In this document: piece after piece, positions 1-64,000 of the stretch | Layout of the letters: the number at the start of each line of letters is the position of its first letter | Position numbering within the stretch: position 1 is the first letter of the stretch | Origin: Wenjunlia tyrosinilytica | GTDB lineage: Bacteria > Actinomycetota > Actinomycetes > Streptomycetales > Streptomycetaceae | DNA length: 64,000 bases | Direction of reading: 5' to 3' | NCBI RefSeq assembly: GCF_014646055.1 | Contig: NZ_BMMS01000017.1 | Coordinates: 50,453-114,452 of the forward strand | Program-made: the position numbers and the translations under genes | The notes under the pieces: model-generated | Seen by the model: the letters and a program-made list of their open reading frames with translations, nothing else | What the model was told of the DNA's origin: nothing | The model's database searches: none

Positions 1-87
1 GCAACCGAGTCACCTGCCCCTGCGGACCGCGCTGGAGAACGGCGCTGCCGATCGGTCGGGACCCTGCTGTGGTTTGAGGGTGTGGTT

Positions 88-130
88 TGAGGGGCGTTGC
101 CGGGGCAGGTTGGCGCGGCAACGCCCCTCA
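88..130. terminator. Inverted repeat, likely terminator
   Basis: A perfect 14-bp stem (88-101 with 117-130) encloses a 15-nt loop. It lies just beyond the stop of the minus-strand peroxiredoxin. It may also end whatever plus-strand gene enters from the left edge; bases 1-87 show no recognisable product in any frame. Confidence 0.65.
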
Positions 131-146
131 CCGTGGGCTGTTGAGG

Positions 147-629
147 TCAGGCCCGGGTACGGCTCAGTTCGGCGGTGAGCTTTTCCAGTGGCTGCCACCT
201 GAGACCGACGAGAGCGACGTGCTGCCATCGCACCCGCCCGTCGGGCCCGATCAGGAACACCGACCGCCTGATACCGACGCCGGGTGCGGTGACGCCGAAC
301 GCGTGGGCGACGGTTCGTCCCGTGTCTGCCAGAAGGGGCATCCTGAGGTTGTTGCTGCGGGCGAACTCCGCATGGGTGCGCAGTCCTTGAGGACTGATGG
401 CCCACACGTCGGCTCCCAGGTCCGTGAACTGTTGCAGACCATTTGAGTACGAGCACATCTGGCGGGTGCAGACCGCCGAGTTGTCGTGGGGGTAGAAGGC
501 GAGGACGACAGGGCGCCCGTGCGCCTCGCTCAGCCGGTAGTTGCCGGTTGTGAACGTCTCGCCGTCCCATCGGCCGCCGGGTAGGACGAAATCCGGTGCC
601 ACATCTCCTGGCTCCAATGCGTGTGCCAT
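147..629 (-). CDS. Peroxiredoxin, BCP/PrxQ type (AhpC/TSA fold)
   Basis: This is a thiol peroxidase that reduces hydrogen peroxide or organic peroxides in the cytosol. The 160-residue protein is a single thioredoxin-fold redoxin domain. The motif FYPHDNSAVCTRQMC carries the likely peroxidatic Cys54 and, five residues on, Cys59, the C-x4-C spacing of atypical two-Cys PrxQ enzymes. The ATG at 629 is chosen because GGAG lies about 8 nt upstream and the redoxin domain begins there; a longer frame reaching 743 adds only low-complexity sequence. It is divergent from the TetR gene at 908, and palindromes in the shared spacer suggest redox- or ligand-dependent control. Confidence 0.85.
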   Translation of the reverse strand: MAHALEPGDVAPDFVLPGGRWDGETFTTGNYRLSEAHGRPVVLAFYPHDNSAVCTRQMCSYSNGLQQFTDLGADVWAISPQGLRTHAEFARSNNLRMPLLADTGRTVAHAFGVTAPGVGIRRSVFLIGPDGRVRWQHVALVGLRWQPLEKLTAELSRTRA

Positions 630-750
630 TGCTGTCTCCGCTGTGTGTTGGGCGGGTCGCGACCGGCGCATGCCGTGTGCCGGTCGTGACCCGCCGTCCG
701 AGGTGGTCGGCGGCCATGAACCGCTGGGCAGCGGTACGCGCAACCTCGAT

Positions 751-768
751 AGATAGAACGTTCTGTCT
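751..768. promoter_or_regulatory. Palindromic operator candidate 1
   Basis: AGATAGAACGTTCTGTCT is an 18-bp near-perfect palindrome with a perfect AGAACGTTCT core. It lies in the spacer between the divergent peroxiredoxin and TetR genes. TetR-family dimers bind such sites, so this is a plausible target of the regulator at 908. Inference from position and symmetry only. Confidence 0.5.
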
Positions 769-880
769 TTGACAGGCTAAGGCGCGGCGCTTCGGTGGTC
801 AACCTGCTCCTCCGCGAGCAAACTCAAAGGTGTGGCCGGTCTGGATGCCCCTCGCCTCGCCACGGTGTCCATTGGGGGAA

Positions 881-892
881 GAACGGTCGTTC
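881..892. promoter_or_regulatory. Palindromic operator candidate 2
   Basis: GAACGGTCGTTC is a 12-bp palindrome whose GAACG/CGTTC arms resemble the core of the site at 751-768. It ends 15 nt before the TetR start codon, a position suited to autorepression. The half-site spacing differs from site 1, so the two may not bind the same dimer. Confidence 0.4.
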
Positions 893-907
893 CGATAGAG
901 TGGCGGA

Positions 908-1486
908 ATGTCCACTCCCTGCCCCGCCCCCCAGCAGCGGACCTCCCCGGCCCGTGAGCGCCTCCTCGAGACGGCGTCGCGCATCTTCTACGCCGAGGGG
1001 ATCCATCACGTCGGTGTCGACCGGATCATCGCGGAGGCCCGCGTCACCAGGGCCACGTTCTACCGCCACTTCCCGGGCAAGGAAGACCTGGTTCTCGCCC
1101 ACATCCAGGAACGCGACCAGCAGATCAGGGGCCAGGTCGCCGAGCTGTTCACACTCAGCACGGACCCGCGGACACTGCTGATCACGCTGATGTCCGGCGT
1201 CGGAGCGGAGCTGTGCGGCCCGGACTTTCGAGGATGCCCGTTCATCAACGCCGCGGCCGAGTACCCCGACCCAGGCCAACCCGTCCACCAGGCCGTCCAG
1301 GCCCACCGGGACTGGTTCAGGCAGATCATCAGGAATCTCGTCGCGGCGGCCGGGGTCGCCGACGCCGACCACGCCACCGCGACGCTGGTTCTCCTGCGCG
1401 ACGGCGCCATGGTGGGAGGCGATCTCGACGAACCCCAAGCCGTCCGCGAGCACCTGGAACGAGCCGTCGTCGCCGTCCTCGCCTGA
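908..1486 (+). CDS. TetR/AcrR family transcriptional regulator
   Basis: This 192-residue one-component repressor has an N-terminal TetR helix-turn-helix (residues about 15-60, with RATFYRHFPGKEDLVLAHI covering the recognition helix) and a C-terminal all-helical ligand domain. The C-terminal half contains CGPDFRGCPFINAAAEYPD, a Cys-containing pattern shared by a TetR subgroup. It is divergent from the peroxiredoxin at 629, and two palindromes lie between them. It probably represses itself and the peroxiredoxin; the inducer is unknown. Confidence 0.85.
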   Translation: MSTPCPAPQQRTSPARERLLETASRIFYAEGIHHVGVDRIIAEARVTRATFYRHFPGKEDLVLAHIQERDQQIRGQVAELFTLSTDPRTLLITLMSGVGAELCGPDFRGCPFINAAAEYPDPGQPVHQAVQAHRDWFRQIIRNLVAAAGVADADHATATLVLLRDGAMVGGDLDEPQAVREHLERAVVAVLA

Positions 1487-1547
1487 CGGTCGGCCACCTG
1501 GTCAGGAGTAGCTCGATGCCGCCTCAGACATGAAGCCGTCGCCGTCC

Positions 1548-1800
1548 CCGGCGGTCTCCAGCAGTATCAGATCCCAGGGCGGCCGCCCTGCGGGCAGCGG
1601 CTCGGCGATCAGGTCTTCGATGGCCTGTCGCGACACGGACGGATCCGGGCGATCAGGCGGCGTACATGCGCGGCGGTATCGAAAGGACCGAGGTCGACGG
1701 GTAGGTTGCGGCAGTGAGCCGCCGGCACCGTCGCACACGCCGGAGACGGCGAGTTGGACTCCACGGACTCGAGCACGAAGAACTCCGGCACAGGGCCTCC
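1548..1800 (-). pseudogene. Fragment resembling wax ester synthase/DGAT N-terminus, frameshifted
   Basis: Reading from about 1800 downward, one frame gives VDLGPFDTAAHVRR. A second frame, joined near 1650, gives SRQAIEDLIAEPLPAGRPPWDLILLE. Together they resemble the early WS/DGAT acyltransferase pattern (a HVRR block, then an LDR..PLWE-like block). No HHxxxDG motif or further acyltransferase sequence follows. It looks like a short decayed remnant rather than a gene. The assignment rests on pattern memory over about 60 residues and is tentative. Confidence 0.35.
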
Positions 1801-1936
1801 TGGTGCTGCTCGGTTGGTTTGCAACCCCGAGCTGCCAGGAGGCCCTGCCGGTATTCCCCGCTCACCTCCGGATCACCCGAACAGGAACCCTGTTCGCATG
1901 ATCAAGCCTGCTGAGCGGATATCTTCCGAGGCTGTC

Positions 1937-2443
1937 TCAGGACTTCGCGTCCTCGATCTTCCAGCGGAAGACCGCGTCGCCCCCCTGCGGCTCGGAGAGA
2001 TAGCCGACGAAGCCCGGGACGGCCTTGTCGCCGCGCAGGACGGCATTGTGGGCCGCGTCCGCGCTGGTGAGCATCACTGTCCCGCCCTCGGCCGGCAGCG
2101 TCTTCCAACGCTGCGACGCATCGGCGGCCGACGCGCATTTCGCCAGCAGGACGTAATTCCCGGTGCCGTCGAGGCAGTACCCGTTCTTGGCATTGCGGAT
2201 CTGGGACCAGCCGTCGCCGACGTCAGTGAGTACCCATTGCTGGCTTGCGGTGCCTGCCGGCGCTTCCTGCTTCAGCCGGAAAAAGCTCTCGGCGACCGCT
2301 TCCGAGTCGAGGACCGCGTCCGCTGCGGCACTGTGGATCGTCACCTTGTGCGCGGAATCACCCGCGTTGGCGGATGGCATCAGGGTTGCACCGAACAGCA
2401 CCGCGAGGCAACTGAGCGAGGCGGCGACGTAGACTTTCTTCAT
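1937..2443 (-). CDS. Secreted ricin-type beta-trefoil-like protein
   Basis: The 168-residue precursor starts MKKVYVAASL, a Sec signal peptide with a hydrophobic core and probable cleavage after PSANA (about residue 27). The mature part carries Q-W signatures (SQQWVL and SQRWKTL) and a YCLDG block typical of beta-trefoil lectin folds, so carbohydrate binding outside the cell is likely. The ATG at 2443 is preceded by AGGAGAG; a longer frame to 2488 lacks such a site. It stands alone with no obvious operon partner. Confidence 0.7.
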   Translation of the reverse strand: MKKVYVAASLSCLAVLFGATLMPSANAGDSAHKVTIHSAAADAVLDSEAVAESFFRLKQEAPAGTASQQWVLTDVGDGWSQIRNAKNGYCLDGTGNYVLLAKCASAADASQRWKTLPAEGGTVMLTSADAAHNAVLRGDKAVPGFVGYLSEPQGGDAVFRWKIEDAKS

Positions 2444-3657
2444 CAAGCTCTCCTCTCGTCTTCGCTGATGGGCGTTTGAGGTGCGCACGCCAACTTAGTT
2501 TGCCAGGAAAGGAAAGTCCAGTCCGCACGGGACGCCAGGTGAGCAACGGCGCTCTCCACGCAGGCGGAGGTGAACCGCGATCCGGCGCCAGGACGCCGGG
2601 CACGGGCCTGTGCGGGTGGTGTTTTCCTGGCTTTGCAAACTCATATGTAACGTGCCTTCAGTCCTGTTGGGTGTGCTCGCGAGCAACGACGCACACGGAG
2701 TTCCCGACCCGCGCGGACGGCGTCGAACTCTCCTTCTGCCGCACGGCCGATGGTAGGTGAATCACTGTGCGTGCAACGCGACGAAAAGCCAGGCTTCAAA
2801 CTCCCTTAAGTAACCTCTGAGGCTGTATCGGTTTGGTGGCGAGACGGAGCTCTACCCACAGGCCCGGGGCATACCGGGCAACGGCACCAGCATTACCGCA
2901 GGCGCCCGTGATCGCCCCGCGCGCGTCGACGGCCGCAAGCTCAATCTTCCTGACAAGCGCCGTCGGTGCCGGAGCCGGCGGGGTGGCACGGGCCCGCCTC
3001 GAGGGCCTGCCCACTGCGCAGACCCGCGCGGTCGAGACTTGTCGGCCCTGGCCGCTGTCGCCTTCTTTGCCCCGGGGTTCAGCGGCACCGGGCCTTCATG
3101 GCGGAACTCCTGGGAAAGTCCCGGGCCTCGTGTGGTGAACGGTGCCTGGCATCCGAATCGCAGAACGACTTTCAGTCCCCCCGTGGCACAGCGTCATGCC
3201 ACCAGAGCGATTGACAGGCCGTCAACCGCACCATGTCGAAGGGGCGGAACCTTTCGGCCGAACACCCCTATGCTTTCGGTGGGCGGCCGGACCGTGCCGC
3301 AACAGCGAGTTCCTCGGATCGCAAAGCCCGCTCAGCGGGATATTTGAGCGGGAGTGGCGGTTGTCTCAGGCGTCCGCATGGGAAAAGATTCGACGCATGC
3401 CCAGCTCGCAAAACATCTGGCGGCCGCCGGCCTTCCCTCTCGAAGCCCGGAGGATCAGGGAAGCGTGTGGCCGAATCAGAGCGACGCTCACCGGTGATCC
3501 GCCCACTCGGGTCTCCACCCCCAACATCAAGGTCGCGGGTAACGTCGAGGGCGTGCATGCCCAGGATTCGGACGGCGATGTCGAGAACCCGTGACCGGCT
3601 CCGTCCCCGCAATGAACGCGACCGGCATGGGTCGCACCAGGACCGAGGAGAAACACG
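2444..3657. other. 1.2-kb region without a convincing gene
   Basis: Open frames here lack family resemblance and ribosome sites. The only structure noted is a hairpin with 8-bp arms CCCGCTCA/TGAGCGGG at 3327-3352. Parts are less GC-biased by codon position than real genes nearby. It probably holds promoters of the flanking genes plus decayed sequence. Confidence 0.5.
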
Positions 3658-4065
3658 ATGGCCAAGTACTTGCTGCTCAAGCACTACCGCGGCGCCCCGG
3701 CTCCGGTCAACGACGTGCCCATGGACCAGTGGACGCCGCAGGAGATCTCGGCCCACGTGCAGTACATGAACGACTTCGCGGCCCGGCTCGAGGGGACCGG
3801 CGAGTTCGTCGACGGTCAGGCGCTCGCCCCCGAGGGGACGTTCGTCCGGTACGACGGCGAGGGTCGCCCGCCGGTCACCGACGGCCCATTCGCCGAGACC
3901 AAGGACCTCATCGCCGGCTGGATGGTGATCGACGTCGACAGCTACGAGCGCGCCGTCGAACTGGCCGGGGAGCTGTCGGCCGCCCCCGGGGCGGGCGGGC
4001 AGCCGATCCACGAGTGGCTGGAGGTGCGCCCGTTCCTGGCCGCGCCTCCCACCATCACGGAGTGA
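3658..4065 (+). CDS. YCII-related DGPF domain protein
   Basis: The 135-residue protein has the YCII fold with the hallmark DGPFAETKDLIAGW (DGPF at residues 75-78). DGPF proteins are known partners and targets of ECF42 sigma factors in actinobacteria, and one lies immediately downstream here. The biochemical role is unknown; some YCII proteins act as small dehydrochlorinase-like enzymes. A GAGGAG ribosome site precedes the ATG. The stop lies 8 nt before the sigma-factor ATG, and a GTG overlaps it, so the two are co-transcribed. Confidence 0.88.
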   Translation: MAKYLLLKHYRGAPAPVNDVPMDQWTPQEISAHVQYMNDFAARLEGTGEFVDGQALAPEGTFVRYDGEGRPPVTDGPFAETKDLIAGWMVIDVDSYERAVELAGELSAAPGAGGQPIHEWLEVRPFLAAPPTITE

Positions 4066-4073
4066 CCTCATCG

Positions 4074-5273
4074 ATGGACGAGGTCCTGCTCCGGAGCCTC
4101 ACGCCGAGCGTGGTCGCCATCCTCGTCCGCCGCGGAGCCGACTTCGCGGCGGCCGAGGACGCCGTGCAGGACGCGCTGGTCGAGGCGGTCCGCGTCTGGC
4201 CGACCGATCCCTCCGCAGGCCCTTCGAACAGGGGAAACCCCATGCGGGACCCGAAGGGCTGGCTGGTCACCGTGGCCTGGCGCCGGTTCCTCGACGCGAC
4301 CCGGGCGGACGCCGCCCGCCGCCGGCGTGAGGACCTCTTCGACGAGCAGCCGGCGCCCGGGCCCGCGCCTGCGGTGGACGACACACTGCAGCTCTACTTC
4401 CTCTGCGCCCACCCTTCGCTGACGCCGTCGTCCGCGGTCGCGCTCACGCTGCGCGCCGTCGGCGGACTGAACACCCGCCAGATCGCCCAGGCCTACCTGG
4501 TGCCCGAGGCGACCATGGCGCAGCGCATCAGCCGGGCCAAGCGCACCGTCTCCGGCGTGCGGTTCGACCAGCCCGGCGACGTCGCCACCGTGCTGCGCGT
4601 CCTCTACCTGGTCTTCAACGAGGGCTACAGCGGCGACGTCGACCTCGCCGCCGAGGCCATCCGGCTCACCCGGCAGCTCGCGGCCGCGATCGACCACCCC
4701 GAGGTGGCGGGACTGCTCGCCCTCATGCTGCTCCACCACGCCCGGCGTGCCGCCCGGACCGCGCCCGACGGCAGCCTGGTGCCGCTCGCCGAGCAGGACC
4801 GCGGCCGGTGGGACACGAAAGTGATCGCCGAGGGCGTCGAGATCCTGCAGGCGGCCCTCGCCCGCGACCGGCTGGGCGAGTTCCAGGCCCAGGCCGCCAT
4901 CGCGGCACTCCACGCCGACGCGCCCACCGCCCAGGAGACCGACTGGGTGCAGATCGTCGAGTGGTACGACGAGCTCACGCGCCTGACCGACAACCCGATC
5001 GTCCGGCTCAACCGCGCGGTGGCCGTCGGCGAGGCCGACGGACCGCGCGCCGGCCTGGCGGCGCTCGCGGCGCTGGACGATTCTTCCCCAAGCTCTTCGA
5101 GCATGGGATACCCCTTGCCCCGCCACGCCGCGGTGGCGGCGTATCTCCACGAGCGCGACGGCGACCTGGCGACGGCGGCACGGCTGTACGCCGAGGCGGC
5201 CCAGAAGGCACCCAACCTCGCCGAGCGCGACCACCTGACGCGCCAGGCCGCCCGGCTCAACGCCCGCCGATAG
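4074..5273 (+). CDS. ECF42-type RNA polymerase sigma factor with C-terminal extension
   Basis: The 399-residue protein has sigma-70 region 2 (AAEDAVQDALVEAVRVWP, about residues 20-40), region 4 (TRQIAQAYLVPEATMAQRISRAKRTV, about 140-165), and a long C-terminal helical extension of the DUF6596/TPR-like type. That layout and the upstream DGPF gene define group ECF42, which lacks a classical anti-sigma factor and is governed by the extension. The ATG at 4074 has GGAG upstream; a GTG at 4062 overlapping the previous stop is an alternative. The stretch DDSSPSSSSMGYPLP (5075-5120) is unlike the family and matches a palindromic DNA insert. Confidence 0.88.
   Translation: MDEVLLRSLTPSVVAILVRRGADFAAAEDAVQDALVEAVRVWPTDPSAGPSNRGNPMRDPKGWLVTVAWRRFLDATRADAARRRREDLFDEQPAPGPAPAVDDTLQLYFLCAHPSLTPSSAVALTLRAVGGLNTRQIAQAYLVPEATMAQRISRAKRTVSGVRFDQPGDVATVLRVLYLVFNEGYSGDVDLAAEAIRLTRQLAAAIDHPEVAGLLALMLLHHARRAARTAPDGSLVPLAEQDRGRWDTKVIAEGVEILQAALARDRLGEFQAQAAIAALHADAPTAQETDWVQIVEWYDELTRLTDNPIVRLNRAVAVGEADGPRAGLAALAALDDSSPSSSSMGYPLPRHAAVAAYLHERDGDLATAARLYAEAAQKAPNLAERDHLTRQAARLNARR
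5081..5114. repeat. Palindromic element inside a coding sequence
   Basis: The segment around CCCAAGCTCTTCGAGCATGGG folds as paired CCCA/TGGG and GCTC/GAGC arms around a TTC loop, followed by ATACCCC. It resembles small palindromic elements I associate with Streptomyces intergenic spacers. It keeps the sigma-factor frame open and encodes a Ser-rich insert. The repeat-family assignment is from memory and unverified. Confidence 0.4.
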
Positions 5274-5329
5274 GCACTCATGGCGCCGCCGTTCATTGCG
5301 GACGAGGGGCTCGGCGGCGAAGAGGTCGC

Positions 5330-6838
<1,509 letters not shown>

Positions 6839-6964
6839 CTATACGTTGAGAGTGGCGAGGAGTGGGAACTCCTTGCCTTTGCCTTTGTCGTCCGCTCTGG
6901 GCGGACCAGCCCTCCGCGCGTCGGCGACGCGCCACGAACAGCGGTTCCCGTCGACCCGGGGCGA

Positions 6965-8101
6965 CTATCGCGACAGGGCGGGTGCGGGGTGGAGAGGGAC
7001 GCCGTTGGCGCGCAACACCTCGCGGACGTCGAGGATCAACGGGAACACCTCCTGGTTGCGGTCTTCGCCCTGCTCGTCCCAGGCCCGCTGCTCGGCCTCG
7101 ACTGCCATCCGGTCCTCGGCGAACACCCGTTCGGTGAAGCGGCGGATGAACGGCCAGGCGAGGCGGAGGGCCCCCGGGATCGGCGGCTTAGCGATCATGA
7201 GCAGGCCATAGGCGTGATTGGTGCGCTGTTCGGCGTCTTCCGGTACGTAGGCCGCCCATAGGGAGAACGCCGGGAGTTCGGCGCCCTCGGGGACCGCTTG
7301 AAGCGTCTGGTAGGGGTACTCGGTGCGGACAGTGATGACGTCGGGTTTCCTGCCTCCACTGAGCCCCTCGGCCGAGAGGAGACCAGCGCCGCGGTCCTTC
7401 TTCCCGCCGGCAGGGGTGAAGAGGTACCTGGCCTCCACGAACCGCGGACCCGTTTCGTACCCGAGGAGCGTGGGCTGGACCTTGCCGAGAACGCCCCGGT
7501 GCAGGAACTGGTGATTCATGTCGAGAAGATTTTCGTGCATGAACGAGTAGTGGCAGCGCACGGTTCGCGAGAACGCCATGGTCTTGTACCCGGCGGAATC
7601 GAACTCCGGCAGCTCGGGCAGCGCTGCCGCGTCCGCCTTCTCCGGATCGCCCGGAAAGACGAACACCAGGCCGTACGCTTCGCGGACCGGATAGGCCCGT
7701 ACACCGCGCGGCGGCCGGTCGACGCCCTTGGGAAGATACGGGATCTGCGAGATGCGACCGCTCCCGCGGTAGGCCCAGGCGTGATAACAGCAGCGCAGGA
7801 CCTCGCCTTCCACGGCACCCATGCTCAGTGGCACCTGACGGTGGGCGCACCGGTCCTCCAGCGCATAGACTTCGCCGCTCCCACCGCGGTACAGGACGAT
7901 CCGGTGGCCTGCGAACACGGCAGCGAACGTCTTGCTCCTCGGTACGCTCGCGGATACGGCGACCGGGTACCAGAAATCCGGATCGATCCCAATGCGCCGA
8001 AGGTCCGCGACCGCTCCGGAGCGGTGATCACGAGGACGATGACGGCCGCTCGCCGACCCGGCCGCCCTGGCCCCGTCCCTTGCGGGCTGTGCCTCGGTCA
8101 T
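6965..8101 (-). CDS. Rieske [2Fe-2S] aromatic-ring oxygenase-like protein
   Basis: The 378-residue protein has an N-terminal Rieske domain with CAH (Cys85, His87) and CCYH (Cys104, His107) cluster ligands. A catalytic non-heme iron domain follows with DMNHQFLH (Asp194, His197, His201). This is the layout of terminal oxygenase components that hydroxylate or demethylate small molecules with electrons from a separate reductase, not seen here. ATG 8101 has GAGGGAG upstream; the frame extends to 8140 without support. The gene is upstream of rox on the same strand, but the RAE between them suggests separate control. Confidence 0.82.
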   Translation of the reverse strand: MTEAQPARDGARAAGSASGRHRPRDHRSGAVADLRRIGIDPDFWYPVAVSASVPRSKTFAAVFAGHRIVLYRGGSGEVYALEDRCAHRQVPLSMGAVEGEVLRCCYHAWAYRGSGRISQIPYLPKGVDRPPRGVRAYPVREAYGLVFVFPGDPEKADAAALPELPEFDSAGYKTMAFSRTVRCHYSFMHENLLDMNHQFLHRGVLGKVQPTLLGYETGPRFVEARYLFTPAGGKKDRGAGLLSAEGLSGGRKPDVITVRTEYPYQTLQAVPEGAELPAFSLWAAYVPEDAEQRTNHAYGLLMIAKPPIPGALRLAWPFIRRFTERVFAEDRMAVEAEQRAWDEQGEDRNQEVFPLILDVREVLRANGVPLHPAPALSR

Positions 8102-8540
8102 GCGCTGCTCCCTCGCAGGCAGATACGTGAAACGGAACAAGGAGAACGCGGGATGTCCGCCCTGCAGCGCGGCGTGCGGTTGCTCTGCTGTCCCAGGCGT
8201 TCGACAACTACGCCCGGCTGCTTCGAACGGTGAACGGTACTTTTTCCTCCTTCAGGACATCGGCGGGCGGCCCGAGCCGCCGCCGCACTCCTCGATCACC
8301 CTTTGCGTTTCCCCGGCATCGTGCTGATCAGGCTCCCCTCGTAGGGTGACAGGGGCCAGGGGCGCCCCCTGGGCCGGGCGCTGCCAACCCGAACAGCCCA
8401 AAGCACACCCCCGCGCCACACGGGTGCTCCGGGCTGGAGGCCGGGCGGGTCGACCCGAGGACGCCGGTCAGGGGCGGCCATGGGCTGCCGGGCCACCGGG
8501 CGCACCGGGGAGTCCGACCACGGCTGAGGGCGGGCCACCG
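8102..8540. other. Intergenic region between Rieske and LCP genes
   Basis: No gene is supported. A hairpin with 7-bp arms CCAGGGG/CCCCTGG (8356-8372, 3-nt loop) lies downstream of the LCP stop and could be its terminator. The rest presumably holds the Rieske promoter. Confidence 0.45.
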
Positions 8541-9956
8541 TCAACCGTGCTTCTCACCTCCCACCGGCTGGTCCCTCCTCAGCTCGGTGAAGAGCTTGTT
8601 CGCCTCGGTCCTGTCCCACCTCACCGTGCTGCCCTTGGAGCTGGGGACGCCCACGGCGGACAACGGCACATTGACCCGCGCGCCCTTGCCGCGCGTGACG
8701 CTCCGCATCGCCCGAAGCAGCGACGCCAGGTCCCACAGGTCCATGGACTTGTCCACCTTCAGCGTGCCGAGTGCCGCATCGGCGGTCGTGTAGATCTTGC
8801 GGGGGTTGTACAGGACCTCCGGTGTGGAGGCCCTGTCCGCGAGCGCGGACAGGAACCTCTGCTGGTTCCTCGTCCGGCCGAGATCGCCCTGGGCCTCTTG
8901 ATGGCGCTCGCGGACGAGGGCAAGGGACTGCGCCCCGTCGAGGGTGTGGCAGCCCCTGCTCAGGTCGGCGCCCGAATCCTTGTCCTTCACCTCCTTGTCC
9001 AGGCACATCCGTATGCCGCCGACCTTGTCCACGATGTCCACGAAGCCCCGAAAGCCGATCTCCACGTAGTGGTCGACGCGCAGGCCGGTGTTGCGTTCCA
9101 CGGTCCGCACGAGCAGATCGGGTCCGCCGATGGAGAACGCGGCGTTGAGCTTGTCCGGCGCCGCGCGGTGGTGCGTGCCGGTCTCGGGCCGGATGAACGG
9201 GGGGATCGTCACCCAGGAGTCGCGCGGCAGACTCACCATCGTGGTGCCGTGCGCGCCGGTGTGCAGCAGGATCATCGAATCGGTGCGGCGGCCGTCGGCC
9301 GATCCTGTGTGCAGTTCCTTCTTGGCCTGCGCTGACAGGCCCTTCCGGCTGTCGGACCCCACGATGAGGTAGTTGGTTCCCCTCCCCCGCGGCGGCCGGT
9401 CCGGGAGCAAGCCGAGATCGACCCTGCGGTCGAGACTGGCGTCGGCCCACAGGTACAGGCCCAAGGGCGCGATCACCAGCATGGAAAGAGCGAGGGCCAT
9501 CGCCCTCCTCGTCCTCCTGAAGCGCCGTCCGCCGTGGGATCGGGGGCGGCGGTCACCGCCGGTGGACGGATCCGCGTCCGAATGGGCCGGATCGCTTGCG
9601 AACCGGTGCGGCACGGCCGGGTGGCCGTCCGCGCCCTGCGGGGACGTCCGGGTTCGCCGCGCCAGGTCCGTCGGGCGCGCATACGCACCCCGGCCCTGCA
9701 CCGGTCTCAGGCCACCGCCCTGTGAAGACGGGTCGCCGCGCCCCCGGCGCCGGCCCATGCCGTCCGGGTGAGCGCCAACTCCCGCCTGCCCGCCGTCCGC
9801 GGCATTCCCGTCGGCGTCCCCGCTCCCCTTCCCGTCTTCTCCGCGAGACTCGCTCCTTCGCGCAACAGCCGTACCACCGACCGCCGTTCCACTGGCGGCA
9901 GCCGTCCCGCGCCGGTCGGCACCCGTGAGCGGCCGCCGGTACTTCCCACCATGCAT
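8541..9956 (-). CDS. LytR-CpsA-Psr (LCP) family protein
   Basis: LCP enzymes transfer teichoic-acid-like or other glycopolymers from lipid carriers to peptidoglycan outside the membrane. After a low-complexity Pro/Gly/Arg-rich cytoplasmic N-terminus there is one membrane helix (MALALSMLVIAPLGLYLW). The LCP domain follows, with NYLIVGSDSR, RTDSMILLHTG, SLPRDSWVTIP, GFVDIVDKVGGI and LVRERHQ blocks holding the conserved Asp/Arg lipid-phosphate ligands. The start is uncertain: the frame runs to 10121, and the ATG at 9956 is preferred for codon bias but has a weak ribosome site. It borders the beta-lactone cluster and is probably not part of it. Confidence 0.82.
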   Translation of the reverse strand: MHGGKYRRPLTGADRRGTAAASGTAVGGTAVARRSESRGEDGKGSGDADGNAADGGQAGVGAHPDGMGRRRGRGDPSSQGGGLRPVQGRGAYARPTDLARRTRTSPQGADGHPAVPHRFASDPAHSDADPSTGGDRRPRSHGGRRFRRTRRAMALALSMLVIAPLGLYLWADASLDRRVDLGLLPDRPPRGRGTNYLIVGSDSRKGLSAQAKKELHTGSADGRRTDSMILLHTGAHGTTMVSLPRDSWVTIPPFIRPETGTHHRAAPDKLNAAFSIGGPDLLVRTVERNTGLRVDHYVEIGFRGFVDIVDKVGGIRMCLDKEVKDKDSGADLSRGCHTLDGAQSLALVRERHQEAQGDLGRTRNQQRFLSALADRASTPEVLYNPRKIYTTADAALGTLKVDKSMDLWDLASLLRAMRSVTRGKGARVNVPLSAVGVPSSKGSTVRWDRTEANKLFTELRRDQPVGGEKHG

Positions 9957-10136
9957 TCGCCAACCTGATACACCGTCCATGGCACTCGGACGTATGGGGA
10001 CGCCAAACGGGTTCCCGTTCCGGACCTGGTCGCGAGACGGATCGGTTTTCCTTCGGCCCGGAGCCTTCATCCATGTCCATCGCGGTTTCCGCCGATGGCG
10101 AGGGCGCTGCGAGCCGGACACCGCAGCCCTCGCGGG

Positions 10137-13100
10137 TCACTCCACGAGATCGTTCTGGGCGGTGCAGGCGCGGGCTGCCTCGCAGATCCTCCTCAGAGTG
10201 GGACGGCCGATGAGATCGCGATGCTTGGACTCGAACGCTGCCTTGCCGTGCTCGCCCACGAGGTCGCGCGCGACCTGGTGGAGCATCGTCAGCAGTTCCA
10301 GGGAGTCACCGCCGAGGTGACTGAAGTTCGAGTCGGGGTGGATGGTCTGCGGGTCGGCCTCCAGGATCCTGGCCCAGATCTGTGCCACGTCCTTCTCGAG
10401 TGGATCCCGTCGGCTCTGGTCGTCCGTACGGGGGGCCTGCGTGGTTTGCGCGGTGCTGAAGGCGGCGGGCAGCGCGGCGGTGTCGATCTTCCCGTTCGTG
10501 GTGAGCGGAAAGGTCTCGAGGACGCACACGGCGGCTGGGACGAGGTAGGAGGGCAGGAGCCGCGCGACGTGCTCGCGGAGGCCGTCCGGTGTGGCCGTCC
10601 CGGTGATGTAGGCGCACAGGACCGGTTCCGCGCCCGGGCGTGGGGGGCGGGCGACGGCCACGGCCCGGGTGACGTCCGGGTGGGTCTCCAGCGCCGCATC
10701 GACCTCACCGGGTTCGATGCGGTGCCCTCGTATGGAGACCTGGTCGTCGGTGCGGCCGAGGAACTCCAGTACGCCGTCGGGGGTGAGCCGGGCCCGGTCC
10801 CCGGTGCGGTAGACGCGGGTGCCGTCGGCGAGGTTGCGGAACCGTTCACGGGTCAGATCGGGACGCCCGAGGTAGCCGCGTGCCAGTTGGGTGCCGGCGA
10901 GGTGTATCTCGCCCGTCTCCCCGGGCGGAACCGGAATGCCGCTGGGGCCCAGGAGGTGGACGGCGGTGTTGTCGGTGGGCAGGCCGATGGGGACGGCGTT
11001 CCGGTCGGCGTCGCGCCGCGGGTCGAAGGTGTGGACGATGCAGCCGATGGTGGCCTCGGTGGGGCCGTACTCGTTGATGATTCGGCAGTCCGGGCCGAAC
11101 ATCTCCTGAGCACGGGCGGCCGTGGCGCCGCGCAGTTGCTCGCCCCCGACGACCAGGAGGCGGAAGCCTTTGGGGCGGATGCCGAGAGCGGCGATGAGTT
11201 CGAGGTGGGCGGGGGTGAGTTTGAGGGCGTTCGCGCCGGAGGTGGTGAGCAGCCTTGTCAGAGTGGCGTGGTCGGGCTCTTCGGGGACGAGTGCGACACT
11301 GCCGCCGGACAGCAGCGGTAGCAGGTGCGCGGTGCCGGTCAGGTCGAAGGCGAGCGAGGTGAACATCCCGAACCGGCTGTCCTCGTCGATGCGGTAGCGC
11401 CGGATCGCCCAGCACGCGTAGTCCGCCAGCGCCCCGTGCTCGACCATGACGCCCTTGGGCCTGCCCGTCGACCCGGAGGTGTAGATGACGTACGCCAGGT
11501 CCTGCGGTGTGGGGGCGCCCGGGCCGGGCATCGCCCCGCTGGCCGGCGCGTCCTCGGACAGGAAGGCCACCATGAGGTCATCCAGAACGGGGGCACGGCA
11601 GTGCGGGCCGATCCGGTCCTGCTGCTCGCGGCCGACGAGGCAGAGGCCTGCGCCCGAGTCCGCCAGGATCGAGGCGATGCGGGTGCGGGGATGTCTGGGG
11701 TCCAGCGGCAGATACGCGGCGCCGGCCTTGAGGATCCCCCACAGTCCGGTGATGGCGGCGGCCGTGCGGCCGCCGAGCAGTCCGACGACGGAGCCGCGCC
11801 CTGCGCCGTGCCGCCGCAGTTCCGCGGCGACGGCGTCGGAGCGGCGGTCGAGCTCCGCGTAGCTCAGCGTTCCCTCGGGCCCGGTGAGGGCGACCGCTTC
11901 GGGAGTGCGCTCCACCTGGCGGTGCAGCATCCGGGTGAGTGTCGCCGACGGACCGTGAAGGCGGGGGCCCTTGACCGCCGGGCCGCGGTCGGCCTTGGGT
12001 ACGAGCTTCTCGGCGACGGCGTCGAGAAGCCCCTGTGCCCGCTGGGTGTCCCGAACGGTGCCGGGATCGGGCATGGTGAGCCGGGTGACGCCGCGGAACT
12101 CCGCCGCGACCAGGGCCAGAGGGACGAAGGGGACCTGCTGCGGCAGGGAGTACACCTCGGTGGCCTCGAACCCGGGTGCCTGAAGCTCCTTTTCCTCGAT
12201 GCGGCCCAGATGGGTGATCAGGGCAGTGCACGGGTACCGGCCCAGAGCACGGGTCGCGACCTGCGCCAGACCCAGCGCGGTACTCAAGGGACCGAGCGGG
12301 AGGCGAAGGGCGGCGCGTTCCTCGCCCAGGGCGAGTTCGCAGTGGTTCTCCAGGGCATGCAGGAGGCGCCGGTGCCATTCCTCCCAGGGGTCGCCGGGCC
12401 GGCCGTCGAGGAGGACCGGAAGGCTGAGGTTGGCGGTGGAGCGCAGGCCGCGGCGGTGCCGGCGCAGGTCCACGGGCACCATGACGCGGGCGCGGTCCCC
12501 GGTGGCGTCCGTGAGTGCGGCAGCGGCCTTGGCGATCACCGCCGAGTGCGAGCCGTCGACCATCCGCTCCAGCCATCCGCCACCGCGGACACTGCCCGTT
12601 CCGGTGAACGGGGAACGGAATCGAGGCGTCAGCCGAGAGCGCCGAGCCGGTCTGCCCGTTCCGGCCAGTTCCTGAAGGAGCGCCAGGTCGTACAGCGGCG
12701 AGGGCGCGCCCAGGGGCTCCTCCCCGCGCAGGGCCCGGAACGTGTCCAAAACCCAGTCGAGGACGCCGCGGCCGTCCATCACCGCGTGGTGGGCGCGAAA
12801 GAGCAGCGCGGGCCGTTCCCCCTTGCGCAGCACCACCTCACAGCTCGGTCCACCGCGCGTGTCGAGGACCTGGGAAGACTGCGTGGCGAACGAACGTACG
12901 GTGCGGACGGCGGGCGCCCGTCCGCTGTCCATCCACATCCTGCCGAGTCGTACCAGCCGTGCCCCGGGACAGGCGGCCGCGGACCGGTCGACGGCCTTGC
13001 GCAACTCCTCGGTGGGGATCGTGCCGGTCCCCTCGATCGCGATCTGGATGGCGAACGGCGGAATCAACCGTTCACCGGCAAGGTAGATCCACTCGTTGGG

Positions 13101-13172
13101 GGAGATCGGACGCCGGAAGGGAAGCGGTCGCAGCGACTCGTCCGTGGGGGGACTGTGCCGGTATGTCGTCAT
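10137..13172 (-). CDS. C-A-T nonribosomal peptide synthetase, predicted Asn-specific (LstE-like)
   Basis: The 1011-residue enzyme has a condensation domain (about 20-400, HHAVMDG at 128-134), an adenylation domain (about 420-880, YTSGSTGRPKG core, ending in the NGK motif), and a carrier domain with GGDSLELL (Ser957). Reading the A-domain pocket against GrsA gives DLTKVGEIGK, close to the classical Asn code DLTKLGEVGK and differing from Asp codes by Glu rather than His at position 322. In the lipstatin pathway LstE loads Leu for esterification onto the beta-lactone lipid hydroxyl; here Asn is expected. There is no thioesterase, so the C domain would release the product by ester formation. Confidence 0.88.
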   Translation of the reverse strand: MTTYRHSPPTDESLRPLPFRRPISPNEWIYLAGERLIPPFAIQIAIEGTGTIPTEELRKAVDRSAAACPGARLVRLGRMWMDSGRAPAVRTVRSFATQSSQVLDTRGGPSCEVVLRKGERPALLFRAHHAVMDGRGVLDWVLDTFRALRGEEPLGAPSPLYDLALLQELAGTGRPARRSRLTPRFRSPFTGTGSVRGGGWLERMVDGSHSAVIAKAAAALTDATGDRARVMVPVDLRRHRRGLRSTANLSLPVLLDGRPGDPWEEWHRRLLHALENHCELALGEERAALRLPLGPLSTALGLAQVATRALGRYPCTALITHLGRIEEKELQAPGFEATEVYSLPQQVPFVPLALVAAEFRGVTRLTMPDPGTVRDTQRAQGLLDAVAEKLVPKADRGPAVKGPRLHGPSATLTRMLHRQVERTPEAVALTGPEGTLSYAELDRRSDAVAAELRRHGAGRGSVVGLLGGRTAAAITGLWGILKAGAAYLPLDPRHPRTRIASILADSGAGLCLVGREQQDRIGPHCRAPVLDDLMVAFLSEDAPASGAMPGPGAPTPQDLAYVIYTSGSTGRPKGVMVEHGALADYACWAIRRYRIDEDSRFGMFTSLAFDLTGTAHLLPLLSGGSVALVPEEPDHATLTRLLTTSGANALKLTPAHLELIAALGIRPKGFRLLVVGGEQLRGATAARAQEMFGPDCRIINEYGPTEATIGCIVHTFDPRRDADRNAVPIGLPTDNTAVHLLGPSGIPVPPGETGEIHLAGTQLARGYLGRPDLTRERFRNLADGTRVYRTGDRARLTPDGVLEFLGRTDDQVSIRGHRIEPGEVDAALETHPDVTRAVAVARPPRPGAEPVLCAYITGTATPDGLREHVARLLPSYLVPAAVCVLETFPLTTNGKIDTAALPAAFSTAQTTQAPRTDDQSRRDPLEKDVAQIWARILEADPQTIHPDSNFSHLGGDSLELLTMLHQVARDLVGEHGKAAFESKHRDLIGRPTLRRICEAARACTAQNDLVE

Positions 13173-13246
13173 GCCGTGAATATCCTTGTCATGTGGGTTG
13201 CGTCATCCGAAAGGGCGATCCGAAGTGGCGCTCGACGCGGGCGGCG

Positions 13247-13771
13247 TCAGACGCGCGTTTCCAGGACCCTGCACGGCCACGGCTCCCCCCGCCCGGGAAC
13301 GTGCACGTCAATCGACCGCACCGGACGGAATCCCAGCTTGCGGTAGTGCTCGACCAGGGCACCGTCACCGTCGTAGCAGTCTGTTCGCAGCAGGCTGATC
13401 CCGCGCCGGACGGCCTCGGCACGGGCATCGTCGACGAGGGTCGCGCCGATGCCCCGGCCGGTCGACGACCGGGCCGTCACCAGCAGCATGATGTACAGCT
13501 CCCGTTCGTCGGCAGGCGTCACGTAAGGCTGAGGCGTTTCCGACAGAACGCACACGCCGACGACGGCGCCCTCCAGTTCGGCCACCCTCACTGTCAGGTC
13601 GGTGGTGTACCGCCTGATGCGCCGTACCGAGGCCGGCTGCGAGGACCACGGTGCCGATCCCCATTGCCCTGTCCTGCCCTGATCCACCAGCCATGCCACG
13701 GCGGTGTCCAGCAGGTCTGTCGTGGCGGCGGCGTCGTCCGGTCCACCTGCTCTGATGCGTACGCTGTCCAA
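13247..13771 (-). CDS. GNAT N-acetyltransferase, likely beta-lactone tailoring
   Basis: The 174-residue GNAT has the acetyl-CoA loop motif ARSSTGRGIGATLVDDA and a C-terminal EHYRKLGFRPV block. The TTG at 13771 is favoured because AAGGAG lies 7 nt upstream; a GTG six nt before it sits too close to that site. It lies between the LstD-like and LstE-like genes, 75 nt upstream of the NRPS. In lipstatin biosynthesis a formyltransferase (LstF) caps the amino acid; this enzyme is the obvious candidate to N-acetylate the asparagine instead. An unrelated housekeeping acetyltransferase cannot be excluded. Confidence 0.78.
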   Translation of the reverse strand: MDSVRIRAGGPDDAAATTDLLDTAVAWLVDQGRTGQWGSAPWSSQPASVRRIRRYTTDLTVRVAELEGAVVGVCVLSETPQPYVTPADERELYIMLLVTARSSTGRGIGATLVDDARAEAVRRGISLLRTDCYDGDGALVEHYRKLGFRPVRSIDVHVPGRGEPWPCRVLETRV

Positions 13772-13832
13772 ATTCACACTCCTTCGAGGAAGCACTGGAT
13801 CGGTAATTCGGGTCCGGTGGAAGCCGGCCCGG

Positions 13833-13880
13833 CACCAGGCCCCGACGAAGTGGGCGTGACCGCGGTGTCGGGGCCTGGTG
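13833..13880. terminator. Strong hairpin between LstD-like and GNAT genes
   Basis: Arms CACCAGGCCCCGAC (13833-13846) and its exact complement (13867-13880) form a 14-bp stem with a 20-nt loop. No U-tract follows. It could terminate or attenuate the lactone-forming genes, leaving GNAT-NRPS with separate or reduced expression. Confidence 0.55.
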
Positions 13881-14019
13881 GATCGGCGGGCATGCTCCGC
13901 GCATGCCGGGTCGCTTCCGGGACCGTGGGCACAAGTCGCTCCTGCAACGCGCGGCCGCAAAGGGGCCGCGACCACGTGCTGGTGCCCCTCGATGGGTCAA
14001 CGGTGCCGAGCGGTTCCCC

Positions 14020-15060
14020 TCATGGCTGCCTCACCTTCCGGACGAACTCGTCGACGCCGCCGACGGCGTCGATCCATGCCGTCAGCTGCTCCATGCCGGT
14101 CTCGTGGTCCACCACCGGTGCGGTGAGATCACGCCGCGCCGCCGAGGTGTCGTACGTCGCCGAGCGGGTCAGCAGGGCCAGCGAGTAGCGGGAGAGGGGC
14201 GGCGAGGTCCGTTCGGCCAGCGGCGGCAGCTTCCAGACCATGTCGGCCGTGAAGGCGACGGCCCGCAGCAGCCCGAGTGGTACCCGCTTGGTGGGCGGTG
14301 TGCCGCCGAAGCGCGCGGCCAGGTCGGCCAGTGTGCTCCACACCTCCACCGGCTCGGGGTCCGCGACGAAGTACGCCCTGCCGCCGACACCGCCGGCCCG
14401 GGCCGCACGGACACTGGCCGCGGCAGCGTTGTCGCAGTGGCAGAGCGAGGCGTACACCGGCCTGCCCCCGGACAGGTCCGGCAGGCTGCCGGTCATCATT
14501 TTCGCGAGCAGCCGCGGCAGGAAGCCCGAGTGGTCGCGCGGGCCCCACACGGCCCGCGGACGCAGCGCGACCGTCGTGAAGTCCGGGCGGTCGGCGGCCA
14601 GCACCAGCCGCTCCGCGGCGGCCTTCGTCTCCGAGTAGAGGTTGAGGAAGCGCCGCGGATAGGGTTCGCTCTCGTCGATGTCGAGCCGGTCGCCGTCGCG
14701 GATTCCCATCAGAGCGCTGGGACTGCTGATGAAGACGAACCGGCGTGCCCCGCCCTGCCGAGCCGCGGTCATCAGGCGCCGGGTGCCTTCGACGTTCTCC
14801 TCCCGGAACTGGGCGCGGGTACCCCGGTCCGTGACCCGGGCCGCGCTGTGGTGCACCACGTCGACGCCGAGCGCCGCGGCGCGCAGTGACGCGGTGTCCC
14901 GCAGGTCCCCGTACGCGAACTCGATGCCCGGCACCGTGCGCAGGTGGCCGAGGTCGCTCTCCTTTCGTACCAGCACACGCACCTCGTCACCGGCCCGTAC
15001 ACAGGCGTCGACGATGTGGCTGCCCAGGAAGCCGGACGCGCCCGTCACCAGAACCCTCAT
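14020..15060 (-). CDS. NAD(P)-dependent 2-alkyl-3-ketoacid reductase (OleD/LstD-like)
   Basis: This extended SDR (346 residues) has the Rossmann motif TGASGFLGSH at the N-terminus and the catalytic YSETK (Tyr-x3-Lys) with an upstream Ser-rich FISSPSA strand. It resembles 3-beta-hydroxysteroid dehydrogenase/OleD proteins, which reduce the 2-alkyl-3-keto acid from the head-to-head Claisen step to a beta-hydroxy acid before lactonisation. The ATG at 15060 overlaps the upstream stop by 4 nt (ATGA), so it is coupled to the lactone synthetase gene. The longer frame to 15102 overlaps the neighbour and is unlikely. Confidence 0.85.
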   Translation of the reverse strand: MRVLVTGASGFLGSHIVDACVRAGDEVRVLVRKESDLGHLRTVPGIEFAYGDLRDTASLRAAALGVDVVHHSAARVTDRGTRAQFREENVEGTRRLMTAARQGGARRFVFISSPSALMGIRDGDRLDIDESEPYPRRFLNLYSETKAAAERLVLAADRPDFTTVALRPRAVWGPRDHSGFLPRLLAKMMTGSLPDLSGGRPVYASLCHCDNAAAASVRAARAGGVGGRAYFVADPEPVEVWSTLADLAARFGGTPPTKRVPLGLLRAVAFTADMVWKLPPLAERTSPPLSRYSLALLTRSATYDTSAARRDLTAPVVDHETGMEQLTAWIDAVGGVDEFVRKVRQP

Positions 15061-17027
15061 GCCGAAGCGGCCTTCCTCCCGCGCCGGGCCGTCCGCCACC
15101 ACGTCGCACCGAAGAGCATGGTGAGAGCGGCGGTGGCCCGTGGTGCGCGTCCGGTGGCCAACTCATGCTCCGCGCGCAGGGCGGCCGGTATCTGCGCCGC
15201 ATGGACGACGATGCTCAACAAGGCGTCGATCCACCACAGCGCGGTGAGCGCCGGATGGTCCCAGGGCAGCAGCGGCCACGCCGCCAGGTATGCCCAGCCG
15301 GCCAGCGGGACGGTGCGCAGCGCCAGGTCCGCCGCGGTCGGGCGGCGGCTTCCCGTGAGCCGGTCCTCGGCCCAGCCCGTCAGCAACTCCCTGCGGATCT
15401 TGGCATTGTGACGGATGTCCACCGGGAACGCCGGGTGCGGCAGGAAGTCCGCGATCGACGCGGTCATGGAGTTGGCCGCGCCCAGGTCGCGCAACTCGCC
15501 CTCGATCCGGGGCCACTGGCGGGTGTCGGTGCCCGGCACGAGTTCCACGCAGATCACCGGTCGCTGCCGGCCGTGCGGCCCGACGCCCACCAGGGCGGTG
15601 CGCCGCACCTGCGGATGGGCGTTGAAGACGTTCTCGCATCGCACCGTGTGCAGATCGCCGTCGGCCGTGCGGACCCGGTGGCTCTTGCGCCCGCAGAACC
15701 AGACGCGTCCCTCCTCGTCGATCCAACCGACATCGCCGGTGCGGTGCCAGCGGCCGTCACCGTCCTGGATCTTGTGCTCGGCGTCGGCCCGCGGGCTGCG
15801 GAAGTACCGGGGGCTGACCGCCGGGCCGCGTACGGCTATCTCGCCCAGTTCCCCCGGCTCGACCGCCAGTGCGGGCGTCCAGTGGGCCACGGGTGCGTCG
15901 CCGATCACGATGGTGCGGATGGTGACGCCGGGCGCGGCGCGGCCCAGGCAGACGCCGAGACCGGCGGCCGGCCCATTGGCAGGCCCGCCCCATGCCTCCC
16001 GGCTCTCCAGAAGCGCGATCGGCAGGGCCTCCGTCGCGCCGTAGGTGCTGTACACCCGTGCCTCGTCCGGCAGTACGGCGCGCACCTGCCCCATCAGTGC
16101 GGGGCTGACCGGGGCGCCACCGGAGATGACCAGGCGCAGCGAGGGCAGCGGCGTCCCGGTGGCGGCCAGATGGGCCGCGAGCGGGGCAAGGAGCGCCGGG
16201 GAGGCGAACATCGCGTTCACCGAGAAGCGGCAGATGGCGTCGGTGAGCGCTGCCGGGTCGGCGGCGCCGACCCTGGCCATGTTCATCCTCGGCACCACCA
16301 CGGTGCGCCCGGCCATCAGATCGAGCAGTCCCATCAGCGGCATGGTGACCAAGGTGGTGTCCATGTCGTCCGTGAAGTGGGCCTGCTCGACGCTGTCCGC
16401 CATCCCGCGCAGCATGCCGACGGTGAGCTCGACGGGCTTGGCCGGTCCGGTGCTGCCGGTGGTGTAGCCGATCATGGCGAGGTCGTCCGGTCCGCTCTGC
16501 ACGGCGGGCAGATGCTCCCTGCCGGCGCCGAGGGCGATCAGCTCCCGCAGTCCGCTGCCGTCTCTGCGGCCCACCGTGACCGGGCTGCGCACCCCGGCGA
16601 ACGCGCGCGGGCGAAGTCGGCGCAGCACATGCGCCGACGGTACGCCGATGAAGGCCTCCACACCCACCCGGCGGATGCAGTCGAGCATGCGGTTCAATCC
16701 CATCCCGGGATCGACCACCACCGGTACGGCGCCTGTGTGCATCATCGCGAAGACCAGCGTCAGCAGGTCGCCGCCGGGCGGCACCAGCACGGCGGTGCGG
16801 GTGCCGCGGCGGATGCCGCGCGCCTCGAGGCCGGCGGCGCAGGCCGCGACGCGGGAGGCGAGTTCCCCGTAGGAGACCGTGACGTAGGCCGATCGGTCTC
16901 CCGGTTCGCCGCGGTGCCGGTCGGGGTGGACGACGGCCGGCCTGTCGGGGGCAAGGGTTGCGTGCCGGGCGAGGAGCCCGGCCGGCGGGGAGTCCCGCCG
17001 GCCGGAGCGTGAGATTGCGGCGGGCAT
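15057..17027 (-). CDS. Beta-lactone synthetase, OleC/LstC-type AMP-ligase with membrane tail
   Basis: This adenylating enzyme (656 residues) activates a 2-alkyl-3-hydroxy acid with ATP and closes the beta-lactone ring. The P-loop is YTTGSTGPAKPVE (188-200); the acyl-AMP STYGATEALP motif and the HRTGDVGWID hinge region are present, and a Lys lies in HNAKIRRE (Lys543). OleC proteins are usually about 550 residues. The extra ~100-residue C-terminus holds several hydrophobic segments (AGWAYLAAWPLLPW, LWWIDALLSIVVHAAQI, ATAALTMLFGATWW) and probably anchors the enzyme at the membrane. The start overlaps the upstream KAS-III stop (TGATG). Confidence 0.87.
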   Translation of the reverse strand: MPAAISRSGRRDSPPAGLLARHATLAPDRPAVVHPDRHRGEPGDRSAYVTVSYGELASRVAACAAGLEARGIRRGTRTAVLVPPGGDLLTLVFAMMHTGAVPVVVDPGMGLNRMLDCIRRVGVEAFIGVPSAHVLRRLRPRAFAGVRSPVTVGRRDGSGLRELIALGAGREHLPAVQSGPDDLAMIGYTTGSTGPAKPVELTVGMLRGMADSVEQAHFTDDMDTTLVTMPLMGLLDLMAGRTVVVPRMNMARVGAADPAALTDAICRFSVNAMFASPALLAPLAAHLAATGTPLPSLRLVISGGAPVSPALMGQVRAVLPDEARVYSTYGATEALPIALLESREAWGGPANGPAAGLGVCLGRAAPGVTIRTIVIGDAPVAHWTPALAVEPGELGEIAVRGPAVSPRYFRSPRADAEHKIQDGDGRWHRTGDVGWIDEEGRVWFCGRKSHRVRTADGDLHTVRCENVFNAHPQVRRTALVGVGPHGRQRPVICVELVPGTDTRQWPRIEGELRDLGAANSMTASIADFLPHPAFPVDIRHNAKIRRELLTGWAEDRLTGSRRPTAADLALRTVPLAGWAYLAAWPLLPWDHPALTALWWIDALLSIVVHAAQIPAALRAEHELATGRAPRATAALTMLFGATWWRTARRGRKAASA

Positions 17028-18010
17028 CAGCGGCGGGTCCCGTCGTCCGCGAGCCGGTAGAAGGCGGCGGCCGAGGTCAGCCCCGCGCCGACGGCCACGA
17101 ACAGGACCCGGTCGTGGCCCGTGAGCTGATCGGTCTCCTGTGCCTGCTTGTAGCCGTGGACGAGCGCCGAGGTGTGCGGATCGCCGTGGACGCCGTCGAC
17201 GGTGACGGCGCCGTCGGCCGGCAGGCCCAGGCGCTTGGCGAGCTGTGCGGCGAACCCGGGTGCCAGGCCCAGGCGCTTGGCGAGCTCTGCGGCGAACCCG
17301 GGCGAGGGCTGCGAGGTGATCAGCAGGGTGCGGTCGAGGGCGACCGGCCCCGTGTCGTCGGTCCCGGAGTTCTGCGCCGCCAGCGTCGCAAGGACCGCGT
17401 CGACGGCGAGATCGAGCATGCGGTCGAGTACGTCGTCGTCGCGGTCGATCACGATGGTGTTTCGCCCCGTGGGGCCGGCCTCGCGCAGTGGGAGATAGCC
17501 GTTGACTCCGTGCCTGCCCGGCAGGGACCGGTGGTGCACACGGCCGAAGCCGCGATCGTCGTCGGTGTGCTCGAGGAGCAAGGCGGCTCCGGTGCTCGCG
17601 TACGGGAACTCGTCCGTGCCGGCGCGGGACCGGTCCATCGACGGGTGGGTGTCCGCGGAGACCACCATCACCCGGCGGGCGCTGCCGGTGGAGAGCAGGG
17701 CATCCGCTGCCTGCACGGCGTTGAGCATGCCGCAGGCCCCGTTCATCAGGTCGAACGAGAAGCCCGCTCGCTGGTCGGGCCAGTGGAGGTAATCGAGGTT
17801 GATGCCGATGCGCTTCGAGATCAGCGCGGCGATGGACGGCTCGACGATGTTGAGGTCGCGGTAGACGCCGACGTTGATGAGGACATCGACGTCCGCGGCG
17901 TCGATCCCGGCCCGTCCCAGGCACACGAGGCCTGCGGCGGCCGCCTGGCCGATCGAGCTGCCGGAGACGTCGGCCGGGCTGAGTGCGGCCGAGGTGATGA
18001 CGGTGGCCAT
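17027..18010 (-). CDS. KAS-III-like protein, LstB-type partner subunit
   Basis: This 327-residue thiolase-fold protein is the probable second subunit of a heterodimeric acyl-CoA condensing enzyme. Cys93 sits in MNGACGML, the nucleophile position. The usual HQ..R block is replaced by TSQPSPGF, and the NT.AS block by GDPHTSAL, so the canonical His and Asn are missing. Residues 237-264 contain a 14-residue tandem duplication (PGFAAELAKRLGLA then PGFAAQLAKRLGLP). In lipstatin, LstA and LstB form a heterodimer joining C8 and C14 acyl chains. It starts 3 nt after the partner's stop. Confidence 0.85.
   Translation of the reverse strand: MATVITSAALSPADVSGSSIGQAAAAGLVCLGRAGIDAADVDVLINVGVYRDLNIVEPSIAALISKRIGINLDYLHWPDQRAGFSFDLMNGACGMLNAVQAADALLSTGSARRVMVVSADTHPSMDRSRAGTDEFPYASTGAALLLEHTDDDRGFGRVHHRSLPGRHGVNGYLPLREAGPTGRNTIVIDRDDDVLDRMLDLAVDAVLATLAAQNSGTDDTGPVALDRTLLITSQPSPGFAAELAKRLGLAPGFAAQLAKRLGLPADGAVTVDGVHGDPHTSALVHGYKQAQETDQLTGHDRVLFVAVGAGLTSAAAFYRLADDGTRR
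17222..17300. repeat. 42-bp in-frame tandem duplication in the LstB-like gene
   Basis: Two near-identical copies of a 42-bp unit begin at 17222 and 17264 and differ at only a few bases. Each encodes 14 residues, so the reading frame is kept. The low divergence suggests a recent slippage or unequal-exchange event. Confidence 0.85.
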
Positions 18011-18013
18011 GGG

Positions 18014-19063
18014 TCACACCTCCAGGGAGGAGACGGTCGCGGACAGGAAACCGGTCACCACGCCTGAGGCGGCGGGCACCATCAGCACCTTCGAGCCTGT
18101 GGGTATTCGGCCCTCCGCGAGCGCCTGATGCAGCACGAGATAGTGCGAGGTGCTCGCGGTGTTGGCGAGCTTGTCGACGACGGTGAGCGACTGCGGCATG
18201 GGGGTTTCGAAGCTGCGCTCACCGATGGTGTTCATCAAGTCGACGAACCGGCTGCCGACCTGGTGATGGATGATGAAGTCGTATCCCTCGTCGGCGAACC
18301 TGCTCCCGCGCTCGGCCAGCCTGTCGCTGTGGAAGGACGGCCACAGCGAGAGCCGCTCCCGCGCGTGCATCTCCTTGTTGTCGGTGTACATCGCGATATC
18401 GCCGGTGTCGTCGCTGGGCATGCCCAGGCACAGGTGCGAGTACTGCGAGCAGGTCATCAGCTCGACCTCATGGATCATGTCCCGGTCGTCGGTGGCACGG
18501 TCCATCACGACGGCGACGGCGGAGTCGCCCACGGACAACGACGCGAACTGCGGATCGCGGCTGTCGTCCATCTCGCGCGCGGCCGTGAAGGCGATGGGGG
18601 TGATGTGCTCACCGCTGACCACCAGGCCGTTGCGCACCGCACCGCCCCGGATCATCCGGTCCAGCAGGTAGACGCCGGTCATCATGCCCGCGCAGGCGTT
18701 GGAGACGTCGAAGCGGGCGGCGTCGCGCGCGCCGATCTCCTCGGCGACGCGGTGGGCGAAGGAGGGCTCGAACTGCAGGCGCCGTCCGTCCGACATGCGG
18801 CTGATGGAGCAGGAGATCACGACGTCGAGCTCCTGCGGCGCGTACGCCGAACGGTCCAGGCTGTCCCGGGCCGCCGACACGGCCATCGTGAGGCTGTTCT
18901 CCGGGACCTCGGCGGTGTCGTCGGCGACGCGACGCTCGGTCATACCCGTGATCTTGACGAAGTCGAACGTCGGCGCCTTCTCCAGACGTTCGAGGAGTTC
19001 CCCGGTGCCCATCACCGTCGTGGGGAGGTAGGACCCGATGGCTTCTAACCTGCTGTGGTTCAC
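18014..19063 (-). CDS. KAS-III-like acyl-CoA condensing enzyme, LstA/OleA-type
   Basis: This 349-residue 3-oxoacyl-ACP synthase III homologue probably carries out the non-decarboxylative head-to-head Claisen condensation of two fatty acyl-CoAs that builds the alpha-branched beta-keto acid. It retains a full triad: Cys124 in SNACAGMM, His267 in IIHHQVGSR, and Asn301 in ANTASTS. The GTG at 19063 is chosen: protein similarity begins at NHSRLEAIGSYLP, and an AAGAGAG site lies upstream; the frame extends to 19786 without coding character. It heads the presumed lst-like operon. Confidence 0.87.
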   Translation of the reverse strand: MNHSRLEAIGSYLPTTVMGTGELLERLEKAPTFDFVKITGMTERRVADDTAEVPENSLTMAVSAARDSLDRSAYAPQELDVVISCSISRMSDGRRLQFEPSFAHRVAEEIGARDAARFDVSNACAGMMTGVYLLDRMIRGGAVRNGLVVSGEHITPIAFTAAREMDDSRDPQFASLSVGDSAVAVVMDRATDDRDMIHEVELMTCSQYSHLCLGMPSDDTGDIAMYTDNKEMHARERLSLWPSFHSDRLAERGSRFADEGYDFIIHHQVGSRFVDLMNTIGERSFETPMPQSLTVVDKLANTASTSHYLVLHQALAEGRIPTGSKVLMVPAASGVVTGFLSATVSSLEV

Positions 19064-20744
19064 CGAACACTCTCTTTCAATTAGGACACGTCCGCGTTCA
19101 TGCAGCGGCCGACGGAGCGAAAGGCGCCGAAATTCATGCGGCGATGAATCGGTGCCACCTTCCCGAAACGCGTCCGGCGGGAAGGAGCGCGACCCTCCGG
19201 GCACCCGGGCGATCCGCGCCCGGACGCAGAGGCATAGAGGCATGTACGCCCGCAACCTCAAAGTCCAGGAACGGCGACCGCTGGCGTCAGCAACTGAACC
19301 ACAGAGAAACCGCCGGGGAATCAGAAACAGACAGCCCTCAAGGGCCGGGCGCCAGCCACGGATGTCCAATTCCAGGCATTCGGCGACAGGCGGCGGAGGG
19401 GAGCCCTCCGCTACCGCGCACGGCGGCGGCGGCCGCTTCCCCGTAAAAACACCGGGATCTTGAGCCGCCCGAAGGCGAGTTCCGCGTGACCCATGTCCGG
19501 AACGGCTCGGAACTTCACCGCCGACAGGCCTTACGGCTGAAATCCATGCGTACCTTGAGAGCGCGGTCAGAACCGCATCCCGCAGGCAGTATCCTCCGTC
19601 ACCCGGGCGCGGGCGACGGATGGGCGCGCCCTCCGCTCCGCGCGCAGTTCGCGCAGGCCATGACCCCGAATCACCGACACGGCAGGCCACTCGACGACGA
19701 GCACCACGCGGCCGCACTCCGCTCCCTTTGCAGGTGATTCGCCTGTCATGAGCAGGTATCAACAGGGTTGCCGAGGCAGGTAGCACGGATCGAAACGATT
19801 GAACCAGGAAATGTTGCCTCGGTCTCCTTCCTTGAACAATTTAAGAGGAAAAGGTTTCCTTGGTCGTCCATCTTCATGACAGACGTGTGAACCATTCGGC
19901 ACGCGGCACGGGCCGGAGTCGGCACCTGTGCCCGCTTCCGGATGCCCGCGGGGATCCCGGCCGTTCGGATGAATAGGAGTTCGGCGCTGTTGTCGACGTG
20001 GTTGCCGACCGGAGACCACGGGCCGGCAAGGCACCACGGTTTGACTTCGGACACGAAGCCACCGTACAAAGGGGAGCACGCTTCGCGGCGGCGGCGTCAC
20101 AGTGGAATCGGTCAGGATTGCGTGCCGGTGTTTCCGTACGCCGCTGCCCGAGCCAACGGCACCGTTGTTCTCGTCGTCATTGCCCCCAGCGGTCGCTGGA
20201 AAGAGTCGGGGTGCGCATTCGCGCTTGCCTTCGCCAGGCGCTGGATTCTTGCCCGCGGCCGCCCCGAAGAAGGCGGGCGGCCGCCCACCGATCGCGTCCT
20301 CGGCCAAGCCGGCTCGGGCCGTGCCGCGCCACTGGCCGGCGTTCACCCGCTTCCTGCCGCGCCATCAGGTCGCCGGCCCGCCGACCCGTCGGTCCGGCGG
20401 GCCGAGGAACTCGCCGAGTTCGCCGCCACCCCCACCGTGGCCGAAAAGCCAAGGCCACCGGTGCCGGGACCGGCCTTCCGGGCAGCCCGGCAACGGCCGG
20501 TCCGCCGGCCTGCCCACCACGAATTTGGGGCGAGAGTGGCGTGAGTTGAGTGATGCGAGCCGCGCATCCGTATCCAACTGCGCGACGCCGCCGTCCAGAA
20601 GCCGAGACGGCCATGGGCGAGCGCCGCACCAGGGGCGACCGGCGGACGGGTAGGCGCTGTTGAGGTGACGGCGCCGAGGTCGGCGGTCCCCGCCCGCCCG
20701 GACGGCCGCTCCTGGCCCTGTACCCAACCCTGCAAGGTGGACGT
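19064..20744. other. 1.7-kb region without a supported gene
   Basis: Frames on both strands are Arg/Pro-rich shadows with no recognisable family. A relatively AT-rich patch lies at about 19800-19870. The section next to 19063 must contain the promoter of the beta-lactone operon, but no clear -35/-10 pair stands out. A short decayed gene cannot be excluded. Confidence 0.5.
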
Positions 20745-21398
20745 ATGTCACATGCAGCACGTACGAACAAGCGCCGCGTCCTCGGAGCGTCCCTGGCGAG
20801 CGCGGCCCTGATCTCCGCGGTCGCCGCCACAGGCGCGGCCATGGCTGGAGAAGGCGGGAATCGGCCCAAGACCGCGGCCGACGCCTGCTCGTCCGGGAAC
20901 GAAAAGTCCTCGGACGTGGTGGTCACGGCGGGCAAGGACATCTCCTTCGGGTTCAACGACCTGGCCAAGGCCCTGGCGTTCGCCGGTGCGCAGCAGCAGA
21001 GTCTGAACGACCTGGGCAACGCGCTGCGGGCGCTGCCCGCGAGCCAGGTCTCGATGGTCATCGACAACCTCGACCTCGGCGCCCCGGTCGCGCCGAAGGT
21101 GAAGGTCACGGCGGTCGACTCCAAGGCTCCGGGAACGTTCGCGCAGGGCGCCGGGAAGACCGGCGTCCAGCAGATGAACGCGCAGCTGGCCGCCGTGAAC
21201 AAAGGGCTGTCCGAGATCTGGTCCGACACCGGCGGACTGAAGAACATCCAGGCTGCTCTGGGCGGGATCGCGCTGAACAACGCCGTCAACATAGGAGACA
21301 TCGACCTCGATTTCGATGTCAGGAAGGGCGACGACCGGTCGGGCAGGCCCGGAGCCAAGTCCCTGGCCAAGTGCGCCCAAGCCGGAGACGCCCAGTAG
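20745..21398 (+). CDS. Secreted hypothetical protein
   Basis: The 217-residue protein begins MSHAARTNKRRVLGASLASAALISAV-type sequence: a basic n-region and a hydrophobic stretch with probable cleavage after GAAMA (about residue 34). The mature part is Ala/Asp/Lys-rich with two Cys, one near each end (DACSSG and AKCAQ), which could pair. No family is recognised. The start has AAGGTGG 5-10 nt upstream. A strong terminator follows directly, so it is a single-gene unit. Confidence 0.7.
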   Translation: MSHAARTNKRRVLGASLASAALISAVAATGAAMAGEGGNRPKTAADACSSGNEKSSDVVVTAGKDISFGFNDLAKALAFAGAQQQSLNDLGNALRALPASQVSMVIDNLDLGAPVAPKVKVTAVDSKAPGTFAQGAGKTGVQQMNAQLAAVNKGLSEIWSDTGGLKNIQAALGGIALNNAVNIGDIDLDFDVRKGDDRSGRPGAKSLAKCAQAGDAQ

Positions 21399-21403
21399 GG
21401 AAC

Positions 21404-21438
21404 GGGCTCTCGCGCCGATCACAGCGGCGCGAGAGCCC
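21404..21438 (+). terminator. Rho-independent-type terminator
   Basis: Perfect 14-bp arms GGGCTCTCGCGCCG (21404-21417) and complement (21425-21438) enclose a 7-nt loop, 6 nt after the stop of the secreted protein gene. It also caps the 3' end of the minus-strand SARP remnant. Confidence 0.85.
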
Positions 21439-22714
21439 TCGGGGCCCCGGGCTGCGGCTCCTTCCGGCCCCCCGACGGGCTCAGTACCCGCAGCGGAGCG
21501 TGATCCGAGTGCCTCGCGCCGCGACAGCACGTCCAGATGTGTGTGGCGGGCACCGGCCGGCGCCGAGGGCCTGCGGCCACTGCTGACCAGCGTGGCGCAG
21601 GCCGCACCGCCGGGCAGCAGTGGGCCGATCGATCCCGGATCGGCCACGTCGTCCAGGACGATCAGGACCCGCCGCTCGGCGAGCTCGGACCGGTGGAGGC
21701 AGACCTGGTCCGCCACGTGCCCCGGGATCGGATCGACCGGTCCCCGAAGCGCGCGGAGGAACGGCCCCAGGACCGCCGCGATGTCGGCCGGACGGCCGTC
21801 CGGCGCGCGCGGATCGGCGTAGAGCCGACCGTGCGGGAAGTGGCCGCGCACGAGGTGCGCGGCGCATGCACCGCCAGTGCGCTTTTGCCCACACCGGCCA
21901 TGCCCGAGGCCACCACGACGGGAGCCGCGTGGCCAACGGCTGAGGTCAGTGCGCCGGTCACCTGCTCGACGGCGGCGCCACGGCCGGTGAAGTCGGCCAG
22001 ATCGCGGGGCAGTTGGGCGGGGCGCAGGAACTCGCCGCGGACGGTGCCTGTGCCGTCCTTCGGGACGTCGGCGGTAGCGGGACCGCGGGCCTCGCGCCGA
22101 GTCAGGCTCCTGGCCAGTGCGGCCATCTCGTACCCGGGGTCGAGGCCGAACTGCGCTGCCAGGACACGCCTGGTGCGTTCGTGGAGGCCAGTGCCTCCGC
22201 CTTCTGGCCGCTCAGCGCCAACACCCGCATGAGCAAAACCGCCCAGCCGTTCCCGCAGGGGATGCCGCTCGGTCAGCTCACGCAACTCGCCGAGCACCGC
22301 GGCGTGCTCACCCAGTTCGGCACCCAGGGCGAGCCGCCTCTCCAGGGGCAGAGCCGCCGGTCGGACAGCCGGGCCCTTTCCGCCTCGAAGCCCGGACCGC
22401 TGAGACCTGCCATGGGCCGCTCCCCCCAGGGCAAGCGCCCCACGCAGCAGGTCCCGCGCCTGCCCCGGGCGGCCCGCTGCCGGGGCGGGATCCGCGGCGG
22501 CCATATCCCGCCGGAACCACTCGGGATCCACCGCGTCCGCCGGTAACCGCAGGGCGTAGCCGCCGTGTTCCGACACGAGGACCTTCGGCGCGTCCCCTTC
22601 GCCGTGGCGCGGCTCGATCAGCTTCCGCAGGCGCGACCCATATGTGCGCGGTGCGCCCACGTCAAGGCGCTCGCCCTCGAAGGCGGGACGGGGGCGGCGG
22701 ACGGCGGGGGGCAC
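21430..22714 (-). pseudogene. Decayed AfsR/SARP-type regulator (BTAD + NB-ARC)
   Basis: Fragments in changing frames match successive parts of an AfsR-like protein. They are TYGSRLRKLIEP and VSEHGGYALRLP (end of the DNA-binding domain and BTAD start), ELTERHPLRERL and VLAAQFGLDPGYEM (BTAD), ADFTGRGAAVEQV and VVVASGMAGVGKSALAVHA (NB-ARC P-loop), then in a second frame GHFPHGRLYAD, RRVLIVLDDVADPGSIGPLLPG. At least three frameshifts separate these blocks; one restores MRVLALSGQKAEALAS only in a third frame. The N-terminal winged helix start and the whole C-terminal part are missing. It may once have regulated the neighbouring antibiotic-type cluster. Confidence 0.82.
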
Positions 22715-22855
22715 GAGGGACTGTCCATCGTCCCACCCGTCCCCGGGGGTCTTCCGCGGCCGCCGGGCGGCCGCGGTGGCTCCTCGCTTTGAGTCCGTGC
22801 CCGCCCGGCTTCGTATACACCTTCAGCTGACATCCCTACGCGGTCCGAGGTGGAG

Positions 22856-24415
22856 ATGACCGAGCCGCACGACCTGGCGCGCAGACTCCTCGATGGCAGG
22901 TACCGGTTCCTCGATCCCGTCGTCCACAGCGGGACGGGCACGGTCTGGAGCGCTGTCGACATATCCACCAACCGCCCCGTAACGGTCCGGGAGCGGAAGC
23001 TGCCGCCCGACATGGAGTCGGATCGTCAACGGCTCCTGGTCGCACGGGTGTTGAAGGCGGCCAGGGCGGCGGACCGCCGACTGCGCCACCCGGGGGTGCA
23101 CAGGGTGCTCGACGCGGTCGCCCAGGAGGGACTGCTGTGGATCGTGACCGCCCCGTGGCGGGGCCGACCGGTCGGCGAACTGCTGCGGCGGAACACCCCG
23201 CTCAAGACCGCCCAGGTCTGCGAGATCGGGCTCCAGGTGCTGGACATCCTGGAGGCCGCCCACAAACAGCAGCTCGTGCACGGCGGCTTGGAACCCTCCT
23301 GCGTGCTGGTGGACGAGGACGGGCAGGTGACGCTCACCGAGTTCGGAGTGGCCGCCGCCATCGACGCGCTGTCGGGCGGCCAGGAGCGGCCGTTCGCTTC
23401 GCCGGAGCAGACGGGCGGCCGGCGTCCTGATCCAGCCTGCGATCTGTGGTCGACGGGCGCCCTGCTCAACGCGATGGCCGGCCCCGCGGTGGTGCGGTGG
23501 CCGGATGGGCCGCTGGCCCTGACCATCGAAGGGCTGCTCAGACGCGCTCCCGCCGAGCGGCTGACCGCGGATGTGGCGCGCAGAGCGCTACTGCGCCTCC
23601 TCGAGGACGCCGAGCCGCCGCGGCAGGTGCCGCAGGCCGGGCTGCCCACCGTGATGCGGCGCCGCGCACGAGCCGCGTTGATCGGGCGCAGCTGCCGGAC
23701 CACGGCGCTGGCCGCCTCGGCGGTCCTTGTGGTCGGGGCCTTGGCCCTTGTCCTGGTCACCCAGCGCGGCGGTGGCGGGTCGAGCGGCGTGAAGGGCAGC
23801 GGCGCCGCGCACGAATCCACCGCACCGCCGACGGCCGACCCGAGCGCCTCGGACGCTGCGAGCCCCCAGCCCTCGGGAGTGCCCGAGAGCTTCTACCGGG
23901 CCACCGACCCCGAAGGCTTCTCCATCGCACTGCCGCTGGGCTGGAAACGCGTCGGCAACAACGGCTTCTCCTCCGGCACCAGGTACGGCGACGAGGGTGA
24001 CGCACGCCGGCTCCTCGTCGACTGGACGCACCGGCCCGGGGCCGATCAGCTGACGGCCTGGAGAAGGCTGGAACGAAGCGTGCGCGCGTCCACACCCGGG
24101 TACAGCAGGATCGGCGAGATCCGGTCGGTGAAGTACCGGGGGTATCAGGCCGCCGACTGGGAGTGGACGTTCGATTTCAACGGAATCCACTACCGCACCC
24201 TGAACCGCGGCTTCGTGGTCGACAGCGGGCACGGCTACGCCATCAAGTGGAGTGTGCCCGCCGCGGCGTGGAACCTGCCGGAGAACCAACGTGCTCTCAG
24301 GACGTTCCTGCGCACCTTCCGGCCGGCGGACGCCGCCACATCGTCGACGTGCCGGTACACGACGGCTCCACCCGGACAGGCCGACGAACTCCCGGTACGC
24401 GGCGGCTGCCGATGA
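22856..24415 (+). CDS. Membrane-anchored serine/threonine pseudokinase
   Basis: The 519-residue protein has a degenerate protein kinase domain (1-255), one membrane helix (about 284-302, TALAASAVLVVGALALVLV) and an extracellular domain of about 200 residues with ESFYRATDPEGFSIALPLGW. All catalytic signatures are lost: VAIK is VTVRE, the HRDxKxxN loop is HGGLEPSC (142-149), and DFG is EFG (162-164). It should bind partners or sense a signal without phosphotransfer. ATG 22856 has GAGG 5 nt upstream; a GTG 6 nt earlier is possible. Confidence 0.8.
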   Translation: MTEPHDLARRLLDGRYRFLDPVVHSGTGTVWSAVDISTNRPVTVRERKLPPDMESDRQRLLVARVLKAARAADRRLRHPGVHRVLDAVAQEGLLWIVTAPWRGRPVGELLRRNTPLKTAQVCEIGLQVLDILEAAHKQQLVHGGLEPSCVLVDEDGQVTLTEFGVAAAIDALSGGQERPFASPEQTGGRRPDPACDLWSTGALLNAMAGPAVVRWPDGPLALTIEGLLRRAPAERLTADVARRALLRLLEDAEPPRQVPQAGLPTVMRRRARAALIGRSCRTTALAASAVLVVGALALVLVTQRGGGGSSGVKGSGAAHESTAPPTADPSASDAASPQPSGVPESFYRATDPEGFSIALPLGWKRVGNNGFSSGTRYGDEGDARRLLVDWTHRPGADQLTAWRRLERSVRASTPGYSRIGEIRSVKYRGYQAADWEWTFDFNGIHYRTLNRGFVVDSGHGYAIKWSVPAAAWNLPENQRALRTFLRTFRPADAATSSTCRYTTAPPGQADELPVRGGCR

Positions 24416-24495
24416 GACCCGGGCCCGCCCGGTGCGGCATGCCCTGTTCACACATCCGCGCGCTCCCCCTCATGGCGCAGGCCAGGACGGCCCTC

Positions 24496-24524
24496 TTGGA
24501 AACATGCCGATGATGCATTAGGTT
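24496..24524 (+). promoter_or_regulatory. Predicted promoter of the siderophore operon
   Basis: TTGGAA (24496-24501) and TAGGTT (24519-24524) are spaced by 17 nt. The -10 hexamer lies inside the iron box at 24518-24536, so repressor binding would block transcription. The leader to the first supported gene is about 300 nt. Confidence 0.55.
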
Positions 24525-24536
24525 AGGCTCACCTAA
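24518..24536. promoter_or_regulatory. Iron box (DmdR1/IdeR operator)
   Basis: TTAGGTTAGGCTCACCTAA matches the 19-bp actinobacterial iron-box consensus TTAGGTTAGGCTAACCTAA at all but one position. It predicts Fe2+-dependent repression of the downstream siderophore operon. Confidence 0.93.
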
Positions 24537-24592
24537 GTAAGGAGGGTGGCCCGCCTGCGGGCCCCCCAGAGCTCATCGCCGAGAGGGGATCC

Positions 24593-24754
24593 GTGCCTCG
24601 TTCGAACAGCGCATTCGCTGAGGCACGAGCGGTACCAACGGCCGGGCTCTCGACCGAGCACCACGACGGAGCGGTCGTCCCACGCGGTCCCGACGACGGG
24701 GCCGCGGGAGTGAGCCCGCCGGGTCGGTCACGCGAAAGCGTCATATCGAACTGA
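24593..24754 (+). CDS. Possible 53-residue leader ORF
   Basis: A GTG preceded by GAGAGGGG opens a short frame (MPRSNSAFAEARAV and on) between the iron box and the decarboxylase gene. It ends about 80 nt before the next start. There is no recognised family. It explains part of an unusually long leader, but coding status is weak. Confidence 0.25.
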   Translation: MPRSNSAFAEARAVPTAGLSTEHHDGAVVPRGPDDGAAGVSPPGRSRESVISN

Positions 24755-24836
24755 CGGCTGGTTCCTGACCGCCTGATACGCACGCGGAGCTCCCACCCGT
24801 CCCCCTCCGCTTCCCGACCCGACCCGAGGCAGAGCC

Positions 24837-26081
24837 GTGTCCATTCAGCTTCCCCCGTCCGCAGCCCCGCGATCCGCCTACCCCGCGGACGTGCTCCCCG
24901 ACGCGCTGTGTCGTCGATTGCTGGAGCTGACCCGGGCCGAGGTACCGGTGTCGGCATATGTGTACGACGGTGAGGTCGCCGCCGAGCGTGCTCGCGAGTT
25001 GCGAAGCGCTCTTCCGGAATGGGCCGCCGTCTACTACGCGGTGAAGGCGAACTCCTTCCCGGGTGTGGTCGAGGCGCTCGCTCCGCACGTCGACGGGTTC
25101 GAGGTCGCCTCCCGCGCCGAACTCGAACTCGCAGTCCACGCGAAGGCGGTGGCCGCGAGCACCCCGGTTCCCGTGGTGGCCGCCGGCCCCGCGAAGTCAC
25201 TTCCCGTGCTCACTGCCCTGGTCCGGGCCGGAGTCGAGGCAATCAATGCCGAGAGCCTGCTCGAACTCCATCGGATCAGCAGGATCGCGGTCGCCGAGGG
25301 TGTCCGTGCCCGGGTGGCGCTTCGCGTCAACCCGGCGACCATCCCGGTCACCGGTTCTCTGAACATGGGAGGCGTCCCCTCCCAGTTCGGGGTGGCGGAG
25401 CCGGACGTTCCCGACGTGCTGCGCGAGGCCATGCGTCTGCCGGGCCTGGACATGGCCGGCTTCCACATCCACGCCGCTTCCAACAACCTCGACGCCGAGT
25501 CGCACGCCGCGTACTTGCGGTGGTGCGTGGAGTGGAGCACACGGACCGCCCGGAGGAACGGGATCGACCTGCGGCATGTCGACATCGGCGGCGGCATCGG
25601 CGTCGCGTTCGAGGGCGAGAAGCCCTTCGACGTGGCCCGCTTCGGCGAACTGGCCGGCCAGGTCGACGTCCCCGCGCAGGTGAAGGTGGTTCTGGAGCCC
25701 GGGCGTTTCCTGGTCGCCGACTGCGGCTGGTACGCCGCGGAGGTGACGGATGTGAAGCAGTCCTACGGCGAGCAGTTCCTGGTCCTGCGCGGTGGCATCA
25801 ACCACTTCCAGCTGCCCACGTCCTGGGACATCGTCCACAACATCGCGGTACTGCCCGTCGAGAACTGGCCCGAGGGCTGTCCGCGGCCGGCGGCCGAGAA
25901 CTCACGGGTGACCGTGGTCGGCGAGCTGTGCACCCCGGAGGACACCCTGCTCCGCGACGTCCTGGTGGACCGTGCGCGCGCCGGAGACCTCGTCGTCTTC
26001 CCCTGCGCGGGCTCCTACGGGTGGGAGTTCGCCATGCACCGCTTCCTCGGCCATCCCCCTGCCGAACGTCACCTTCTCTGA
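24837..26081 (+). CDS. Type III (alanine racemase-fold) PLP decarboxylase, AcsE/SbnH-like
   Basis: The 414-residue fold-type III PLP enzyme has Lys70 in YYAVKAN as the Schiff-base lysine, the phosphate-binding DIGGGIG, an EPGRFLVAD strand, and the C-terminal GELCTPEDTLL block with the active-site Cys. Relatives decarboxylate diaminopimelate, ornithine or, in siderophore pathways (AcsE, SbnH), citryl-diamino-acid intermediates. As first gene of an iron-regulated NIS cluster a siderophore role is likely. Its substrate is unclear because a separate diaminobutyrate decarboxylase is encoded two genes on. The GTG start has GAGG upstream. Confidence 0.85.
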   Translation: MSIQLPPSAAPRSAYPADVLPDALCRRLLELTRAEVPVSAYVYDGEVAAERARELRSALPEWAAVYYAVKANSFPGVVEALAPHVDGFEVASRAELELAVHAKAVAASTPVPVVAAGPAKSLPVLTALVRAGVEAINAESLLELHRISRIAVAEGVRARVALRVNPATIPVTGSLNMGGVPSQFGVAEPDVPDVLREAMRLPGLDMAGFHIHAASNNLDAESHAAYLRWCVEWSTRTARRNGIDLRHVDIGGGIGVAFEGEKPFDVARFGELAGQVDVPAQVKVVLEPGRFLVADCGWYAAEVTDVKQSYGEQFLVLRGGINHFQLPTSWDIVHNIAVLPVENWPEGCPRPAAENSRVTVVGELCTPEDTLLRDVLVDRARAGDLVVFPCAGSYGWEFAMHRFLGHPPAERHLL

Positions 26082-26201
26082 GACACAGGGCACGTTCTCC
26101 GAGACACAGGACAAGCCGCACCCCACCGCAAGCCCCATCGGGGCGGCGGCGTCGTGCGCCCGCCCTTCCTTCTCCCCCAATCCCCCTTGGAGCCGAACAC
26201 C

Positions 26202-27617
26202 ATGACCGCCCGCCCCACCGCCCTCACCGACGTCCGCCCCACCGTCGCGGACCCCGCCGCCGTGCGCCGCGCCGACGCCGTCCTGGAGCGTCAGCGCGGC
26301 CGCGAGTCCTCCGCACGCACCTACGCCCGCAGCTTCCCCATCGTTCCCGCCCGTGCGCACGGCATGACGGTCGAGGGCACCGACGGCCGCCGCTACCTCG
26401 ACTGCCTCTCGGGGGCCGGGACGCTGGCCCTGGGCCACAACCATCCGATCGTGCTGGAGGCTGTTCAGCGGACCCTCACCAGCGGGGCCCCACTGCACGT
26501 CCTGGACCTGGCAACGCCGGAGAAGGACGCGTTCACCGACGCGCTGTTCGCCACCTTGCCCAGCGGCTTCGCCGACAGGGCCCGCATCCACTTCTGCGGG
26601 CCCACCGGGACCGACGCGGTCGAGGCCGCGTTCAAGCTGATGCAGACCGCCACCGGGCGGCGCGGACTGCTCGCGTTCACGGGCGCCTACCACGGCATGA
26701 CGGCCGGCGCCCTGGCCGCCTCCGGCGGTGTCACCACCAAGCAGCCGGTGCCGGGGATCGCCGCGGACGTGACGAGGCTGCCCTACCCGTACTCCTACCG
26801 TTGCCCGTTCGGTGTCGGCGGCGAGCACGGTGCCCAGTTGTCCGCCCGGTACACCGAGCGGCTGCTCGACGACCCCAACGGCGGCGTCGTACCGCCGGCC
26901 GCGATGATCGTCGAAGCGGTCCAGGGCGAGGGTGGCGCGGTGCCCGCACCGGACGCCTGGCTGCGCGAGATGCGCCGCATCACGGCGGAGCGGGGGATCC
27001 CGCTGATCGCCGACGAGGTGCAGACCGGTGTCGGACGCACGGGCGCCTTCTGGGCGGTGGAGCACAGCGGGATCGTGCCGGACGCGATGGTGATGTCCAA
27101 GGCGATCGGCGGCAGCCTGCCGCTCGCGGTGATCGTCTACCACGAGGACTACGACGGCTGGCTGCCCGGCGCTCACACCGGCACCTTCCGTGGCAACACC
27201 CTCGCCATGGCGGCCGGTACCGCGACCCTGCGGTACGTCGCGAAGGAGGGCCTGGCGGAGCGGGCGGCGGCCGTCGGCGCCGCGATGACGGCACGTCTCG
27301 AGGCCCTGAGCTCCCAACTGCCCGCGATCGGTGACGTACGCGGCCGCGGCCTGATGATCGGTGTCGAGCTGGTCGACCCCGAGGCCGAGCCGGACGCGTG
27401 CGGTGCCCGCCCGGCCGCTCCCCGGATCGCCGCACAGGTGCGCGCCGCCTGCCTCGAGCGCGGCCTCATCGTGGAACTCGGTGGCCGCTACGACTCGACC
27501 GCACGGCTGCTGCCCCCGCTGACCGTCACCGACGAGCAGGTGGAAGCGGTTCTGGACCGGCTGACCGACGCCATCGCCTCGGTGACGGCCGCTCGGCTCG
27601 CGGGAGCCCAGGCATGA
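26202..27617 (+). CDS. Diaminobutyrate--2-oxoglutarate aminotransferase (RhbA-like)
   Basis: The 471-residue class III PLP aminotransferase should convert aspartate semialdehyde and glutamate to L-2,4-diaminobutyrate. It shows the DCLSGAGTLALGHNHP N-terminal block, GPTGTDAVEAAFKL, ADEVQTGVGRTG and the PLP lysine in VMSKAIGG. The ATG at 26202 is preceded by GGAG; the frame starting at 26154 lacks support. The stop overlaps the next start (ATGA). With the next gene it forms the RhbA/RhbB pair making 1,3-diaminopropane. Confidence 0.87.
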   Translation: MTARPTALTDVRPTVADPAAVRRADAVLERQRGRESSARTYARSFPIVPARAHGMTVEGTDGRRYLDCLSGAGTLALGHNHPIVLEAVQRTLTSGAPLHVLDLATPEKDAFTDALFATLPSGFADRARIHFCGPTGTDAVEAAFKLMQTATGRRGLLAFTGAYHGMTAGALAASGGVTTKQPVPGIAADVTRLPYPYSYRCPFGVGGEHGAQLSARYTERLLDDPNGGVVPPAAMIVEAVQGEGGAVPAPDAWLREMRRITAERGIPLIADEVQTGVGRTGAFWAVEHSGIVPDAMVMSKAIGGSLPLAVIVYHEDYDGWLPGAHTGTFRGNTLAMAAGTATLRYVAKEGLAERAAAVGAAMTARLEALSSQLPAIGDVRGRGLMIGVELVDPEAEPDACGARPAAPRIAAQVRAACLERGLIVELGGRYDSTARLLPPLTVTDEQVEAVLDRLTDAIASVTAARLAGAQA

Positions 27618-29302
27618 CACGTGAGCTCCACGGTCCGCGGTCCACCGCTGCGGTCGCCGATACCACCCCGGCCGCCGTCCACGGCAAGCACAACGCACGG
27701 GGCGGGGCGGGTGCGACGCCTTCCCGGAACGGCCGAGGCCACGCACCGGCGCCTGCGGCCCGGCCCGACGCTCTCGGCGAAGCCGCGGCCGGCCTGCTGC
27801 GCACCGCCCTGCCAGCGAAGGCCCGCGCGCGCACCGCCCCGCTGTCCGGAGGTCAGGACGGTCCCGGCGCGCTCGAACCCCTGCTGCGGAGCGTGCTGGA
27901 AGCCCTCGCCGAGGGCGCGGTGCGGCGCGGCGGGCCGGTTCCCGCCGGAACGCCGGGCGAGCTCGAAGCGGACGTGCTGCGGGTCTTCGCCGAAACGGGA
28001 GGCGATGACGCACTCCCCCGGCTGACCGAACTGCTCGCTCACGGCAGCGCCGATCCCGCCGACCCGTCCTGCGCCGCGCACCTGCACTGCCCCCCGCTGG
28101 CCGTCGCCGTGGCCGCCGACCTCGCCGTCTGCGCGCTCAACCCCTCCCAGGACTCCTGGGACCAGGCCCCCGCCGCCACGGCCCTGGAGACCGCGCTGCT
28201 GCGGGAGCTGGCGGAGCTCGTCGGGTACGACCCGGCGCAGGCAACGGGAGTGCTCACCTCCGGCGGCACGGAATCCAACCTCATGGGCCTCATGCTCGCC
28301 CGTGACCGGATCCTCGGCCGGCGCTCGGGGCGTCAGGTCGAGCTGAGCGGTGTGTCCGGCACGGGTCCGCATCCGCGGGTCTTCGCCTCGGCCGCCGCCC
28401 ACTTCTCGGTCCAGCGGTCGGCCGCCCTGCTGGGTCTCGGCGAGGACGCGGTCGTTCCCGTCCCGGTCGACCGCGACCTTCGCATGAAGCCGGAGGCACT
28501 GGCCTCAGCACTGCGCGAACGCGTCGCACGCGGCGAACTGCCACTGGCGGTCGTGGCCACCGCCGGCACCACCGACACCGGGGCGGTCGACCCGCTGCCG
28601 ACCTGCGCGGCGCTGGCCGCCGAGTACGGGGCCTGGCTGCACGTGGACGCCGCCTACGGCGGCGGTGCCCTGCTGTCCGACGAGCTCTCCCCGCTGCTGG
28701 ACGGGATCGCTCTGGCCGACTCCGTCTCCCTGGACTGGCACAAGCTGGGCTGGCAGCCGGCCGCCGCGGGCGTCTTCCTGGTCCGGCGGGCACAGACCTA
28801 CGCCTCCCTCGCGCGGCGTGCGGTGTACCTCAACCCGACCGACGACGAGGAGGCCGGCTATCCCAGCCTGCTCGGCCTGTCGTTGCGGACCACCCGCCGC
28901 GCCGACGCCTTCAAGATCGCCGTCACACTGCGCACGCTCGGCCGCGACGGCCTGGGCCGGCTCGTGAACGCCTGCCATGAACTCGCGTGCGGCGCGGCGC
29001 GGGCCGTGCGGGCCCATCCCCGGCTGGAACTGCACACGGACCCGGTGCTGACGGCCTTGCTCTTCCGCTACGTGCCCGAGGGTGCCGACCCCGCTGACAC
29101 CGACCGGGTGAACGCGGCGCTGCGGCGCAGGCTGCTGCGTGAGGGCCGGGCCGTCGTCGGCCGCACCGAACTCCCGGGCGAAGGACCCGGCCGGGTCCGG
29201 CTCAAGCTCACGCTGCTCAACCCCCACACCACGCCTGCCGAGGTCGAACGGCTGCTCCACGCGGTCGCCGCGGCGGGACAGGCCGAGGAGGAAAGCCAGT
29301 GA
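27614..29302 (+). CDS. L-2,4-diaminobutyrate decarboxylase (RhbB-like)
   Basis: This group II PLP-dependent decarboxylase (562 residues) is predicted to turn diaminobutyrate into 1,3-diaminopropane. It shows the glutamate-decarboxylase-family blocks TSGGTESNLMGLMLARD, HVDAAYGGGALL and the PLP lysine in SLDWHKLGWQP. The first ~90 residues are Ala/Arg-rich and poorly conserved, so initiation inside the frame is possible; ATG 27614 is kept because it overlaps the upstream stop (ATGA). Coupled to the following synthetase by a GTGA overlap. Confidence 0.87.
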   Translation: MTRELHGPRSTAAVADTTPAAVHGKHNARGGAGATPSRNGRGHAPAPAARPDALGEAAAGLLRTALPAKARARTAPLSGGQDGPGALEPLLRSVLEALAEGAVRRGGPVPAGTPGELEADVLRVFAETGGDDALPRLTELLAHGSADPADPSCAAHLHCPPLAVAVAADLAVCALNPSQDSWDQAPAATALETALLRELAELVGYDPAQATGVLTSGGTESNLMGLMLARDRILGRRSGRQVELSGVSGTGPHPRVFASAAAHFSVQRSAALLGLGEDAVVPVPVDRDLRMKPEALASALRERVARGELPLAVVATAGTTDTGAVDPLPTCAALAAEYGAWLHVDAAYGGGALLSDELSPLLDGIALADSVSLDWHKLGWQPAAAGVFLVRRAQTYASLARRAVYLNPTDDEEAGYPSLLGLSLRTTRRADAFKIAVTLRTLGRDGLGRLVNACHELACGAARAVRAHPRLELHTDPVLTALLFRYVPEGADPADTDRVNAALRRRLLREGRAVVGRTELPGEGPGRVRLKLTLLNPHTTPAEVERLLHAVAAAGQAEEESQ

Positions 29303-31251
29303 ACCGGCCCACCGTTCCCCGTCCGGCGGGGGTGACCCGCACGGACGGCGCCTCGCCGAGCACCGCTGCCACCGCGACCGCGACCGCCGTGGAGTACGAG
29401 GACGACCGCGCCCCCGGCACACCTGCCCGGCGCACCTGCGCGGACCCGGCCGCCCAGGACGGCACGGACGGGGATGCGCGGCCGGTTCGCGCGCCCGCCC
29501 CCGACCCGCTGGACGACCCCGACCCCCTCCGGGCGGGCGACGCCGCGGCGATGGAGTCACTGCTGCGCGCCTACGTCCGGGAGACGGGCACCGACGTCCC
29601 GCCCACCGGCCGGACCCTCGTGCTGCGTCTTCCCGCCGACCGGCTCGAGCTGCGGGTGCCCGTGCGGCACCGGTCGGCCACCGGGTGGCACCGGTTCGGC
29701 ATTCCGCGGCTGGTCACCTCCGAGGACGGCGGCGGTGTCCCGGCGGACGCGGCGCTGGTGGCCGCCGCGCTGATCCGCGAGACCACACTGGGCCGTGGCG
29801 TGCTCCCGCACCACGGGGGCGACGCCTGCGCCCGGGTGCTGAACTCCGCCCGGCGCACCGCCGCGCACATCGCCCGCCGGCGCGCCGAGGGCGAGGGCGG
29901 CCGGGGGCCGACGCCGTTCCTCGACAGCGAGCAGGCGCTGCTGCTGGGGCATCCGTTCCATCCCGCGCCCAAGAGCCGCGAGGAGGCCTCCGACGCCGAA
30001 CTGGAGGTGTACTCACCGGAACTGCGCGGCTCCTTCCGCCTGCACTGGTTCGCCGCCCACCCCGATACCGTCGTCGGCGGCAGCGCCGACGGCCGCAGAC
30101 CCGAGGAGATGCTGCGCCCGCTCGCCGCCGGGCTGGAGCTGCCCGACGGCATGGTGCCGGTTCCCGCGCACCCCTGGCAGGCCCGCGAGGTACTGGCCCG
30201 CCCCGAGGTCGCCGCGCTGGTCGACGCCGGACTGCTGCGCCCGCTCGGCCCGGCCGGACCCCACTGGTACCCCACGTCCTCGGTGCGGACCGTGCACCGC
30301 CCCGACGCCGAGGTGATGCTGAAGCTGTCCCTCGGCATGCGGATCACCAACTCCCGGCGCAACAACCTGCGCAGCGAGATGCGCCTGGGCGTGCGGGCGG
30401 CGCAGCTGCTGGCCGCGGGCCCCGCGCACTGGCTGCGCGCCGAGCACCCGCGGTTCGGTGTCCTGCGCGACTTCGCCTGGGTCTCGGCCGGCGCCGACGG
30501 ACCGGAGACGGGTCTGGAGACCGCGATCCGCGACAACCCCTTCCGCGGCGGAGGGCTCCAGGGTCTGTGCGTGGCGGGTCTGCTGGCCGAGCGCACCGGT
30601 CCTGGCGACAGCACCCCTCCCCGGCATCGGGCCGCGGTGTGCGAGGCGGTCGAGCGTGCCGCACGCGCGCTCGGTGTCCCGGTGGCCGAGGCGTCGCGGC
30701 GCTGGCTGGTCCGATACCTGGACGTCCTGGCCGTTCCCCTGATCCGCCTCCAGGCGCGGTACGGGATCGCCCTGGAGCCGCACCATCAGAACACCCTGGT
30801 CGCCCTCGACGACCACGGGCTGCCCTGCGCCGGCTGGTACCGGGACAGTCAGGGCTACTACCTGGCCGCCTCCCGCACCGCCGACATCGAGCGGCTCCTG
30901 CCCGGCGCCACCGACGGCGTGGAACTGGTCTTCGACGACACGTTCGTCGACGAGCGGGTCGCCTACTACCTCGGCGTCAACAACCTCCTCGGCCTCGTCG
31001 GGGCCTTCGGCGCCCTGGGGCTGGCCGACGAAGGGGACCTGCTGCGGGTGCTGCGGGGCGTGCTGGAGCGGCTGCGCACGACCGAGCCCGCCGCCGCCGG
31101 CCTGCTGGACCTGCTGCTCGACGCCCCGGTCCTGCGGTGCAAGGGCAACTACCTGACCTGTGTGGACGGCCTTGACGAGCTCACCGGAGACGTCCACACC
31201 CAGTCGGTCTACATCGATCTTCCCAATCCCCTCACGGAGGCCCAGCGGTGA
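29299..31251 (+). CDS. IucA/IucC-family NIS synthetase 1
   Basis: The 650-residue ATP-dependent ligase joins a carboxylate such as citrate to an amine through an acyl-adenylate. Diagnostic blocks are LLGHPFHPAPKSREE, VPAHPWQAREVL, KLSLGMRITNSRRNN (ATP and citrate-binding HPxHPxxK and SxRR motifs) and the C-terminal EPHHQNTLVALDD. The N-terminal ~90 residues are low-complexity. GTG 29299 overlaps the previous stop and has GAGGAGG upstream. It is one of two such synthetases, as in aerobactin- or schizokinen-type pathways that charge both citrate ends. Confidence 0.9.
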   Translation: MNRPTVPRPAGVTRTDGASPSTAATATATAVEYEDDRAPGTPARRTCADPAAQDGTDGDARPVRAPAPDPLDDPDPLRAGDAAAMESLLRAYVRETGTDVPPTGRTLVLRLPADRLELRVPVRHRSATGWHRFGIPRLVTSEDGGGVPADAALVAAALIRETTLGRGVLPHHGGDACARVLNSARRTAAHIARRRAEGEGGRGPTPFLDSEQALLLGHPFHPAPKSREEASDAELEVYSPELRGSFRLHWFAAHPDTVVGGSADGRRPEEMLRPLAAGLELPDGMVPVPAHPWQAREVLARPEVAALVDAGLLRPLGPAGPHWYPTSSVRTVHRPDAEVMLKLSLGMRITNSRRNNLRSEMRLGVRAAQLLAAGPAHWLRAEHPRFGVLRDFAWVSAGADGPETGLETAIRDNPFRGGGLQGLCVAGLLAERTGPGDSTPPRHRAAVCEAVERAARALGVPVAEASRRWLVRYLDVLAVPLIRLQARYGIALEPHHQNTLVALDDHGLPCAGWYRDSQGYYLAASRTADIERLLPGATDGVELVFDDTFVDERVAYYLGVNNLLGLVGAFGALGLADEGDLLRVLRGVLERLRTTEPAAAGLLDLLLDAPVLRCKGNYLTCVDGLDELTGDVHTQSVYIDLPNPLTEAQR

Positions 31252-32657
31252 CCGCTCCCTCGACTGCCCCCGGCCACGAGCTGCCCTTCGACCTGGTCGG
31301 CGTCGGTATCGGCCCGTTCAACCTGTCCCTGGCGGCGCTGGCGGACGGCGTGCCCGGCTTCCGGTCCCTGTTCCTCGACGCCAAGCCGGCGTTCTCCTGG
31401 CACCCCGGTCTGCTGATGGAGGGCACCACCTTGCAGGTGCCGTTCCTGGCCGACCTGGTCACGATGGCCGACCCGACCAGCCCCTGGTCGTACCTGAACT
31501 ACATCCGCTGCCACGACCGGATGTTCAAGTTCTTCTTCTCCGAGCGCTTCCACATCCCGCGCCGCGAGTACGACCACTACTGCCGCTGGGTCGCCGAACG
31601 GCTCGCCTCGTGCAGGTTCGACGCCCGGGTCACCGCACTGGAGTGGGACGAGAACGCGAACGCCTTCGCCGTCGTGTACCGCTGCGCCGACGGTGACCGG
31701 ACACGGGTACTGGCGCGCCAGGTCGTGCTGGGCGTGGGCACCGACCCGGTCGTGCCCGAGCCGCTGCGCCCGCTGCTGAGCGACGCCCACACGGGCCGGG
31801 TGCTGCACAGCGCCGACTACCGCGCCCACCGTGCCCGGCTCGCGGCGGCCGACGACGTCACGGTCGTCGGCGCGGGGCAGTCCGGCGCCGAGGTCGCGCT
31901 CGACCTGCTGCGCACCCAGGACGGCAACGGCCAGGGCGGCCCTTACGTGCGCTGGCTGGCTCGCACCGCGGCCTTCGCGCCGATGGAGTACTCCAAGATC
32001 GGCCTGGAGCACTTCACCCCGGACTACACCAGCTACTTCCGCCACCTCCCCGAAGCCGCCCGCGAGCACCTGGTGCGCGAACAGTGGCAGCTCTACAAGG
32101 GCGTGAGCGAGGAGACCCTCGGGCAGATGTACGACGAGCTGTACGAGCGGACCATAGGCGGCGGCGAGCCGCGCGCCGCCCTGCAGCCGGGCGTGGAGCT
32201 CGTCGAGGCCCGCGCCGACGGCGACGGCTACCTGCTCACCTGCCGGAACCGGCAGCAGGACTCGCTGTTCGAGATCCGGACCTGCGCCGTCGTATCCGCC
32301 ACGGGTTACGCCGCCTCACGTCCCGCCTTCCTCGACGGGATCGGGGACATGGTGGACTGGGACGGCAAGGGGCGCTACCAGGTCGACGGACAGTACCGGG
32401 TCGCGCTCGACCCGCGGGTCTCGGGCGCGCTCTACGTCCAGAACGCCGAGACGCACACGCACGGCGTGGGCGCCCCCGACCTCACCCTCGGTGCCTGGCG
32501 CGCCGCGACCATCCTCAACGCCGCCGCCGGACGCACGGTGCTGCCCCTCTCCCCGCGGCAGGCGTTCACCACCTTCGGCGTACCGCGAGCGCAGGAGTCC
32601 GCGGTGCCGACGGCCGTTTCGCCCGCCACCAGCGCCCCGGCGGGGACGGGGCGATGA
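31248..32657 (+). CDS. Amine N-hydroxylase (IucD/RhbE-like flavin monooxygenase)
   Basis: The 469-residue FAD/NADPH enzyme N-hydroxylates a primary amine, here probably 1,3-diaminopropane or a conjugate. Motifs are the FAD-binding GVGIGPFNLSLAAL, the NADPH-binding VVGAGQSGAEVALDLL, and VSATGY near the C-terminus. The block MADPTSPWSYLNYI is typical of the lysine/ornithine N-monooxygenase family. It supplies the hydroxamate or hydroxylamine ligand. Translation is coupled on both sides by GTGA/ATGA overlaps. Confidence 0.9.
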   Translation: MTAPSTAPGHELPFDLVGVGIGPFNLSLAALADGVPGFRSLFLDAKPAFSWHPGLLMEGTTLQVPFLADLVTMADPTSPWSYLNYIRCHDRMFKFFFSERFHIPRREYDHYCRWVAERLASCRFDARVTALEWDENANAFAVVYRCADGDRTRVLARQVVLGVGTDPVVPEPLRPLLSDAHTGRVLHSADYRAHRARLAAADDVTVVGAGQSGAEVALDLLRTQDGNGQGGPYVRWLARTAAFAPMEYSKIGLEHFTPDYTSYFRHLPEAAREHLVREQWQLYKGVSEETLGQMYDELYERTIGGGEPRAALQPGVELVEARADGDGYLLTCRNRQQDSLFEIRTCAVVSATGYAASRPAFLDGIGDMVDWDGKGRYQVDGQYRVALDPRVSGALYVQNAETHTHGVGAPDLTLGAWRAATILNAAAGRTVLPLSPRQAFTTFGVPRAQESAVPTAVSPATSAPAGTGR

Positions 32658-34048
32658 CCGCCGGGCAGAAGGCCGGCGCGCCGGCCCCGGCAGGGCCGGG
32701 GCGCCACGCGAAGACGGTCCTCATCTCGGTGATCGGCCTGCACCTGGTCGCCGAGACCGCCCTGACACCGTTCCTGCCCCAGCTGTTCGAGCGGCTCTAC
32801 GGCATCGAGGATCCGGAGGCCACCGGGCTGTACATCTGGATCTGCCGCATCGTCGGGCTGGCCGCCCTCCCCCTGTGGGGGCTGGCGGCCCGGCGCCGGC
32901 CGCCGCACACGCTGGTGCTCGCCGGGCTGTGCGGGTCGGCGGTCCTGGATCTGCTGCTGGGTCTCGCGCCGGACTACACGGCGTACACGCTGCTGTCGAC
33001 GCTCATCGTGACGACCAACAGCGCGATGCTGCTGGCCTATCCGGCCTTCATCGCCGAGCACGGCGACGATTCGGCGGGCGGCGAGCGGGGCCGGCTGACC
33101 GGGGTGTGCACGCTCGTGGTCGTCTTCCACCTCTCCGTCGTGGTCTCCACCGTGGTGGGCGCCGGGGTGCTCGCGCTCCCGCAGCCGCGCATCGGCATCT
33201 CGGCGTTCGCGCTGGTGGACACCGCGCTGGCGGTGCTCACCCACCGCGTCCTGGGGCGGCGCCCGGGCACCGGGGCCGGTACCGCCGCTGCCGAGGAGGC
33301 ACCGGACGCCGCGCCGTCGCCGCCCCACCCTCGGGCGCCCGCCGCATCGAGATGCCTGAGCCGGATCACGGTGCTCGCCTACGCCGCACTGATCGGGGTC
33401 ATGTTCGACTTCTCGGCCAACGTGGCGCGGCCGTTCTTCACCGAGTTCTCCGACGGCCTCGGCAGCGGCTCCATCGGCTCGGCCGTGCTGTTCTTCCTGC
33501 CGAGCGTCTCCGCGCTGGCCGTCCTTCCCCTGGTGCGCCGCTGCCACGACCGGCTCGGGGACCGGCTGCTGCCGCTGGCTCTGGCCGTGGGCGCCGCCGG
33601 GATGGCCTGGACGTGGCTGGCCGACTCCGTTTCCGGGGTGGCCGGCGGCCGGCTGCTGTACGGCGTCGGTCTCGGTCTCGGCCAGGTCGCCGTCGAGCTG
33701 CGGATGTTCCGTGCGACGGGTACCAGGGGCCCGGCGTTCACCGCCGTCGAGACCGTTCGTTCCGCCGGTCTCCTGGCCGCGCCGCTGGCCGCCACGGCCG
33801 CGGTCGCCCACGACCTGGCACTGCCGCTCGCCGTCGCCGCCGTCGGGCAGTTGTGCGCGGCCGCCCTGTCCCTGAAGCGCTTCCGCGGTGCCGCCCCGGA
33901 CCGGGCGCTGTGGCCGGGCGCCGCCGAAGCCGTGGAGGCGGCGGCACCTGCCCGGCCCTCGGCGGCGGATTCCTTTCCCAGGGCCCCCGCGATGACCGCT
34001 GCCGTGCCCCACGCGTCCCCCGCGCACTCCGAGGAGAACCACCGATGA
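32654..34048 (+). CDS. MFS transporter, probable siderophore exporter
   Basis: The 464-residue major facilitator protein has about 12 hydrophobic segments, with a Pro/Ala-rich cytoplasmic loop near the middle and a low-complexity C-terminus. It starts after a short soluble lead (MTAGQKAGAPAPAGPGRHA). Its place between the hydroxylase and the second synthetase, with 4-nt overlaps on both sides, argues for export of the apo-siderophore. No substrate-specific motif can be read. Confidence 0.85.
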   Translation: MTAGQKAGAPAPAGPGRHAKTVLISVIGLHLVAETALTPFLPQLFERLYGIEDPEATGLYIWICRIVGLAALPLWGLAARRRPPHTLVLAGLCGSAVLDLLLGLAPDYTAYTLLSTLIVTTNSAMLLAYPAFIAEHGDDSAGGERGRLTGVCTLVVVFHLSVVVSTVVGAGVLALPQPRIGISAFALVDTALAVLTHRVLGRRPGTGAGTAAAEEAPDAAPSPPHPRAPAASRCLSRITVLAYAALIGVMFDFSANVARPFFTEFSDGLGSGSIGSAVLFFLPSVSALAVLPLVRRCHDRLGDRLLPLALAVGAAGMAWTWLADSVSGVAGGRLLYGVGLGLGQVAVELRMFRATGTRGPAFTAVETVRSAGLLAAPLAATAAVAHDLALPLAVAAVGQLCAAALSLKRFRGAAPDRALWPGAAEAVEAAAPARPSAADSFPRAPAMTAAVPHASPAHSEENHR

Positions 34049-35862
34049 ACCGCACCACACGTGACGCCTGGGCCCGGGCGGGCGAGCGCCTGCTCGTCAA
34101 GGCCGTGGAGGAGTTCGCGTACGAGGAACTGCTCGTTCCCCGACCGGACCCCTCCGCCGGCACCGAGGACGCCTACCGGCTGGACCTCGCCGACGCAGTC
34201 CACTGGACCTTCCGTGCCGCCCGTGGCACCTTCGGCACCTGGCGGCTCGTGCCCAGCACCCTGCGGCGGCACCCGGCGCCCGCCGACGAGGCCGGTCCCG
34301 AACGACTGCTGCTCGACGCCCGTCCGGTCCTCGGCTGGGACGGCCCCACCACCGCGGAGGTGCTGCGTGAACTGACCGCCACCCGCAGGGCCGAGGCCGA
34401 GGTCATCTCCCGTGCCCTGCCCGCCGCCGAACTCGCGGATCTGGACCACCTGGACCTGGAGGCCCATCAAGAGGGTCACCCGTGCATGCTGCTCAACAAG
34501 GGACGCTTGGGATTCTCCGCCTCCGACGCGGCCGCCTACGCACCCGAGGCAGGCGGGTCGGTCCGTCTTCTGTGGGCCGGCGTGCACAGCAGCCTCGCCT
34601 CGTACTCCGGCGTCCCCGGCCTCGACCGCGACACGCTGCTGACCGAGGAACTGGACCCGGACACCCGCGAACAGTTCGCGGCCGCGCTCGGCCGGTCCTG
34701 CGCCGAGACCGGACACGCCCCGGCGGACTTCTGCTGGCTGCCGGTGCACCCCTTCCACTGGGACGAGGCCGTCGCGCCCCTGTTCGCCCCGTATCTCGCC
34801 GACGGCCGGCTCGTGCCGCTGGGCGAGGGCCCGGACCGCTACCGGCCGCTGCAGTCCATCCGCACCCTGGCCAACCTGGACCACCCGCACCGGCGGAATG
34901 TGAAGGTGCCGCTGCTCATCCGCAACACCCTGGTCTGGCGCGGCCTGTCCACGAAGCCGACCGAGGCGGCCCCCGATGTGAGCGCCTGGCTGCATGCGAT
35001 ACGCGAGGAGGACGCCTGCCTGCGGGACGAGTTGCGCTTCCACCCGCTCGGCGAGGTGGCGGGCGTAGCGGTGCGCCATCCGCTGTACGAGTCGGTGCGG
35101 GACGCCCCGTACCGCTACCACGAACTCCTCGGCGCGGTCTGGCGCGAGCCGGTCGCCGCGCTGGTCCGCGACGGGGAGCGGGCCCGCACGATGGCCGCCC
35201 TGCTCAAGGTCGGATCCGACGGCCGCGCGCTGGCCGGCGAACTGGTCGAGCGGTCCGGACTGACCTCGCGCGCCTGGCTCCGGCGCTTCTTCGGCGCCCT
35301 GCTGCCCGGGCTGCTGCACTACCTCTACCGGTACGGCGTGGCGTACTGCCCGCACGGTGAGAACACCGTGGTCCTCTACGACGCCTGCGAGATCCCCATC
35401 GGCATCGCGGTCAAGGACTTCGCCGAGGACGTCAACCTGCTGCCCGGAAGCCGGCCCGAGTACGCCCTCCTGTCCGCGCGCGCCGACGCGCTGTTGCTGC
35501 GCTGGCCCGCCGGGGAACTGGCCCACTCCCTGCTCAGCGCCGTCTTCGCGGGCCACTTCCGGTTCTTCGCCCCGCTCGCGGCCGAGCATCTCGGGGTGCC
35601 GGAGGAGGAATTCTGGGCCATGGTCCGCGCCGAGATCGAGCGCTACCACGCCCGCTTCCCGGAACTCGCCCAGCGGTTCGACGAGTTCGGCCTGCTCGCC
35701 GCCGAGTTCGACCGCGTAGCGCTCAACCGTGAACAACTGCTCGGCGGCGGCTTCCACGACCGCGCCGAGAAGGACGAGGGCTTCGACGTCGTCCACGGCA
35801 CCGTCGCCAACCCCCTCGCCACCGCGACCGCCACCCGCCGCGATCTTCAGGAGCAGGCATGA
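34045..35862 (+). CDS. IucA/IucC-family NIS synthetase 2 (IucC/DesD-like)
   Basis: The 605-residue NIS synthetase has EGHPCMLLNKGRLGFSASD, WLPVHPFHWDEAV, RPLQSIRTLAN with KVPLLIRNTLVWRGLS, and C-terminal HGENTVVLYD with KDFAEDVNLLP. These blocks resemble the type C/IucC and DesD branch, which acts on a mono-substituted citrate or on hydroxamate monomers. Two different synthetases suggest stepwise, possibly asymmetric assembly. Coupled by ATGA overlaps. Confidence 0.9.
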   Translation: MNRTTRDAWARAGERLLVKAVEEFAYEELLVPRPDPSAGTEDAYRLDLADAVHWTFRAARGTFGTWRLVPSTLRRHPAPADEAGPERLLLDARPVLGWDGPTTAEVLRELTATRRAEAEVISRALPAAELADLDHLDLEAHQEGHPCMLLNKGRLGFSASDAAAYAPEAGGSVRLLWAGVHSSLASYSGVPGLDRDTLLTEELDPDTREQFAAALGRSCAETGHAPADFCWLPVHPFHWDEAVAPLFAPYLADGRLVPLGEGPDRYRPLQSIRTLANLDHPHRRNVKVPLLIRNTLVWRGLSTKPTEAAPDVSAWLHAIREEDACLRDELRFHPLGEVAGVAVRHPLYESVRDAPYRYHELLGAVWREPVAALVRDGERARTMAALLKVGSDGRALAGELVERSGLTSRAWLRRFFGALLPGLLHYLYRYGVAYCPHGENTVVLYDACEIPIGIAVKDFAEDVNLLPGSRPEYALLSARADALLLRWPAGELAHSLLSAVFAGHFRFFAPLAAEHLGVPEEEFWAMVRAEIERYHARFPELAQRFDEFGLLAAEFDRVALNREQLLGGGFHDRAEKDEGFDVVHGTVANPLATATATRRDLQEQA

Positions 35863-37217
35863 CCACCTCGCCGTACGAGCGGCTGCGCGCCGAGGCCGAG
35901 GAGGGACGCGTCGAGGAAGTGATCGTCGGCGTCCCGGATCTCCAGGGCAGGCTCCAGGGCAGTCGGCTGTCCGTTCCGTACTTCCTGGACGAGGCGGCCG
36001 AACAGGGCTTCAGCGCGTGCGTCTACCTCCTCGCCTCGGATGTCGAGATGAGCACCGGTCCGGGCTACGCCATCGACGCCTGGCGGAGCGGTTTCGGTGA
36101 CTTCGTGCTGCGTCCCGATCCGGCCACCGTGCGTACTCTGCCCTGGGACCCGGGGACCGCCTTGGTCCTGGCCGACGCGGTCTGGCCGGGCGGCGAGGCA
36201 GTCCCCGTGGCTCCGCGGCAGGTGCTGCGCACCCAGCTCGACCGGCTGTCCGAGCGCGGGCTGACCGCCTTCGCCGGCACCGAACTGGAGTTCCTGGTCT
36301 TCCGCGAGTCCTACCGCCATGCCTGGGACCGCCGCTACCAGGGTCTGGAGACGGCCACCTCCTACAACGTCGACTACTCCCTCCAGGGGCTCACCGGGAT
36401 GGAGCCCGTGGTACGGCGTATCCGCCGGGAGATGGTGCGCGCCGGTCTCACGATGGAGACGGCGCGCGGCGAGTGCCACGCCGGCCAGTACGAGATCGTC
36501 TTCCGCTACGACGAGGCGATGGCCACCTGTGACAACCATGTCGTCTTCAAGAACGGCGCCAAGCAGATCGCCGCGCAGGAGTGTGCCGCGCTCACCTTCA
36601 TGCCCAAGTACGACGAGGGCGAGGGCAACAGCTGCCACATCCACCTGTCGCTGCGCGGCACCGACGGGTCTGCCGTGCTGGCCGACCCTTCGGCCGAGGA
36701 CGGCATGTCCGACCTCATGCGCCACTTCGTGGCAGGGCAGCTGGCCTGCCTCTCCGACTTCGCGCTGCTGATGGCACCCAATATCAACTCCTACAAGCGG
36801 CTCCAGCCGGGTGCGTTCGCCCCCACCGGCATCACGTGGGGCAGGGACAACCGGACCTGCCCGGTCCGTGTGGTGGGCTCCGGCCACTCGCTGCGCATCG
36901 AACACCGGGTGCCCGGCGGTGACGCCAACCCTTACCTGGCCGTCGCCGCCGCGGTGGCCGCCGGCCTGTACGGCATCGAGAACAGCCTCCCGCTGCCTGC
37001 CCCCCACACAGCCAACGCCCTGGCCGATCCGTCGGTGCCGCGCCTGCCCGGCACACTCACCGATGCCCTGCGCCGGTGGGAGACCAGCGAGATCGCGGCG
37101 AAGGTCTTCGGCGAGCAGGTCGTGGGCCACTATGCCCAGGCCGCACGCACCGAACTTGCCGCGTTCGAGACCGCGGTGACGGACTGGGAACGGGTGCGCG
37201 GCTTCGAGCGCCTTTGA
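35859..37217 (+). CDS. Glutamine synthetase-like gamma-glutamyl-amine ligase
   Basis: The 452-residue protein has the GS fold with FAGTELEFLVFRESY, the metal and ATP-binding stretch ending GEGNSCHIHLSL, NINSYKRLQPGAFAP and the glutamate-binding RIEHRVPGGDANPY. GS-like enzymes of this type (such as GlnA3) attach glutamate to polyamines. As last gene of a coupled siderophore operon making 1,3-diaminopropane, it may glutamylate diaminopropane, either as a building step or for detoxification. It is not the housekeeping GlnA: it lacks the adenylylation-loop pattern, and its context is iron-regulated. Confidence 0.82.
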   Translation: MTTSPYERLRAEAEEGRVEEVIVGVPDLQGRLQGSRLSVPYFLDEAAEQGFSACVYLLASDVEMSTGPGYAIDAWRSGFGDFVLRPDPATVRTLPWDPGTALVLADAVWPGGEAVPVAPRQVLRTQLDRLSERGLTAFAGTELEFLVFRESYRHAWDRRYQGLETATSYNVDYSLQGLTGMEPVVRRIRREMVRAGLTMETARGECHAGQYEIVFRYDEAMATCDNHVVFKNGAKQIAAQECAALTFMPKYDEGEGNSCHIHLSLRGTDGSAVLADPSAEDGMSDLMRHFVAGQLACLSDFALLMAPNINSYKRLQPGAFAPTGITWGRDNRTCPVRVVGSGHSLRIEHRVPGGDANPYLAVAAAVAAGLYGIENSLPLPAPHTANALADPSVPRLPGTLTDALRRWETSEIAAKVFGEQVVGHYAQAARTELAAFETAVTDWERVRGFERL

Positions 37218-37238
37218 CGTCCCTGCGGGGGATCGACG

Positions 37239-37286
37239 CGTCTGCGGCCCTGGCCACGGGAATTCCCGTGGCCAGGGCCGCAGACG
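37239..37286. terminator. Perfect palindrome, bidirectional terminator
   Basis: The 48-bp segment is its own reverse complement, centred on CGGGAATTCCCG, so it can form a 22-bp stem with a minimal loop. It lies between the convergent GS-like gene and the siderophore-binding lipoprotein gene and should end both transcripts. Confidence 0.88.
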
Positions 37287-37304
37287 TGCCGCTGCGTACC
37301 CCCG

Positions 37305-38261
37305 CTATGCGAGGTGCTTCTTCATCGCGTCGAGGATCCGGTCGGCACCGGTGTAGCCGATGCCGAGCATCCACAGGCTGTCGTCGACCTTGAAGGCCTT
37401 GTCGTTCTTCACGGCGTCCAGGTTCTTCCACAGCTTGCCGCCGGTGACGCTCGTCTCCTCGGCCTTCGCGGGGTCGCCGTAGGTGGAGTAGAAGATGACG
37501 TCGGCGTTGCCCTCGCCGATCCGCTCCGGGCTGATGTCGACGGAGAAGCCGGTCTTGTCCACGTTCGCGGCGCGGCCGACCTTGAGGTCCTTCAGGATGC
37601 TGCCGACGAATGTGTCGTTCATGTACAGGCGAGTGTCCGCGCCTTCGATGAAGCGCACGAAACCGACCTTCGTCCTCGCGGCCTTCTCCGCGCCGCCGAG
37701 CGCCCCTGTCACCTCGGCCACGTGCTTTTCGTAGTCGGCGACGACCTGCTCGGCCTCTTCCTTCCTGCCCAGCACGTCGGCGTGCAGTGCGAAGTTCTTC
37801 CTCCAGTCCGGGCCGGTGGTCTCGGTGAAGACCGTCGGCGCGATCTTGGACAGCTCCTGGTAACTCTTCTCGTCGCGCGCCTTGCTGCTGATGATCAGAT
37901 CCGGGTTCAGCCCGTCGATCGCCTCGAGGTTGGGCTCCGCGATCAGACCGACCGGCTTGATGCCCTTGAGTCTGTCCTGAGGGAGGTAGGAGGACATCGG
38001 CGCGCCGGCCTCCGCGGTGACCGCGCCGACTGGCGTGATGCCCAGGGTGACGGCCGAGTCCAGGGCGTCGGTGTCGAGCACGACCACACGCCTGGGACTG
38101 TCGGGTACCTCCACCTTGCCCATGGCGGTCGTCACGGTGTGCTTTCCGCCCTTGGCGGCCGGCTTGGCGTCACTCGTGCCCGAGCCGCACGCGGTTGCGG
38201 TGACGGCGAGCGCGGCGGCGACTGCCACGGTGACGGCACGACGATTGAGGGTTGGAGCCAT
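37305..38261 (-). CDS. Ferric-siderophore ABC transporter substrate-binding lipoprotein
   Basis: The 318-residue protein has a lipoprotein signal peptide ending in TATACGSG, so Cys25 is the lipidated residue. A FepB/FhuD-like class III binding fold follows, with the PRRVVVLDTDALDSAVTLGITPVGAV start and NLEAIDGLNPDLIISS. It should capture the ferric siderophore outside the membrane for the permeases at 39282-41389. It has its own iron box 49 nt upstream. GGAAGG precedes the ATG. Confidence 0.9.
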   Translation of the reverse strand: MAPTLNRRAVTVAVAAALAVTATACGSGTSDAKPAAKGGKHTVTTAMGKVEVPDSPRRVVVLDTDALDSAVTLGITPVGAVTAEAGAPMSSYLPQDRLKGIKPVGLIAEPNLEAIDGLNPDLIISSKARDEKSYQELSKIAPTVFTETTGPDWRKNFALHADVLGRKEEAEQVVADYEKHVAEVTGALGGAEKAARTKVGFVRFIEGADTRLYMNDTFVGSILKDLKVGRAANVDKTGFSVDISPERIGEGNADVIFYSTYGDPAKAEETSVTGGKLWKNLDAVKNDKAFKVDDSLWMLGIGYTGADRILDAMKKHLA

Positions 38262-38309
38262 GAGTGGGGAGCCTTCCTGACAGACCCGATGAGAACGCGC
38301 GGGATCGAT

Positions 38310-38328
38310 TTAGGTAAGGCTAACCTTA
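38310..38328. promoter_or_regulatory. Iron box of the binding-protein gene
   Basis: TTAGGTAAGGCTAACCTTA matches the DmdR1/IdeR consensus at most of its 19 positions. It lies 49 nt upstream of the substrate-binding protein ATG and predicts iron repression. Confidence 0.92.
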
Positions 38329-38451
38329 GCCAATGATGGCGGCAAGCTCACGAGCACCGCAACCCGGACCGCGCGGCAGCGCGGTCGCCGTGCTCCATCC
38401 AGCAACGAGCGGAACCAACGCCGACGCGAATGCCAGGGCCCCCGGAGGAGT

Positions 38452-39285
38452 TCAGCCGGCCTCCGCGCAGGCAGCGACCGCGGCGGAGGCGTCTTCCTGC
38501 CAGGGGGCACCGGGCACAACCAGCGGGCTGCCGGTCACCGGATCCGGGACCACGACCGATTCGAGGCCGAAGACGTCACGCACGAGATCCACCGTGACGA
38601 TGTCCGACGGCCGGCCCTGCGCGACAATGCGCCCGGCCTTCATCGCCACCAAGTGGTCGGCGTACCGTGCCGCCTGGTTGAGGTCATGGAGCACCGCGAC
38701 GACCGTCCGGCCCCGCTCGTGGTTGAGCTGCCGGACGAGGTCCAGCACCTCCACCTGGTGGGAGATGTCCAGATACGTGGTCGGTTCGTCGAGCAGCAGC
38801 AGATCCGTCTCCTGCGCGAGTGCCATCGCGATCCACACGCGCTGCCGCTGACCGCCCGACAGTTCGTCGACGGGGCGGTCGGCGAGCGCGGCCACGTCCG
38901 TGCGTTCCATGGCGTCGGTGACGGCCCTTTCGTCCTCCTGCGACCACTGCCTCCACCAGCGCTGGTGCGGCTGGCGGCCCCGCGAGACGAGATCGGCGAC
39001 TGTGATCGCCTCCGGTGCGACCGGCGTCTGCGGCAGCAGCCCGATGGACTGCGCGATCGTCCGGGTGGGCATACCGTCCAGCGCCTCACCGTCCAGGAGC
39101 ACCGAGCCCCGGCGGGGCCTGAGCAGCCGTCCCAGTGCCCGCAGGAGGGTGGACTTGCCACAGGCGTTCGGGCCGACGACGACGGTGACCCGGCCATGCG
39201 GAACGTCCAGATCGAGGCCCTCCACCACCGTGCGTTCCTCGTAGGCCAAAGTCAGGTCGCGGGCGGTCAGCCTGCTCTCGGTCAC
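38452..39285 (-). CDS. Ferric-siderophore ABC transporter ATP-binding protein
   Basis: The 277-residue FecE/FhuC-type ATPase shows Walker A VVGPNACGKSTLL, the signature ELSGGQRQRVWIAMAL, Walker B LLLLDEPTTYLDISHQ, and a switch His in VLHDLNQA. It powers uptake of the ferric siderophore. GTG 39285 overlaps the upstream permease stop (GTGA). The last ~25 residues are a non-conserved tail. Confidence 0.92.
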   Translation of the reverse strand: MTESRLTARDLTLAYEERTVVEGLDLDVPHGRVTVVVGPNACGKSTLLRALGRLLRPRRGSVLLDGEALDGMPTRTIAQSIGLLPQTPVAPEAITVADLVSRGRQPHQRWWRQWSQEDERAVTDAMERTDVAALADRPVDELSGGQRQRVWIAMALAQETDLLLLDEPTTYLDISHQVEVLDLVRQLNHERGRTVVAVLHDLNQAARYADHLVAMKAGRIVAQGRPSDIVTVDLVRDVFGLESVVVPDPVTGSPLVVPGAPWQEDASAAVAACAEAG

Positions 39286-40355
39286 GCTCTTCCTCCAGTA
39301 CGGCCGCGGACTATCAGCCAGATCAGATACGGTGCGCCCACGGCCGCGGTCAGCACCCCCACGGGCAGTTCGACCGGCGCGAACAGCAGGCGTGCGGGCA
39401 GGTCGGCGGCCACCACGATCAAGGCCCCGAGCAATGCCGAACACAGCAGCGGAATCTGGGCCGTACGCGTCAGGCGGCGGGCGATCTGAGGAGCGAGCAG
39501 CGCCACGAAGTCCACCGGTCCGGCCGCACCCGTGGCCAGCGACGCGAACAGCACGCCCAGCAACGCGAGCCCGAACCTCGTCCGGTGCAGCGGCACACCC
39601 AGCGCGGTGGCCGTGCCGTCGTCGAACGCGGTGTTGCGCTGGGCCCGTGCCGCCCAGACCACGCAGGGCGCCAGGGCGAGCAGTGTCCACCCCAGCGGTG
39701 CGGCCTCGTCCCAGCCGCGCCCGTTGAGCGAGCCCGTGATCCACACCTGCGCCTGATGGGCGACCAGGTAGTCCCCCTTGGTGATGAAGAGGTGAACGAC
39801 GGACCTGAGCGCGATGGCGACGCCGATGCCGATGAGTACGAACCGTCCCGCGTGCATGCCCCGGCGCCACGCGAAGAGATAGACGGCAAGAGCGGCGAGC
39901 ACCCCGCCCGCCACCGAGAAGTACGGCAGCACGCCGAAGGATCCGACGCCGAACGTCAGCGCGCCGATGGTCAGGGCACTGGCGCCCTGGGACACACCGA
40001 TGATGTCGGGGCTGGCGAGCGGATTGCGGGCGACCGTCTGGATCAGGGCACCGCCGACACCGAAGGCGGCACCGACCAGCAATCCGAGAGCGAGCCGGGG
40101 CAGCCGCAACTCACCCACGACGAAGTCCGCTCCGGAATCCTGGCCGAACAGCACGTTGAGCACCTCGGTCGGCGCGACGTACCTCTCGCCGAGGCAGAGG
40201 TACGCGACGCACAGGGCGGCCGTCAGCACCGCGATGGCGCCCGCGGCAACGGCCGCGCGCCGGTGAACGAGGAAGGATGCCCGGCCGCGCCTGACGAGCG
40301 CATACCCGGCGGGACGCGCATCACCGGGACGCCGGCCGATGAGAGAAGTCGTCAT
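39282..40355 (-). CDS. Iron-siderophore ABC transporter permease (FecCD family) 1
   Basis: The 357-residue FecCD/BtuC-type permease has multiple hydrophobic helices and the family signatures VGGALIQTVARNPLASPDIIGVSQGASA and GAAGPVDFVALLAPQIARRL. The Arg-rich N-terminus is cytoplasmic. The ATG at 40355 overlaps the upstream permease stop (ATGA). It forms a heterodimeric channel with the next permease. Confidence 0.92.
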   Translation of the reverse strand: MTTSLIGRRPGDARPAGYALVRRGRASFLVHRRAAVAAGAIAVLTAALCVAYLCLGERYVAPTEVLNVLFGQDSGADFVVGELRLPRLALGLLVGAAFGVGGALIQTVARNPLASPDIIGVSQGASALTIGALTFGVGSFGVLPYFSVAGGVLAALAVYLFAWRRGMHAGRFVLIGIGVAIALRSVVHLFITKGDYLVAHQAQVWITGSLNGRGWDEAAPLGWTLLALAPCVVWAARAQRNTAFDDGTATALGVPLHRTRFGLALLGVLFASLATGAAGPVDFVALLAPQIARRLTRTAQIPLLCSALLGALIVVAADLPARLLFAPVELPVGVLTAAVGAPYLIWLIVRGRTGGRA

Positions 40356-41389
40356 GCGCTCACCGCTTTGCGGCGGACCATGGCGATCAGGAACGGTACA
40401 CCGGTCAGGGCCGTCATCACGCCCGCCGGTATCTCGCCCGGCGGGAACACGATCCGCCCCAGGACATCGGACACCAGCAGCATCACGGGGCCGAGCAAAG
40501 CAGCCATCGGCATGATCCAGCGGTGGTCGGCGCCCACCAGGGCGCGCGCGATATGCGGAACCGCGAGGCCCACGAAGGCGATCGGCCCGGCGGCGCAGAC
40601 ACCGACACCGGTGAGCACGGTCGCTCCGATCCCGCCCACGACCCGCACGGTCGCGACCTTCTGTCCGAGCCCCTTGGCGACGTCGTCGCCCAACGCCAGC
40701 GCGTCCAGTCCCCGGGCGACGGACAGCACCAAGGCGGTGCCGACCAGGAGGAAGGGCCAGATCCGACCGGCGAGTGCGGCGTCCCGGCCGGCGATCGAGC
40801 CCACCTGCCAGAATCGGAACTCGTCCAGGGTGGCGGCGTCCGTCGTCAGCATCCCCTGGATGACGGAGATGAGCAGGGCGTTGATGGCCGCGCCGGCCAG
40901 CGCCAGCTTCACCGGGGTCGCCCCGCCGCGCCCGCTCGAGGCCACGGCGTAGACGGCCACCGACGCCGCTGCGGCCCCGACGAAGGCGAACCACACATAG
41001 CCGGAGAGGCTGTGCACCCCGGCCAAGGAGATGGCGAGCACGACGCCCACCGCGGCGCCCTGGCTGATGCCGAGGACGCCGGGATCGCCTATGGGATTGC
41101 GGGTGATGCCCTGAATGGCCGTGCCCGCCAGAGCGAGCGCCACGCCGACCATCACGCCGACGACGGTCCGGGGCACACGCAGGGACCACATGATGTCGGC
41201 GGCCTCGCCCTCTCCCCCGTGCAGCAGGACGTGGACCGCTTCACCCGGGGCGATGTGACGGGCGCCGACGGCGAGGCTGAGCAGCACCGCACACAGCAGC
41301 GCGACAGCGGCGGCAGTCGTCCATCCCATGCGGCGGCTCGCCGACGCGGCTCTCGGGCTGCTGATTGCGGCAGCTGACATCGTGTCCAT
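40352..41389 (-). CDS. Iron-siderophore ABC transporter permease (FecCD family) 2
   Basis: The roughly 345-residue FecCD permease has LAGTAIQGITRNPIGDPGVLGISQGAAVGV and CAAGPIAFVGLAVPHIARALVG as family markers, and about nine to ten membrane helices. The ATG at 41389 (MDTMSAAA) or 41380 is plausible; the frame continues upstream through the iron box, which argues against a longer protein. It is the first gene of the permease-permease-ATPase operon. Confidence 0.9.
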   Translation of the reverse strand: MDTMSAAAISSPRAASASRRMGWTTAAAVALLCAVLLSLAVGARHIAPGEAVHVLLHGGEGEAADIMWSLRVPRTVVGVMVGVALALAGTAIQGITRNPIGDPGVLGISQGAAVGVVLAISLAGVHSLSGYVWFAFVGAAAASVAVYAVASSGRGGATPVKLALAGAAINALLISVIQGMLTTDAATLDEFRFWQVGSIAGRDAALAGRIWPFLLVGTALVLSVARGLDALALGDDVAKGLGQKVATVRVVGGIGATVLTGVGVCAAGPIAFVGLAVPHIARALVGADHRWIMPMAALLGPVMLLVSDVLGRIVFPPGEIPAGVMTALTGVPFLIAMVRRKAVSA

Positions 41390-41423
41390 TCCGGTATGAC
41401 GGGCACTCCTGGCGATCAGGAAC

Positions 41424-41442
41424 TTAGGCAAGCCTAAGCATA
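41424..41442. promoter_or_regulatory. Iron box of the permease operon
   Basis: TTAGGCAAGCCTAAGCATA has a perfect core of dyad symmetry, TTAGGC..GCCTAA, and fits about 15 of 19 iron-box positions when read on the minus strand. It lies 35 nt upstream of the first permease start. Confidence 0.8.
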
Positions 41443-41542
41443 GGGCAACCCATGGCATCCCAGCGGACGATGGAAGAAGTGGATCACCGGCACGGCGGCC
41501 TCGCCAATCACGGCACGCCCTGCCCGGCGACCACGCGGTGCC

Positions 41543-42520
41543 TCAGTCCCGGCGCCTCCTGGTCTCCTCGGTCAGCCTCGGGAGCACCTCGAGCAGGTCC
41601 CCCACCACTCCGAAGTCGGCGACGTCGAAGATCGGCGCCTGCGGGTCCTTGTTGACCGCGACGACGGTCTTCGAAGTCCGCATGCCCGCCAGGTGCTGGA
41701 TCGCACCGGAGATGCCCGAGGCGAGGTAGAGCTGGGGCGAGACGGTCCTGCCGGTCTGGCCGATCTGATGCGCATGCGGGTACCAGCCGGCGTCGACCGC
41801 CGCGCGGGAGGCGCCGACGGCCGCCCCGAGGGCGTCGGCCAGTTCCTCGATCACGCCGAATCCGTCGGCACCGCCGACACCTCGTCCGCCGGCCACCACG
41901 ATCGCGGCCTCGCTCAGCTCGGGCCGGTCGGTTGCCGGGCGCACGGTACGGGAGACGACCGTCGCGACGGTGGCGGGGTCGGGAGGGCCGACGGCGACCC
42001 GCTCCACCGGGCCCGCCACCGCGTCCGCGCAGACCGGTTCGGCAGTGGCGGCGTTGGGCTTGACGGCGATCACGGGAATGCCGTGGCAGATCCGCGAGGT
42101 GATCTCGAAGGACGCGGCGAACACCGACTGGACCGCGACCGGGCCCGCCTCACCGACCCGCACGTCCACCGCGTCGGTGATCAGCCCGGAGCCCAGCCGA
42201 AGCGCGACCCTGGCTGCGACCTCCCTGCCCTGCGGGGAGGAGGTCACCAGCACCGCGGCCGCGCCGGCGGTCTCGGCGATCCGGGTCAGCGCGTCCACCT
42301 GGGGCACCACCGGATGGTCGGCGAATGCCGCGCCGTCGGCCGCGTACACCTTCGCCGCACCGTAGCGGCGCAGCTGCCCGGCGATGCCGTCCACACCGTC
42401 CGAGGCGCCGAGCACGACCGCCGAGGGCTCACCGAGGCGGCGGGCCAGCGTCAGCAGTTCCAGCGCGGGCGGGCGGACTCGGCCGTCCGCATGGTCGACC
42501 AGGACGAGGACTTCACTCAT
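41543..42520 (-). CDS. etfA: Electron transfer flavoprotein alpha subunit
   Basis: The 325-residue EtfA carries the C-terminal FAD domain with [25 protein letters not shown], then [20 protein letters not shown] and [13 protein letters not shown], the classic FAD-binding stretch. With EtfB it shuttles electrons from a dehydrogenase to the respiratory chain. It is last in an operon with EtfB and an FAD oxidase, which suggests a dedicated electron path for this catabolic locus. AGGAG precedes the ATG. Confidence 0.92.
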
Positions 42521-42586
42521 GGCTGTTGTCTCCTGCACTGCGGTACACCGCGCCCGAGCCGGGTCGCCATGCATACCGTTGGGTTC

Positions 42587-42650
42587 GGGCCGGACGTGCG
42601 GGCGGTCGGGGCCGGACCTGCGCCGGGCGGTCCGGGCCGGACGGGCGGTC
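42587..42650. repeat. Three imperfect tandem repeats between etfB and etfA
   Basis: The pattern GGGCCGGAC-(0-7 nt)-GGGCGGTC occurs three times in succession in the 136-nt spacer. It is G/C-rich and could form RNA structure on the minus strand ahead of etfA. Confidence 0.6.
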
Positions 42651-42656
42651 GGATGG

Positions 42657-43448
42657 TCAGATGAAGGCGCCGGCGGCCAGGAACGCGGCGAGCTGTCCGG
42701 CGCCCGCCCCCTCGCCGTCGTCCTCGACGACGGCTCCGGCCCGCCGCTGCGGGCGGGCGGCGATGTGGTCCACCACGGTCCAGGCGCCGCGCAGGCCCAC
42801 GGTGCCCGGCTCGATGCCCAGGTCGGCCAGGTCCAGGCGGCGCACCGGCTTCTTCCTGGCGGCCACGACTCCCTTGAAGGAGGGGTAGCGGGCCTCGCCG
42901 GACCGGTCGGTGACCGAGACCACGGCCGGCAGCGGTGCCCGCAGATCCTCGGTGGCGGCGTCCCCGTCGCGGCGTCCCCGGACCACGCCGTCCTCCACAC
43001 CGACCTCCGACAGGAGGGTCAGCTGCGGAACGCCCAGCCGCTCGGCCAGCAGTGCCGGGAGCACCCCCATGGCGCCGTCGGTGGAGGCCATCCCGCAGAC
43101 CACCAGGTCGTAACCGGTCAGCTCCAGCGCCCTGGCCACGATCGCGGAGGTGCCCATCACATCGGTCCCGTGCACGGCGTCGTCCTGGACGTGGACGGCC
43201 TTGTCCACACCCATGGCAAGTGCCTTGCGCAGCGCGGTCTCGGCGCCGTCCGGGCCGAGGGTCAGCGCGGTCACCTCGGCGTCCCCGATGGCCTCGGCGA
43301 GGCGCAGGGCCTGCTCGACGGCGTGCTCGTCCAGCTCGGACAGCAGCCCGTCGACGGACTCACGGTCGGTCGTGGTGTCCTGGGCGAAGCGGCGGTCGGC
43401 GGTGGCGTCGGGCACGTACTTCACGCACACAACGAGTCGGAAGCTCAC
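42657..43448 (-). CDS. etfB: Electron transfer flavoprotein beta subunit
   Basis: The 263-residue EtfB begins VCVKYVPDATADRRF and contains DELDEHAVEQALRLAE-type sequence (SELDEHAVEQALRLAE), DLVVCGMASTDGAMGVLPALLAERLG and the AMP-binding region, followed by the RKKPVRRLDLADLGI end. GTG 43448 is chosen with AGGAG about 11 nt upstream. It is the partner of EtfA downstream, and the FAD oxidase gene lies directly upstream. Confidence 0.92.
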   Translation of the reverse strand: MSFRLVVCVKYVPDATADRRFAQDTTTDRESVDGLLSELDEHAVEQALRLAEAIGDAEVTALTLGPDGAETALRKALAMGVDKAVHVQDDAVHGTDVMGTSAIVARALELTGYDLVVCGMASTDGAMGVLPALLAERLGVPQLTLLSEVGVEDGVVRGRRDGDAATEDLRAPLPAVVSVTDRSGEARYPSFKGVVAARKKPVRRLDLADLGIEPGTVGLRGAWTVVDHIAARPQRRAGAVVEDDGEGAGAGQLAAFLAAGAFI

Positions 43449-43468
43449 TGACTCACATCTCCTGACGT

Positions 43469-44887
43469 TCAGGCGGGATCCGCCGAGAAGAGCACGCCCG
43501 GGTTGAGCAGTGCCTCCGGATCCCAGGCCCGCTTGGTGACGGCGGCCAGATCCAGGTCGACCGCGGCGCGAGTGAGGGACAGCCAGCGCGCCTTGGCCAC
43601 CCCGATGCCGTGTTCGGCGGAGATGGTGCCGCCCCGGCGGGCCACGGCCCGGAGCACGGCCTCGCTCAGCTCCTCGTCGCGGTCCCCGGCATCCAGGATG
43701 TTGACGTGGTAGTTGCCCTCCGCCAGGTGGCCGAAGAGCACCAGCCGGGCACCGGGCGCGTGGCGGACCGTCAGTCCGCGCACCTCCTGTTCGAAGGCCG
43801 CCAACTCCTCCAACGGGACCGCGACGTCCAGCTTCAGCGGCACCCCCGCGGCGTTGACGGCGTCGGTATGGCCCTCCCGGTGCGCCCACAGGGCGCGCCG
43901 GGACGGCTCGTCGGTGGCGATGGCCGAGTCCAGCAGGTCGGGGCTGCGTTCCAGGGCCTCGATCAGGTCGTCGGCGGGGTCCCGCTGCGCCGCACACTCG
44001 AGCAGCAGATGGACCGGGTACGGGGTCGGTGTGCGAAAGGGCGAGGGCAGCCGCAGATGCTTGTGGACCAGCGCGACGCCGTCCGCGTAGGTGATCTCGG
44101 CAGAGTCCAGTGAGGGCACACTGCCCCGCACCAGGGCCAGCACCCGAAGGGCAGTGGCGGTGTCCTGAAGGGCCAGCAGGACGGTGACCCGGTCGGTGAA
44201 CAGCGGGATCAGCCGCAGCCGCACCCGGGTGATCACGGCGAGGGTACCCTCGCTGCCCACGAGCAGCTGCGTCAGGTCGTAGCCGGAGCTGTCCTTCGGC
44301 AGCCCGGAGAGGCGGTTCATCACCCTGCCGTCCGCCAGGACCGCCTCGACACCCACGACCTGGCTGCGCATCGGGCCCCAGCGCAGCACCCGGAGCCCTC
44401 CCGCGTTGGTGGCCACCATCCCGCCGATGGTGGCGCTGTCGCGGGCGGCCAGGTCCACGGCGATGTCGTAGCCGGCCTCCCGCACATGCCGCTGCACGGC
44501 GGCAAGGGTGGCTCCGGCGCCTACCGTCACCTGCCCCGAGAGCCGGTCCACCGGCTCCAGGTCGGTGAGCCGGGTCGTGCTGAGCACGGCTTCGCCCTGC
44601 CGGGGGACGCCGCCGCCGACCAGGCCGGTGTTGCCGCCCTGGGGGATCACCGGGACGCGGTACTGGGCGCAGGCCCGAAGCACCGCGGCCACCTCGTGCG
44701 GGTTGCGGGGGCGGACGACGACGGGGGTGGGGCCGGTGAAGCGCCCCGTCCAGTCGACTTCATGGCCCGCGGTCAGGTCCGGGTCGCTGAGCACGTGGTA
44801 CCCGCCGACGATGGAGGCGAGCTGGGCCAGCAGGCCCTTCGGCGCGCTGGGGCGTGCGTCAAGGGTTGCCGTCACGGGCACGCTCAC
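43469..44887 (-). CDS. FAD-binding (GlcD/D-lactate dehydrogenase-like) oxidoreductase
   Basis: The 472-residue VAO-fold flavoprotein has the PP-loop VIPQGGNTGLVGGGVPRQGE, GGMVATNAGGLRVLRWG, LVGSEGTLAVITRV, and the C-terminal TISAEHGIGVAKARWL active-site block. Relatives oxidise D-2-hydroxyacids such as D-lactate, D-2-hydroxyglutarate or glycolate. The adjacent EtfBA is the likely electron acceptor. GTG 44887 overlaps the upstream stop by 4 nt (GTGA). Confidence 0.9.
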   Translation of the reverse strand: MSVPVTATLDARPSAPKGLLAQLASIVGGYHVLSDPDLTAGHEVDWTGRFTGPTPVVVRPRNPHEVAAVLRACAQYRVPVIPQGGNTGLVGGGVPRQGEAVLSTTRLTDLEPVDRLSGQVTVGAGATLAAVQRHVREAGYDIAVDLAARDSATIGGMVATNAGGLRVLRWGPMRSQVVGVEAVLADGRVMNRLSGLPKDSSGYDLTQLLVGSEGTLAVITRVRLRLIPLFTDRVTVLLALQDTATALRVLALVRGSVPSLDSAEITYADGVALVHKHLRLPSPFRTPTPYPVHLLLECAAQRDPADDLIEALERSPDLLDSAIATDEPSRRALWAHREGHTDAVNAAGVPLKLDVAVPLEELAAFEQEVRGLTVRHAPGARLVLFGHLAEGNYHVNILDAGDRDEELSEAVLRAVARRGGTISAEHGIGVAKARWLSLTRAAVDLDLAAVTKRAWDPEALLNPGVLFSADPA

Positions 44888-46146
44888 TCCCCGTCGTACT
44901 GCAGGATGTACAGCCCTGCGTTGTAGTCGGTCATGTACATCACGCCCTCGGGGTCGACGAAGACGTCGCAGCTTTGGACGACCTGGGGCCGTCCGGGCCG
45001 CACGTCGTACATCCGCTGGGGGGGCGGGGGCACCCAGGCACCGGTCTGGCGCGGCCGGAAGGCGTCGCCGATGTCGAAGACGCGTACCCCGGCGTTCTGG
45101 TAGGTGGCGAAGACCAGGTCGCTGCTGACGAAGGAGCCCGGCCGGTTCTCATGGAGGTTGTGCGGACCGAAGTGGCTGCCCTTGGCGACGTAGTCGGTCT
45201 CGTCGGGGGTGGGAAGGGTGGCGATGCTGACCGGGTTGTCCGGCTGCCGGATGTCGAAGATCCAGGTGTGCTTGAGGCCGTCGGCGCAGTTGTCGGCGAT
45301 GCCCTCGTCGGCCACCACCAGCAGCTCGCGGTCGGGCAGCGGGAGCGCGCTGTGGGTGCCGCCGCCGAACGGTGGCGCCCAGTTGCGGTGGGCGATCAGT
45401 GCGGGCGCCGCACGGTCGGAGACGTCCAGCAGGGTCAGCCCTCCGTCCCGCCAGCAGCCGTAGGCGGTGTCGCCGGCGACGACGGCGTGGTGCAGACCGT
45501 ACCGCCACCGCTCCGTGTCCCAGCCGGGCTCCTCGCCACCGGCGGTGTGCATCCCGGGCAGCCACCAGCGGCCCACCGGCTGGGGCCGGGCCGGATCGCT
45601 CATGTCGATGGTGAGGAGGATGTAGTCGGTGAAGCCGTCCAAAAGCGCCGAGGCGTAGGCCCAGCGGCCTCCGACGTACCACAGCCGGTGCAGGCCGACG
45701 CCTTCGACGGGCATGAACGCGATTTCCCGCGGTTCGGCCGGTTCGCTGATGTCGTAGACGCGCATCCCGGCGCTGTGCCCGCCGGAGCGGGCGGCGGCCG
45801 CTCCCACAGAGCGGCCGTAGTAGGCGGATTCGTCGGCGAAGGACTGCGCCGCGAAGAGATTGGCCGCGTTGATCACCAGCAGAAGGTCGTCGGCGGTCTG
45901 CAGGTGGATGCTCCAGGTGCCGGGCGGGGCGGGCAGGAACGCCACGGGCTTCGGGGCACGCGGGTCGCGCACGTCCAGCACGGTCACGCCGTTGGAGAAC
46001 ATGTGGCCCACGTAGGCGTGACCGCGGTGAACCATCACCTGGACGCCGTCGGCGCGGCCGCCCTGGTCGGTGTGGCCGAGGAAGGAGATGTTGGAGGCGA
46101 AGTCGGGCTCGGTCCCGGCGCTGGTGGCGCTGGTGGCGCTCGTCAT
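44884..46146 (-). CDS. LVIVD-repeat beta-propeller protein
   Basis: The 420-residue protein has repeated blades such as GVTVLDVRDPRAPKPVAFL, MRVYDISEPAEPREIAFM, LTLLDVSDRAAPALIAHR, TWIFDIRQPDNPVSIATL and VRVFDIGDAFRPRQTG, the LVIVD repeat pattern. No signal peptide is visible at MTSATSATSAG, so it is probably cytoplasmic. The function is not established; its operon position suggests a lactonase-like or binding role in catabolism of the imported compound. Confidence 0.82.
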   Translation of the reverse strand: MTSATSATSAGTEPDFASNISFLGHTDQGGRADGVQVMVHRGHAYVGHMFSNGVTVLDVRDPRAPKPVAFLPAPPGTWSIHLQTADDLLLVINAANLFAAQSFADESAYYGRSVGAAAARSGGHSAGMRVYDISEPAEPREIAFMPVEGVGLHRLWYVGGRWAYASALLDGFTDYILLTIDMSDPARPQPVGRWWLPGMHTAGGEEPGWDTERWRYGLHHAVVAGDTAYGCWRDGGLTLLDVSDRAAPALIAHRNWAPPFGGGTHSALPLPDRELLVVADEGIADNCADGLKHTWIFDIRQPDNPVSIATLPTPDETDYVAKGSHFGPHNLHENRPGSFVSSDLVFATYQNAGVRVFDIGDAFRPRQTGAWVPPPPQRMYDVRPGRPQVVQSCDVFVDPEGVMYMTDYNAGLYILQYDGE

Positions 46147-46193
46147 GGTCGTCTGTGCTCCCTGCGAGAAAGCGAACGGGGTCTGTGCGGGCT

Positions 46194-47372
46194 TCAGCGG
46201 CCCCAGATGTCCCGGTAGTGGTCGCGGTAGCCGTTGGGCGGGTCGTAAGTGCCGCTGTCGCCTCCGGCCTTGTGGACGTTGGCGGCCACGACCACGTGCC
46301 CGGGCGGGGCGAAGCCGCTGGGCTTCTTTCCGGCGAAGGCGCGGTTGAGCTCGTCGACTGTCTGCCAGCCCTGGAGGTTCAGCGGCTCGGGAATGGTGGC
46401 CTGCTGGTAGTCGCCGGCGGCGATGCGCTGGAAGGCGGCCTTGGTGCCGTCCTGGCCACCGAAGTGGATCTTGTCCTTCCCGACCCCGGCGGCGAGCAGC
46501 GAGGAGGTGGTGTAGTCGAAGTAGCCGTCATTGATACCGATGACGTGGGTGAGCTTGCCCTTGTAGCGCTGGACAAGGGACGTGATCAGCTGCGGCATCC
46601 GCTGGGAGACGTCAGCGACCGGCACCTCGATGGTCTCCAGCATCGAGCACTCGCTGCACTCCTCGACGCGCTTGCGCATGGCGTCGGCCTTCAACTGGGC
46701 GATCTTGTACTGGGAGTCGGTGAGGATGACCACGCCCGCCTGGCAGTGGGAGGTGGCTATCACCCAGTCGCTGGTGGCCCGGCCGATCACGGCGGGGTCG
46801 GTCGACAGGTTGGTGAAGACCTTGGGGTCCGCGATGGGGCCGGGTTCGGCGGCGGAGTGCCAGCCGACCACCTTGATCCCCTGCGCGGTGGCGCGGCGGA
46901 TGGCGTCCTTCTGGCCCGCGGCGTCGACCGAGCCGAGCACGATGCCGTCCGGCCGCAGGGCGATCGCCTGGTTCAGCGCGGCCGCCTGGTCGGAGACCGT
47001 TCCCTTGCCGTCGATGATCTGGAAGCGCCAGCCGATGGCCTTGGCGGCCTGCCGCACGCCCTGGCCGACGCCGTGCGCGCCGCCGTTGCGCTCGTCGGTG
47101 GAGACGTAGACGATGAACTTGCCGCCTTCCGCCTTCGGACCGGTGGTCGGGCCGGTCCAGGTGGTGGACACGGACTGGGCCTCGTCGAAGGCCTTGCGGA
47201 CGGCGGGGTAGATGGAGCAGGAGCCGGACGCCGACGGGTTCTTCGCGCCGTCGCCTCCGTCCGAGGTCTTCCCCATGGTGCTGGAGCAGGCGGCCAGCAG
47301 GAGCATGGTCCCGGCGGCGGCAGCGGCGGCGAGCGGTCTGGTGGATCTGGTGGAGCGGTACGGACGCATCAT
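46194..47372 (-). CDS. Sugar ABC transporter substrate-binding lipoprotein (RbsB-like)
   Basis: The 392-residue lipoprotein (LLLAACSS lipobox, Cys29) has a periplasmic-binding type I fold: FIVYVSTDERNGGAHGVGQGV, ALNQAIALRPDGIVLGSVD, GIKVVGWHSAAEPG, and VIGINDGYFDYTTSSLLAAGVG. Extra Cys pairs (CSEC) are unusual. It delivers its ligand to the permease at 47369-48526. The ligand is probably a sugar or a polyol-like compound. Confidence 0.87.
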   Translation of the reverse strand: MMRPYRSTRSTRPLAAAAAAGTMLLLAACSSTMGKTSDGGDGAKNPSASGSCSIYPAVRKAFDEAQSVSTTWTGPTTGPKAEGGKFIVYVSTDERNGGAHGVGQGVRQAAKAIGWRFQIIDGKGTVSDQAAALNQAIALRPDGIVLGSVDAAGQKDAIRRATAQGIKVVGWHSAAEPGPIADPKVFTNLSTDPAVIGRATSDWVIATSHCQAGVVILTDSQYKIAQLKADAMRKRVEECSECSMLETIEVPVADVSQRMPQLITSLVQRYKGKLTHVIGINDGYFDYTTSSLLAAGVGKDKIHFGGQDGTKAAFQRIAAGDYQQATIPEPLNLQGWQTVDELNRAFAGKKPSGFAPPGHVVVAANVHKAGGDSGTYDPPNGYRDHYRDIWGR

Positions 47373-48526
47373 GATCTCCCGGTGGTGGGGGTGGTGGGGG
47401 TGGACGTGGGGGTGGCGGAGGGGATGGTGGAGGACGGGGACGGGGACGGTTCAGCGGTCTGCGGATCGGCGGCGGGCGGGCTCGACGCGGCACGCGCGGC
47501 CGCGGCGGCGGTGGCGCGGACGCGCCGCCGCTGGGCGAAGCCGGACAGGCCGACCGCGAGCACCAGCGTGCTGCCGTTGAAGAGGGGTTCGACGAAGAAG
47601 GCCTGGCCCAGCTGTTCCAGACCGGAGATGCCGACGGCCAGGACCAGGACGGCGAGGACGGTGCCCCACACATTGGCCCGGCCGGGGCGCACCGAGGTGG
47701 AGCCGAGGAAGGCCCCGACGAAGCCGGGGAGCATGAACTCCGGCCCGATGTTGGCCTGCCCGACCTGGAGTTTGGAGGCGACAAGCACACCGGCGCAGGC
47801 CGCGAGGACTCCGGAGAGGATGAACGCCCCGGTGGTGCTGCGGCGGGAGGAGATGCCGGTGAGCGCGGCCGCCCTGGGGTTGGCGCCCAAGGCGTACATC
47901 CTGCGGCCGACGGGCAGGAACTCGTACGCCACCCACAGCACGAGCGCGACAGCGGCGACATAGAGCGTGGCGATCGGTATCCCGGCCACCTCGGTGGCCG
48001 TCAGCCGCAGGAACGCCGGTGCGAGCCGGCCGGTGACCTGCTGTCCCTCGGTGTACCAGTTGGACAGCCCGAACAGGATGGTCCCCATGCCGAGGGTGGC
48101 GATGAACGAGTTGATCTTCGCCACTTCCACCAGGAGGCCGTTGACCAGCCCGACCAGCGCGCCGACGGCGAGCACCACGACGACGACCAGCGGCCAGGGC
48201 AGCCCGGAGCGGACCTGGAGGCCGACGGCGAGGATATGGGTGAGCCCGAGCAGATAGCCGACCGACAGGTCGAACTGACCGGCGGTCATGGGCACCATCA
48301 CGGCCAGCGCGATGAATCCCACGGCGGCCTTGTCGGCCAGGATGGTGCGGGCGTTGAACGCGGTGGGAAAGGTGTCGGGCAGTGCCAGGCTGAACACGAT
48401 CACCAGCACGACGAGCAGCACCAGCAGCCCGTGCGTCCCGATCAGGCGCTGAAGGGACAGCCGGCGCGGACGCGTGGGCACGCTCCGCGGGGAGGGTGGC
48501 AAGGTCGTGGGCGCGGTGGCGGTCAT
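47369..48526 (-). CDS. Sugar ABC transporter permease (RbsC-like)
   Basis: The 385-residue BPD_transp_2 permease has about ten hydrophobic helices, the typical NARTILADKAAVGFIALAVMVPMTAGQFDLSVGYLLGL-type region (split here as FDLSVGYLLGL), and GVNPRAA-like LGANPRAAALTGI. The C-terminus is a long Pro/Thr/Ser-rich tail (residues about 340-385), unusual for the family. Its ATG overlaps the upstream ATPase stop, and its stop overlaps the binding-protein start. Confidence 0.88.
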   Translation of the reverse strand: MTATAPTTLPPSPRSVPTRPRRLSLQRLIGTHGLLVLLVVLVIVFSLALPDTFPTAFNARTILADKAAVGFIALAVMVPMTAGQFDLSVGYLLGLTHILAVGLQVRSGLPWPLVVVVVLAVGALVGLVNGLLVEVAKINSFIATLGMGTILFGLSNWYTEGQQVTGRLAPAFLRLTATEVAGIPIATLYVAAVALVLWVAYEFLPVGRRMYALGANPRAAALTGISSRRSTTGAFILSGVLAACAGVLVASKLQVGQANIGPEFMLPGFVGAFLGSTSVRPGRANVWGTVLAVLVLAVGISGLEQLGQAFFVEPLFNGSTLVLAVGLSGFAQRRRVRATAAAAARAASSPPAADPQTAEPSPSPSSTIPSATPTSTPTTPTTGRS

Positions 48527-50049
48527 CGCGAGTTCTCCGTTCGAGCGGGGCCGTGTGAGGCGGCCGCGATCAGCGTGGCCGGGGTGAGCTGCTCGCCCTC
48601 CAGCAGCCGGCCGGCGCGGCCCCGGTTGAGGACGAGGGCGCGGTGGCAGATTCCGGCGACCTCCTCGAAGTCGGAGGAGATGACCAGCACGGTGTTGCCG
48701 GCGGCGGTGAACTCCCGCAGCAGCCGGTAGATCTCGGCCTTGGCGCCGATGTCGACGCCGATGGTCGGCTCCTCCAGCACGAGCAGGCGGATGGGGCTGC
48801 TCAGCCAGCGGGCCAGCACCAGCTTCTGCTGGTTGCCGCCGGAGAAGGTCTGGACCGGGCGGTCAGGGTCGGCCGGCCGTACGCGGAACCGGTCGATCAG
48901 CTCCTTCGCCGCCGCGCGCTCTGCCGCCCGCGGCCGGGGGCGCAAGGCTCCGGCGCCGCGCCGGCGGGGGTTGAGGAAGAGGTTCTCCGCGGCGGTCAGG
49001 TCGGCGGCCAGGGACTCCTCGGCCCGGTTGCTGGACACGAAGCCGATACCCTGGGCGAGCGCCTCCCGCACCGAGCCGGGGCACCCCTCCCGGCCCTCCC
49101 ACTCGACCGTGCCGCCGCGCAGTGCGGTCAGGCCGAACAGGGCCCGCCCGATCTCCTCCTGGCCCGCGCCGCGCAGCCCGGCGAGTCCGAACACCTCCGC
49201 GCGGCGCAGCCGGAACGACACCGGTCCGGCGGCGGGGGTGCGCACGTCCCGCAGCGCGAGCAGTGTCTGTTCCCGGGGCGGCTCGGGGCGGGGGAAGACC
49301 TCTCCCAGCGGCCGGCCCACGATGGCGCCGACCAGCGCGTCGGGGTCGGTGTCGGCCGTACGCCCCTGCCAGACCAGCTGCCCGTCGCGCAGCACCGAGA
49401 CCCGGTCGGCGATGCGGAAGACCTCATCGAGCCGGTGCGTCACATAGAGCGCGCCCACGCCCTGGTCGCGCAGGCGGCCCAGGACCGCCAGCAGGGCGGC
49501 CACATCCTCCTCCGGCAGGGTCGCGGTCGGCTCGTCCAGCACCACCACGTCGCGGCGCTGGGCGAGCGCCCGGGCGATGGCCACGATGGACCGCGCGCCG
49601 GGGGCGAGCGAGGACACCGGCTCGTCCACGTCGATCTCGGCGTGCAGCAGGTCGAGGACCTCCCGGGCCCGCCGGGCCGCGGCCCGCCAGCTGATCAGCC
49701 CCGCCCGCCGCGGATATCCGACGGTCAGGGCGATGTTCTCGGCCACCGAGAGCGTCTCGACCAGGCCGAGGTCCTGGTGGATGAACGCGATGTCCAGGTC
49801 CTCGCCGATGGCGAGGGGCACTCCGCGGCGCTGGATCTCGCCGTCGTCGGCCCGGTACACCCCGGCGAGCATCTTGATCACCGTGGACTTTCCCGCGCCG
49901 TTCTCGCCGAGCAGGGCGTGGACCTCGCCGCCGTGCAGCGCCAGGTCGACGCCGTCGACCACCGTGACCGAGTTGAACCGCTTGGTGAGCCTGCGGCAGT
50001 CCAGCAGCGGCTGCACTGCCGTTACGGCCTGCTCATGTGCTGTGAGCAC
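48523..50049 (-). CDS. Sugar ABC transporter ATP-binding protein (RbsA/MglA type)
   Basis: The 508-residue protein is a tandem double ABC ATPase. The first domain has Walker A LLGENGAGKSTVIKML and VVLDEPTATLP. The second has the signature TFSGGNQQKLVLARWL and VLEEPTIGVDIGAKAEI, with a degenerate Walker A (GLAGLRGAGQEEI), as is usual for RbsA. The GTG at 50049 is preferred (GGGAGG 6 nt upstream); the frame runs on to 50103 inside the previous gene. It overlaps the HATPase gene end by 17 nt. Confidence 0.88.
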   Translation of the reverse strand: MLTAHEQAVTAVQPLLDCRRLTKRFNSVTVVDGVDLALHGGEVHALLGENGAGKSTVIKMLAGVYRADDGEIQRRGVPLAIGEDLDIAFIHQDLGLVETLSVAENIALTVGYPRRAGLISWRAAARRAREVLDLLHAEIDVDEPVSSLAPGARSIVAIARALAQRRDVVVLDEPTATLPEEDVAALLAVLGRLRDQGVGALYVTHRLDEVFRIADRVSVLRDGQLVWQGRTADTDPDALVGAIVGRPLGEVFPRPEPPREQTLLALRDVRTPAAGPVSFRLRRAEVFGLAGLRGAGQEEIGRALFGLTALRGGTVEWEGREGCPGSVREALAQGIGFVSSNRAEESLAADLTAAENLFLNPRRRGAGALRPRPRAAERAAAKELIDRFRVRPADPDRPVQTFSGGNQQKLVLARWLSSPIRLLVLEEPTIGVDIGAKAEIYRLLREFTAAGNTVLVISSDFEEVAGICHRALVLNRGRAGRLLEGEQLTPATLIAAASHGPARTENSR

Positions 50050-50677
50050 GTCGGCCTCCCTGTGTCGGCGCCTGCAATACGCCGTTTGCCTGGCCGAAAC
50101 CATGCCGCCGCGCCGGGGCGGGTCCTATGTGGCCGTTCCCCGTCTTTCCCTCCCGCGGTTGTGGGCCGTCACAGGTACCCGCCGAGCGCGGGGCGGCGGG
50201 CTCGCCCACGGGGGCCGCGGCGGTGTCCGGTGCGCAGACCAGGCGCGCGTGGACCGTCTTGCCGAACGGGCGCCGCACCGCCCCCCAGGTCTCGGCGAGC
50301 TGGTCGACCAGGCACAGGCCGTATCCCCCGTACGCGCCGCGCCCGGATTCGGGGACCAGGGCGGGGAGCGTGCCGCTGCGGTCGTCGACCTCGATCGTGA
50401 GGGCCCGCCCGTCCCACCCCATGCGCATCTCGACGGCACCGCCGCCGTGCCGCCCGGCGTTGGTCACCAGTTCCGAGACGGTGAGCACGGCGGAGTCCGC
50501 CGTGTCGCGGAGCAAGGGGTCCGGGGAGGCCGACAATCCCGCCGCGGCCACCAGTTCCCGGGCGGCCGAGCGGGCACGGGCTCCGGGGTTGGACTCGTGG
50601 CCGAGCGGAAGGCGGCTCGTGGCCGGACGGATGTCGGCACGGACCGCGCCGCGCGAAGGGGGTGATGCAGAGACCAT
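50033..50677 (-). CDS. HATPase_c_2 anti-sigma/regulatory ATP-binding protein
   Basis: The roughly 214-residue protein has a GHKL-type ATPase fold like SpoIIAB/RsbW: ELVTNAGRHGGGAVEMRM (N box), VDDRSGTLP (G1-like) and GGYGLCLVDQLAETWG (G2). Such Streptomyces proteins often act as anti-sigma kinases. The ATG at 50677 has GAGG upstream. It is first in the operon that continues into the sugar ABC transporter and is divergent from the PucR regulator, so it may tune the same pathway. Confidence 0.78.
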   Translation of the reverse strand: MVSASPPSRGAVRADIRPATSRLPLGHESNPGARARSAARELVAAAGLSASPDPLLRDTADSAVLTVSELVTNAGRHGGGAVEMRMGWDGRALTIEVDDRSGTLPALVPESGRGAYGGYGLCLVDQLAETWGAVRRPFGKTVHARLVCAPDTAAAPVGEPAAPRSAGTCDGPQPREGKTGNGHIGPAPARRHGFGQANGVLQAPTQGGRRAHST

Positions 50678-50849
50678 GGTGGTTCCTCGATGCCGACCTG
50701 CGGGGGGCCGCCCGGCCGACCGCTCCGAGCGGGGCAAATCACTCGATATCCAGGTGAAACGATGCGCCCCTTCGGCTTCCCGTCCCATGGGAGCCCGCCT
50801 AGACTTTCCGCGAGGGGCTTGTGATCAGCCACAGCTGGAGGCATCCGTG

Positions 50850-52733
50850 ATGGATCACGACACGGAACTCGAGCGGCTGCGGAGCTGGTCGGACGCGGTC
50901 GCCGAGATCACCAGAATGGTCAACTCGGACAGCGGTGCCGGACTCCTCGATCTGATCGCCGCCCGCACGTCGGAGCTGACCGGGTACGACTTCTGCTCGG
51001 TGCAACTGCACGACGCCGAGCACCAGAGCCTGCTCATCGCGGGGTCCTTCGGACTCGAACCCAGCTATGTGGAGCACGTCAACACCGACCGGCCCATCCG
51101 GCTCCGGCCAGGGGACGACTACTACGACAGCCCTTCCAGCCGCGCGTTCCGGGAGCGGCACACCATCGAGGTGGCGAGCGTGGCGGACGCGGCCTTCGCC
51201 CCGTGGCGCTCGATCGCCGAGGAGCAGGGCTACCGGTCGATGGTCGCCGTGCCGATGGTGGTCGAGGGCGAGGTGGTCGGCGTCCTGACCTGCTACAGCC
51301 GTCGGCCGGGCAAGCTCACCCGCGACGAACGCGACGCGGTCGAGCTGATGGCCGGACAGGCCGGCGTGGCCATCCACACCGCGGAGCTGCGCCGCCGGGA
51401 GCGGCAGGCCCTGGCCAGGCTGGAGGAGAGCAACCATGCCCTGCAGCGCCATCAGAAGGTGCTGGAGCGGGCCGACCGCATGCACCGCCAGCTCATGCGG
51501 GTGGTCCTCGCCGACCAGGGGCTGGACAACGTGGTGCAGGCTCTCGCCCGGGTGCTCCGCGCCCCGGTGGCGATCGAGGACGCCTCCGGAACGGAGCTGG
51601 TGCACGCGGACTTCCTCAGCCGCCGGGCGATGCCGCTGCCCTCGGACTCCGACCCCGCGGTGGCCACCGCGCTGGACACCGTCCACGCCCGCAGGCAGGT
51701 CACGGCCGTGCGACCCGAGAAGAGCGACGGGGAGGCAGGGGACGACTTCTGGGTGGGCCCGGTGGTGATCGGCAACGAGGTGGTGGCCAGGCTGTGGGTA
51801 CGGGCCCCCTCGCAGGGTCTCGGCCCCCTGGAGCGCCGGGCCGTCGAACGCGGCGGCCTGGTGGTCGCCATGGAAATGCTCAAGCGGCGCACGGCGCTGG
51901 AGGTCGAACTGCGGCTCTCCCGCGACGTGCTGACCGACCTGATGCTGGGTGAGGGCGCCCACCGGCCCGCGGATCTTCTCGCGCTGGCGGAGAACCTGGG
52001 CCACGACCTGTCCGGGCCGCACCGGGTGCTCGTCGCCTCCCTGGACACCGGCAGGAGCGGACCGCGCGAGCCGGAGGTGTCGGGGCGGCGCATGGTCTCG
52101 GCGGCGTTGCGGGCCACCGACGGCATCCGGCCCAAGCCGCTGGTGGGACTGCGCCAGGACGCCGGCATCATGCTGCTGCCCACCGCGTCGACGAGCATCC
52201 GCAGTCCCCGGGAGGTGGCCGGGCGGTGGCGCGCCGAACTGGAGCGGCTGGCCCCCGACTCGGTGGCCACCGTGGTACTCGCCGAGCCCTGCGCGGACCT
52301 CGGCGACTATCCGGCGGCCTTCGCCGTGGCGAGGGGCGCGCTGCGCCTGGCCACCCACGGCGCTGCGGCCGGACGGGTTGTCGATCTCACCGAGTTCGGG
52401 CTCTACACCGTGCTCCTGCGCAGCTCCGACCCCGAGCCCCTGCTGGAGTTCGCGTCCACCACGCTGGCACCGCTGCGCGCCCACGACGAGCGGCGCGGCA
52501 CCGATCTGCTCCGAACGCTCCGGGCCTACCTGGAACACGGCGGGCGCACCAGTGAGGTGGGCGCCGAGCTGATGGTGCACGCCAACACCGTCCTCAACCG
52601 GGTGGCACGGCTGGAGAGCCTGCTGGGCGTGGACCTCGCCGATCCCCGGGCACGTCTGGAGATCCAACTCGCCCTGATGGTCGCCGACGTGGCCGACACC
52701 ACAGGTGTGGCGAACCACAGCCCCCACCCCTGA
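50850..52733 (+). CDS. GAF-containing PucR/CdaR-family transcriptional regulator
   Basis: The 627-residue protein has an N-terminal GAF domain (about 20-180, DFCSVQLHDAEHQSLLIAGSFG and YRSMVAVPMVVEGEVVGVLTCYS), a coiled linker, a CdaR-like middle region (DVLTDLMLGEG) and a C-terminal PucR helix-turn-helix (ELMVHANTVLNRVARLESLLGVDL). A CTGGAGG site precedes it; a GTG one codon earlier is possible. It lies between the two divergent arms of the catabolic island and is the likely activator of both. Confidence 0.87.
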   Translation: MDHDTELERLRSWSDAVAEITRMVNSDSGAGLLDLIAARTSELTGYDFCSVQLHDAEHQSLLIAGSFGLEPSYVEHVNTDRPIRLRPGDDYYDSPSSRAFRERHTIEVASVADAAFAPWRSIAEEQGYRSMVAVPMVVEGEVVGVLTCYSRRPGKLTRDERDAVELMAGQAGVAIHTAELRRRERQALARLEESNHALQRHQKVLERADRMHRQLMRVVLADQGLDNVVQALARVLRAPVAIEDASGTELVHADFLSRRAMPLPSDSDPAVATALDTVHARRQVTAVRPEKSDGEAGDDFWVGPVVIGNEVVARLWVRAPSQGLGPLERRAVERGGLVVAMEMLKRRTALEVELRLSRDVLTDLMLGEGAHRPADLLALAENLGHDLSGPHRVLVASLDTGRSGPREPEVSGRRMVSAALRATDGIRPKPLVGLRQDAGIMLLPTASTSIRSPREVAGRWRAELERLAPDSVATVVLAEPCADLGDYPAAFAVARGALRLATHGAAAGRVVDLTEFGLYTVLLRSSDPEPLLEFASTTLAPLRAHDERRGTDLLRTLRAYLEHGGRTSEVGAELMVHANTVLNRVARLESLLGVDLADPRARLEIQLALMVADVADTTGVANHSPHP

Positions 52734-52831
52734 AGTATGGGCACTCCCCCATGTCCCGGCCGGGGGCCGCCGGGCACGCTCATGGCCGAGGCGGAACTCC
52801 CGCTTCAGCGTGCAGCGAAGGAGATCCAACG

Positions 52832-53737
52832 GTGAGCCGATCCGCAGCACTGGCCCGCGGGGTATGGGGCGTGCTCGCCACGCCGTTCCATGGCCCCGAC
52901 CTCAGGGTCGACCGGACGTCGGTGGAGCGGCTGGTCCGCCTCTACCACGACTGCGGAGCCACCGGGCTGACCGCGCTCGGGGTCTTCGGCGAGGCCGCCT
53001 CGCTCACCCCGGCGGAGCGGCGCGAGGTGCTGTCGGCAGTCGCCGCGGCACGGGGCGCACTGCCCGTCGTGGCGGGGCTGACCGCGCTGGCCACCCGGCC
53101 GGCCGCGGAGCAGGCCGCCGAGGCGGTCGCCGCGCTGGGTGGCGGGTGCGCCGGTGTCATGGTCCAGGTCAACACCGCCGACGGGGACGCCCTCGCGCGT
53201 CACCTGGGCGCCGTGCACGACGCGTGCGGTGCCGGCGTCGTCGTACAGGACTACCCCCTGCACAGCGGCGTCCGGATCGATCGCACCACTCTCGGCGAGG
53301 TCGTCGCGAACTGCCCCTTCGTGGTCGGGGTCAAGGCCGAGGCCGCGCCGACCGCGCCGGCTGTCGCCGCCCTCGCCAAGCACACCAGGGTCCCGGTCTT
53401 CGGCGGGCTGGGCGGGGTCGGCCTGCTGGACGAACTCGCGGCGGGCGCCGCCGGGGTGATGACAGGGTTCTCCTTCCCCGAAGCCCTCGTCGCCACCGTC
53501 GGTGCCTGGCACACCGGCGGCTTCCCGGCGGCGCGCGCGACGCTGGCCCCCTGGCTGCCGCTGGTCAACTTCGAAGCCGTGCCAGGCATCGGGCTGGCTG
53601 TGCGCAAGGAGCTCCTGCAGCGGCGCGGGGTGATCGCCGAGGCGGGGGTGCGGCTGCCCGCCCCGCCCCTGCCCGCCGGGATGGCGGCCTCGGCCGCAGC
53701 ACACCTGGCGGCGGTCGAGTCCATGGCTGGACTCTGA
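52832..53737 (+). CDS. DHDPS/NAL-family aldolase
   Basis: The 301-residue TIM-barrel enzyme has the Schiff-base Lys168 in VVGVKAE and Tyr141 in VQDYPLHSG. The substrate loop reads GVFGEAASLT rather than GTTGE, so it is not a typical dihydrodipicolinate synthase. Family members cleave or form 2-oxo-acid products by retro-aldol chemistry. GTG 52832 has AAGGAG upstream. It heads the rightward catabolic operon and overlaps the SDR start (TGATG). Confidence 0.87.
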   Translation: MSRSAALARGVWGVLATPFHGPDLRVDRTSVERLVRLYHDCGATGLTALGVFGEAASLTPAERREVLSAVAAARGALPVVAGLTALATRPAAEQAAEAVAALGGGCAGVMVQVNTADGDALARHLGAVHDACGAGVVVQDYPLHSGVRIDRTTLGEVVANCPFVVGVKAEAAPTAPAVAALAKHTRVPVFGGLGGVGLLDELAAGAAGVMTGFSFPEALVATVGAWHTGGFPAARATLAPWLPLVNFEAVPGIGLAVRKELLQRRGVIAEAGVRLPAPPLPAGMAASAAAHLAAVESMAGL

Positions 53738-54510
53738 TGGACCTGGGTATCGAGGGCCGTACCGCGCTCGTGGCCGCCGCGACCGGCGGCCTCGGCCTGG
53801 CCACTGCCGCCGCGCTGGCCGCCGAGGGGGCCCGGGTGGTGCTCTTCGGCCGCGACGAGGAGCGGGCCGCTGCCGCCGCGGCGGGGCTGCCCGCCGCCGT
53901 CGGGCTCACCGCCGACCTCACCGACCCGGATGCGCCCCGCCGTGTGGTGCAGGCCTGCGAGTCCCGCTACGGGCCGGTGGACATCCTCGTGCTCAACAGC
54001 GGAGGGCCGCCCATGGCGGCGGCCACCGAGACCACCGAGGAGCAACTGGCCGCCGCGCACGAACTGCTCCTGCTGTCCGCGCACCGCCTGCTGACACTCG
54101 TGCTGCCCGGCATGCGGCGCCGAGGCTGGGGGCGGGTGGTGGCGATCGGCTCCAGCGGGGTCGAGGAGCCGCTGCCCGGCCTGGCGCTCTCCAACACCTA
54201 CCGGGCGGGGCTGGCCGGACTGCTCAAGACGGTGGCCGGCGAGGTCGCCGCCGACGGCGTCACGGTCAACCTTCTGCTCCCCGGGCGGATCGCCACGCAG
54301 CGTGTCGCCTCGCTGGACCGGGCCGCCGCCGCGCGCACCGGACGCACACCCGAGGAAGTCGCCGCGGCGTCGCGCGGCAAGATCCCGGCAGGCCGGTACG
54401 GCCGCCCTGAGGAGTTCGCCGCGGTCGCCGCCTTCCTGTGCGGCGAGCCCGCCTCGTTCGTCACAGGCTCACGGATCAGGGTCGACGGCGGACTCATCGC
54501 CGGCCACTGA
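53737..54510 (+). CDS. SDR-family protein with atypical active site
   Basis: The 257-residue classical-length SDR has the cofactor strand TALVAAATGGLGLATAAALA, LVLNSGGPP (in place of NNAG), a Ser-Ser strand IGSSGVEEP, and C-terminal GRYGRPEEFAAVAAFLCGEPASFVTGSRIRVDGG. Where Tyr-x3-Lys is expected it reads NTYRAGL, so the catalytic lysine is missing. It belongs to a divergent 3-oxoacyl-reductase-like group and may not be a standard dehydrogenase. Confidence 0.85.
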   Translation: MDLGIEGRTALVAAATGGLGLATAAALAAEGARVVLFGRDEERAAAAAAGLPAAVGLTADLTDPDAPRRVVQACESRYGPVDILVLNSGGPPMAAATETTEEQLAAAHELLLLSAHRLLTLVLPGMRRRGWGRVVAIGSSGVEEPLPGLALSNTYRAGLAGLLKTVAGEVAADGVTVNLLLPGRIATQRVASLDRAAAARTGRTPEEVAAASRGKIPAGRYGRPEEFAAVAAFLCGEPASFVTGSRIRVDGGLIAGH

Positions 54511-54541
54511 TACCGGACACCCCTATCCGAAAGCGAGAGCT

Positions 54542-55372
54542 ATGAGTTGGGCAGTGCTGGGGATGGGCCCTGTGGGGCAGCGGTTCGCGGACGCTCTGGA
54601 GCGCGCGGGACGGCGGGTGGTGGTCTATGACCCGCTCCCCGACCGATGCGCCGGGCACCGGGCCGCCGACTCCGCCGCCGGGGCGGTCGCCGCGGCCGAC
54701 TGGGTGCTCTCGGCCGTACCCGCCGCGGCCTGCGTCGCCGCCGCCCAGGCGGTGGGCCGGGCCGCCGGGCGCGACACGCACCTGGTCGACATCAGCTCCG
54801 CGGAGCCGAAGGCCAAGCGGAGCGCGGCCCGCCACCTGCCGGACGGGCGCTACGTGGACGCCACCTTGCTGGACGCGATCACCGCTGACATCCCACTGGT
54901 CTGCCTGTCCGGCCCGCGCCAGGACACGGCGGCGGCCGCACTGGCCGGCCTGGGGCTGGAGATCGCCTCCGCGGGCCCCGAGGTGGGGACCGCGGCACAG
55001 GTCAAACTGCTGCGCTCGCTGGTGATGAAGCCGCTCGAGGTGCTCACCATAGAGCTGATGGCGCAGGCGCGTGACCTGGACCCGGAAGGCATCGCGCTGT
55101 GGTCGGTCGAGCGCTCACTTCGTACGCCCTACCGGACGGTCGCCCACGACTTCCTGACCAGCAACCGGCTGCACGCCGGGCGCCGCGCGGCCGAACTGGA
55201 CGCGGCGGCCGCCGCGGTGGCCGCACCCGGCTCCGCGTCCCTGTACGCGCCGATGGCTGACGGGCTCACCCGGCTCGCCGAGCGCTGGCGGGCACCCGGC
55301 GCCCCGGATCCCGACGCGCCCGCCGAGCGGCTGCTCGCGCATCTGTCGCCGGACGGCGGACGCGGCCGATGA
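54542..55372 (+). CDS. 6PGDH/beta-hydroxyacid dehydrogenase-like protein
   Basis: The 276-residue protein has the dinucleotide-binding start MSWAVLGMGPVGQRFADAL and a C-terminal helical domain with GTAAQVKLLRSLVMKPLEVLTIELM, which contains the conserved Lys and a DUF1932-like end. Relatives are NAD(P)-dependent hydroxyacid dehydrogenases. The ATG is 31 nt after the SDR stop. It is a candidate oxidoreductase step in the island. Confidence 0.82.
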   Translation: MSWAVLGMGPVGQRFADALERAGRRVVVYDPLPDRCAGHRAADSAAGAVAAADWVLSAVPAAACVAAAQAVGRAAGRDTHLVDISSAEPKAKRSAARHLPDGRYVDATLLDAITADIPLVCLSGPRQDTAAAALAGLGLEIASAGPEVGTAAQVKLLRSLVMKPLEVLTIELMAQARDLDPEGIALWSVERSLRTPYRTVAHDFLTSNRLHAGRRAAELDAAAAAVAAPGSASLYAPMADGLTRLAERWRAPGAPDPDAPAERLLAHLSPDGGRGR

Positions 55373-55425
55373 ACAGCCGTCCCCACGCGGCGGCGCACCC
55401 CCGACCGACTCACGAGGTGGAGAGC

Positions 55426-56496
55426 ATGAACACATCAGCGACGCCCGGAAGCGTCCTGGTCGCCGGGGCCGGCGGCGTCATCGGCAGGCACGCCGCGGCC
55501 CAGTACGCCCTGCAACCGGGCCGACTGGTCCGGGGCGTGAGCCGCCGGACCCCCCAGGACGCCACCTGGGAGCATCTGCCAGTGGACCTCGCCGACCGGG
55601 GAGCCGCCCGGGCCGGACTCGCCGCGGCGGGCGACACCACGCATCTGGTCTTCGCCGCCTACAGCGAGCAGGGCACACTCGGCGAGCAGATAGCGCCCAA
55701 CGTCGCTCTCCTCGACCACACCCTCGACGCCCTCGACGCGGCCGGGGCGCCGCTGCGCCATGTCACCCTCTACCAGGGCGGCAAGGCATACGGTGCCCAT
55801 CTCGGCCACTTCAAGACGCCTGCCAGGGAGGACGATCCACGCCTGCTCGGCCCCAACTTCTACTACGACCAGGAGGACCTGCTGCGCCAGGTCGCCGAGG
55901 AACGTGGCTTCACCTTCACCATCCTGCGCCCCGAGGGAGTTGTCGGCTACGCCGTGGGCAACCCGATGAACCTGCTGATGGTGATCGGCGTGTACGCCTC
56001 GATCTGCCGGGAGCTCGGGCTCCCCCTGCGGTTCCCCGGAAGCCACGCCGCCTACGACGCGCTCTACCAGGTGACCGACGCCGAGCTGCTGGCACGGGCG
56101 ACGGTCTGGGCGGGCGACAGCCCGGCCGCCGCCGGGGAGACTTTCAATGTCACCAACGGCGACCAGTTCAGGTGGCGCCATGTGTGGCCGTCCGTCGCCC
56201 GCCACTTCGCCATGCCCCTCGCCGAGCCGCAGCCGCTCTCGCTCAGCGAGCACATGGCGGACAAGGAGGAAGTGTGGCACCGACTGGCCAAGAGGCACGG
56301 CCTGCGGCCGACACCGTGGCGGGACCTGGTCGGATGGGGGTTCGGCGACTTCCTCTTCCACGCCGACTTCGACAACGTCAGCTCCACCGTCAAGATCCGG
56401 CAGGCCGGGTTCGGTGACTGCTACGACTCCGAGCAACGCTTCCTCGGACTCTTCGACCGGCTGGCCGCGCAGCGGATCCTTCCACCCGCCGGATAA
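55426..56496 (+). CDS. PRISE-type (VEP1/5-beta-reductase-like) NAD(P) enone reductase
   Basis: The 356-residue extended SDR begins VLVAGAGGVIGRHAAAQYAL. It carries LYQGGKAYGAHLG and the GPNFYYDQEDLL block, diagnostic for progesterone 5-beta-reductase/iridoid synthase-like enzymes, in which Lys and Tyr of these motifs act in 1,4-reduction of enones. ATG 55426 is chosen for the GAGGTGGAG site; an ATG at 55369 overlapping the previous stop is the alternative. It suggests an alpha,beta-unsaturated carbonyl intermediate. Confidence 0.82.
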   Translation: MNTSATPGSVLVAGAGGVIGRHAAAQYALQPGRLVRGVSRRTPQDATWEHLPVDLADRGAARAGLAAAGDTTHLVFAAYSEQGTLGEQIAPNVALLDHTLDALDAAGAPLRHVTLYQGGKAYGAHLGHFKTPAREDDPRLLGPNFYYDQEDLLRQVAEERGFTFTILRPEGVVGYAVGNPMNLLMVIGVYASICRELGLPLRFPGSHAAYDALYQVTDAELLARATVWAGDSPAAAGETFNVTNGDQFRWRHVWPSVARHFAMPLAEPQPLSLSEHMADKEEVWHRLAKRHGLRPTPWRDLVGWGFGDFLFHADFDNVSSTVKIRQAGFGDCYDSEQRFLGLFDRLAAQRILPPAG

Positions 56497-56979
56497 GGGG
56501 AATTCGGGACATACGGGTGCGCACCGGTGGTCGGCGTCGCGTCACAGCAGCGATAGAGCCGCAGCACCCTTCGTGGACCCTGGGCCGTGCACCGGCATGA
56601 GCCTTGAGCGGCATGGAGGTGTCGCGCCGGCTGTCGAGTTCGGCTGCGGCGGCATCAAGGCCTTCGCGGGTGCGTCAGGACAACCGTTGCACGGCCGTTG
56701 GGCTCCACCGCCGAAAGCCCGGCGATGGAGCCCAACCGCTTGCACGGGCCACGTCAGGCGGCGTGGGATCCCCGGCTCTCCGGACTGGAGCACTGGCAGT
56801 TCCCCTTCCACTGGCAGCTCCCCTACCACGGGCACCTCACCTTCCACAGACGGCGGTCCCCATCTGTGGCCGTATGGCCTCGACCCCGATGACAGCCCAT
56901 CCGCACTGCCGCGATCCCACTCCGCTCACTCCGTCGCCACAGGGCACGACCCCGTCGAGGCGGTATCGCGATCGGGCAG
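56497..56979. other. Intergenic region between PRISE and DUF2637 genes
   Basis: No gene is supported in these 480 bases between convergent genes. Besides the hairpin at 56698-56735, the sequence has short repeated CACTGGCAG motifs near 56791-56815. The remainder has no recognisable content. Confidence 0.5.
56698..56735. terminator. Hairpin between convergent genes
   Basis: TTGGGCTCCA (56698-56707) pairs with TGGAGCCCAA (56726-56735), and inner CGCCG/CGGCG extends the stem around an AAAG loop. It is placed to terminate transcripts from both sides, although it lies 200 nt from the PRISE stop. Confidence 0.65.
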
Positions 56980-58398
56980 TCAGGCGGTGCTGTCGGCCAG
57001 GTCACCGGCCAGGGCGGCGCGGCGGCGGGGGAAGTCGTCCAGGAGCGGCTCGATCCTCGGTGCCGTGTACGGCGCCCCGCTGATCCCCCGCTCGGCCAGC
57101 AGCCGGGTGACCTCCTGCGCGGTCGGCTCGCTGCCCCGGCCCTTCAGGTACTGCCACGCCGTGTAGATGCGGAACTCGGGCAGGTAGCGGCGCAGCGTGG
57201 AGGGGCTGACGGCCCCGCCGGAGCGTCCGGTGAAGCCGCGGTCGGCGAGGAAGTCGGACAGTTGGCCGCCGGTCGGCTCCGTGCCGAAGGTCCGCAGGTA
57301 CTGGGCCCACGCCCGGTAGTACCGGTCCACCGTGCTGAGCTGCGCCTGGCTCGACTGCCGGTCCATGGGCGGTGGACCGCCCGCCGACGCCGAAGGAGGG
57401 GCCGGGGCAAGTTGTTCCGGGTCTGCGGGCACGCTGATCACGGCACGGCGGACCGCGGACTCGCGGAGCGCGACAGCCGGGGCAGCGATGCGGCCGTGGT
57501 CGGCAGGGGGAAGGTCCCTGGGCTCTCGCACGCCGGCTGCGGCGTCCTCGAGCAAGGCCGCGCCCGGGTCGGGCTCGGCCACCGAGCTCGGCCCTTGGCC
57601 ACCTGGGGCGGCTTGCAGGGCCGGGGCAGCCGCTGCCGCGGGCTCCAGGGGCTCCAGCGGCTGCAGGGGCTCTGCGGTAGCACTCGTGATCTGGATGCCT
57701 GCCGCGGCCAGGCCCTGGGGTCCGGTCTGCGTCAGCGGCACCCCCAACCGTGCCAGCCGCAGCGGCATCAGCGCCTCCGTCGGAGCCTGGCGCCGCCACG
57801 CCCGCCCGTACCGGGCCCGCAGCCGGGCCCGGTACACCAGGCGCTCCCGCTCCAGTGCGATGACCTGGTCGTACGAGCGCAACTCCCACAACCTCATCCG
57901 CCGCCACAGCCGGAAGGTCGGCACGGGGGCGAGCAGCCACCGGGCCAGGCGCACCGATTCCATGTGCCGGTCGGCGGTGATGTCCGCGACCCGGCCCACC
58001 GCGTGCCGCGCGGCCTCCACCGCGACGATGAACAGCAGCGGGATCACCGCGTGCATGCCCACCCCCAGCGCATCCGGCCACGACGCCGCGCCGTTGAAGG
58101 CGATCGTGGCGGCCGTCAGCAGCCAGGCAGCCTGCCGCAGCAATGGGAACGGGATCCGCAGCCAGGCCAGCAGCAGATCCAGCGCCAGCAGTACCACAAT
58201 CCCGGCATCGACACCGACGGGGAAGACATACGCGAACGACCCGAAGCCCTTACGCACCGCCAGGTCACGCACGGCGTCGTACGAACCGAGGAACCCGATC
58301 CCCGCGATCACCACAGCACCGGCCACGACCACGCCGACCAGCACTCGGTGAACCCCAGTCAGCCGCACCAGGCGCCTCGACTCCGCCGACTCCACCAC
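56980..58398 (-). CDS. DUF2637 (SpdB-like) membrane protein
   Basis: The 472-residue protein has four hydrophobic helices within the first ~150 residues (LVGVVVAGAVVIAGIGFLG, VGVDAGIVVLLALDLLLAWL, AAWLLTAATIAFNGAA, MHAVIPLLFIVAVEAA), the DUF2637 layout. A long Pro/Ala-rich linker and a C-terminal pair of repeated small modules follow (YYRAWAQYLRTFGTEPTGGQLSDFLADRG and YTAWQYLKGRGSEPTAQEVTRLLAERG). DUF2637 proteins resemble plasmid spread proteins, so this may be a relic of an integrative element. The GTG at 58398 is an estimate. Confidence 0.72.
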   Translation of the reverse strand: MVESAESRRLVRLTGVHRVLVGVVVAGAVVIAGIGFLGSYDAVRDLAVRKGFGSFAYVFPVGVDAGIVVLLALDLLLAWLRIPFPLLRQAAWLLTAATIAFNGAASWPDALGVGMHAVIPLLFIVAVEAARHAVGRVADITADRHMESVRLARWLLAPVPTFRLWRRMRLWELRSYDQVIALERERLVYRARLRARYGRAWRRQAPTEALMPLRLARLGVPLTQTGPQGLAAAGIQITSATAEPLQPLEPLEPAAAAAPALQAAPGGQGPSSVAEPDPGAALLEDAAAGVREPRDLPPADHGRIAAPAVALRESAVRRAVISVPADPEQLAPAPPSASAGGPPPMDRQSSQAQLSTVDRYYRAWAQYLRTFGTEPTGGQLSDFLADRGFTGRSGGAVSPSTLRRYLPEFRIYTAWQYLKGRGSEPTAQEVTRLLAERGISGAPYTAPRIEPLLDDFPRRRAALAGDLADSTA

Positions 58399-58659
58399 AC
58401 CCCGCCCCTCCAACCACCCACCAGGTCCCGCCCACACTCTCACGCGCCACCGACCAGCACGCACCGAGATCGGCGTGCTCCGGCAAAGTCCCGTCCGATC
58501 GGCAGTTGCGGGGCGCGCCCCCCGCGCGCAGGGAGGGTCTGCGACGGCGCTGGTTCCGGGTCGAGCCACGCTGTCCGCCGACGCCTGCGGGCACCGACGT
58601 TCAGGTCGGTGCGAGCACAGCCCGGCCTTTCGCCTTCGATGGTTGTGGCAGGGGCGGCT

Positions 58660-59316
58660 CTAGCAGTCAGGAAGTGACTGCTGCTTCGCGAGGACGAGCA
58701 TATCGTGACCACTGATGGCGAACCTGTAGCCAGGGCGTTTGTCGTCCCTGTCCGGGGACTTGTGGACGTAATCACTCTTCAGCGTGCCGTCACGGTCAAG
58801 TCGCCACGGTCTTCCGCGCCAGTCCTTGAAGGCCGTTGCGTCGAGAGTACGCAACCAGGGCTCCCAATCATCCTTGAGTACGCTCAGCCTGGCCCGTTTG
58901 ACGTCCTGCATGTCCAGCGTCCAACGGGTGCACGGAGGGACGTTCGGAAACTTGAATGCCCATCGTGCCTGATCGGAGTCCGAAGTCAGAACGACGACAC
59001 CCCTGACGCTCCTGAGGGAGTAGTTCGACAGCGCGAGAGCGGTGCTCATCTTGTTCTTGCTCAGTTGGATGGCCGAGTCGAACAGTGCCGCTTGTTCCTC
59101 GATTCGGATCCGATCCTGCTCGCGGCTTTGTTCCAGTTGGTCCTGAGTGGCCTGCGACTGGAGAATCCCGCCATACCCACTCAGGACCAAGCCGATTCCA
59201 GCCACAACGACTGCGCCCACTTGAGCCCTGTCGACCCATCGCGCCCGATCCTGCGCTCGCGAATTCTCTGTCCTGTGACGGGCCGCGATCTGAGTCAAGC
59301 GCTCACGTTGTGCCAA
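58660..59316 (-). CDS. Single-pass membrane protein of unknown function
   Basis: The 218-residue protein has a charged N-terminus, one membrane helix (VGAVVVAGIGLVLSGYGG), a likely short coiled coil (QDQLEQSREQDRIRIEEQAALFDSAIQLS), then a soluble domain of about 130 residues with no recognised family. A TTG at 59316 is chosen because GGGGAGG lies 6 nt upstream; the TTG at 59331 lies inside that site. Confidence 0.6.
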   Translation of the reverse strand: MAQRERLTQIAARHRTENSRAQDRARWVDRAQVGAVVVAGIGLVLSGYGGILQSQATQDQLEQSREQDRIRIEEQAALFDSAIQLSKNKMSTALALSNYSLRSVRGVVVLTSDSDQARWAFKFPNVPPCTRWTLDMQDVKRARLSVLKDDWEPWLRTLDATAFKDWRGRPWRLDRDGTLKSDYVHKSPDRDDKRPGYRFAISGHDMLVLAKQQSLPDC

Positions 59317-59640
59317 TTTGAACCTCCCCAAGACATTTCAGGTCCGGTGACACGAATGCGGGACTGCCGCACGAGGGGTTGCGCGCGCTTGCGCCTCACA
59401 GACCGCCGCCAGACTAACGACAAGAGGATCGGTGGATGGCCCTGACTGTGCGATTGATACATAACGCGAGGTCCAGCCGCCCCATTTGATCTGTCGGAGT
59501 ATCGCTCACCACCAGCAGGCCGAGTTCGCCATGATCCGGGCGGCCACAACTGCAATTCCGCACCTCATCCCGGACCTTGTCCATCCCGGACCGTTCGGAG
59601 GGGCCGGCTCCCCGGAACGAGCCCCCGCCCGTCTGTCACC
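59317..59640. other. Intergenic region, less GC-rich
   Basis: No gene is supported. It holds the upstream region of the membrane-protein gene and the 3' side of the TetR gene. No hairpin stands out. Confidence 0.45.
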
Positions 59641-60240
59641 TCACGGGCTCGTACGTACTTCGGACATACCCCGAAGGAGCAGTTCGACCAATCGGCGGGG
59701 GTCGTAGCGGGGGTCGCTGTCACGTCCGATGCACAGGTTGCCGATGCCGCGCATCAATTCGTAGGCGTGCGTACCGGGCCTGATCTCGCCGGCGTCGACT
59801 GCGGCATCGAGCAATTGCGCGCAGACGGGCACCAAGCGGTCGAGGAAGTAGGTGTGCAGCGCTTCGAAGCCGCTGCTGTCCGATTGCATCGCGTTGGCGA
59901 GTCCGTGCTTGGTGACCAGGAAGTCGACGAAGAGATCGACCCACTGACGCAGTGCTGCGAGCGGGGCGTCCGCACTGCCCAGCAGACTCGGGCCGGCCTC
60001 GGCGCATGCCTCGACCTGGTGGCGGTAGACGGCGACGACGAGATCCGCCCGAGTCGGGAAGTGGCGGTAGATCGTCCCCAGCCCGACGCCCGCTCCGGCC
60101 GCGATCTCACGGATGGGCGCATCGACGCCGGAGGTGACGAACACCGCGGCGGCGGCGTCGAGCAGTGCCTGCTGGTTGCGCAGCGCGTCGGCCCGTTTGG
60201 TTCGGGCAGGCCCCTGTCCGGGCTGGTTCTCAGCGGGCAC
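59641..60240 (-). CDS. TetR-family regulator, divergent from hydrolase
   Basis: The 199-residue repressor has the HTH in residues about 20-65 (IREIAAGAGVGLGTIYRHFPTRADLVVAVY) and a SBP-type TetR C-terminal domain with ELMRGIGNLCIG and RLVELLLRGM. GTG 60240 has AAGGAG 6 nt upstream; the longer frame to 60303 would run through the operator. It is divergent from the hydrolase gene at 60407 and almost certainly represses it through the palindrome at 60271. Confidence 0.87.
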   Translation of the reverse strand: MPAENQPGQGPARTKRADALRNQQALLDAAAAVFVTSGVDAPIREIAAGAGVGLGTIYRHFPTRADLVVAVYRHQVEACAEAGPSLLGSADAPLAALRQWVDLFVDFLVTKHGLANAMQSDSSGFEALHTYFLDRLVPVCAQLLDAAVDAGEIRPGTHAYELMRGIGNLCIGRDSDPRYDPRRLVELLLRGMSEVRTSP

Positions 60241-60263
60241 CGCGCTCTCCTTACGACGGCCGT

Positions 60264-60292
60264 TGACAAAACGGAACACTGTTCCGTATGTT
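60264..60292 (+). promoter_or_regulatory. Sigma-70-type promoter of the hydrolase gene
   Basis: TTGACA (60264-60269) and TATGTT (60287-60292) are separated by exactly 17 nt. The spacer is filled by the palindromic operator. It points toward the hydrolase at 60407. Confidence 0.75.
60271..60287. promoter_or_regulatory. TetR operator
   Basis: ACGGAACACTGTTCCGT is a perfect 17-bp palindrome (8-bp arms around a central C), located between the -35 and -10 hexamers. A second, weaker copy (CGGAGCAACGTTCCG, 60295-60309) follows. Confidence 0.82.
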
Positions 60293-60406
60293 AATCGGAG
60301 CAACGTTCCGCTTCCAGGCTAGCCGAAGCCGGACGCTCCCGACCGCCTCACCCGCCGCCGACCGAACGAGATCGGCAGCGGTGGCCATCGAAGGGACATA
60401 CCCATC

Positions 60407-61366
60407 ATGAGTGAACCGGCCGACACGGCCGACACCTTCAGCCCGCCCACTCCCGTCCTCTCGGTCGGTCCGGTAGTGCTGCCGGCTCCCGGCCGAGCCG
60501 TGGACCTGGAGGTGCGAGTCTCCGCGCCCGTGACCGGGAGCGACCTGCCGGTCGTCCTGCTCTCGCACGGTCAGGGCCACTCGAACCACCTCTCCTCACT
60601 GAACGGCTACGCCCCCCTCGCCAACTTCTGGGCGGCACACGGCTTCGCGGTGATCCAGCCCACCCATCTGAGCTCAAGGACGCTGACCCTCGCTCCCGAC
60701 ACCCCCGGGGCACCCCTGTACTGGCGATCACGGGCCGAGGACATGAAGCACATCCTCGACCGGTTCGACGTGATCGAGGCCGCTGTCCCGCAGTTCCTCG
60801 GGCGCTTGGACCGAACCAGGGTCGCCGTGGCCGGGCACTCGATGGGCGGGCACACCGCGAGCCTGCTGCTGGGCGCCCGGCTCACCGATCCGCACGACGG
60901 GACGGAAGTGAACCTGCTCGAGCCCCGGATCAAGGCGGGTGTACTGCTCGCCGCGCCCGGCAGAGGCGGCGATGCCCTCACCGAGTCCGCGGCCAAGGAT
61001 TTTCCTTTCCTCCTGACCCCGGACTTCTCCACGATGACGACGCCCGCGCTCGTGGTCGCAGGCGACAAGGACGCCTCTGCCCACCTGACGGTTCGGGGCC
61101 CGGAATGGCACACCGATCCGTACTTCCTCTCCACCGGCCCCAAGTCCCTGCTCACCCTGTTCGACGCAGAGCACGGGCTCGGCGGGGTGTCTGGATATGA
61201 CGTCGCCGAAACCACGGACGAGAGCCCCGAGCGAGTGTCCGCGGTCCAACGGCTCACCTGGGCCTATCTCCGCACCGAGCTCTACCCCGGGGATCCCGCA
61301 TGGCAGACAGCGCGTGACGCGCTGACGGCCGCCTCCAGCCCGCTCGGACGGGTCGAATCCAAGTAG
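60407..61366 (+). CDS. Alpha/beta hydrolase (chlorophyllase/PAF-acetylhydrolase-like)
   Basis: The 319-residue hydrolase has the nucleophile elbow GHSMGGHT (Ser at about 148), an oxyanion strand LLSHGQGHSN, an acid region LVVAGDKDASA, and the catalytic His in DAEHGLGG. No signal peptide is visible. The substrate is an unknown ester. It is controlled by the divergent TetR. GAAGGGA precedes the ATG. Confidence 0.85.
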   Translation: MSEPADTADTFSPPTPVLSVGPVVLPAPGRAVDLEVRVSAPVTGSDLPVVLLSHGQGHSNHLSSLNGYAPLANFWAAHGFAVIQPTHLSSRTLTLAPDTPGAPLYWRSRAEDMKHILDRFDVIEAAVPQFLGRLDRTRVAVAGHSMGGHTASLLLGARLTDPHDGTEVNLLEPRIKAGVLLAAPGRGGDALTESAAKDFPFLLTPDFSTMTTPALVVAGDKDASAHLTVRGPEWHTDPYFLSTGPKSLLTLFDAEHGLGGVSGYDVAETTDESPERVSAVQRLTWAYLRTELYPGDPAWQTARDALTAASSPLGRVESK

Positions 61367-61676
61367 GCCCAAGGAGACACCACCGGCTGACCTGGCGTCG
61401 AACACCGCCGGTGGCTGGAACGCACGATGCCTGACCGGCCCCGGCCCCGGCCGCGTCCGGAGGCTCTGGCGCGAGGGTGACAGCATCGGTGTCGGCGGAA
61501 GTAGATCCTCCTGAGTCGCCGGGCTGAACCTGGACGGCGACGGCCTTGCTCAAGAACAGTCACAAGGGCCGCCACGTCGAGGAATCGGGCTGAGCCGAAG
61601 GGCGTCACGGCCCCCGGCTACGGGCGGGGCCGCAGCGGTGGAGTCCGCTTGGGCGTGGTAACCGGGGGGCGAGGCG
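61367..61676. other. Convergent intergenic region with hairpin
   Basis: CCACCGGC (61380-61387) and GCCGGTGG (61407-61414) can pair about 14 nt after the hydrolase stop and may terminate it. No gene is supported in the rest. Confidence 0.5.
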
Positions 61677-61964
61677 TCAGGCACTTTCGCCGACCACCAC
61701 CTTGACCGTCGAGTACTCGCGGCGGAGCACCTTCAGCGGCTGGTACTCCGGGGAGTCCCAGAACTCCTGGAGCGCGGCTTTGGACGGGAAGTGATGGATG
61801 ACCAGGGTCGCGGGGCGCCAGTCCCCTTCGAGCACCAGGGCGTTGTCGTCGATCAGCACATTGCGCCCGCCCGCCCTGTCGATGAGGGGTGTCACCCCGT
61901 CGATGTACCGCTGGAAGCCCTCCGGATCGTCGATGTCGAGGTCGATGACGACGTAGGCGGTCAT
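61677..61964 (-). CDS. DUF1330 family protein
   Basis: The 95-residue dimeric alpha-beta barrel protein has MTAYVVIDLDIDDPEGFQRYIDGVTPLI, the VLIDDNALVLEGDWRP strand and the LQEFWDSPEYQPLKVLR block characteristic of DUF1330. The function is unknown. GGAGGG precedes the ATG. The reading frame continues upstream but without coding support. It is divergent from the AraC regulator, 138 nt away. Confidence 0.88.
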   Translation of the reverse strand: MTAYVVIDLDIDDPEGFQRYIDGVTPLIDRAGGRNVLIDDNALVLEGDWRPATLVIHHFPSKAALQEFWDSPEYQPLKVLRREYSTVKVVVGESA

Positions 61965-62102
61965 GTCTGAATTCCCTCCGGTGAGTGGCACTGGTGTGTT
62001 GCCACCGACCGTATGGGGACCGTCCGGGACTCTTCCATGCGTGGAAGGGGGCAGAACATACGCCATCGTGCTCAAGGGCGGCTTCACGGTAGATTCCAGT
62101 TC

Positions 62103-63059
62103 ATGGACGTGTTCAGCGACGTCATTGCCACCATGCGGGTCGGCCGGGCGAAGTTCACCCGCTCGCGACGCAGCGGGGCGTGGGGCAGCCGATTCGGGCC
62201 GTACCCGGGCGCGGGGTTCCACATCGTTCTGCGGGGCAGTTGCTGGCTGCTCCCCGCGGACGACTCCGCGAGACTGCTCACCTCCGGTGACGTGGTGTTC
62301 CTGCCACACGGAACGATGCACGGCATGAGCGACAGCGCGGACCGGGCGGCGGCGGACCTGCCCCTCGACGTGCAACCGGGGCAGGTGGGCGACCTCCCCG
62401 GCGACATGACTGACGAACTGACTCACGATGACACGCTCCTGCTGTGCGGCGCGTACCGTCTCGACCGGGGAAGGGCGCACCCGTTCCTGCATGCGCTCCC
62501 AGACATCGTCCACCTCCCCGCCCGGCCCGGCCACCACCCGGCCCTGCGCACCGCGGTCGACCTTCTGGCCACCGAACTGACGGATCCCCGGCGGGGAGCG
62601 GACGCCACGCTGCCCGCCCTCCTGGACCTGCTCCTGGTCTACCTCCTGCGCGCATGGATGGACGAGGAATCCGCCCGCCGGCCCAGCACCGGCTGGCTCG
62701 CCGCGCTCACCGATCCGGCGGTCGCGGCCGCGCTTAACCACCTCCACCGGGACCCCGCGCGGCCATGGACCGTCCAGGACCTGAGCAACGAGGTCGGGAT
62801 GTCCCGAACGGCCTTCGCCAAGCGCTTCACCTCGTTCGTAGGGCAGCCACCGATGGCCTACCTGACCTGGTGGCGACTGAGCACCGCGGCGCGGATCCTG
62901 AGCGCCGGCGACTCTCCCCTCGCCACTGTGGCCCAGCAGGTCGGGTACACCTCGGAATTCGCCTTTTCCAACGCTTTCAAGCGCACCTTCGGGGTCGCTC
63001 CCGGCCGCTTCCGACGAGAGCACCGCGCGGCCGGCGCGCACTCTGCCGGTGCTCGGTGA
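62103..63059 (+). CDS. AraC-family regulator with cupin sensor domain
   Basis: The 318-residue regulator has an N-terminal cupin_6 sensor domain (FHIVLRGSCWLLPADDSARLLTSGDVVFLPHGTMHGM) and a C-terminal pair of helix-turn-helices (WTVQDLSNEVGMSRTAFAKRFTSFVGQPPMAYLTWWRLSTAA-type, then VAQQVGYTSEFAFSNAFKRTFGVAPGRFR). It probably controls the divergent DUF1330 gene. The ribosome site is weak; ATG 62103 is placed by the domain start. Confidence 0.87.
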   Translation: MDVFSDVIATMRVGRAKFTRSRRSGAWGSRFGPYPGAGFHIVLRGSCWLLPADDSARLLTSGDVVFLPHGTMHGMSDSADRAAADLPLDVQPGQVGDLPGDMTDELTHDDTLLLCGAYRLDRGRAHPFLHALPDIVHLPARPGHHPALRTAVDLLATELTDPRRGADATLPALLDLLLVYLLRAWMDEESARRPSTGWLAALTDPAVAAALNHLHRDPARPWTVQDLSNEVGMSRTAFAKRFTSFVGQPPMAYLTWWRLSTAARILSAGDSPLATVAQQVGYTSEFAFSNAFKRTFGVAPGRFRREHRAAGAHSAGAR

Positions 63060-63543
63060 CGACGCCGCCCCTGCGTCGGCGCCGTGCGCCGGCGGGTCCC
63101 TCCTGCTGCGGAGCTCACAGTGGACGTCCCGAAGGCCCGGGCGGTCGCACCTGGTTCCACCCGCGCCCGAACCGGCCCGCAACCCGGGCCATGGCCCCGC
63201 CCGGTTGTATGTGGACGACCTCGACCGGGCTTTGCCGCTCCTGACCGAGCTCACGGGCTCTGGCCCGCTACGGCGTTTCTCGTATGGCGAGTTGGAACTG
63301 GCGGCCATCGGCGACTTCCTCGTCGTCGCCGGATCTCCGGAGGCGCTTGCCCCGTTCAGGAGCGTCCAGGCGACTGTTGCGGTCGACGACCTTGCTGAAG
63401 CCGAGCGCGACTTGAGTGCGCACGGTGCTGAGATCCTTTCCGGTCCGAATGACGTGCCCACCGGCCGGAACCTGACCGCGCGACACGCGGACAGTGCGGT
63501 GATCGAGTACGTCGAGCTGCGGGAAGCACCGCCGTCCAACTGA
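63049..63543 (+). CDS. VOC (glyoxalase/bleomycin resistance) family protein
   Basis: The domain part reads [20 protein letters not shown], then [18 protein letters not shown] and [25 protein letters not shown], a single VOC beta-alpha-beta-beta-beta unit pair. The first ~50 residues are not VOC-like. The start is therefore uncertain; GTG 63049 would overlap the AraC stop, and a TTG near 63205 is an alternative. The function is unknown. Confidence 0.65.
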
Positions 63544-63576
63544 GAGGGACGACGCACCGGCCCCTGGTGGCCCGGG

Positions 63577-63996
63577 TCAGCCGGAGGAGGACTTCTTGGC
63601 GGACGACTTCTTTGCTGCCGCCTTCTTTGCTGCCGCCTTCCTATCGGACGACTTCTTGGCGGACGACTTCTTTGCTGCAGCCTTCTTTGCTGCCGCCTTC
63701 CTATCGGACGACTTCTTGGCGGTCGGCTTCTTGGCTGCAGCCTTCTTTGCTGCCGCCTTCTTGTCGGACATCTTCTTCGCGGATGCCTCCTTGACCGCGG
63801 CCTTCCTTGCTGCGGCCTTCTTTGCTGCCGCTTTCTTCTTCGACTTCGATTCGGCCGCCTTGGCAGGCGTCTTCTTGGCGTAGGTCTTCTTCGCCGTCAC
63901 CTCATCGGCTTGCGCTCCCTGGGACGGCGCAAAAAGATCGTTGAAATCGCTGTATGAGATTTCATGCGCAAGCTCATCCCCCTGCAGGGGCGCCAC
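63577..63996 (-). CDS. Lys/Ala-rich repeat protein, histone H1-like tail (possibly partial)
   Basis: The frame encodes 139 residues: an acidic N-terminal piece ([19 protein letters not shown]) and a tail of [14 protein letters not shown] units that would bind DNA or RNA through charge. The frame remains open at the window edge, so the GTG at 63996 may not be the true start. The tail is built from 60-bp tandem repeats. Such tails occur in bacterial H1-like and HupS-like nucleoid proteins; no HU domain is visible here. Confidence 0.65.
63601..63780. repeat. 60-bp tandem repeats
   Basis: Three consecutive 60-bp units start at 63601, 63661 and 63721. The first two differ at one base; the third is more diverged and a fourth, weaker copy follows. 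Each encodes 20 residues of the Lys/Ala-rich tail. Confidence 0.85.
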
Positions 63997-64000
63997 AAAG

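What the first reader, a model, noticed from the sequence alone, without database searches (positions are those of the whole stretch)
10137..19063. Predicted esterastin-type beta-lactone lipase inhibitor cluster
Six minus-strand genes follow the lipstatin order: two KAS-III proteins (A, B), OleC-type lactone synthetase (C), OleD-type reductase (D), then a tailoring acyltransferase and an NRPS (E). No OleB beta-lactone decarboxylase is present, so the lactone should be kept rather than lost to an olefin. The NRPS code reads Asn and the acyl cap enzyme is an acetyltransferase. Esterastin, known from Streptomyces lavendulae, is the N-acetyl-L-asparagine ester counterpart of lipstatin (N-formyl-leucine). 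Gene content and product structure agree at three independent points.
Basis: partly seen in the sequence, partly recalled or inferred. Interest (0 to 1): 0.95.

Follow-up and report, generated by a model that had tools for sequence, protein, structure and literature searches.

The report
Predicted esterastin-type lipase-inhibitor operon
This six-gene operon is built like the one for lipstatin (parent of the obesity drug orlistat), but its amino-acid-loading enzyme carries an asparagine-type code and an acetyltransferase-family gene stands in place of the usual formyltransferase, so it is predicted to make esterastin or a close relative, a lipase inhibitor known since 1978.

Summary
Six co-directional genes (10137-19063, minus strand) encode an LstA-like KAS-III with Cys124/His267/Asn301, an LstB-like partner with Glu57 and no cysteine at the nucleophile site, an OleC-type beta-lactone synthetase, an OleD-type reductase, a GNAT and a one-module NRPS. 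The A-domain code is DLTKVGEIGK, Asn-type. Of 21 distinct complete lst-type clusters compared (window included), 19 carry an LstF-type formyltransferase; the two exceptions, the window and Streptomyces sp. HNM0575, both read Asn and carry mutually unrelated-looking GNATs. The window genome has no close LstF-like protein and no convincing OleB. Trees conflict strongly: the window's backbone gene sits with clusters reading another amino acid, its NRPS with Asn-type NRPSs from a distant backbone clade, so the module was probably exchanged. Against exact identity: chain lengths cannot be read, the GNAT family is common with unknown substrate (166 of 391 genomes of HNM0575's genus), and a third Asn-type cluster (L031) keeps a formyltransferase. 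Verdict: lst-type cluster nearly certain; N-acyl-Asn ester likely; N-acetyl and esterastin itself plausible, untested.

The parts
18014..19063 (-). gene A, LstA-like KAS-III (349 aa), catalytic Cys124/His267/Asn301
   Evidence: the spacing equals that of published LstA C128/H271/N305
17027..18010 (-). gene B, LstB-like KAS-III partner (327 aa), Glu57 kept, Ala at the nucleophile position
   Evidence: published LstB E60
17222..17302 (-). 42-bp in-frame tandem duplication (14 aa) inside gene B, absent from the five relatives checked
15057..17027 (-). gene C, OleC/LstC-type beta-lactone synthetase (656 aa)
15060..15350 (-). C-terminal extension of gene C (residues 560-656), hydrophobic by eye, no Pfam match at E<=1
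   Evidence: beyond the stretch matched by NF006754 (19-559)
14020..15060 (-). gene D, OleD/LstD-type 2-alkyl-3-oxoalkanoate reductase (346 aa)
13247..13777 (-). GNAT-family acetyltransferase (176 aa) in place of LstF; predicted N-acetylation of the Asn amine
10137..13172 (-). gene E, single-module NRPS (1011 aa)
11958..13172 (-). N-terminal domain of E (residues 1-405) with a HHxxMDG motif; predicted ester-forming acyltransferase, weak WS/DGAT resemblance
10488..11924 (-). adenylation domain of E, code DLTKVGEIGK (Asn-type)
10260..10391 (-). carrier-protein (PP-binding) domain of E
   Evidence: residues 928-971

Best explanation
This is a lipstatin-type (lst) beta-lactone operon predicted to make an N-acetyl-asparaginyl ester of the lipstatin-type beta-lactone, that is esterastin or a close homologue. 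Inferred route, by analogy with the lst pathway: the A/B heterodimer joins two fatty acyl-CoAs without decarboxylation (Cys of A, Glu of B); D reduces the 3-keto group; C adenylates the acid and closes the beta-lactone, which is kept because no OleB is present; the NRPS loads asparagine on its carrier and its unusual N-terminal domain esterifies it onto the side-chain hydroxyl; the GNAT acetylates the asparagine nitrogen. Shown: gene content, order, catalytic residues, the Asn-type code, absence of a close LstF-like protein, and the phylogenetic conflict. Inferred: every reaction, the timing of N-acetylation, chain lengths and expression.
For: KAS-III pair with the LstA/LstB residue pattern: of 27 locus rows examined (one cluster counted twice, L069/L112), 27 keep A's Cys, His and Asn and 26 keep B's Glu; 3 of the 30 loci in hand (L029, L030, L032) were not given to this check (reference residues in PMC12141560, passages). 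Identity of 55-82% for A and 54-87% for D across the lst loci. Code DLTKVGEIGK; of the 119 best-listed NRPS homologues 75 start DLTK and 67 of these have Glu, 7 His and 1 Ala at the seventh position, and papers seen in passages assign DLTKVGHI to Asp in surfactin and place DLTKIGEVGK among the Asn/cyanoalanine codes. Formyltransferase in 19 of 21 complete clusters, a GNAT in the other 2, both Asn-type. No close LstF-like protein in the window genome: two hits, 31% over 73 aa and 41% over 48 aa. Two of the four nearest GNAT homologues come from strains that also hold Asn-type E (DLTKIGEIGK) and C: NPDC057910, all three on a contig listed as 15,071 bases, and SLBN-118, all on a contig listed as 3,988,041 bases. 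The acetyl/formyl exchange tracks the product in nocobactins (PMC7413640, passages).
Against: The GNAT belongs to a common family of unknown substrate: 166 of 391 genomes of HNM0575's genus carry a relative at E<=1e-25, best 58% identity. NPDC096198 has a 70% relative (P0250) with no C or E from that strain among the 120 listed for each. L031 (S. hygroscopicus ATCC 21589) reads Asn yet has a formyltransferase, so Asn and acetyl are not obligately linked. DLTKVGHVGK is shared by Asp and Asn domains in one survey. The GNAT junctions are looser than those of A-D. Gene B carries a 14-aa duplication absent from five relatives. Chain lengths are not readable from sequence. No S. toxytricini lst sequence was in hand.
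Confidence: 0.74

Rival explanations
1. The operon makes a lipstatin-type beta-lactone with an asparagine ester, but the GNAT is not the N-cap enzyme; the nitrogen is free or capped by a housekeeping enzyme, and the GNAT is a passenger or self-protection gene.
For: The GNAT family is widespread outside lst clusters, a 70% relative occurs in a strain with no listed C or E, and the HNM0575 cluster uses a different GNAT.
Against: It sits in the same direction between D and E; no formyltransferase was found in the window, and no close one in the genome; close GNAT relatives co-occur with Asn-type E and C in two other strains.
Confidence: 0.14
2. The product is an N-acyl-aspartate ester or an ester of another amino acid; the code is misread.
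For: Asp and Asn domains can share DLTK-type codes, and the GrsA anchor positions were recalled, not aligned to a solved structure.
Against: The Asp codes seen in papers have His at the seventh position where this one has Glu; exactly this code is found in 42 of 119 listed homologues.
Confidence: 0.08
3. The operon no longer makes anything, for example because the duplication in gene B breaks the heterodimer or because the genes are silent (this can be true together with the main reading of what it was built to make).
For: A 42-bp duplication in B is absent from the five relatives checked.
Against: All reading frames are open, catalytic residues are intact and the duplication is in frame.
Confidence: 0.08
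4. An ole-type hydrocarbon pathway: the lactone is decarboxylated to an olefin.
For: C and D are homologous to OleC and OleD.
Against: No OleB in the operon and at best a 33%, 44.5-bit hit on another contig; the NRPS and cap gene have no role in that pathway as described; KAS-III is split into the LstA/LstB pair.
Confidence: 0.02

Closest known systems
Lipstatin (lst) gene cluster, Streptomyces toxytricini (LstA-LstF)
   Same: KAS-III heterodimer with Cys/His/Asn in A and Glu in B, then OleC-type synthetase, OleD-type reductase and a single-module NRPS; the published lst gene order is recalled, and seen here in the related loci.
   Different: Asn-type NRPS, where lipstatin carries leucine (recalled); a GNAT between D and E replaces the formyltransferase found in 19 of 21 related clusters. 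S. toxytricini itself was not in hand; an annotated plasmid-borne S. globosus cluster served as a stand-in.
Esterastin (Streptomyces lavendulae MD4-C1), compound
   Same: Recalled structure, an N-acetyl-L-asparagine ester of a lipstatin-type beta-lactone, matches the predicted loading and capping enzymes.
   Different: Compound only; no gene cluster for it was seen in the listings. Its producer genome was not available.
Streptomyces sp. HNM0575 cluster (L069/L112)
   Same: Same A-D order, Asn-type NRPS (68% A-domain identity) and a GNAT with no formyltransferase.
   Different: Backbone genes only 46-63% identical; its GNAT follows E and shows only 26% identity over 57 aa (E=0.03) to the window's.
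Streptomyces hygroscopicus ATCC 21589 cluster (L031)
   Same: Same order and identical Asn-type code.
   Different: Keeps an LstF-type formyltransferase, so would make an N-formyl-Asn analogue.
Ole olefin pathway and nocardiolactone clusters
   Same: Homologous OleC and OleD enzymes; some Nocardia loci also match the C-terminal extension of C (matches to about residue 646).
   Different: The ole pathway has OleB; an NRPS and cap gene are not part of the ole route as described (nocardiolactone gene content was not examined).

Membership tests
lst (lipstatin-type) beta-lactone cluster | Two adjacent KAS-III genes, one with Cys/His/Asn, the partner with a catalytic Glu and no nucleophile | tested here: met
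   A C124/H267/N301, B E57 with Ala at the Cys position; reference residues
lst (lipstatin-type) beta-lactone cluster | OleC-type synthetase and OleD-type reductase downstream in one operon | tested here: met
   the strict OleC and OleD equivalog cut-offs are not reached (479 against 900 bits, 195 against 580)
lst (lipstatin-type) beta-lactone cluster | Single-module NRPS for the ester amino acid | tested here: met
lst (lipstatin-type) beta-lactone cluster | LstF-type formyltransferase | tested here: not met
   absent from the window, no close one in the genome; a GNAT is present instead, so it is filed as a variant and not as a lipstatin producer
lst (lipstatin-type) beta-lactone cluster | No OleB | tested here: met
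   none in the operon; genome best 33%, 44.5 bits
esterastin biosynthesis | NRPS selects asparagine | tested here: met
   code DLTKVGEIGK; prediction only, no assay, and Asp is not excluded
esterastin biosynthesis | N-acetyl cap enzyme | tested here: inconclusive
   GNAT present in the operon; its substrate cannot be told from sequence
esterastin biosynthesis | Acyl chains and compound mass of esterastin | not testable with these tools
   needs LC-MS of the strain or an expression host
ole hydrocarbon pathway | OleB beta-lactone decarboxylase | tested here: not met

The most novel reading that the evidence does not exclude
Esterastin-type lactones are a chimera made by evolution more than once: a fixed beta-lactone warhead operon (A-D) exchanges an interchangeable amino-acid and N-cap cassette, and acetylation arose at least twice by recruiting non-orthologous GNATs in place of the formyltransferase (window/SLBN-118/NPDC057910 type, and HNM0575 type).
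Probability: 0.55. Interest if true: 0.65.

Novelty: new variant of a known kind. Interest (0 to 1): 0.58.

Why it matters
It gives esterastin, described in 1978, a candidate gene set that can be tested by expression. The related clusters form a natural series in which amino acid (Asn, the DIFALG type, the DLM.QG type) and cap (formyl, predicted acetyl) vary on one warhead, which is a practical guide for making orlistat-like lipase inhibitors with other ester groups. It also points to an N-terminal NRPS domain that Pfam does not assign and that is the best candidate for forming the ester.

Tried and rejected
Tried without result: structure prediction of the N-terminal domain of E was not accepted. 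A profile of that domain against PDB sequences found nothing at E<=1; Pfam at E<=1 gave only a weak WS/DGAT match (window E=0.055; 8 of 22 members, best 1.7e-4), while OsmC matched 10 of 22 (best 0.015) and five further families one to three members each, so the ester-forming role is an inference. The lipstatin operon paper (PMC4249243) is not held. Attempts to reach the SLBN-118 cluster with the genome search failed; the same genomes seem to be drawn each time.

Considered and rejected: an ole hydrocarbon pathway; the reading that the GNAT is an orthologue of the HNM0575 one; the genes below 10137 (LytR-CpsA-Psr protein, Rieske oxygenase, rifampin-monooxygenase-like protein) as cluster members, since they had no partner in the rough gene calls of the other 25 loci compared.

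Rows dropped: of 30 loci compared, three repeat others (L112=L069, L118=L029, L119=L030, judged by equal contig length and equal scores), L126 and L127 are not lst clusters, L029, L030, L032 and L034 end inside the NRPS, and the NRPS match of L043 lies elsewhere on the other strand; that leaves 20 plus the window. The trees used the window, these 20 loci and 17 C/E pairs matched by organism and identical listed contig length, which is an inference; SLBN-118 was left out because it has two C proteins on one contig.
Full report
Observation. The window is 71% G+C and lies in an 8.49-Mb genome; its own genus has only two held genomes, and its family is the one that holds the HNM0575 and S. kaniharaensis genomes (these names are inferred from equal contig lengths). 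Six minus-strand genes occupy 10137-19063 with tight or overlapping junctions from A to D, then, after 242 bases, the GNAT gene and, after 74 more, the NRPS gene. Domain searches give KAS-III, KAS-III, AMP-binding (fatty acid CoA ligase family NF006754 over its cut-off, two olefin beta-lactone synthetase models second and third, both under theirs), 3Beta_HSD (OleD models first in NCBIfam, under their cut-offs), GNAT, and an A domain with carrier protein.

The condensing pair. A review seen in passages (PMC12141560) gives the LstA triad as C128, H271, N305 and the catalytic residue of LstB as E60. Here A has C124, H267, N301, the same spacings of 143 and 34 residues, and B has E57 with alanine where A has its cysteine. 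In the 27 locus rows checked (L069 and L112 are one cluster), A's three residues are kept in 27 and B's Glu in 26; the nucleophile position of B is Ala in 25, Ser in L126 and Gly in L127, and these last two are not lst clusters. Three loci in hand (L029, L030, L032) were not given to that check.

Amino acid. The ten-residue code, located by motif anchors recalled for GrsA, is DLTKVGEIGK. Among the 21 complete clusters three read this (window, L031, L069), twelve read D(I/V)(F/I)A... (in L125 the last residue is not covered), five read DLM.QG., and one (L036) reads DGHLAGVIVK. Of 1210 homologues of E the best 120 were listed, one being the window's own; in the other 119, 42 have exactly this code and 75 begin DLTK. 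Surfactin's Asp module is DLTKVGHI, and one survey places DLTKIGEVGK with the Asn-derived cyanoalanine module and reports DLTKVGHVGK for both Asp and Asn. Glu instead of His at the seventh position therefore favours Asn but does not exclude Asp.

Cap enzyme. Of 21 distinct complete clusters, 19 have a formyltransferase (PF00551 in the five tested, L031, L108, L114, L116 and L123; the rest by tblastn with those of L031, L108 and L114), after E in 18 and between D and E in L116. The two without it are the window and HNM0575, both Asn-type and each with a GNAT. The two GNATs match at best over 57 residues at 26% (E=0.03), so independent recruitment is the simpler reading, though a very diverged pair is not excluded. 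The window genome holds no close LstF-like protein (two hits, 26.6 and 20.8 bits). Close relatives of the window GNAT (68-71%) are four listed proteins; two come from strains that also hold E proteins with code DLTKIGEIGK and C proteins, on contigs of the same listed length (NPDC057910, 15,071 bases; SLBN-118, 3,988,041 bases, which at 4 Mb shows co-occurrence and not close linkage). A third (P0250, NPDC096198) has no listed C or E, and the fourth (P0249) is from an unnamed contig. The wider GNAT family is common: 166 of 391 genomes of HNM0575's genus at E<=1e-25, best 58%. A parallel exists: in nocobactins an N-acetyltransferase or an N-formyltransferase gene marks acetylated or formylated products (PMC7413640, passages).

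Evolution. In the A-domain tree the window groups at full support with L031, L069, NPDC002730, NPDC093102 and three strains of its own backbone clade, and the DLM.QG group is separate; NPDC048419, its weakly supported neighbour in the C tree, falls outside this group. The Asn label needs 1 change there, although its single origin is itself poorly supported (35/0; 33% of 200 bootstrap trees). The tree of the N-terminal domain gives the same eight-row group (100/99), with 2 changes for the Asn label. The NRPS has thus probably moved between backbones, or the backbone under it was replaced.

The N-terminal domain of E. It has no Pfam match at E<=0.001 and its profile no PDB sequence match at E<=1. 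It keeps the second His and the Asp of an HHxxxDG-like motif in all 22 aligned members (the first His is not conserved) and weakly resembles wax ester synthases. It is my candidate for ester formation. The domain is wider than lst clusters: relatives at E<=1e-15 occur in 28 of 70 and 34 of 392 genomes of two genera, and two more lie in this genome, one of them a stand-alone protein beside an NRPS with code DLTKVGEVGK.

Distribution. LstB-like proteins at E<=1e-10 were found in 21 of 394 family genomes, the window's own included, two of which (L126, L127) proved not to be lst clusters. One lst cluster sits on a 562-kb plasmid of S. globosus LZH-48, annotated KAS-III, hypothetical, AMP-binding, epimerase family, NRPS, formyltransferase.

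Literature. In the held library esterastin appears in 4 papers. Two were read by passages: PMC10616362 (a putative MS annotation in strain B5) and PMC7449042 (isolation source and lipase inhibition); the other two were seen only as listings. (20 of 59 papers listed in the last) showed no title or abstract start that names an esterastin gene cluster. Subscription journals are mostly not held, so this is not proof of absence. The esterastin and lipstatin structures and the published lst gene order are recalled.

Verdict. An lst-type beta-lactone operon, nearly certain; N-acyl-Asn ester, about 0.85; N-acetyl, about 0.74; esterastin itself with its exact chains, about 0.5.

Noticed in passing
window 17222-17302: 42-bp in-frame tandem duplication in gene B (97% match) not seen in five relatives (L028, L108-L111); real change or assembly artefact.
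   Followed up: partly
window 24837-32657: Siderophore-like operon: PLP decarboxylase, diaminobutyrate transaminase, diaminobutyrate decarboxylase-like protein, IucA/IucC synthetase, and a frame that looks like an N-hydroxylase by eye.
   Followed up: no
window 5330-6757: FAD monooxygenase over the cut-off of the rifampin monooxygenase model (931 against 800 bits), next to a Rieske oxygenase at 6965-8101.
   Followed up: no
L108, L109, L110, L111, L028: Sister lst clusters with formyltransferase and an unassigned A-domain code (DLMGQGVVAK, DLMSQGALAK, DLMGQGIVAK): a third amino-acid type whose substrate I could not name.
   Followed up: partly
L222 4359-5843 and 7533-12005: In the same genome, a stand-alone protein like the N-terminal domain of E beside a 1490-aa NRPS frame with code DLTKVGEVGK and a stretch that weakly matches gene D (28%).
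   Followed up: partly
L223 6209-9346: A second full-length E-like NRPS (47%) with code DVTNIIEIGK, no lst backbone genes found in the 19 kb around it, near an amino acid permease and a fumarase/aspartase-type lyase.
   Followed up: partly
L224 (NZ_CP030864.1): A complete formyltransferase-type lst cluster lies on a 562-kb plasmid of Streptomyces globosus, typed as mobilizable; A-like genes at 58-62% identity also occur on other Streptomyces and Rhodococcus plasmids.
   Followed up: no
window 15060-15350: C-terminal extension of about 95 residues on gene C, hydrophobic by eye and without a Pfam match, inside the stretch matched in some Nocardia loci but not in the Xanthomonas ones.
   Followed up: no
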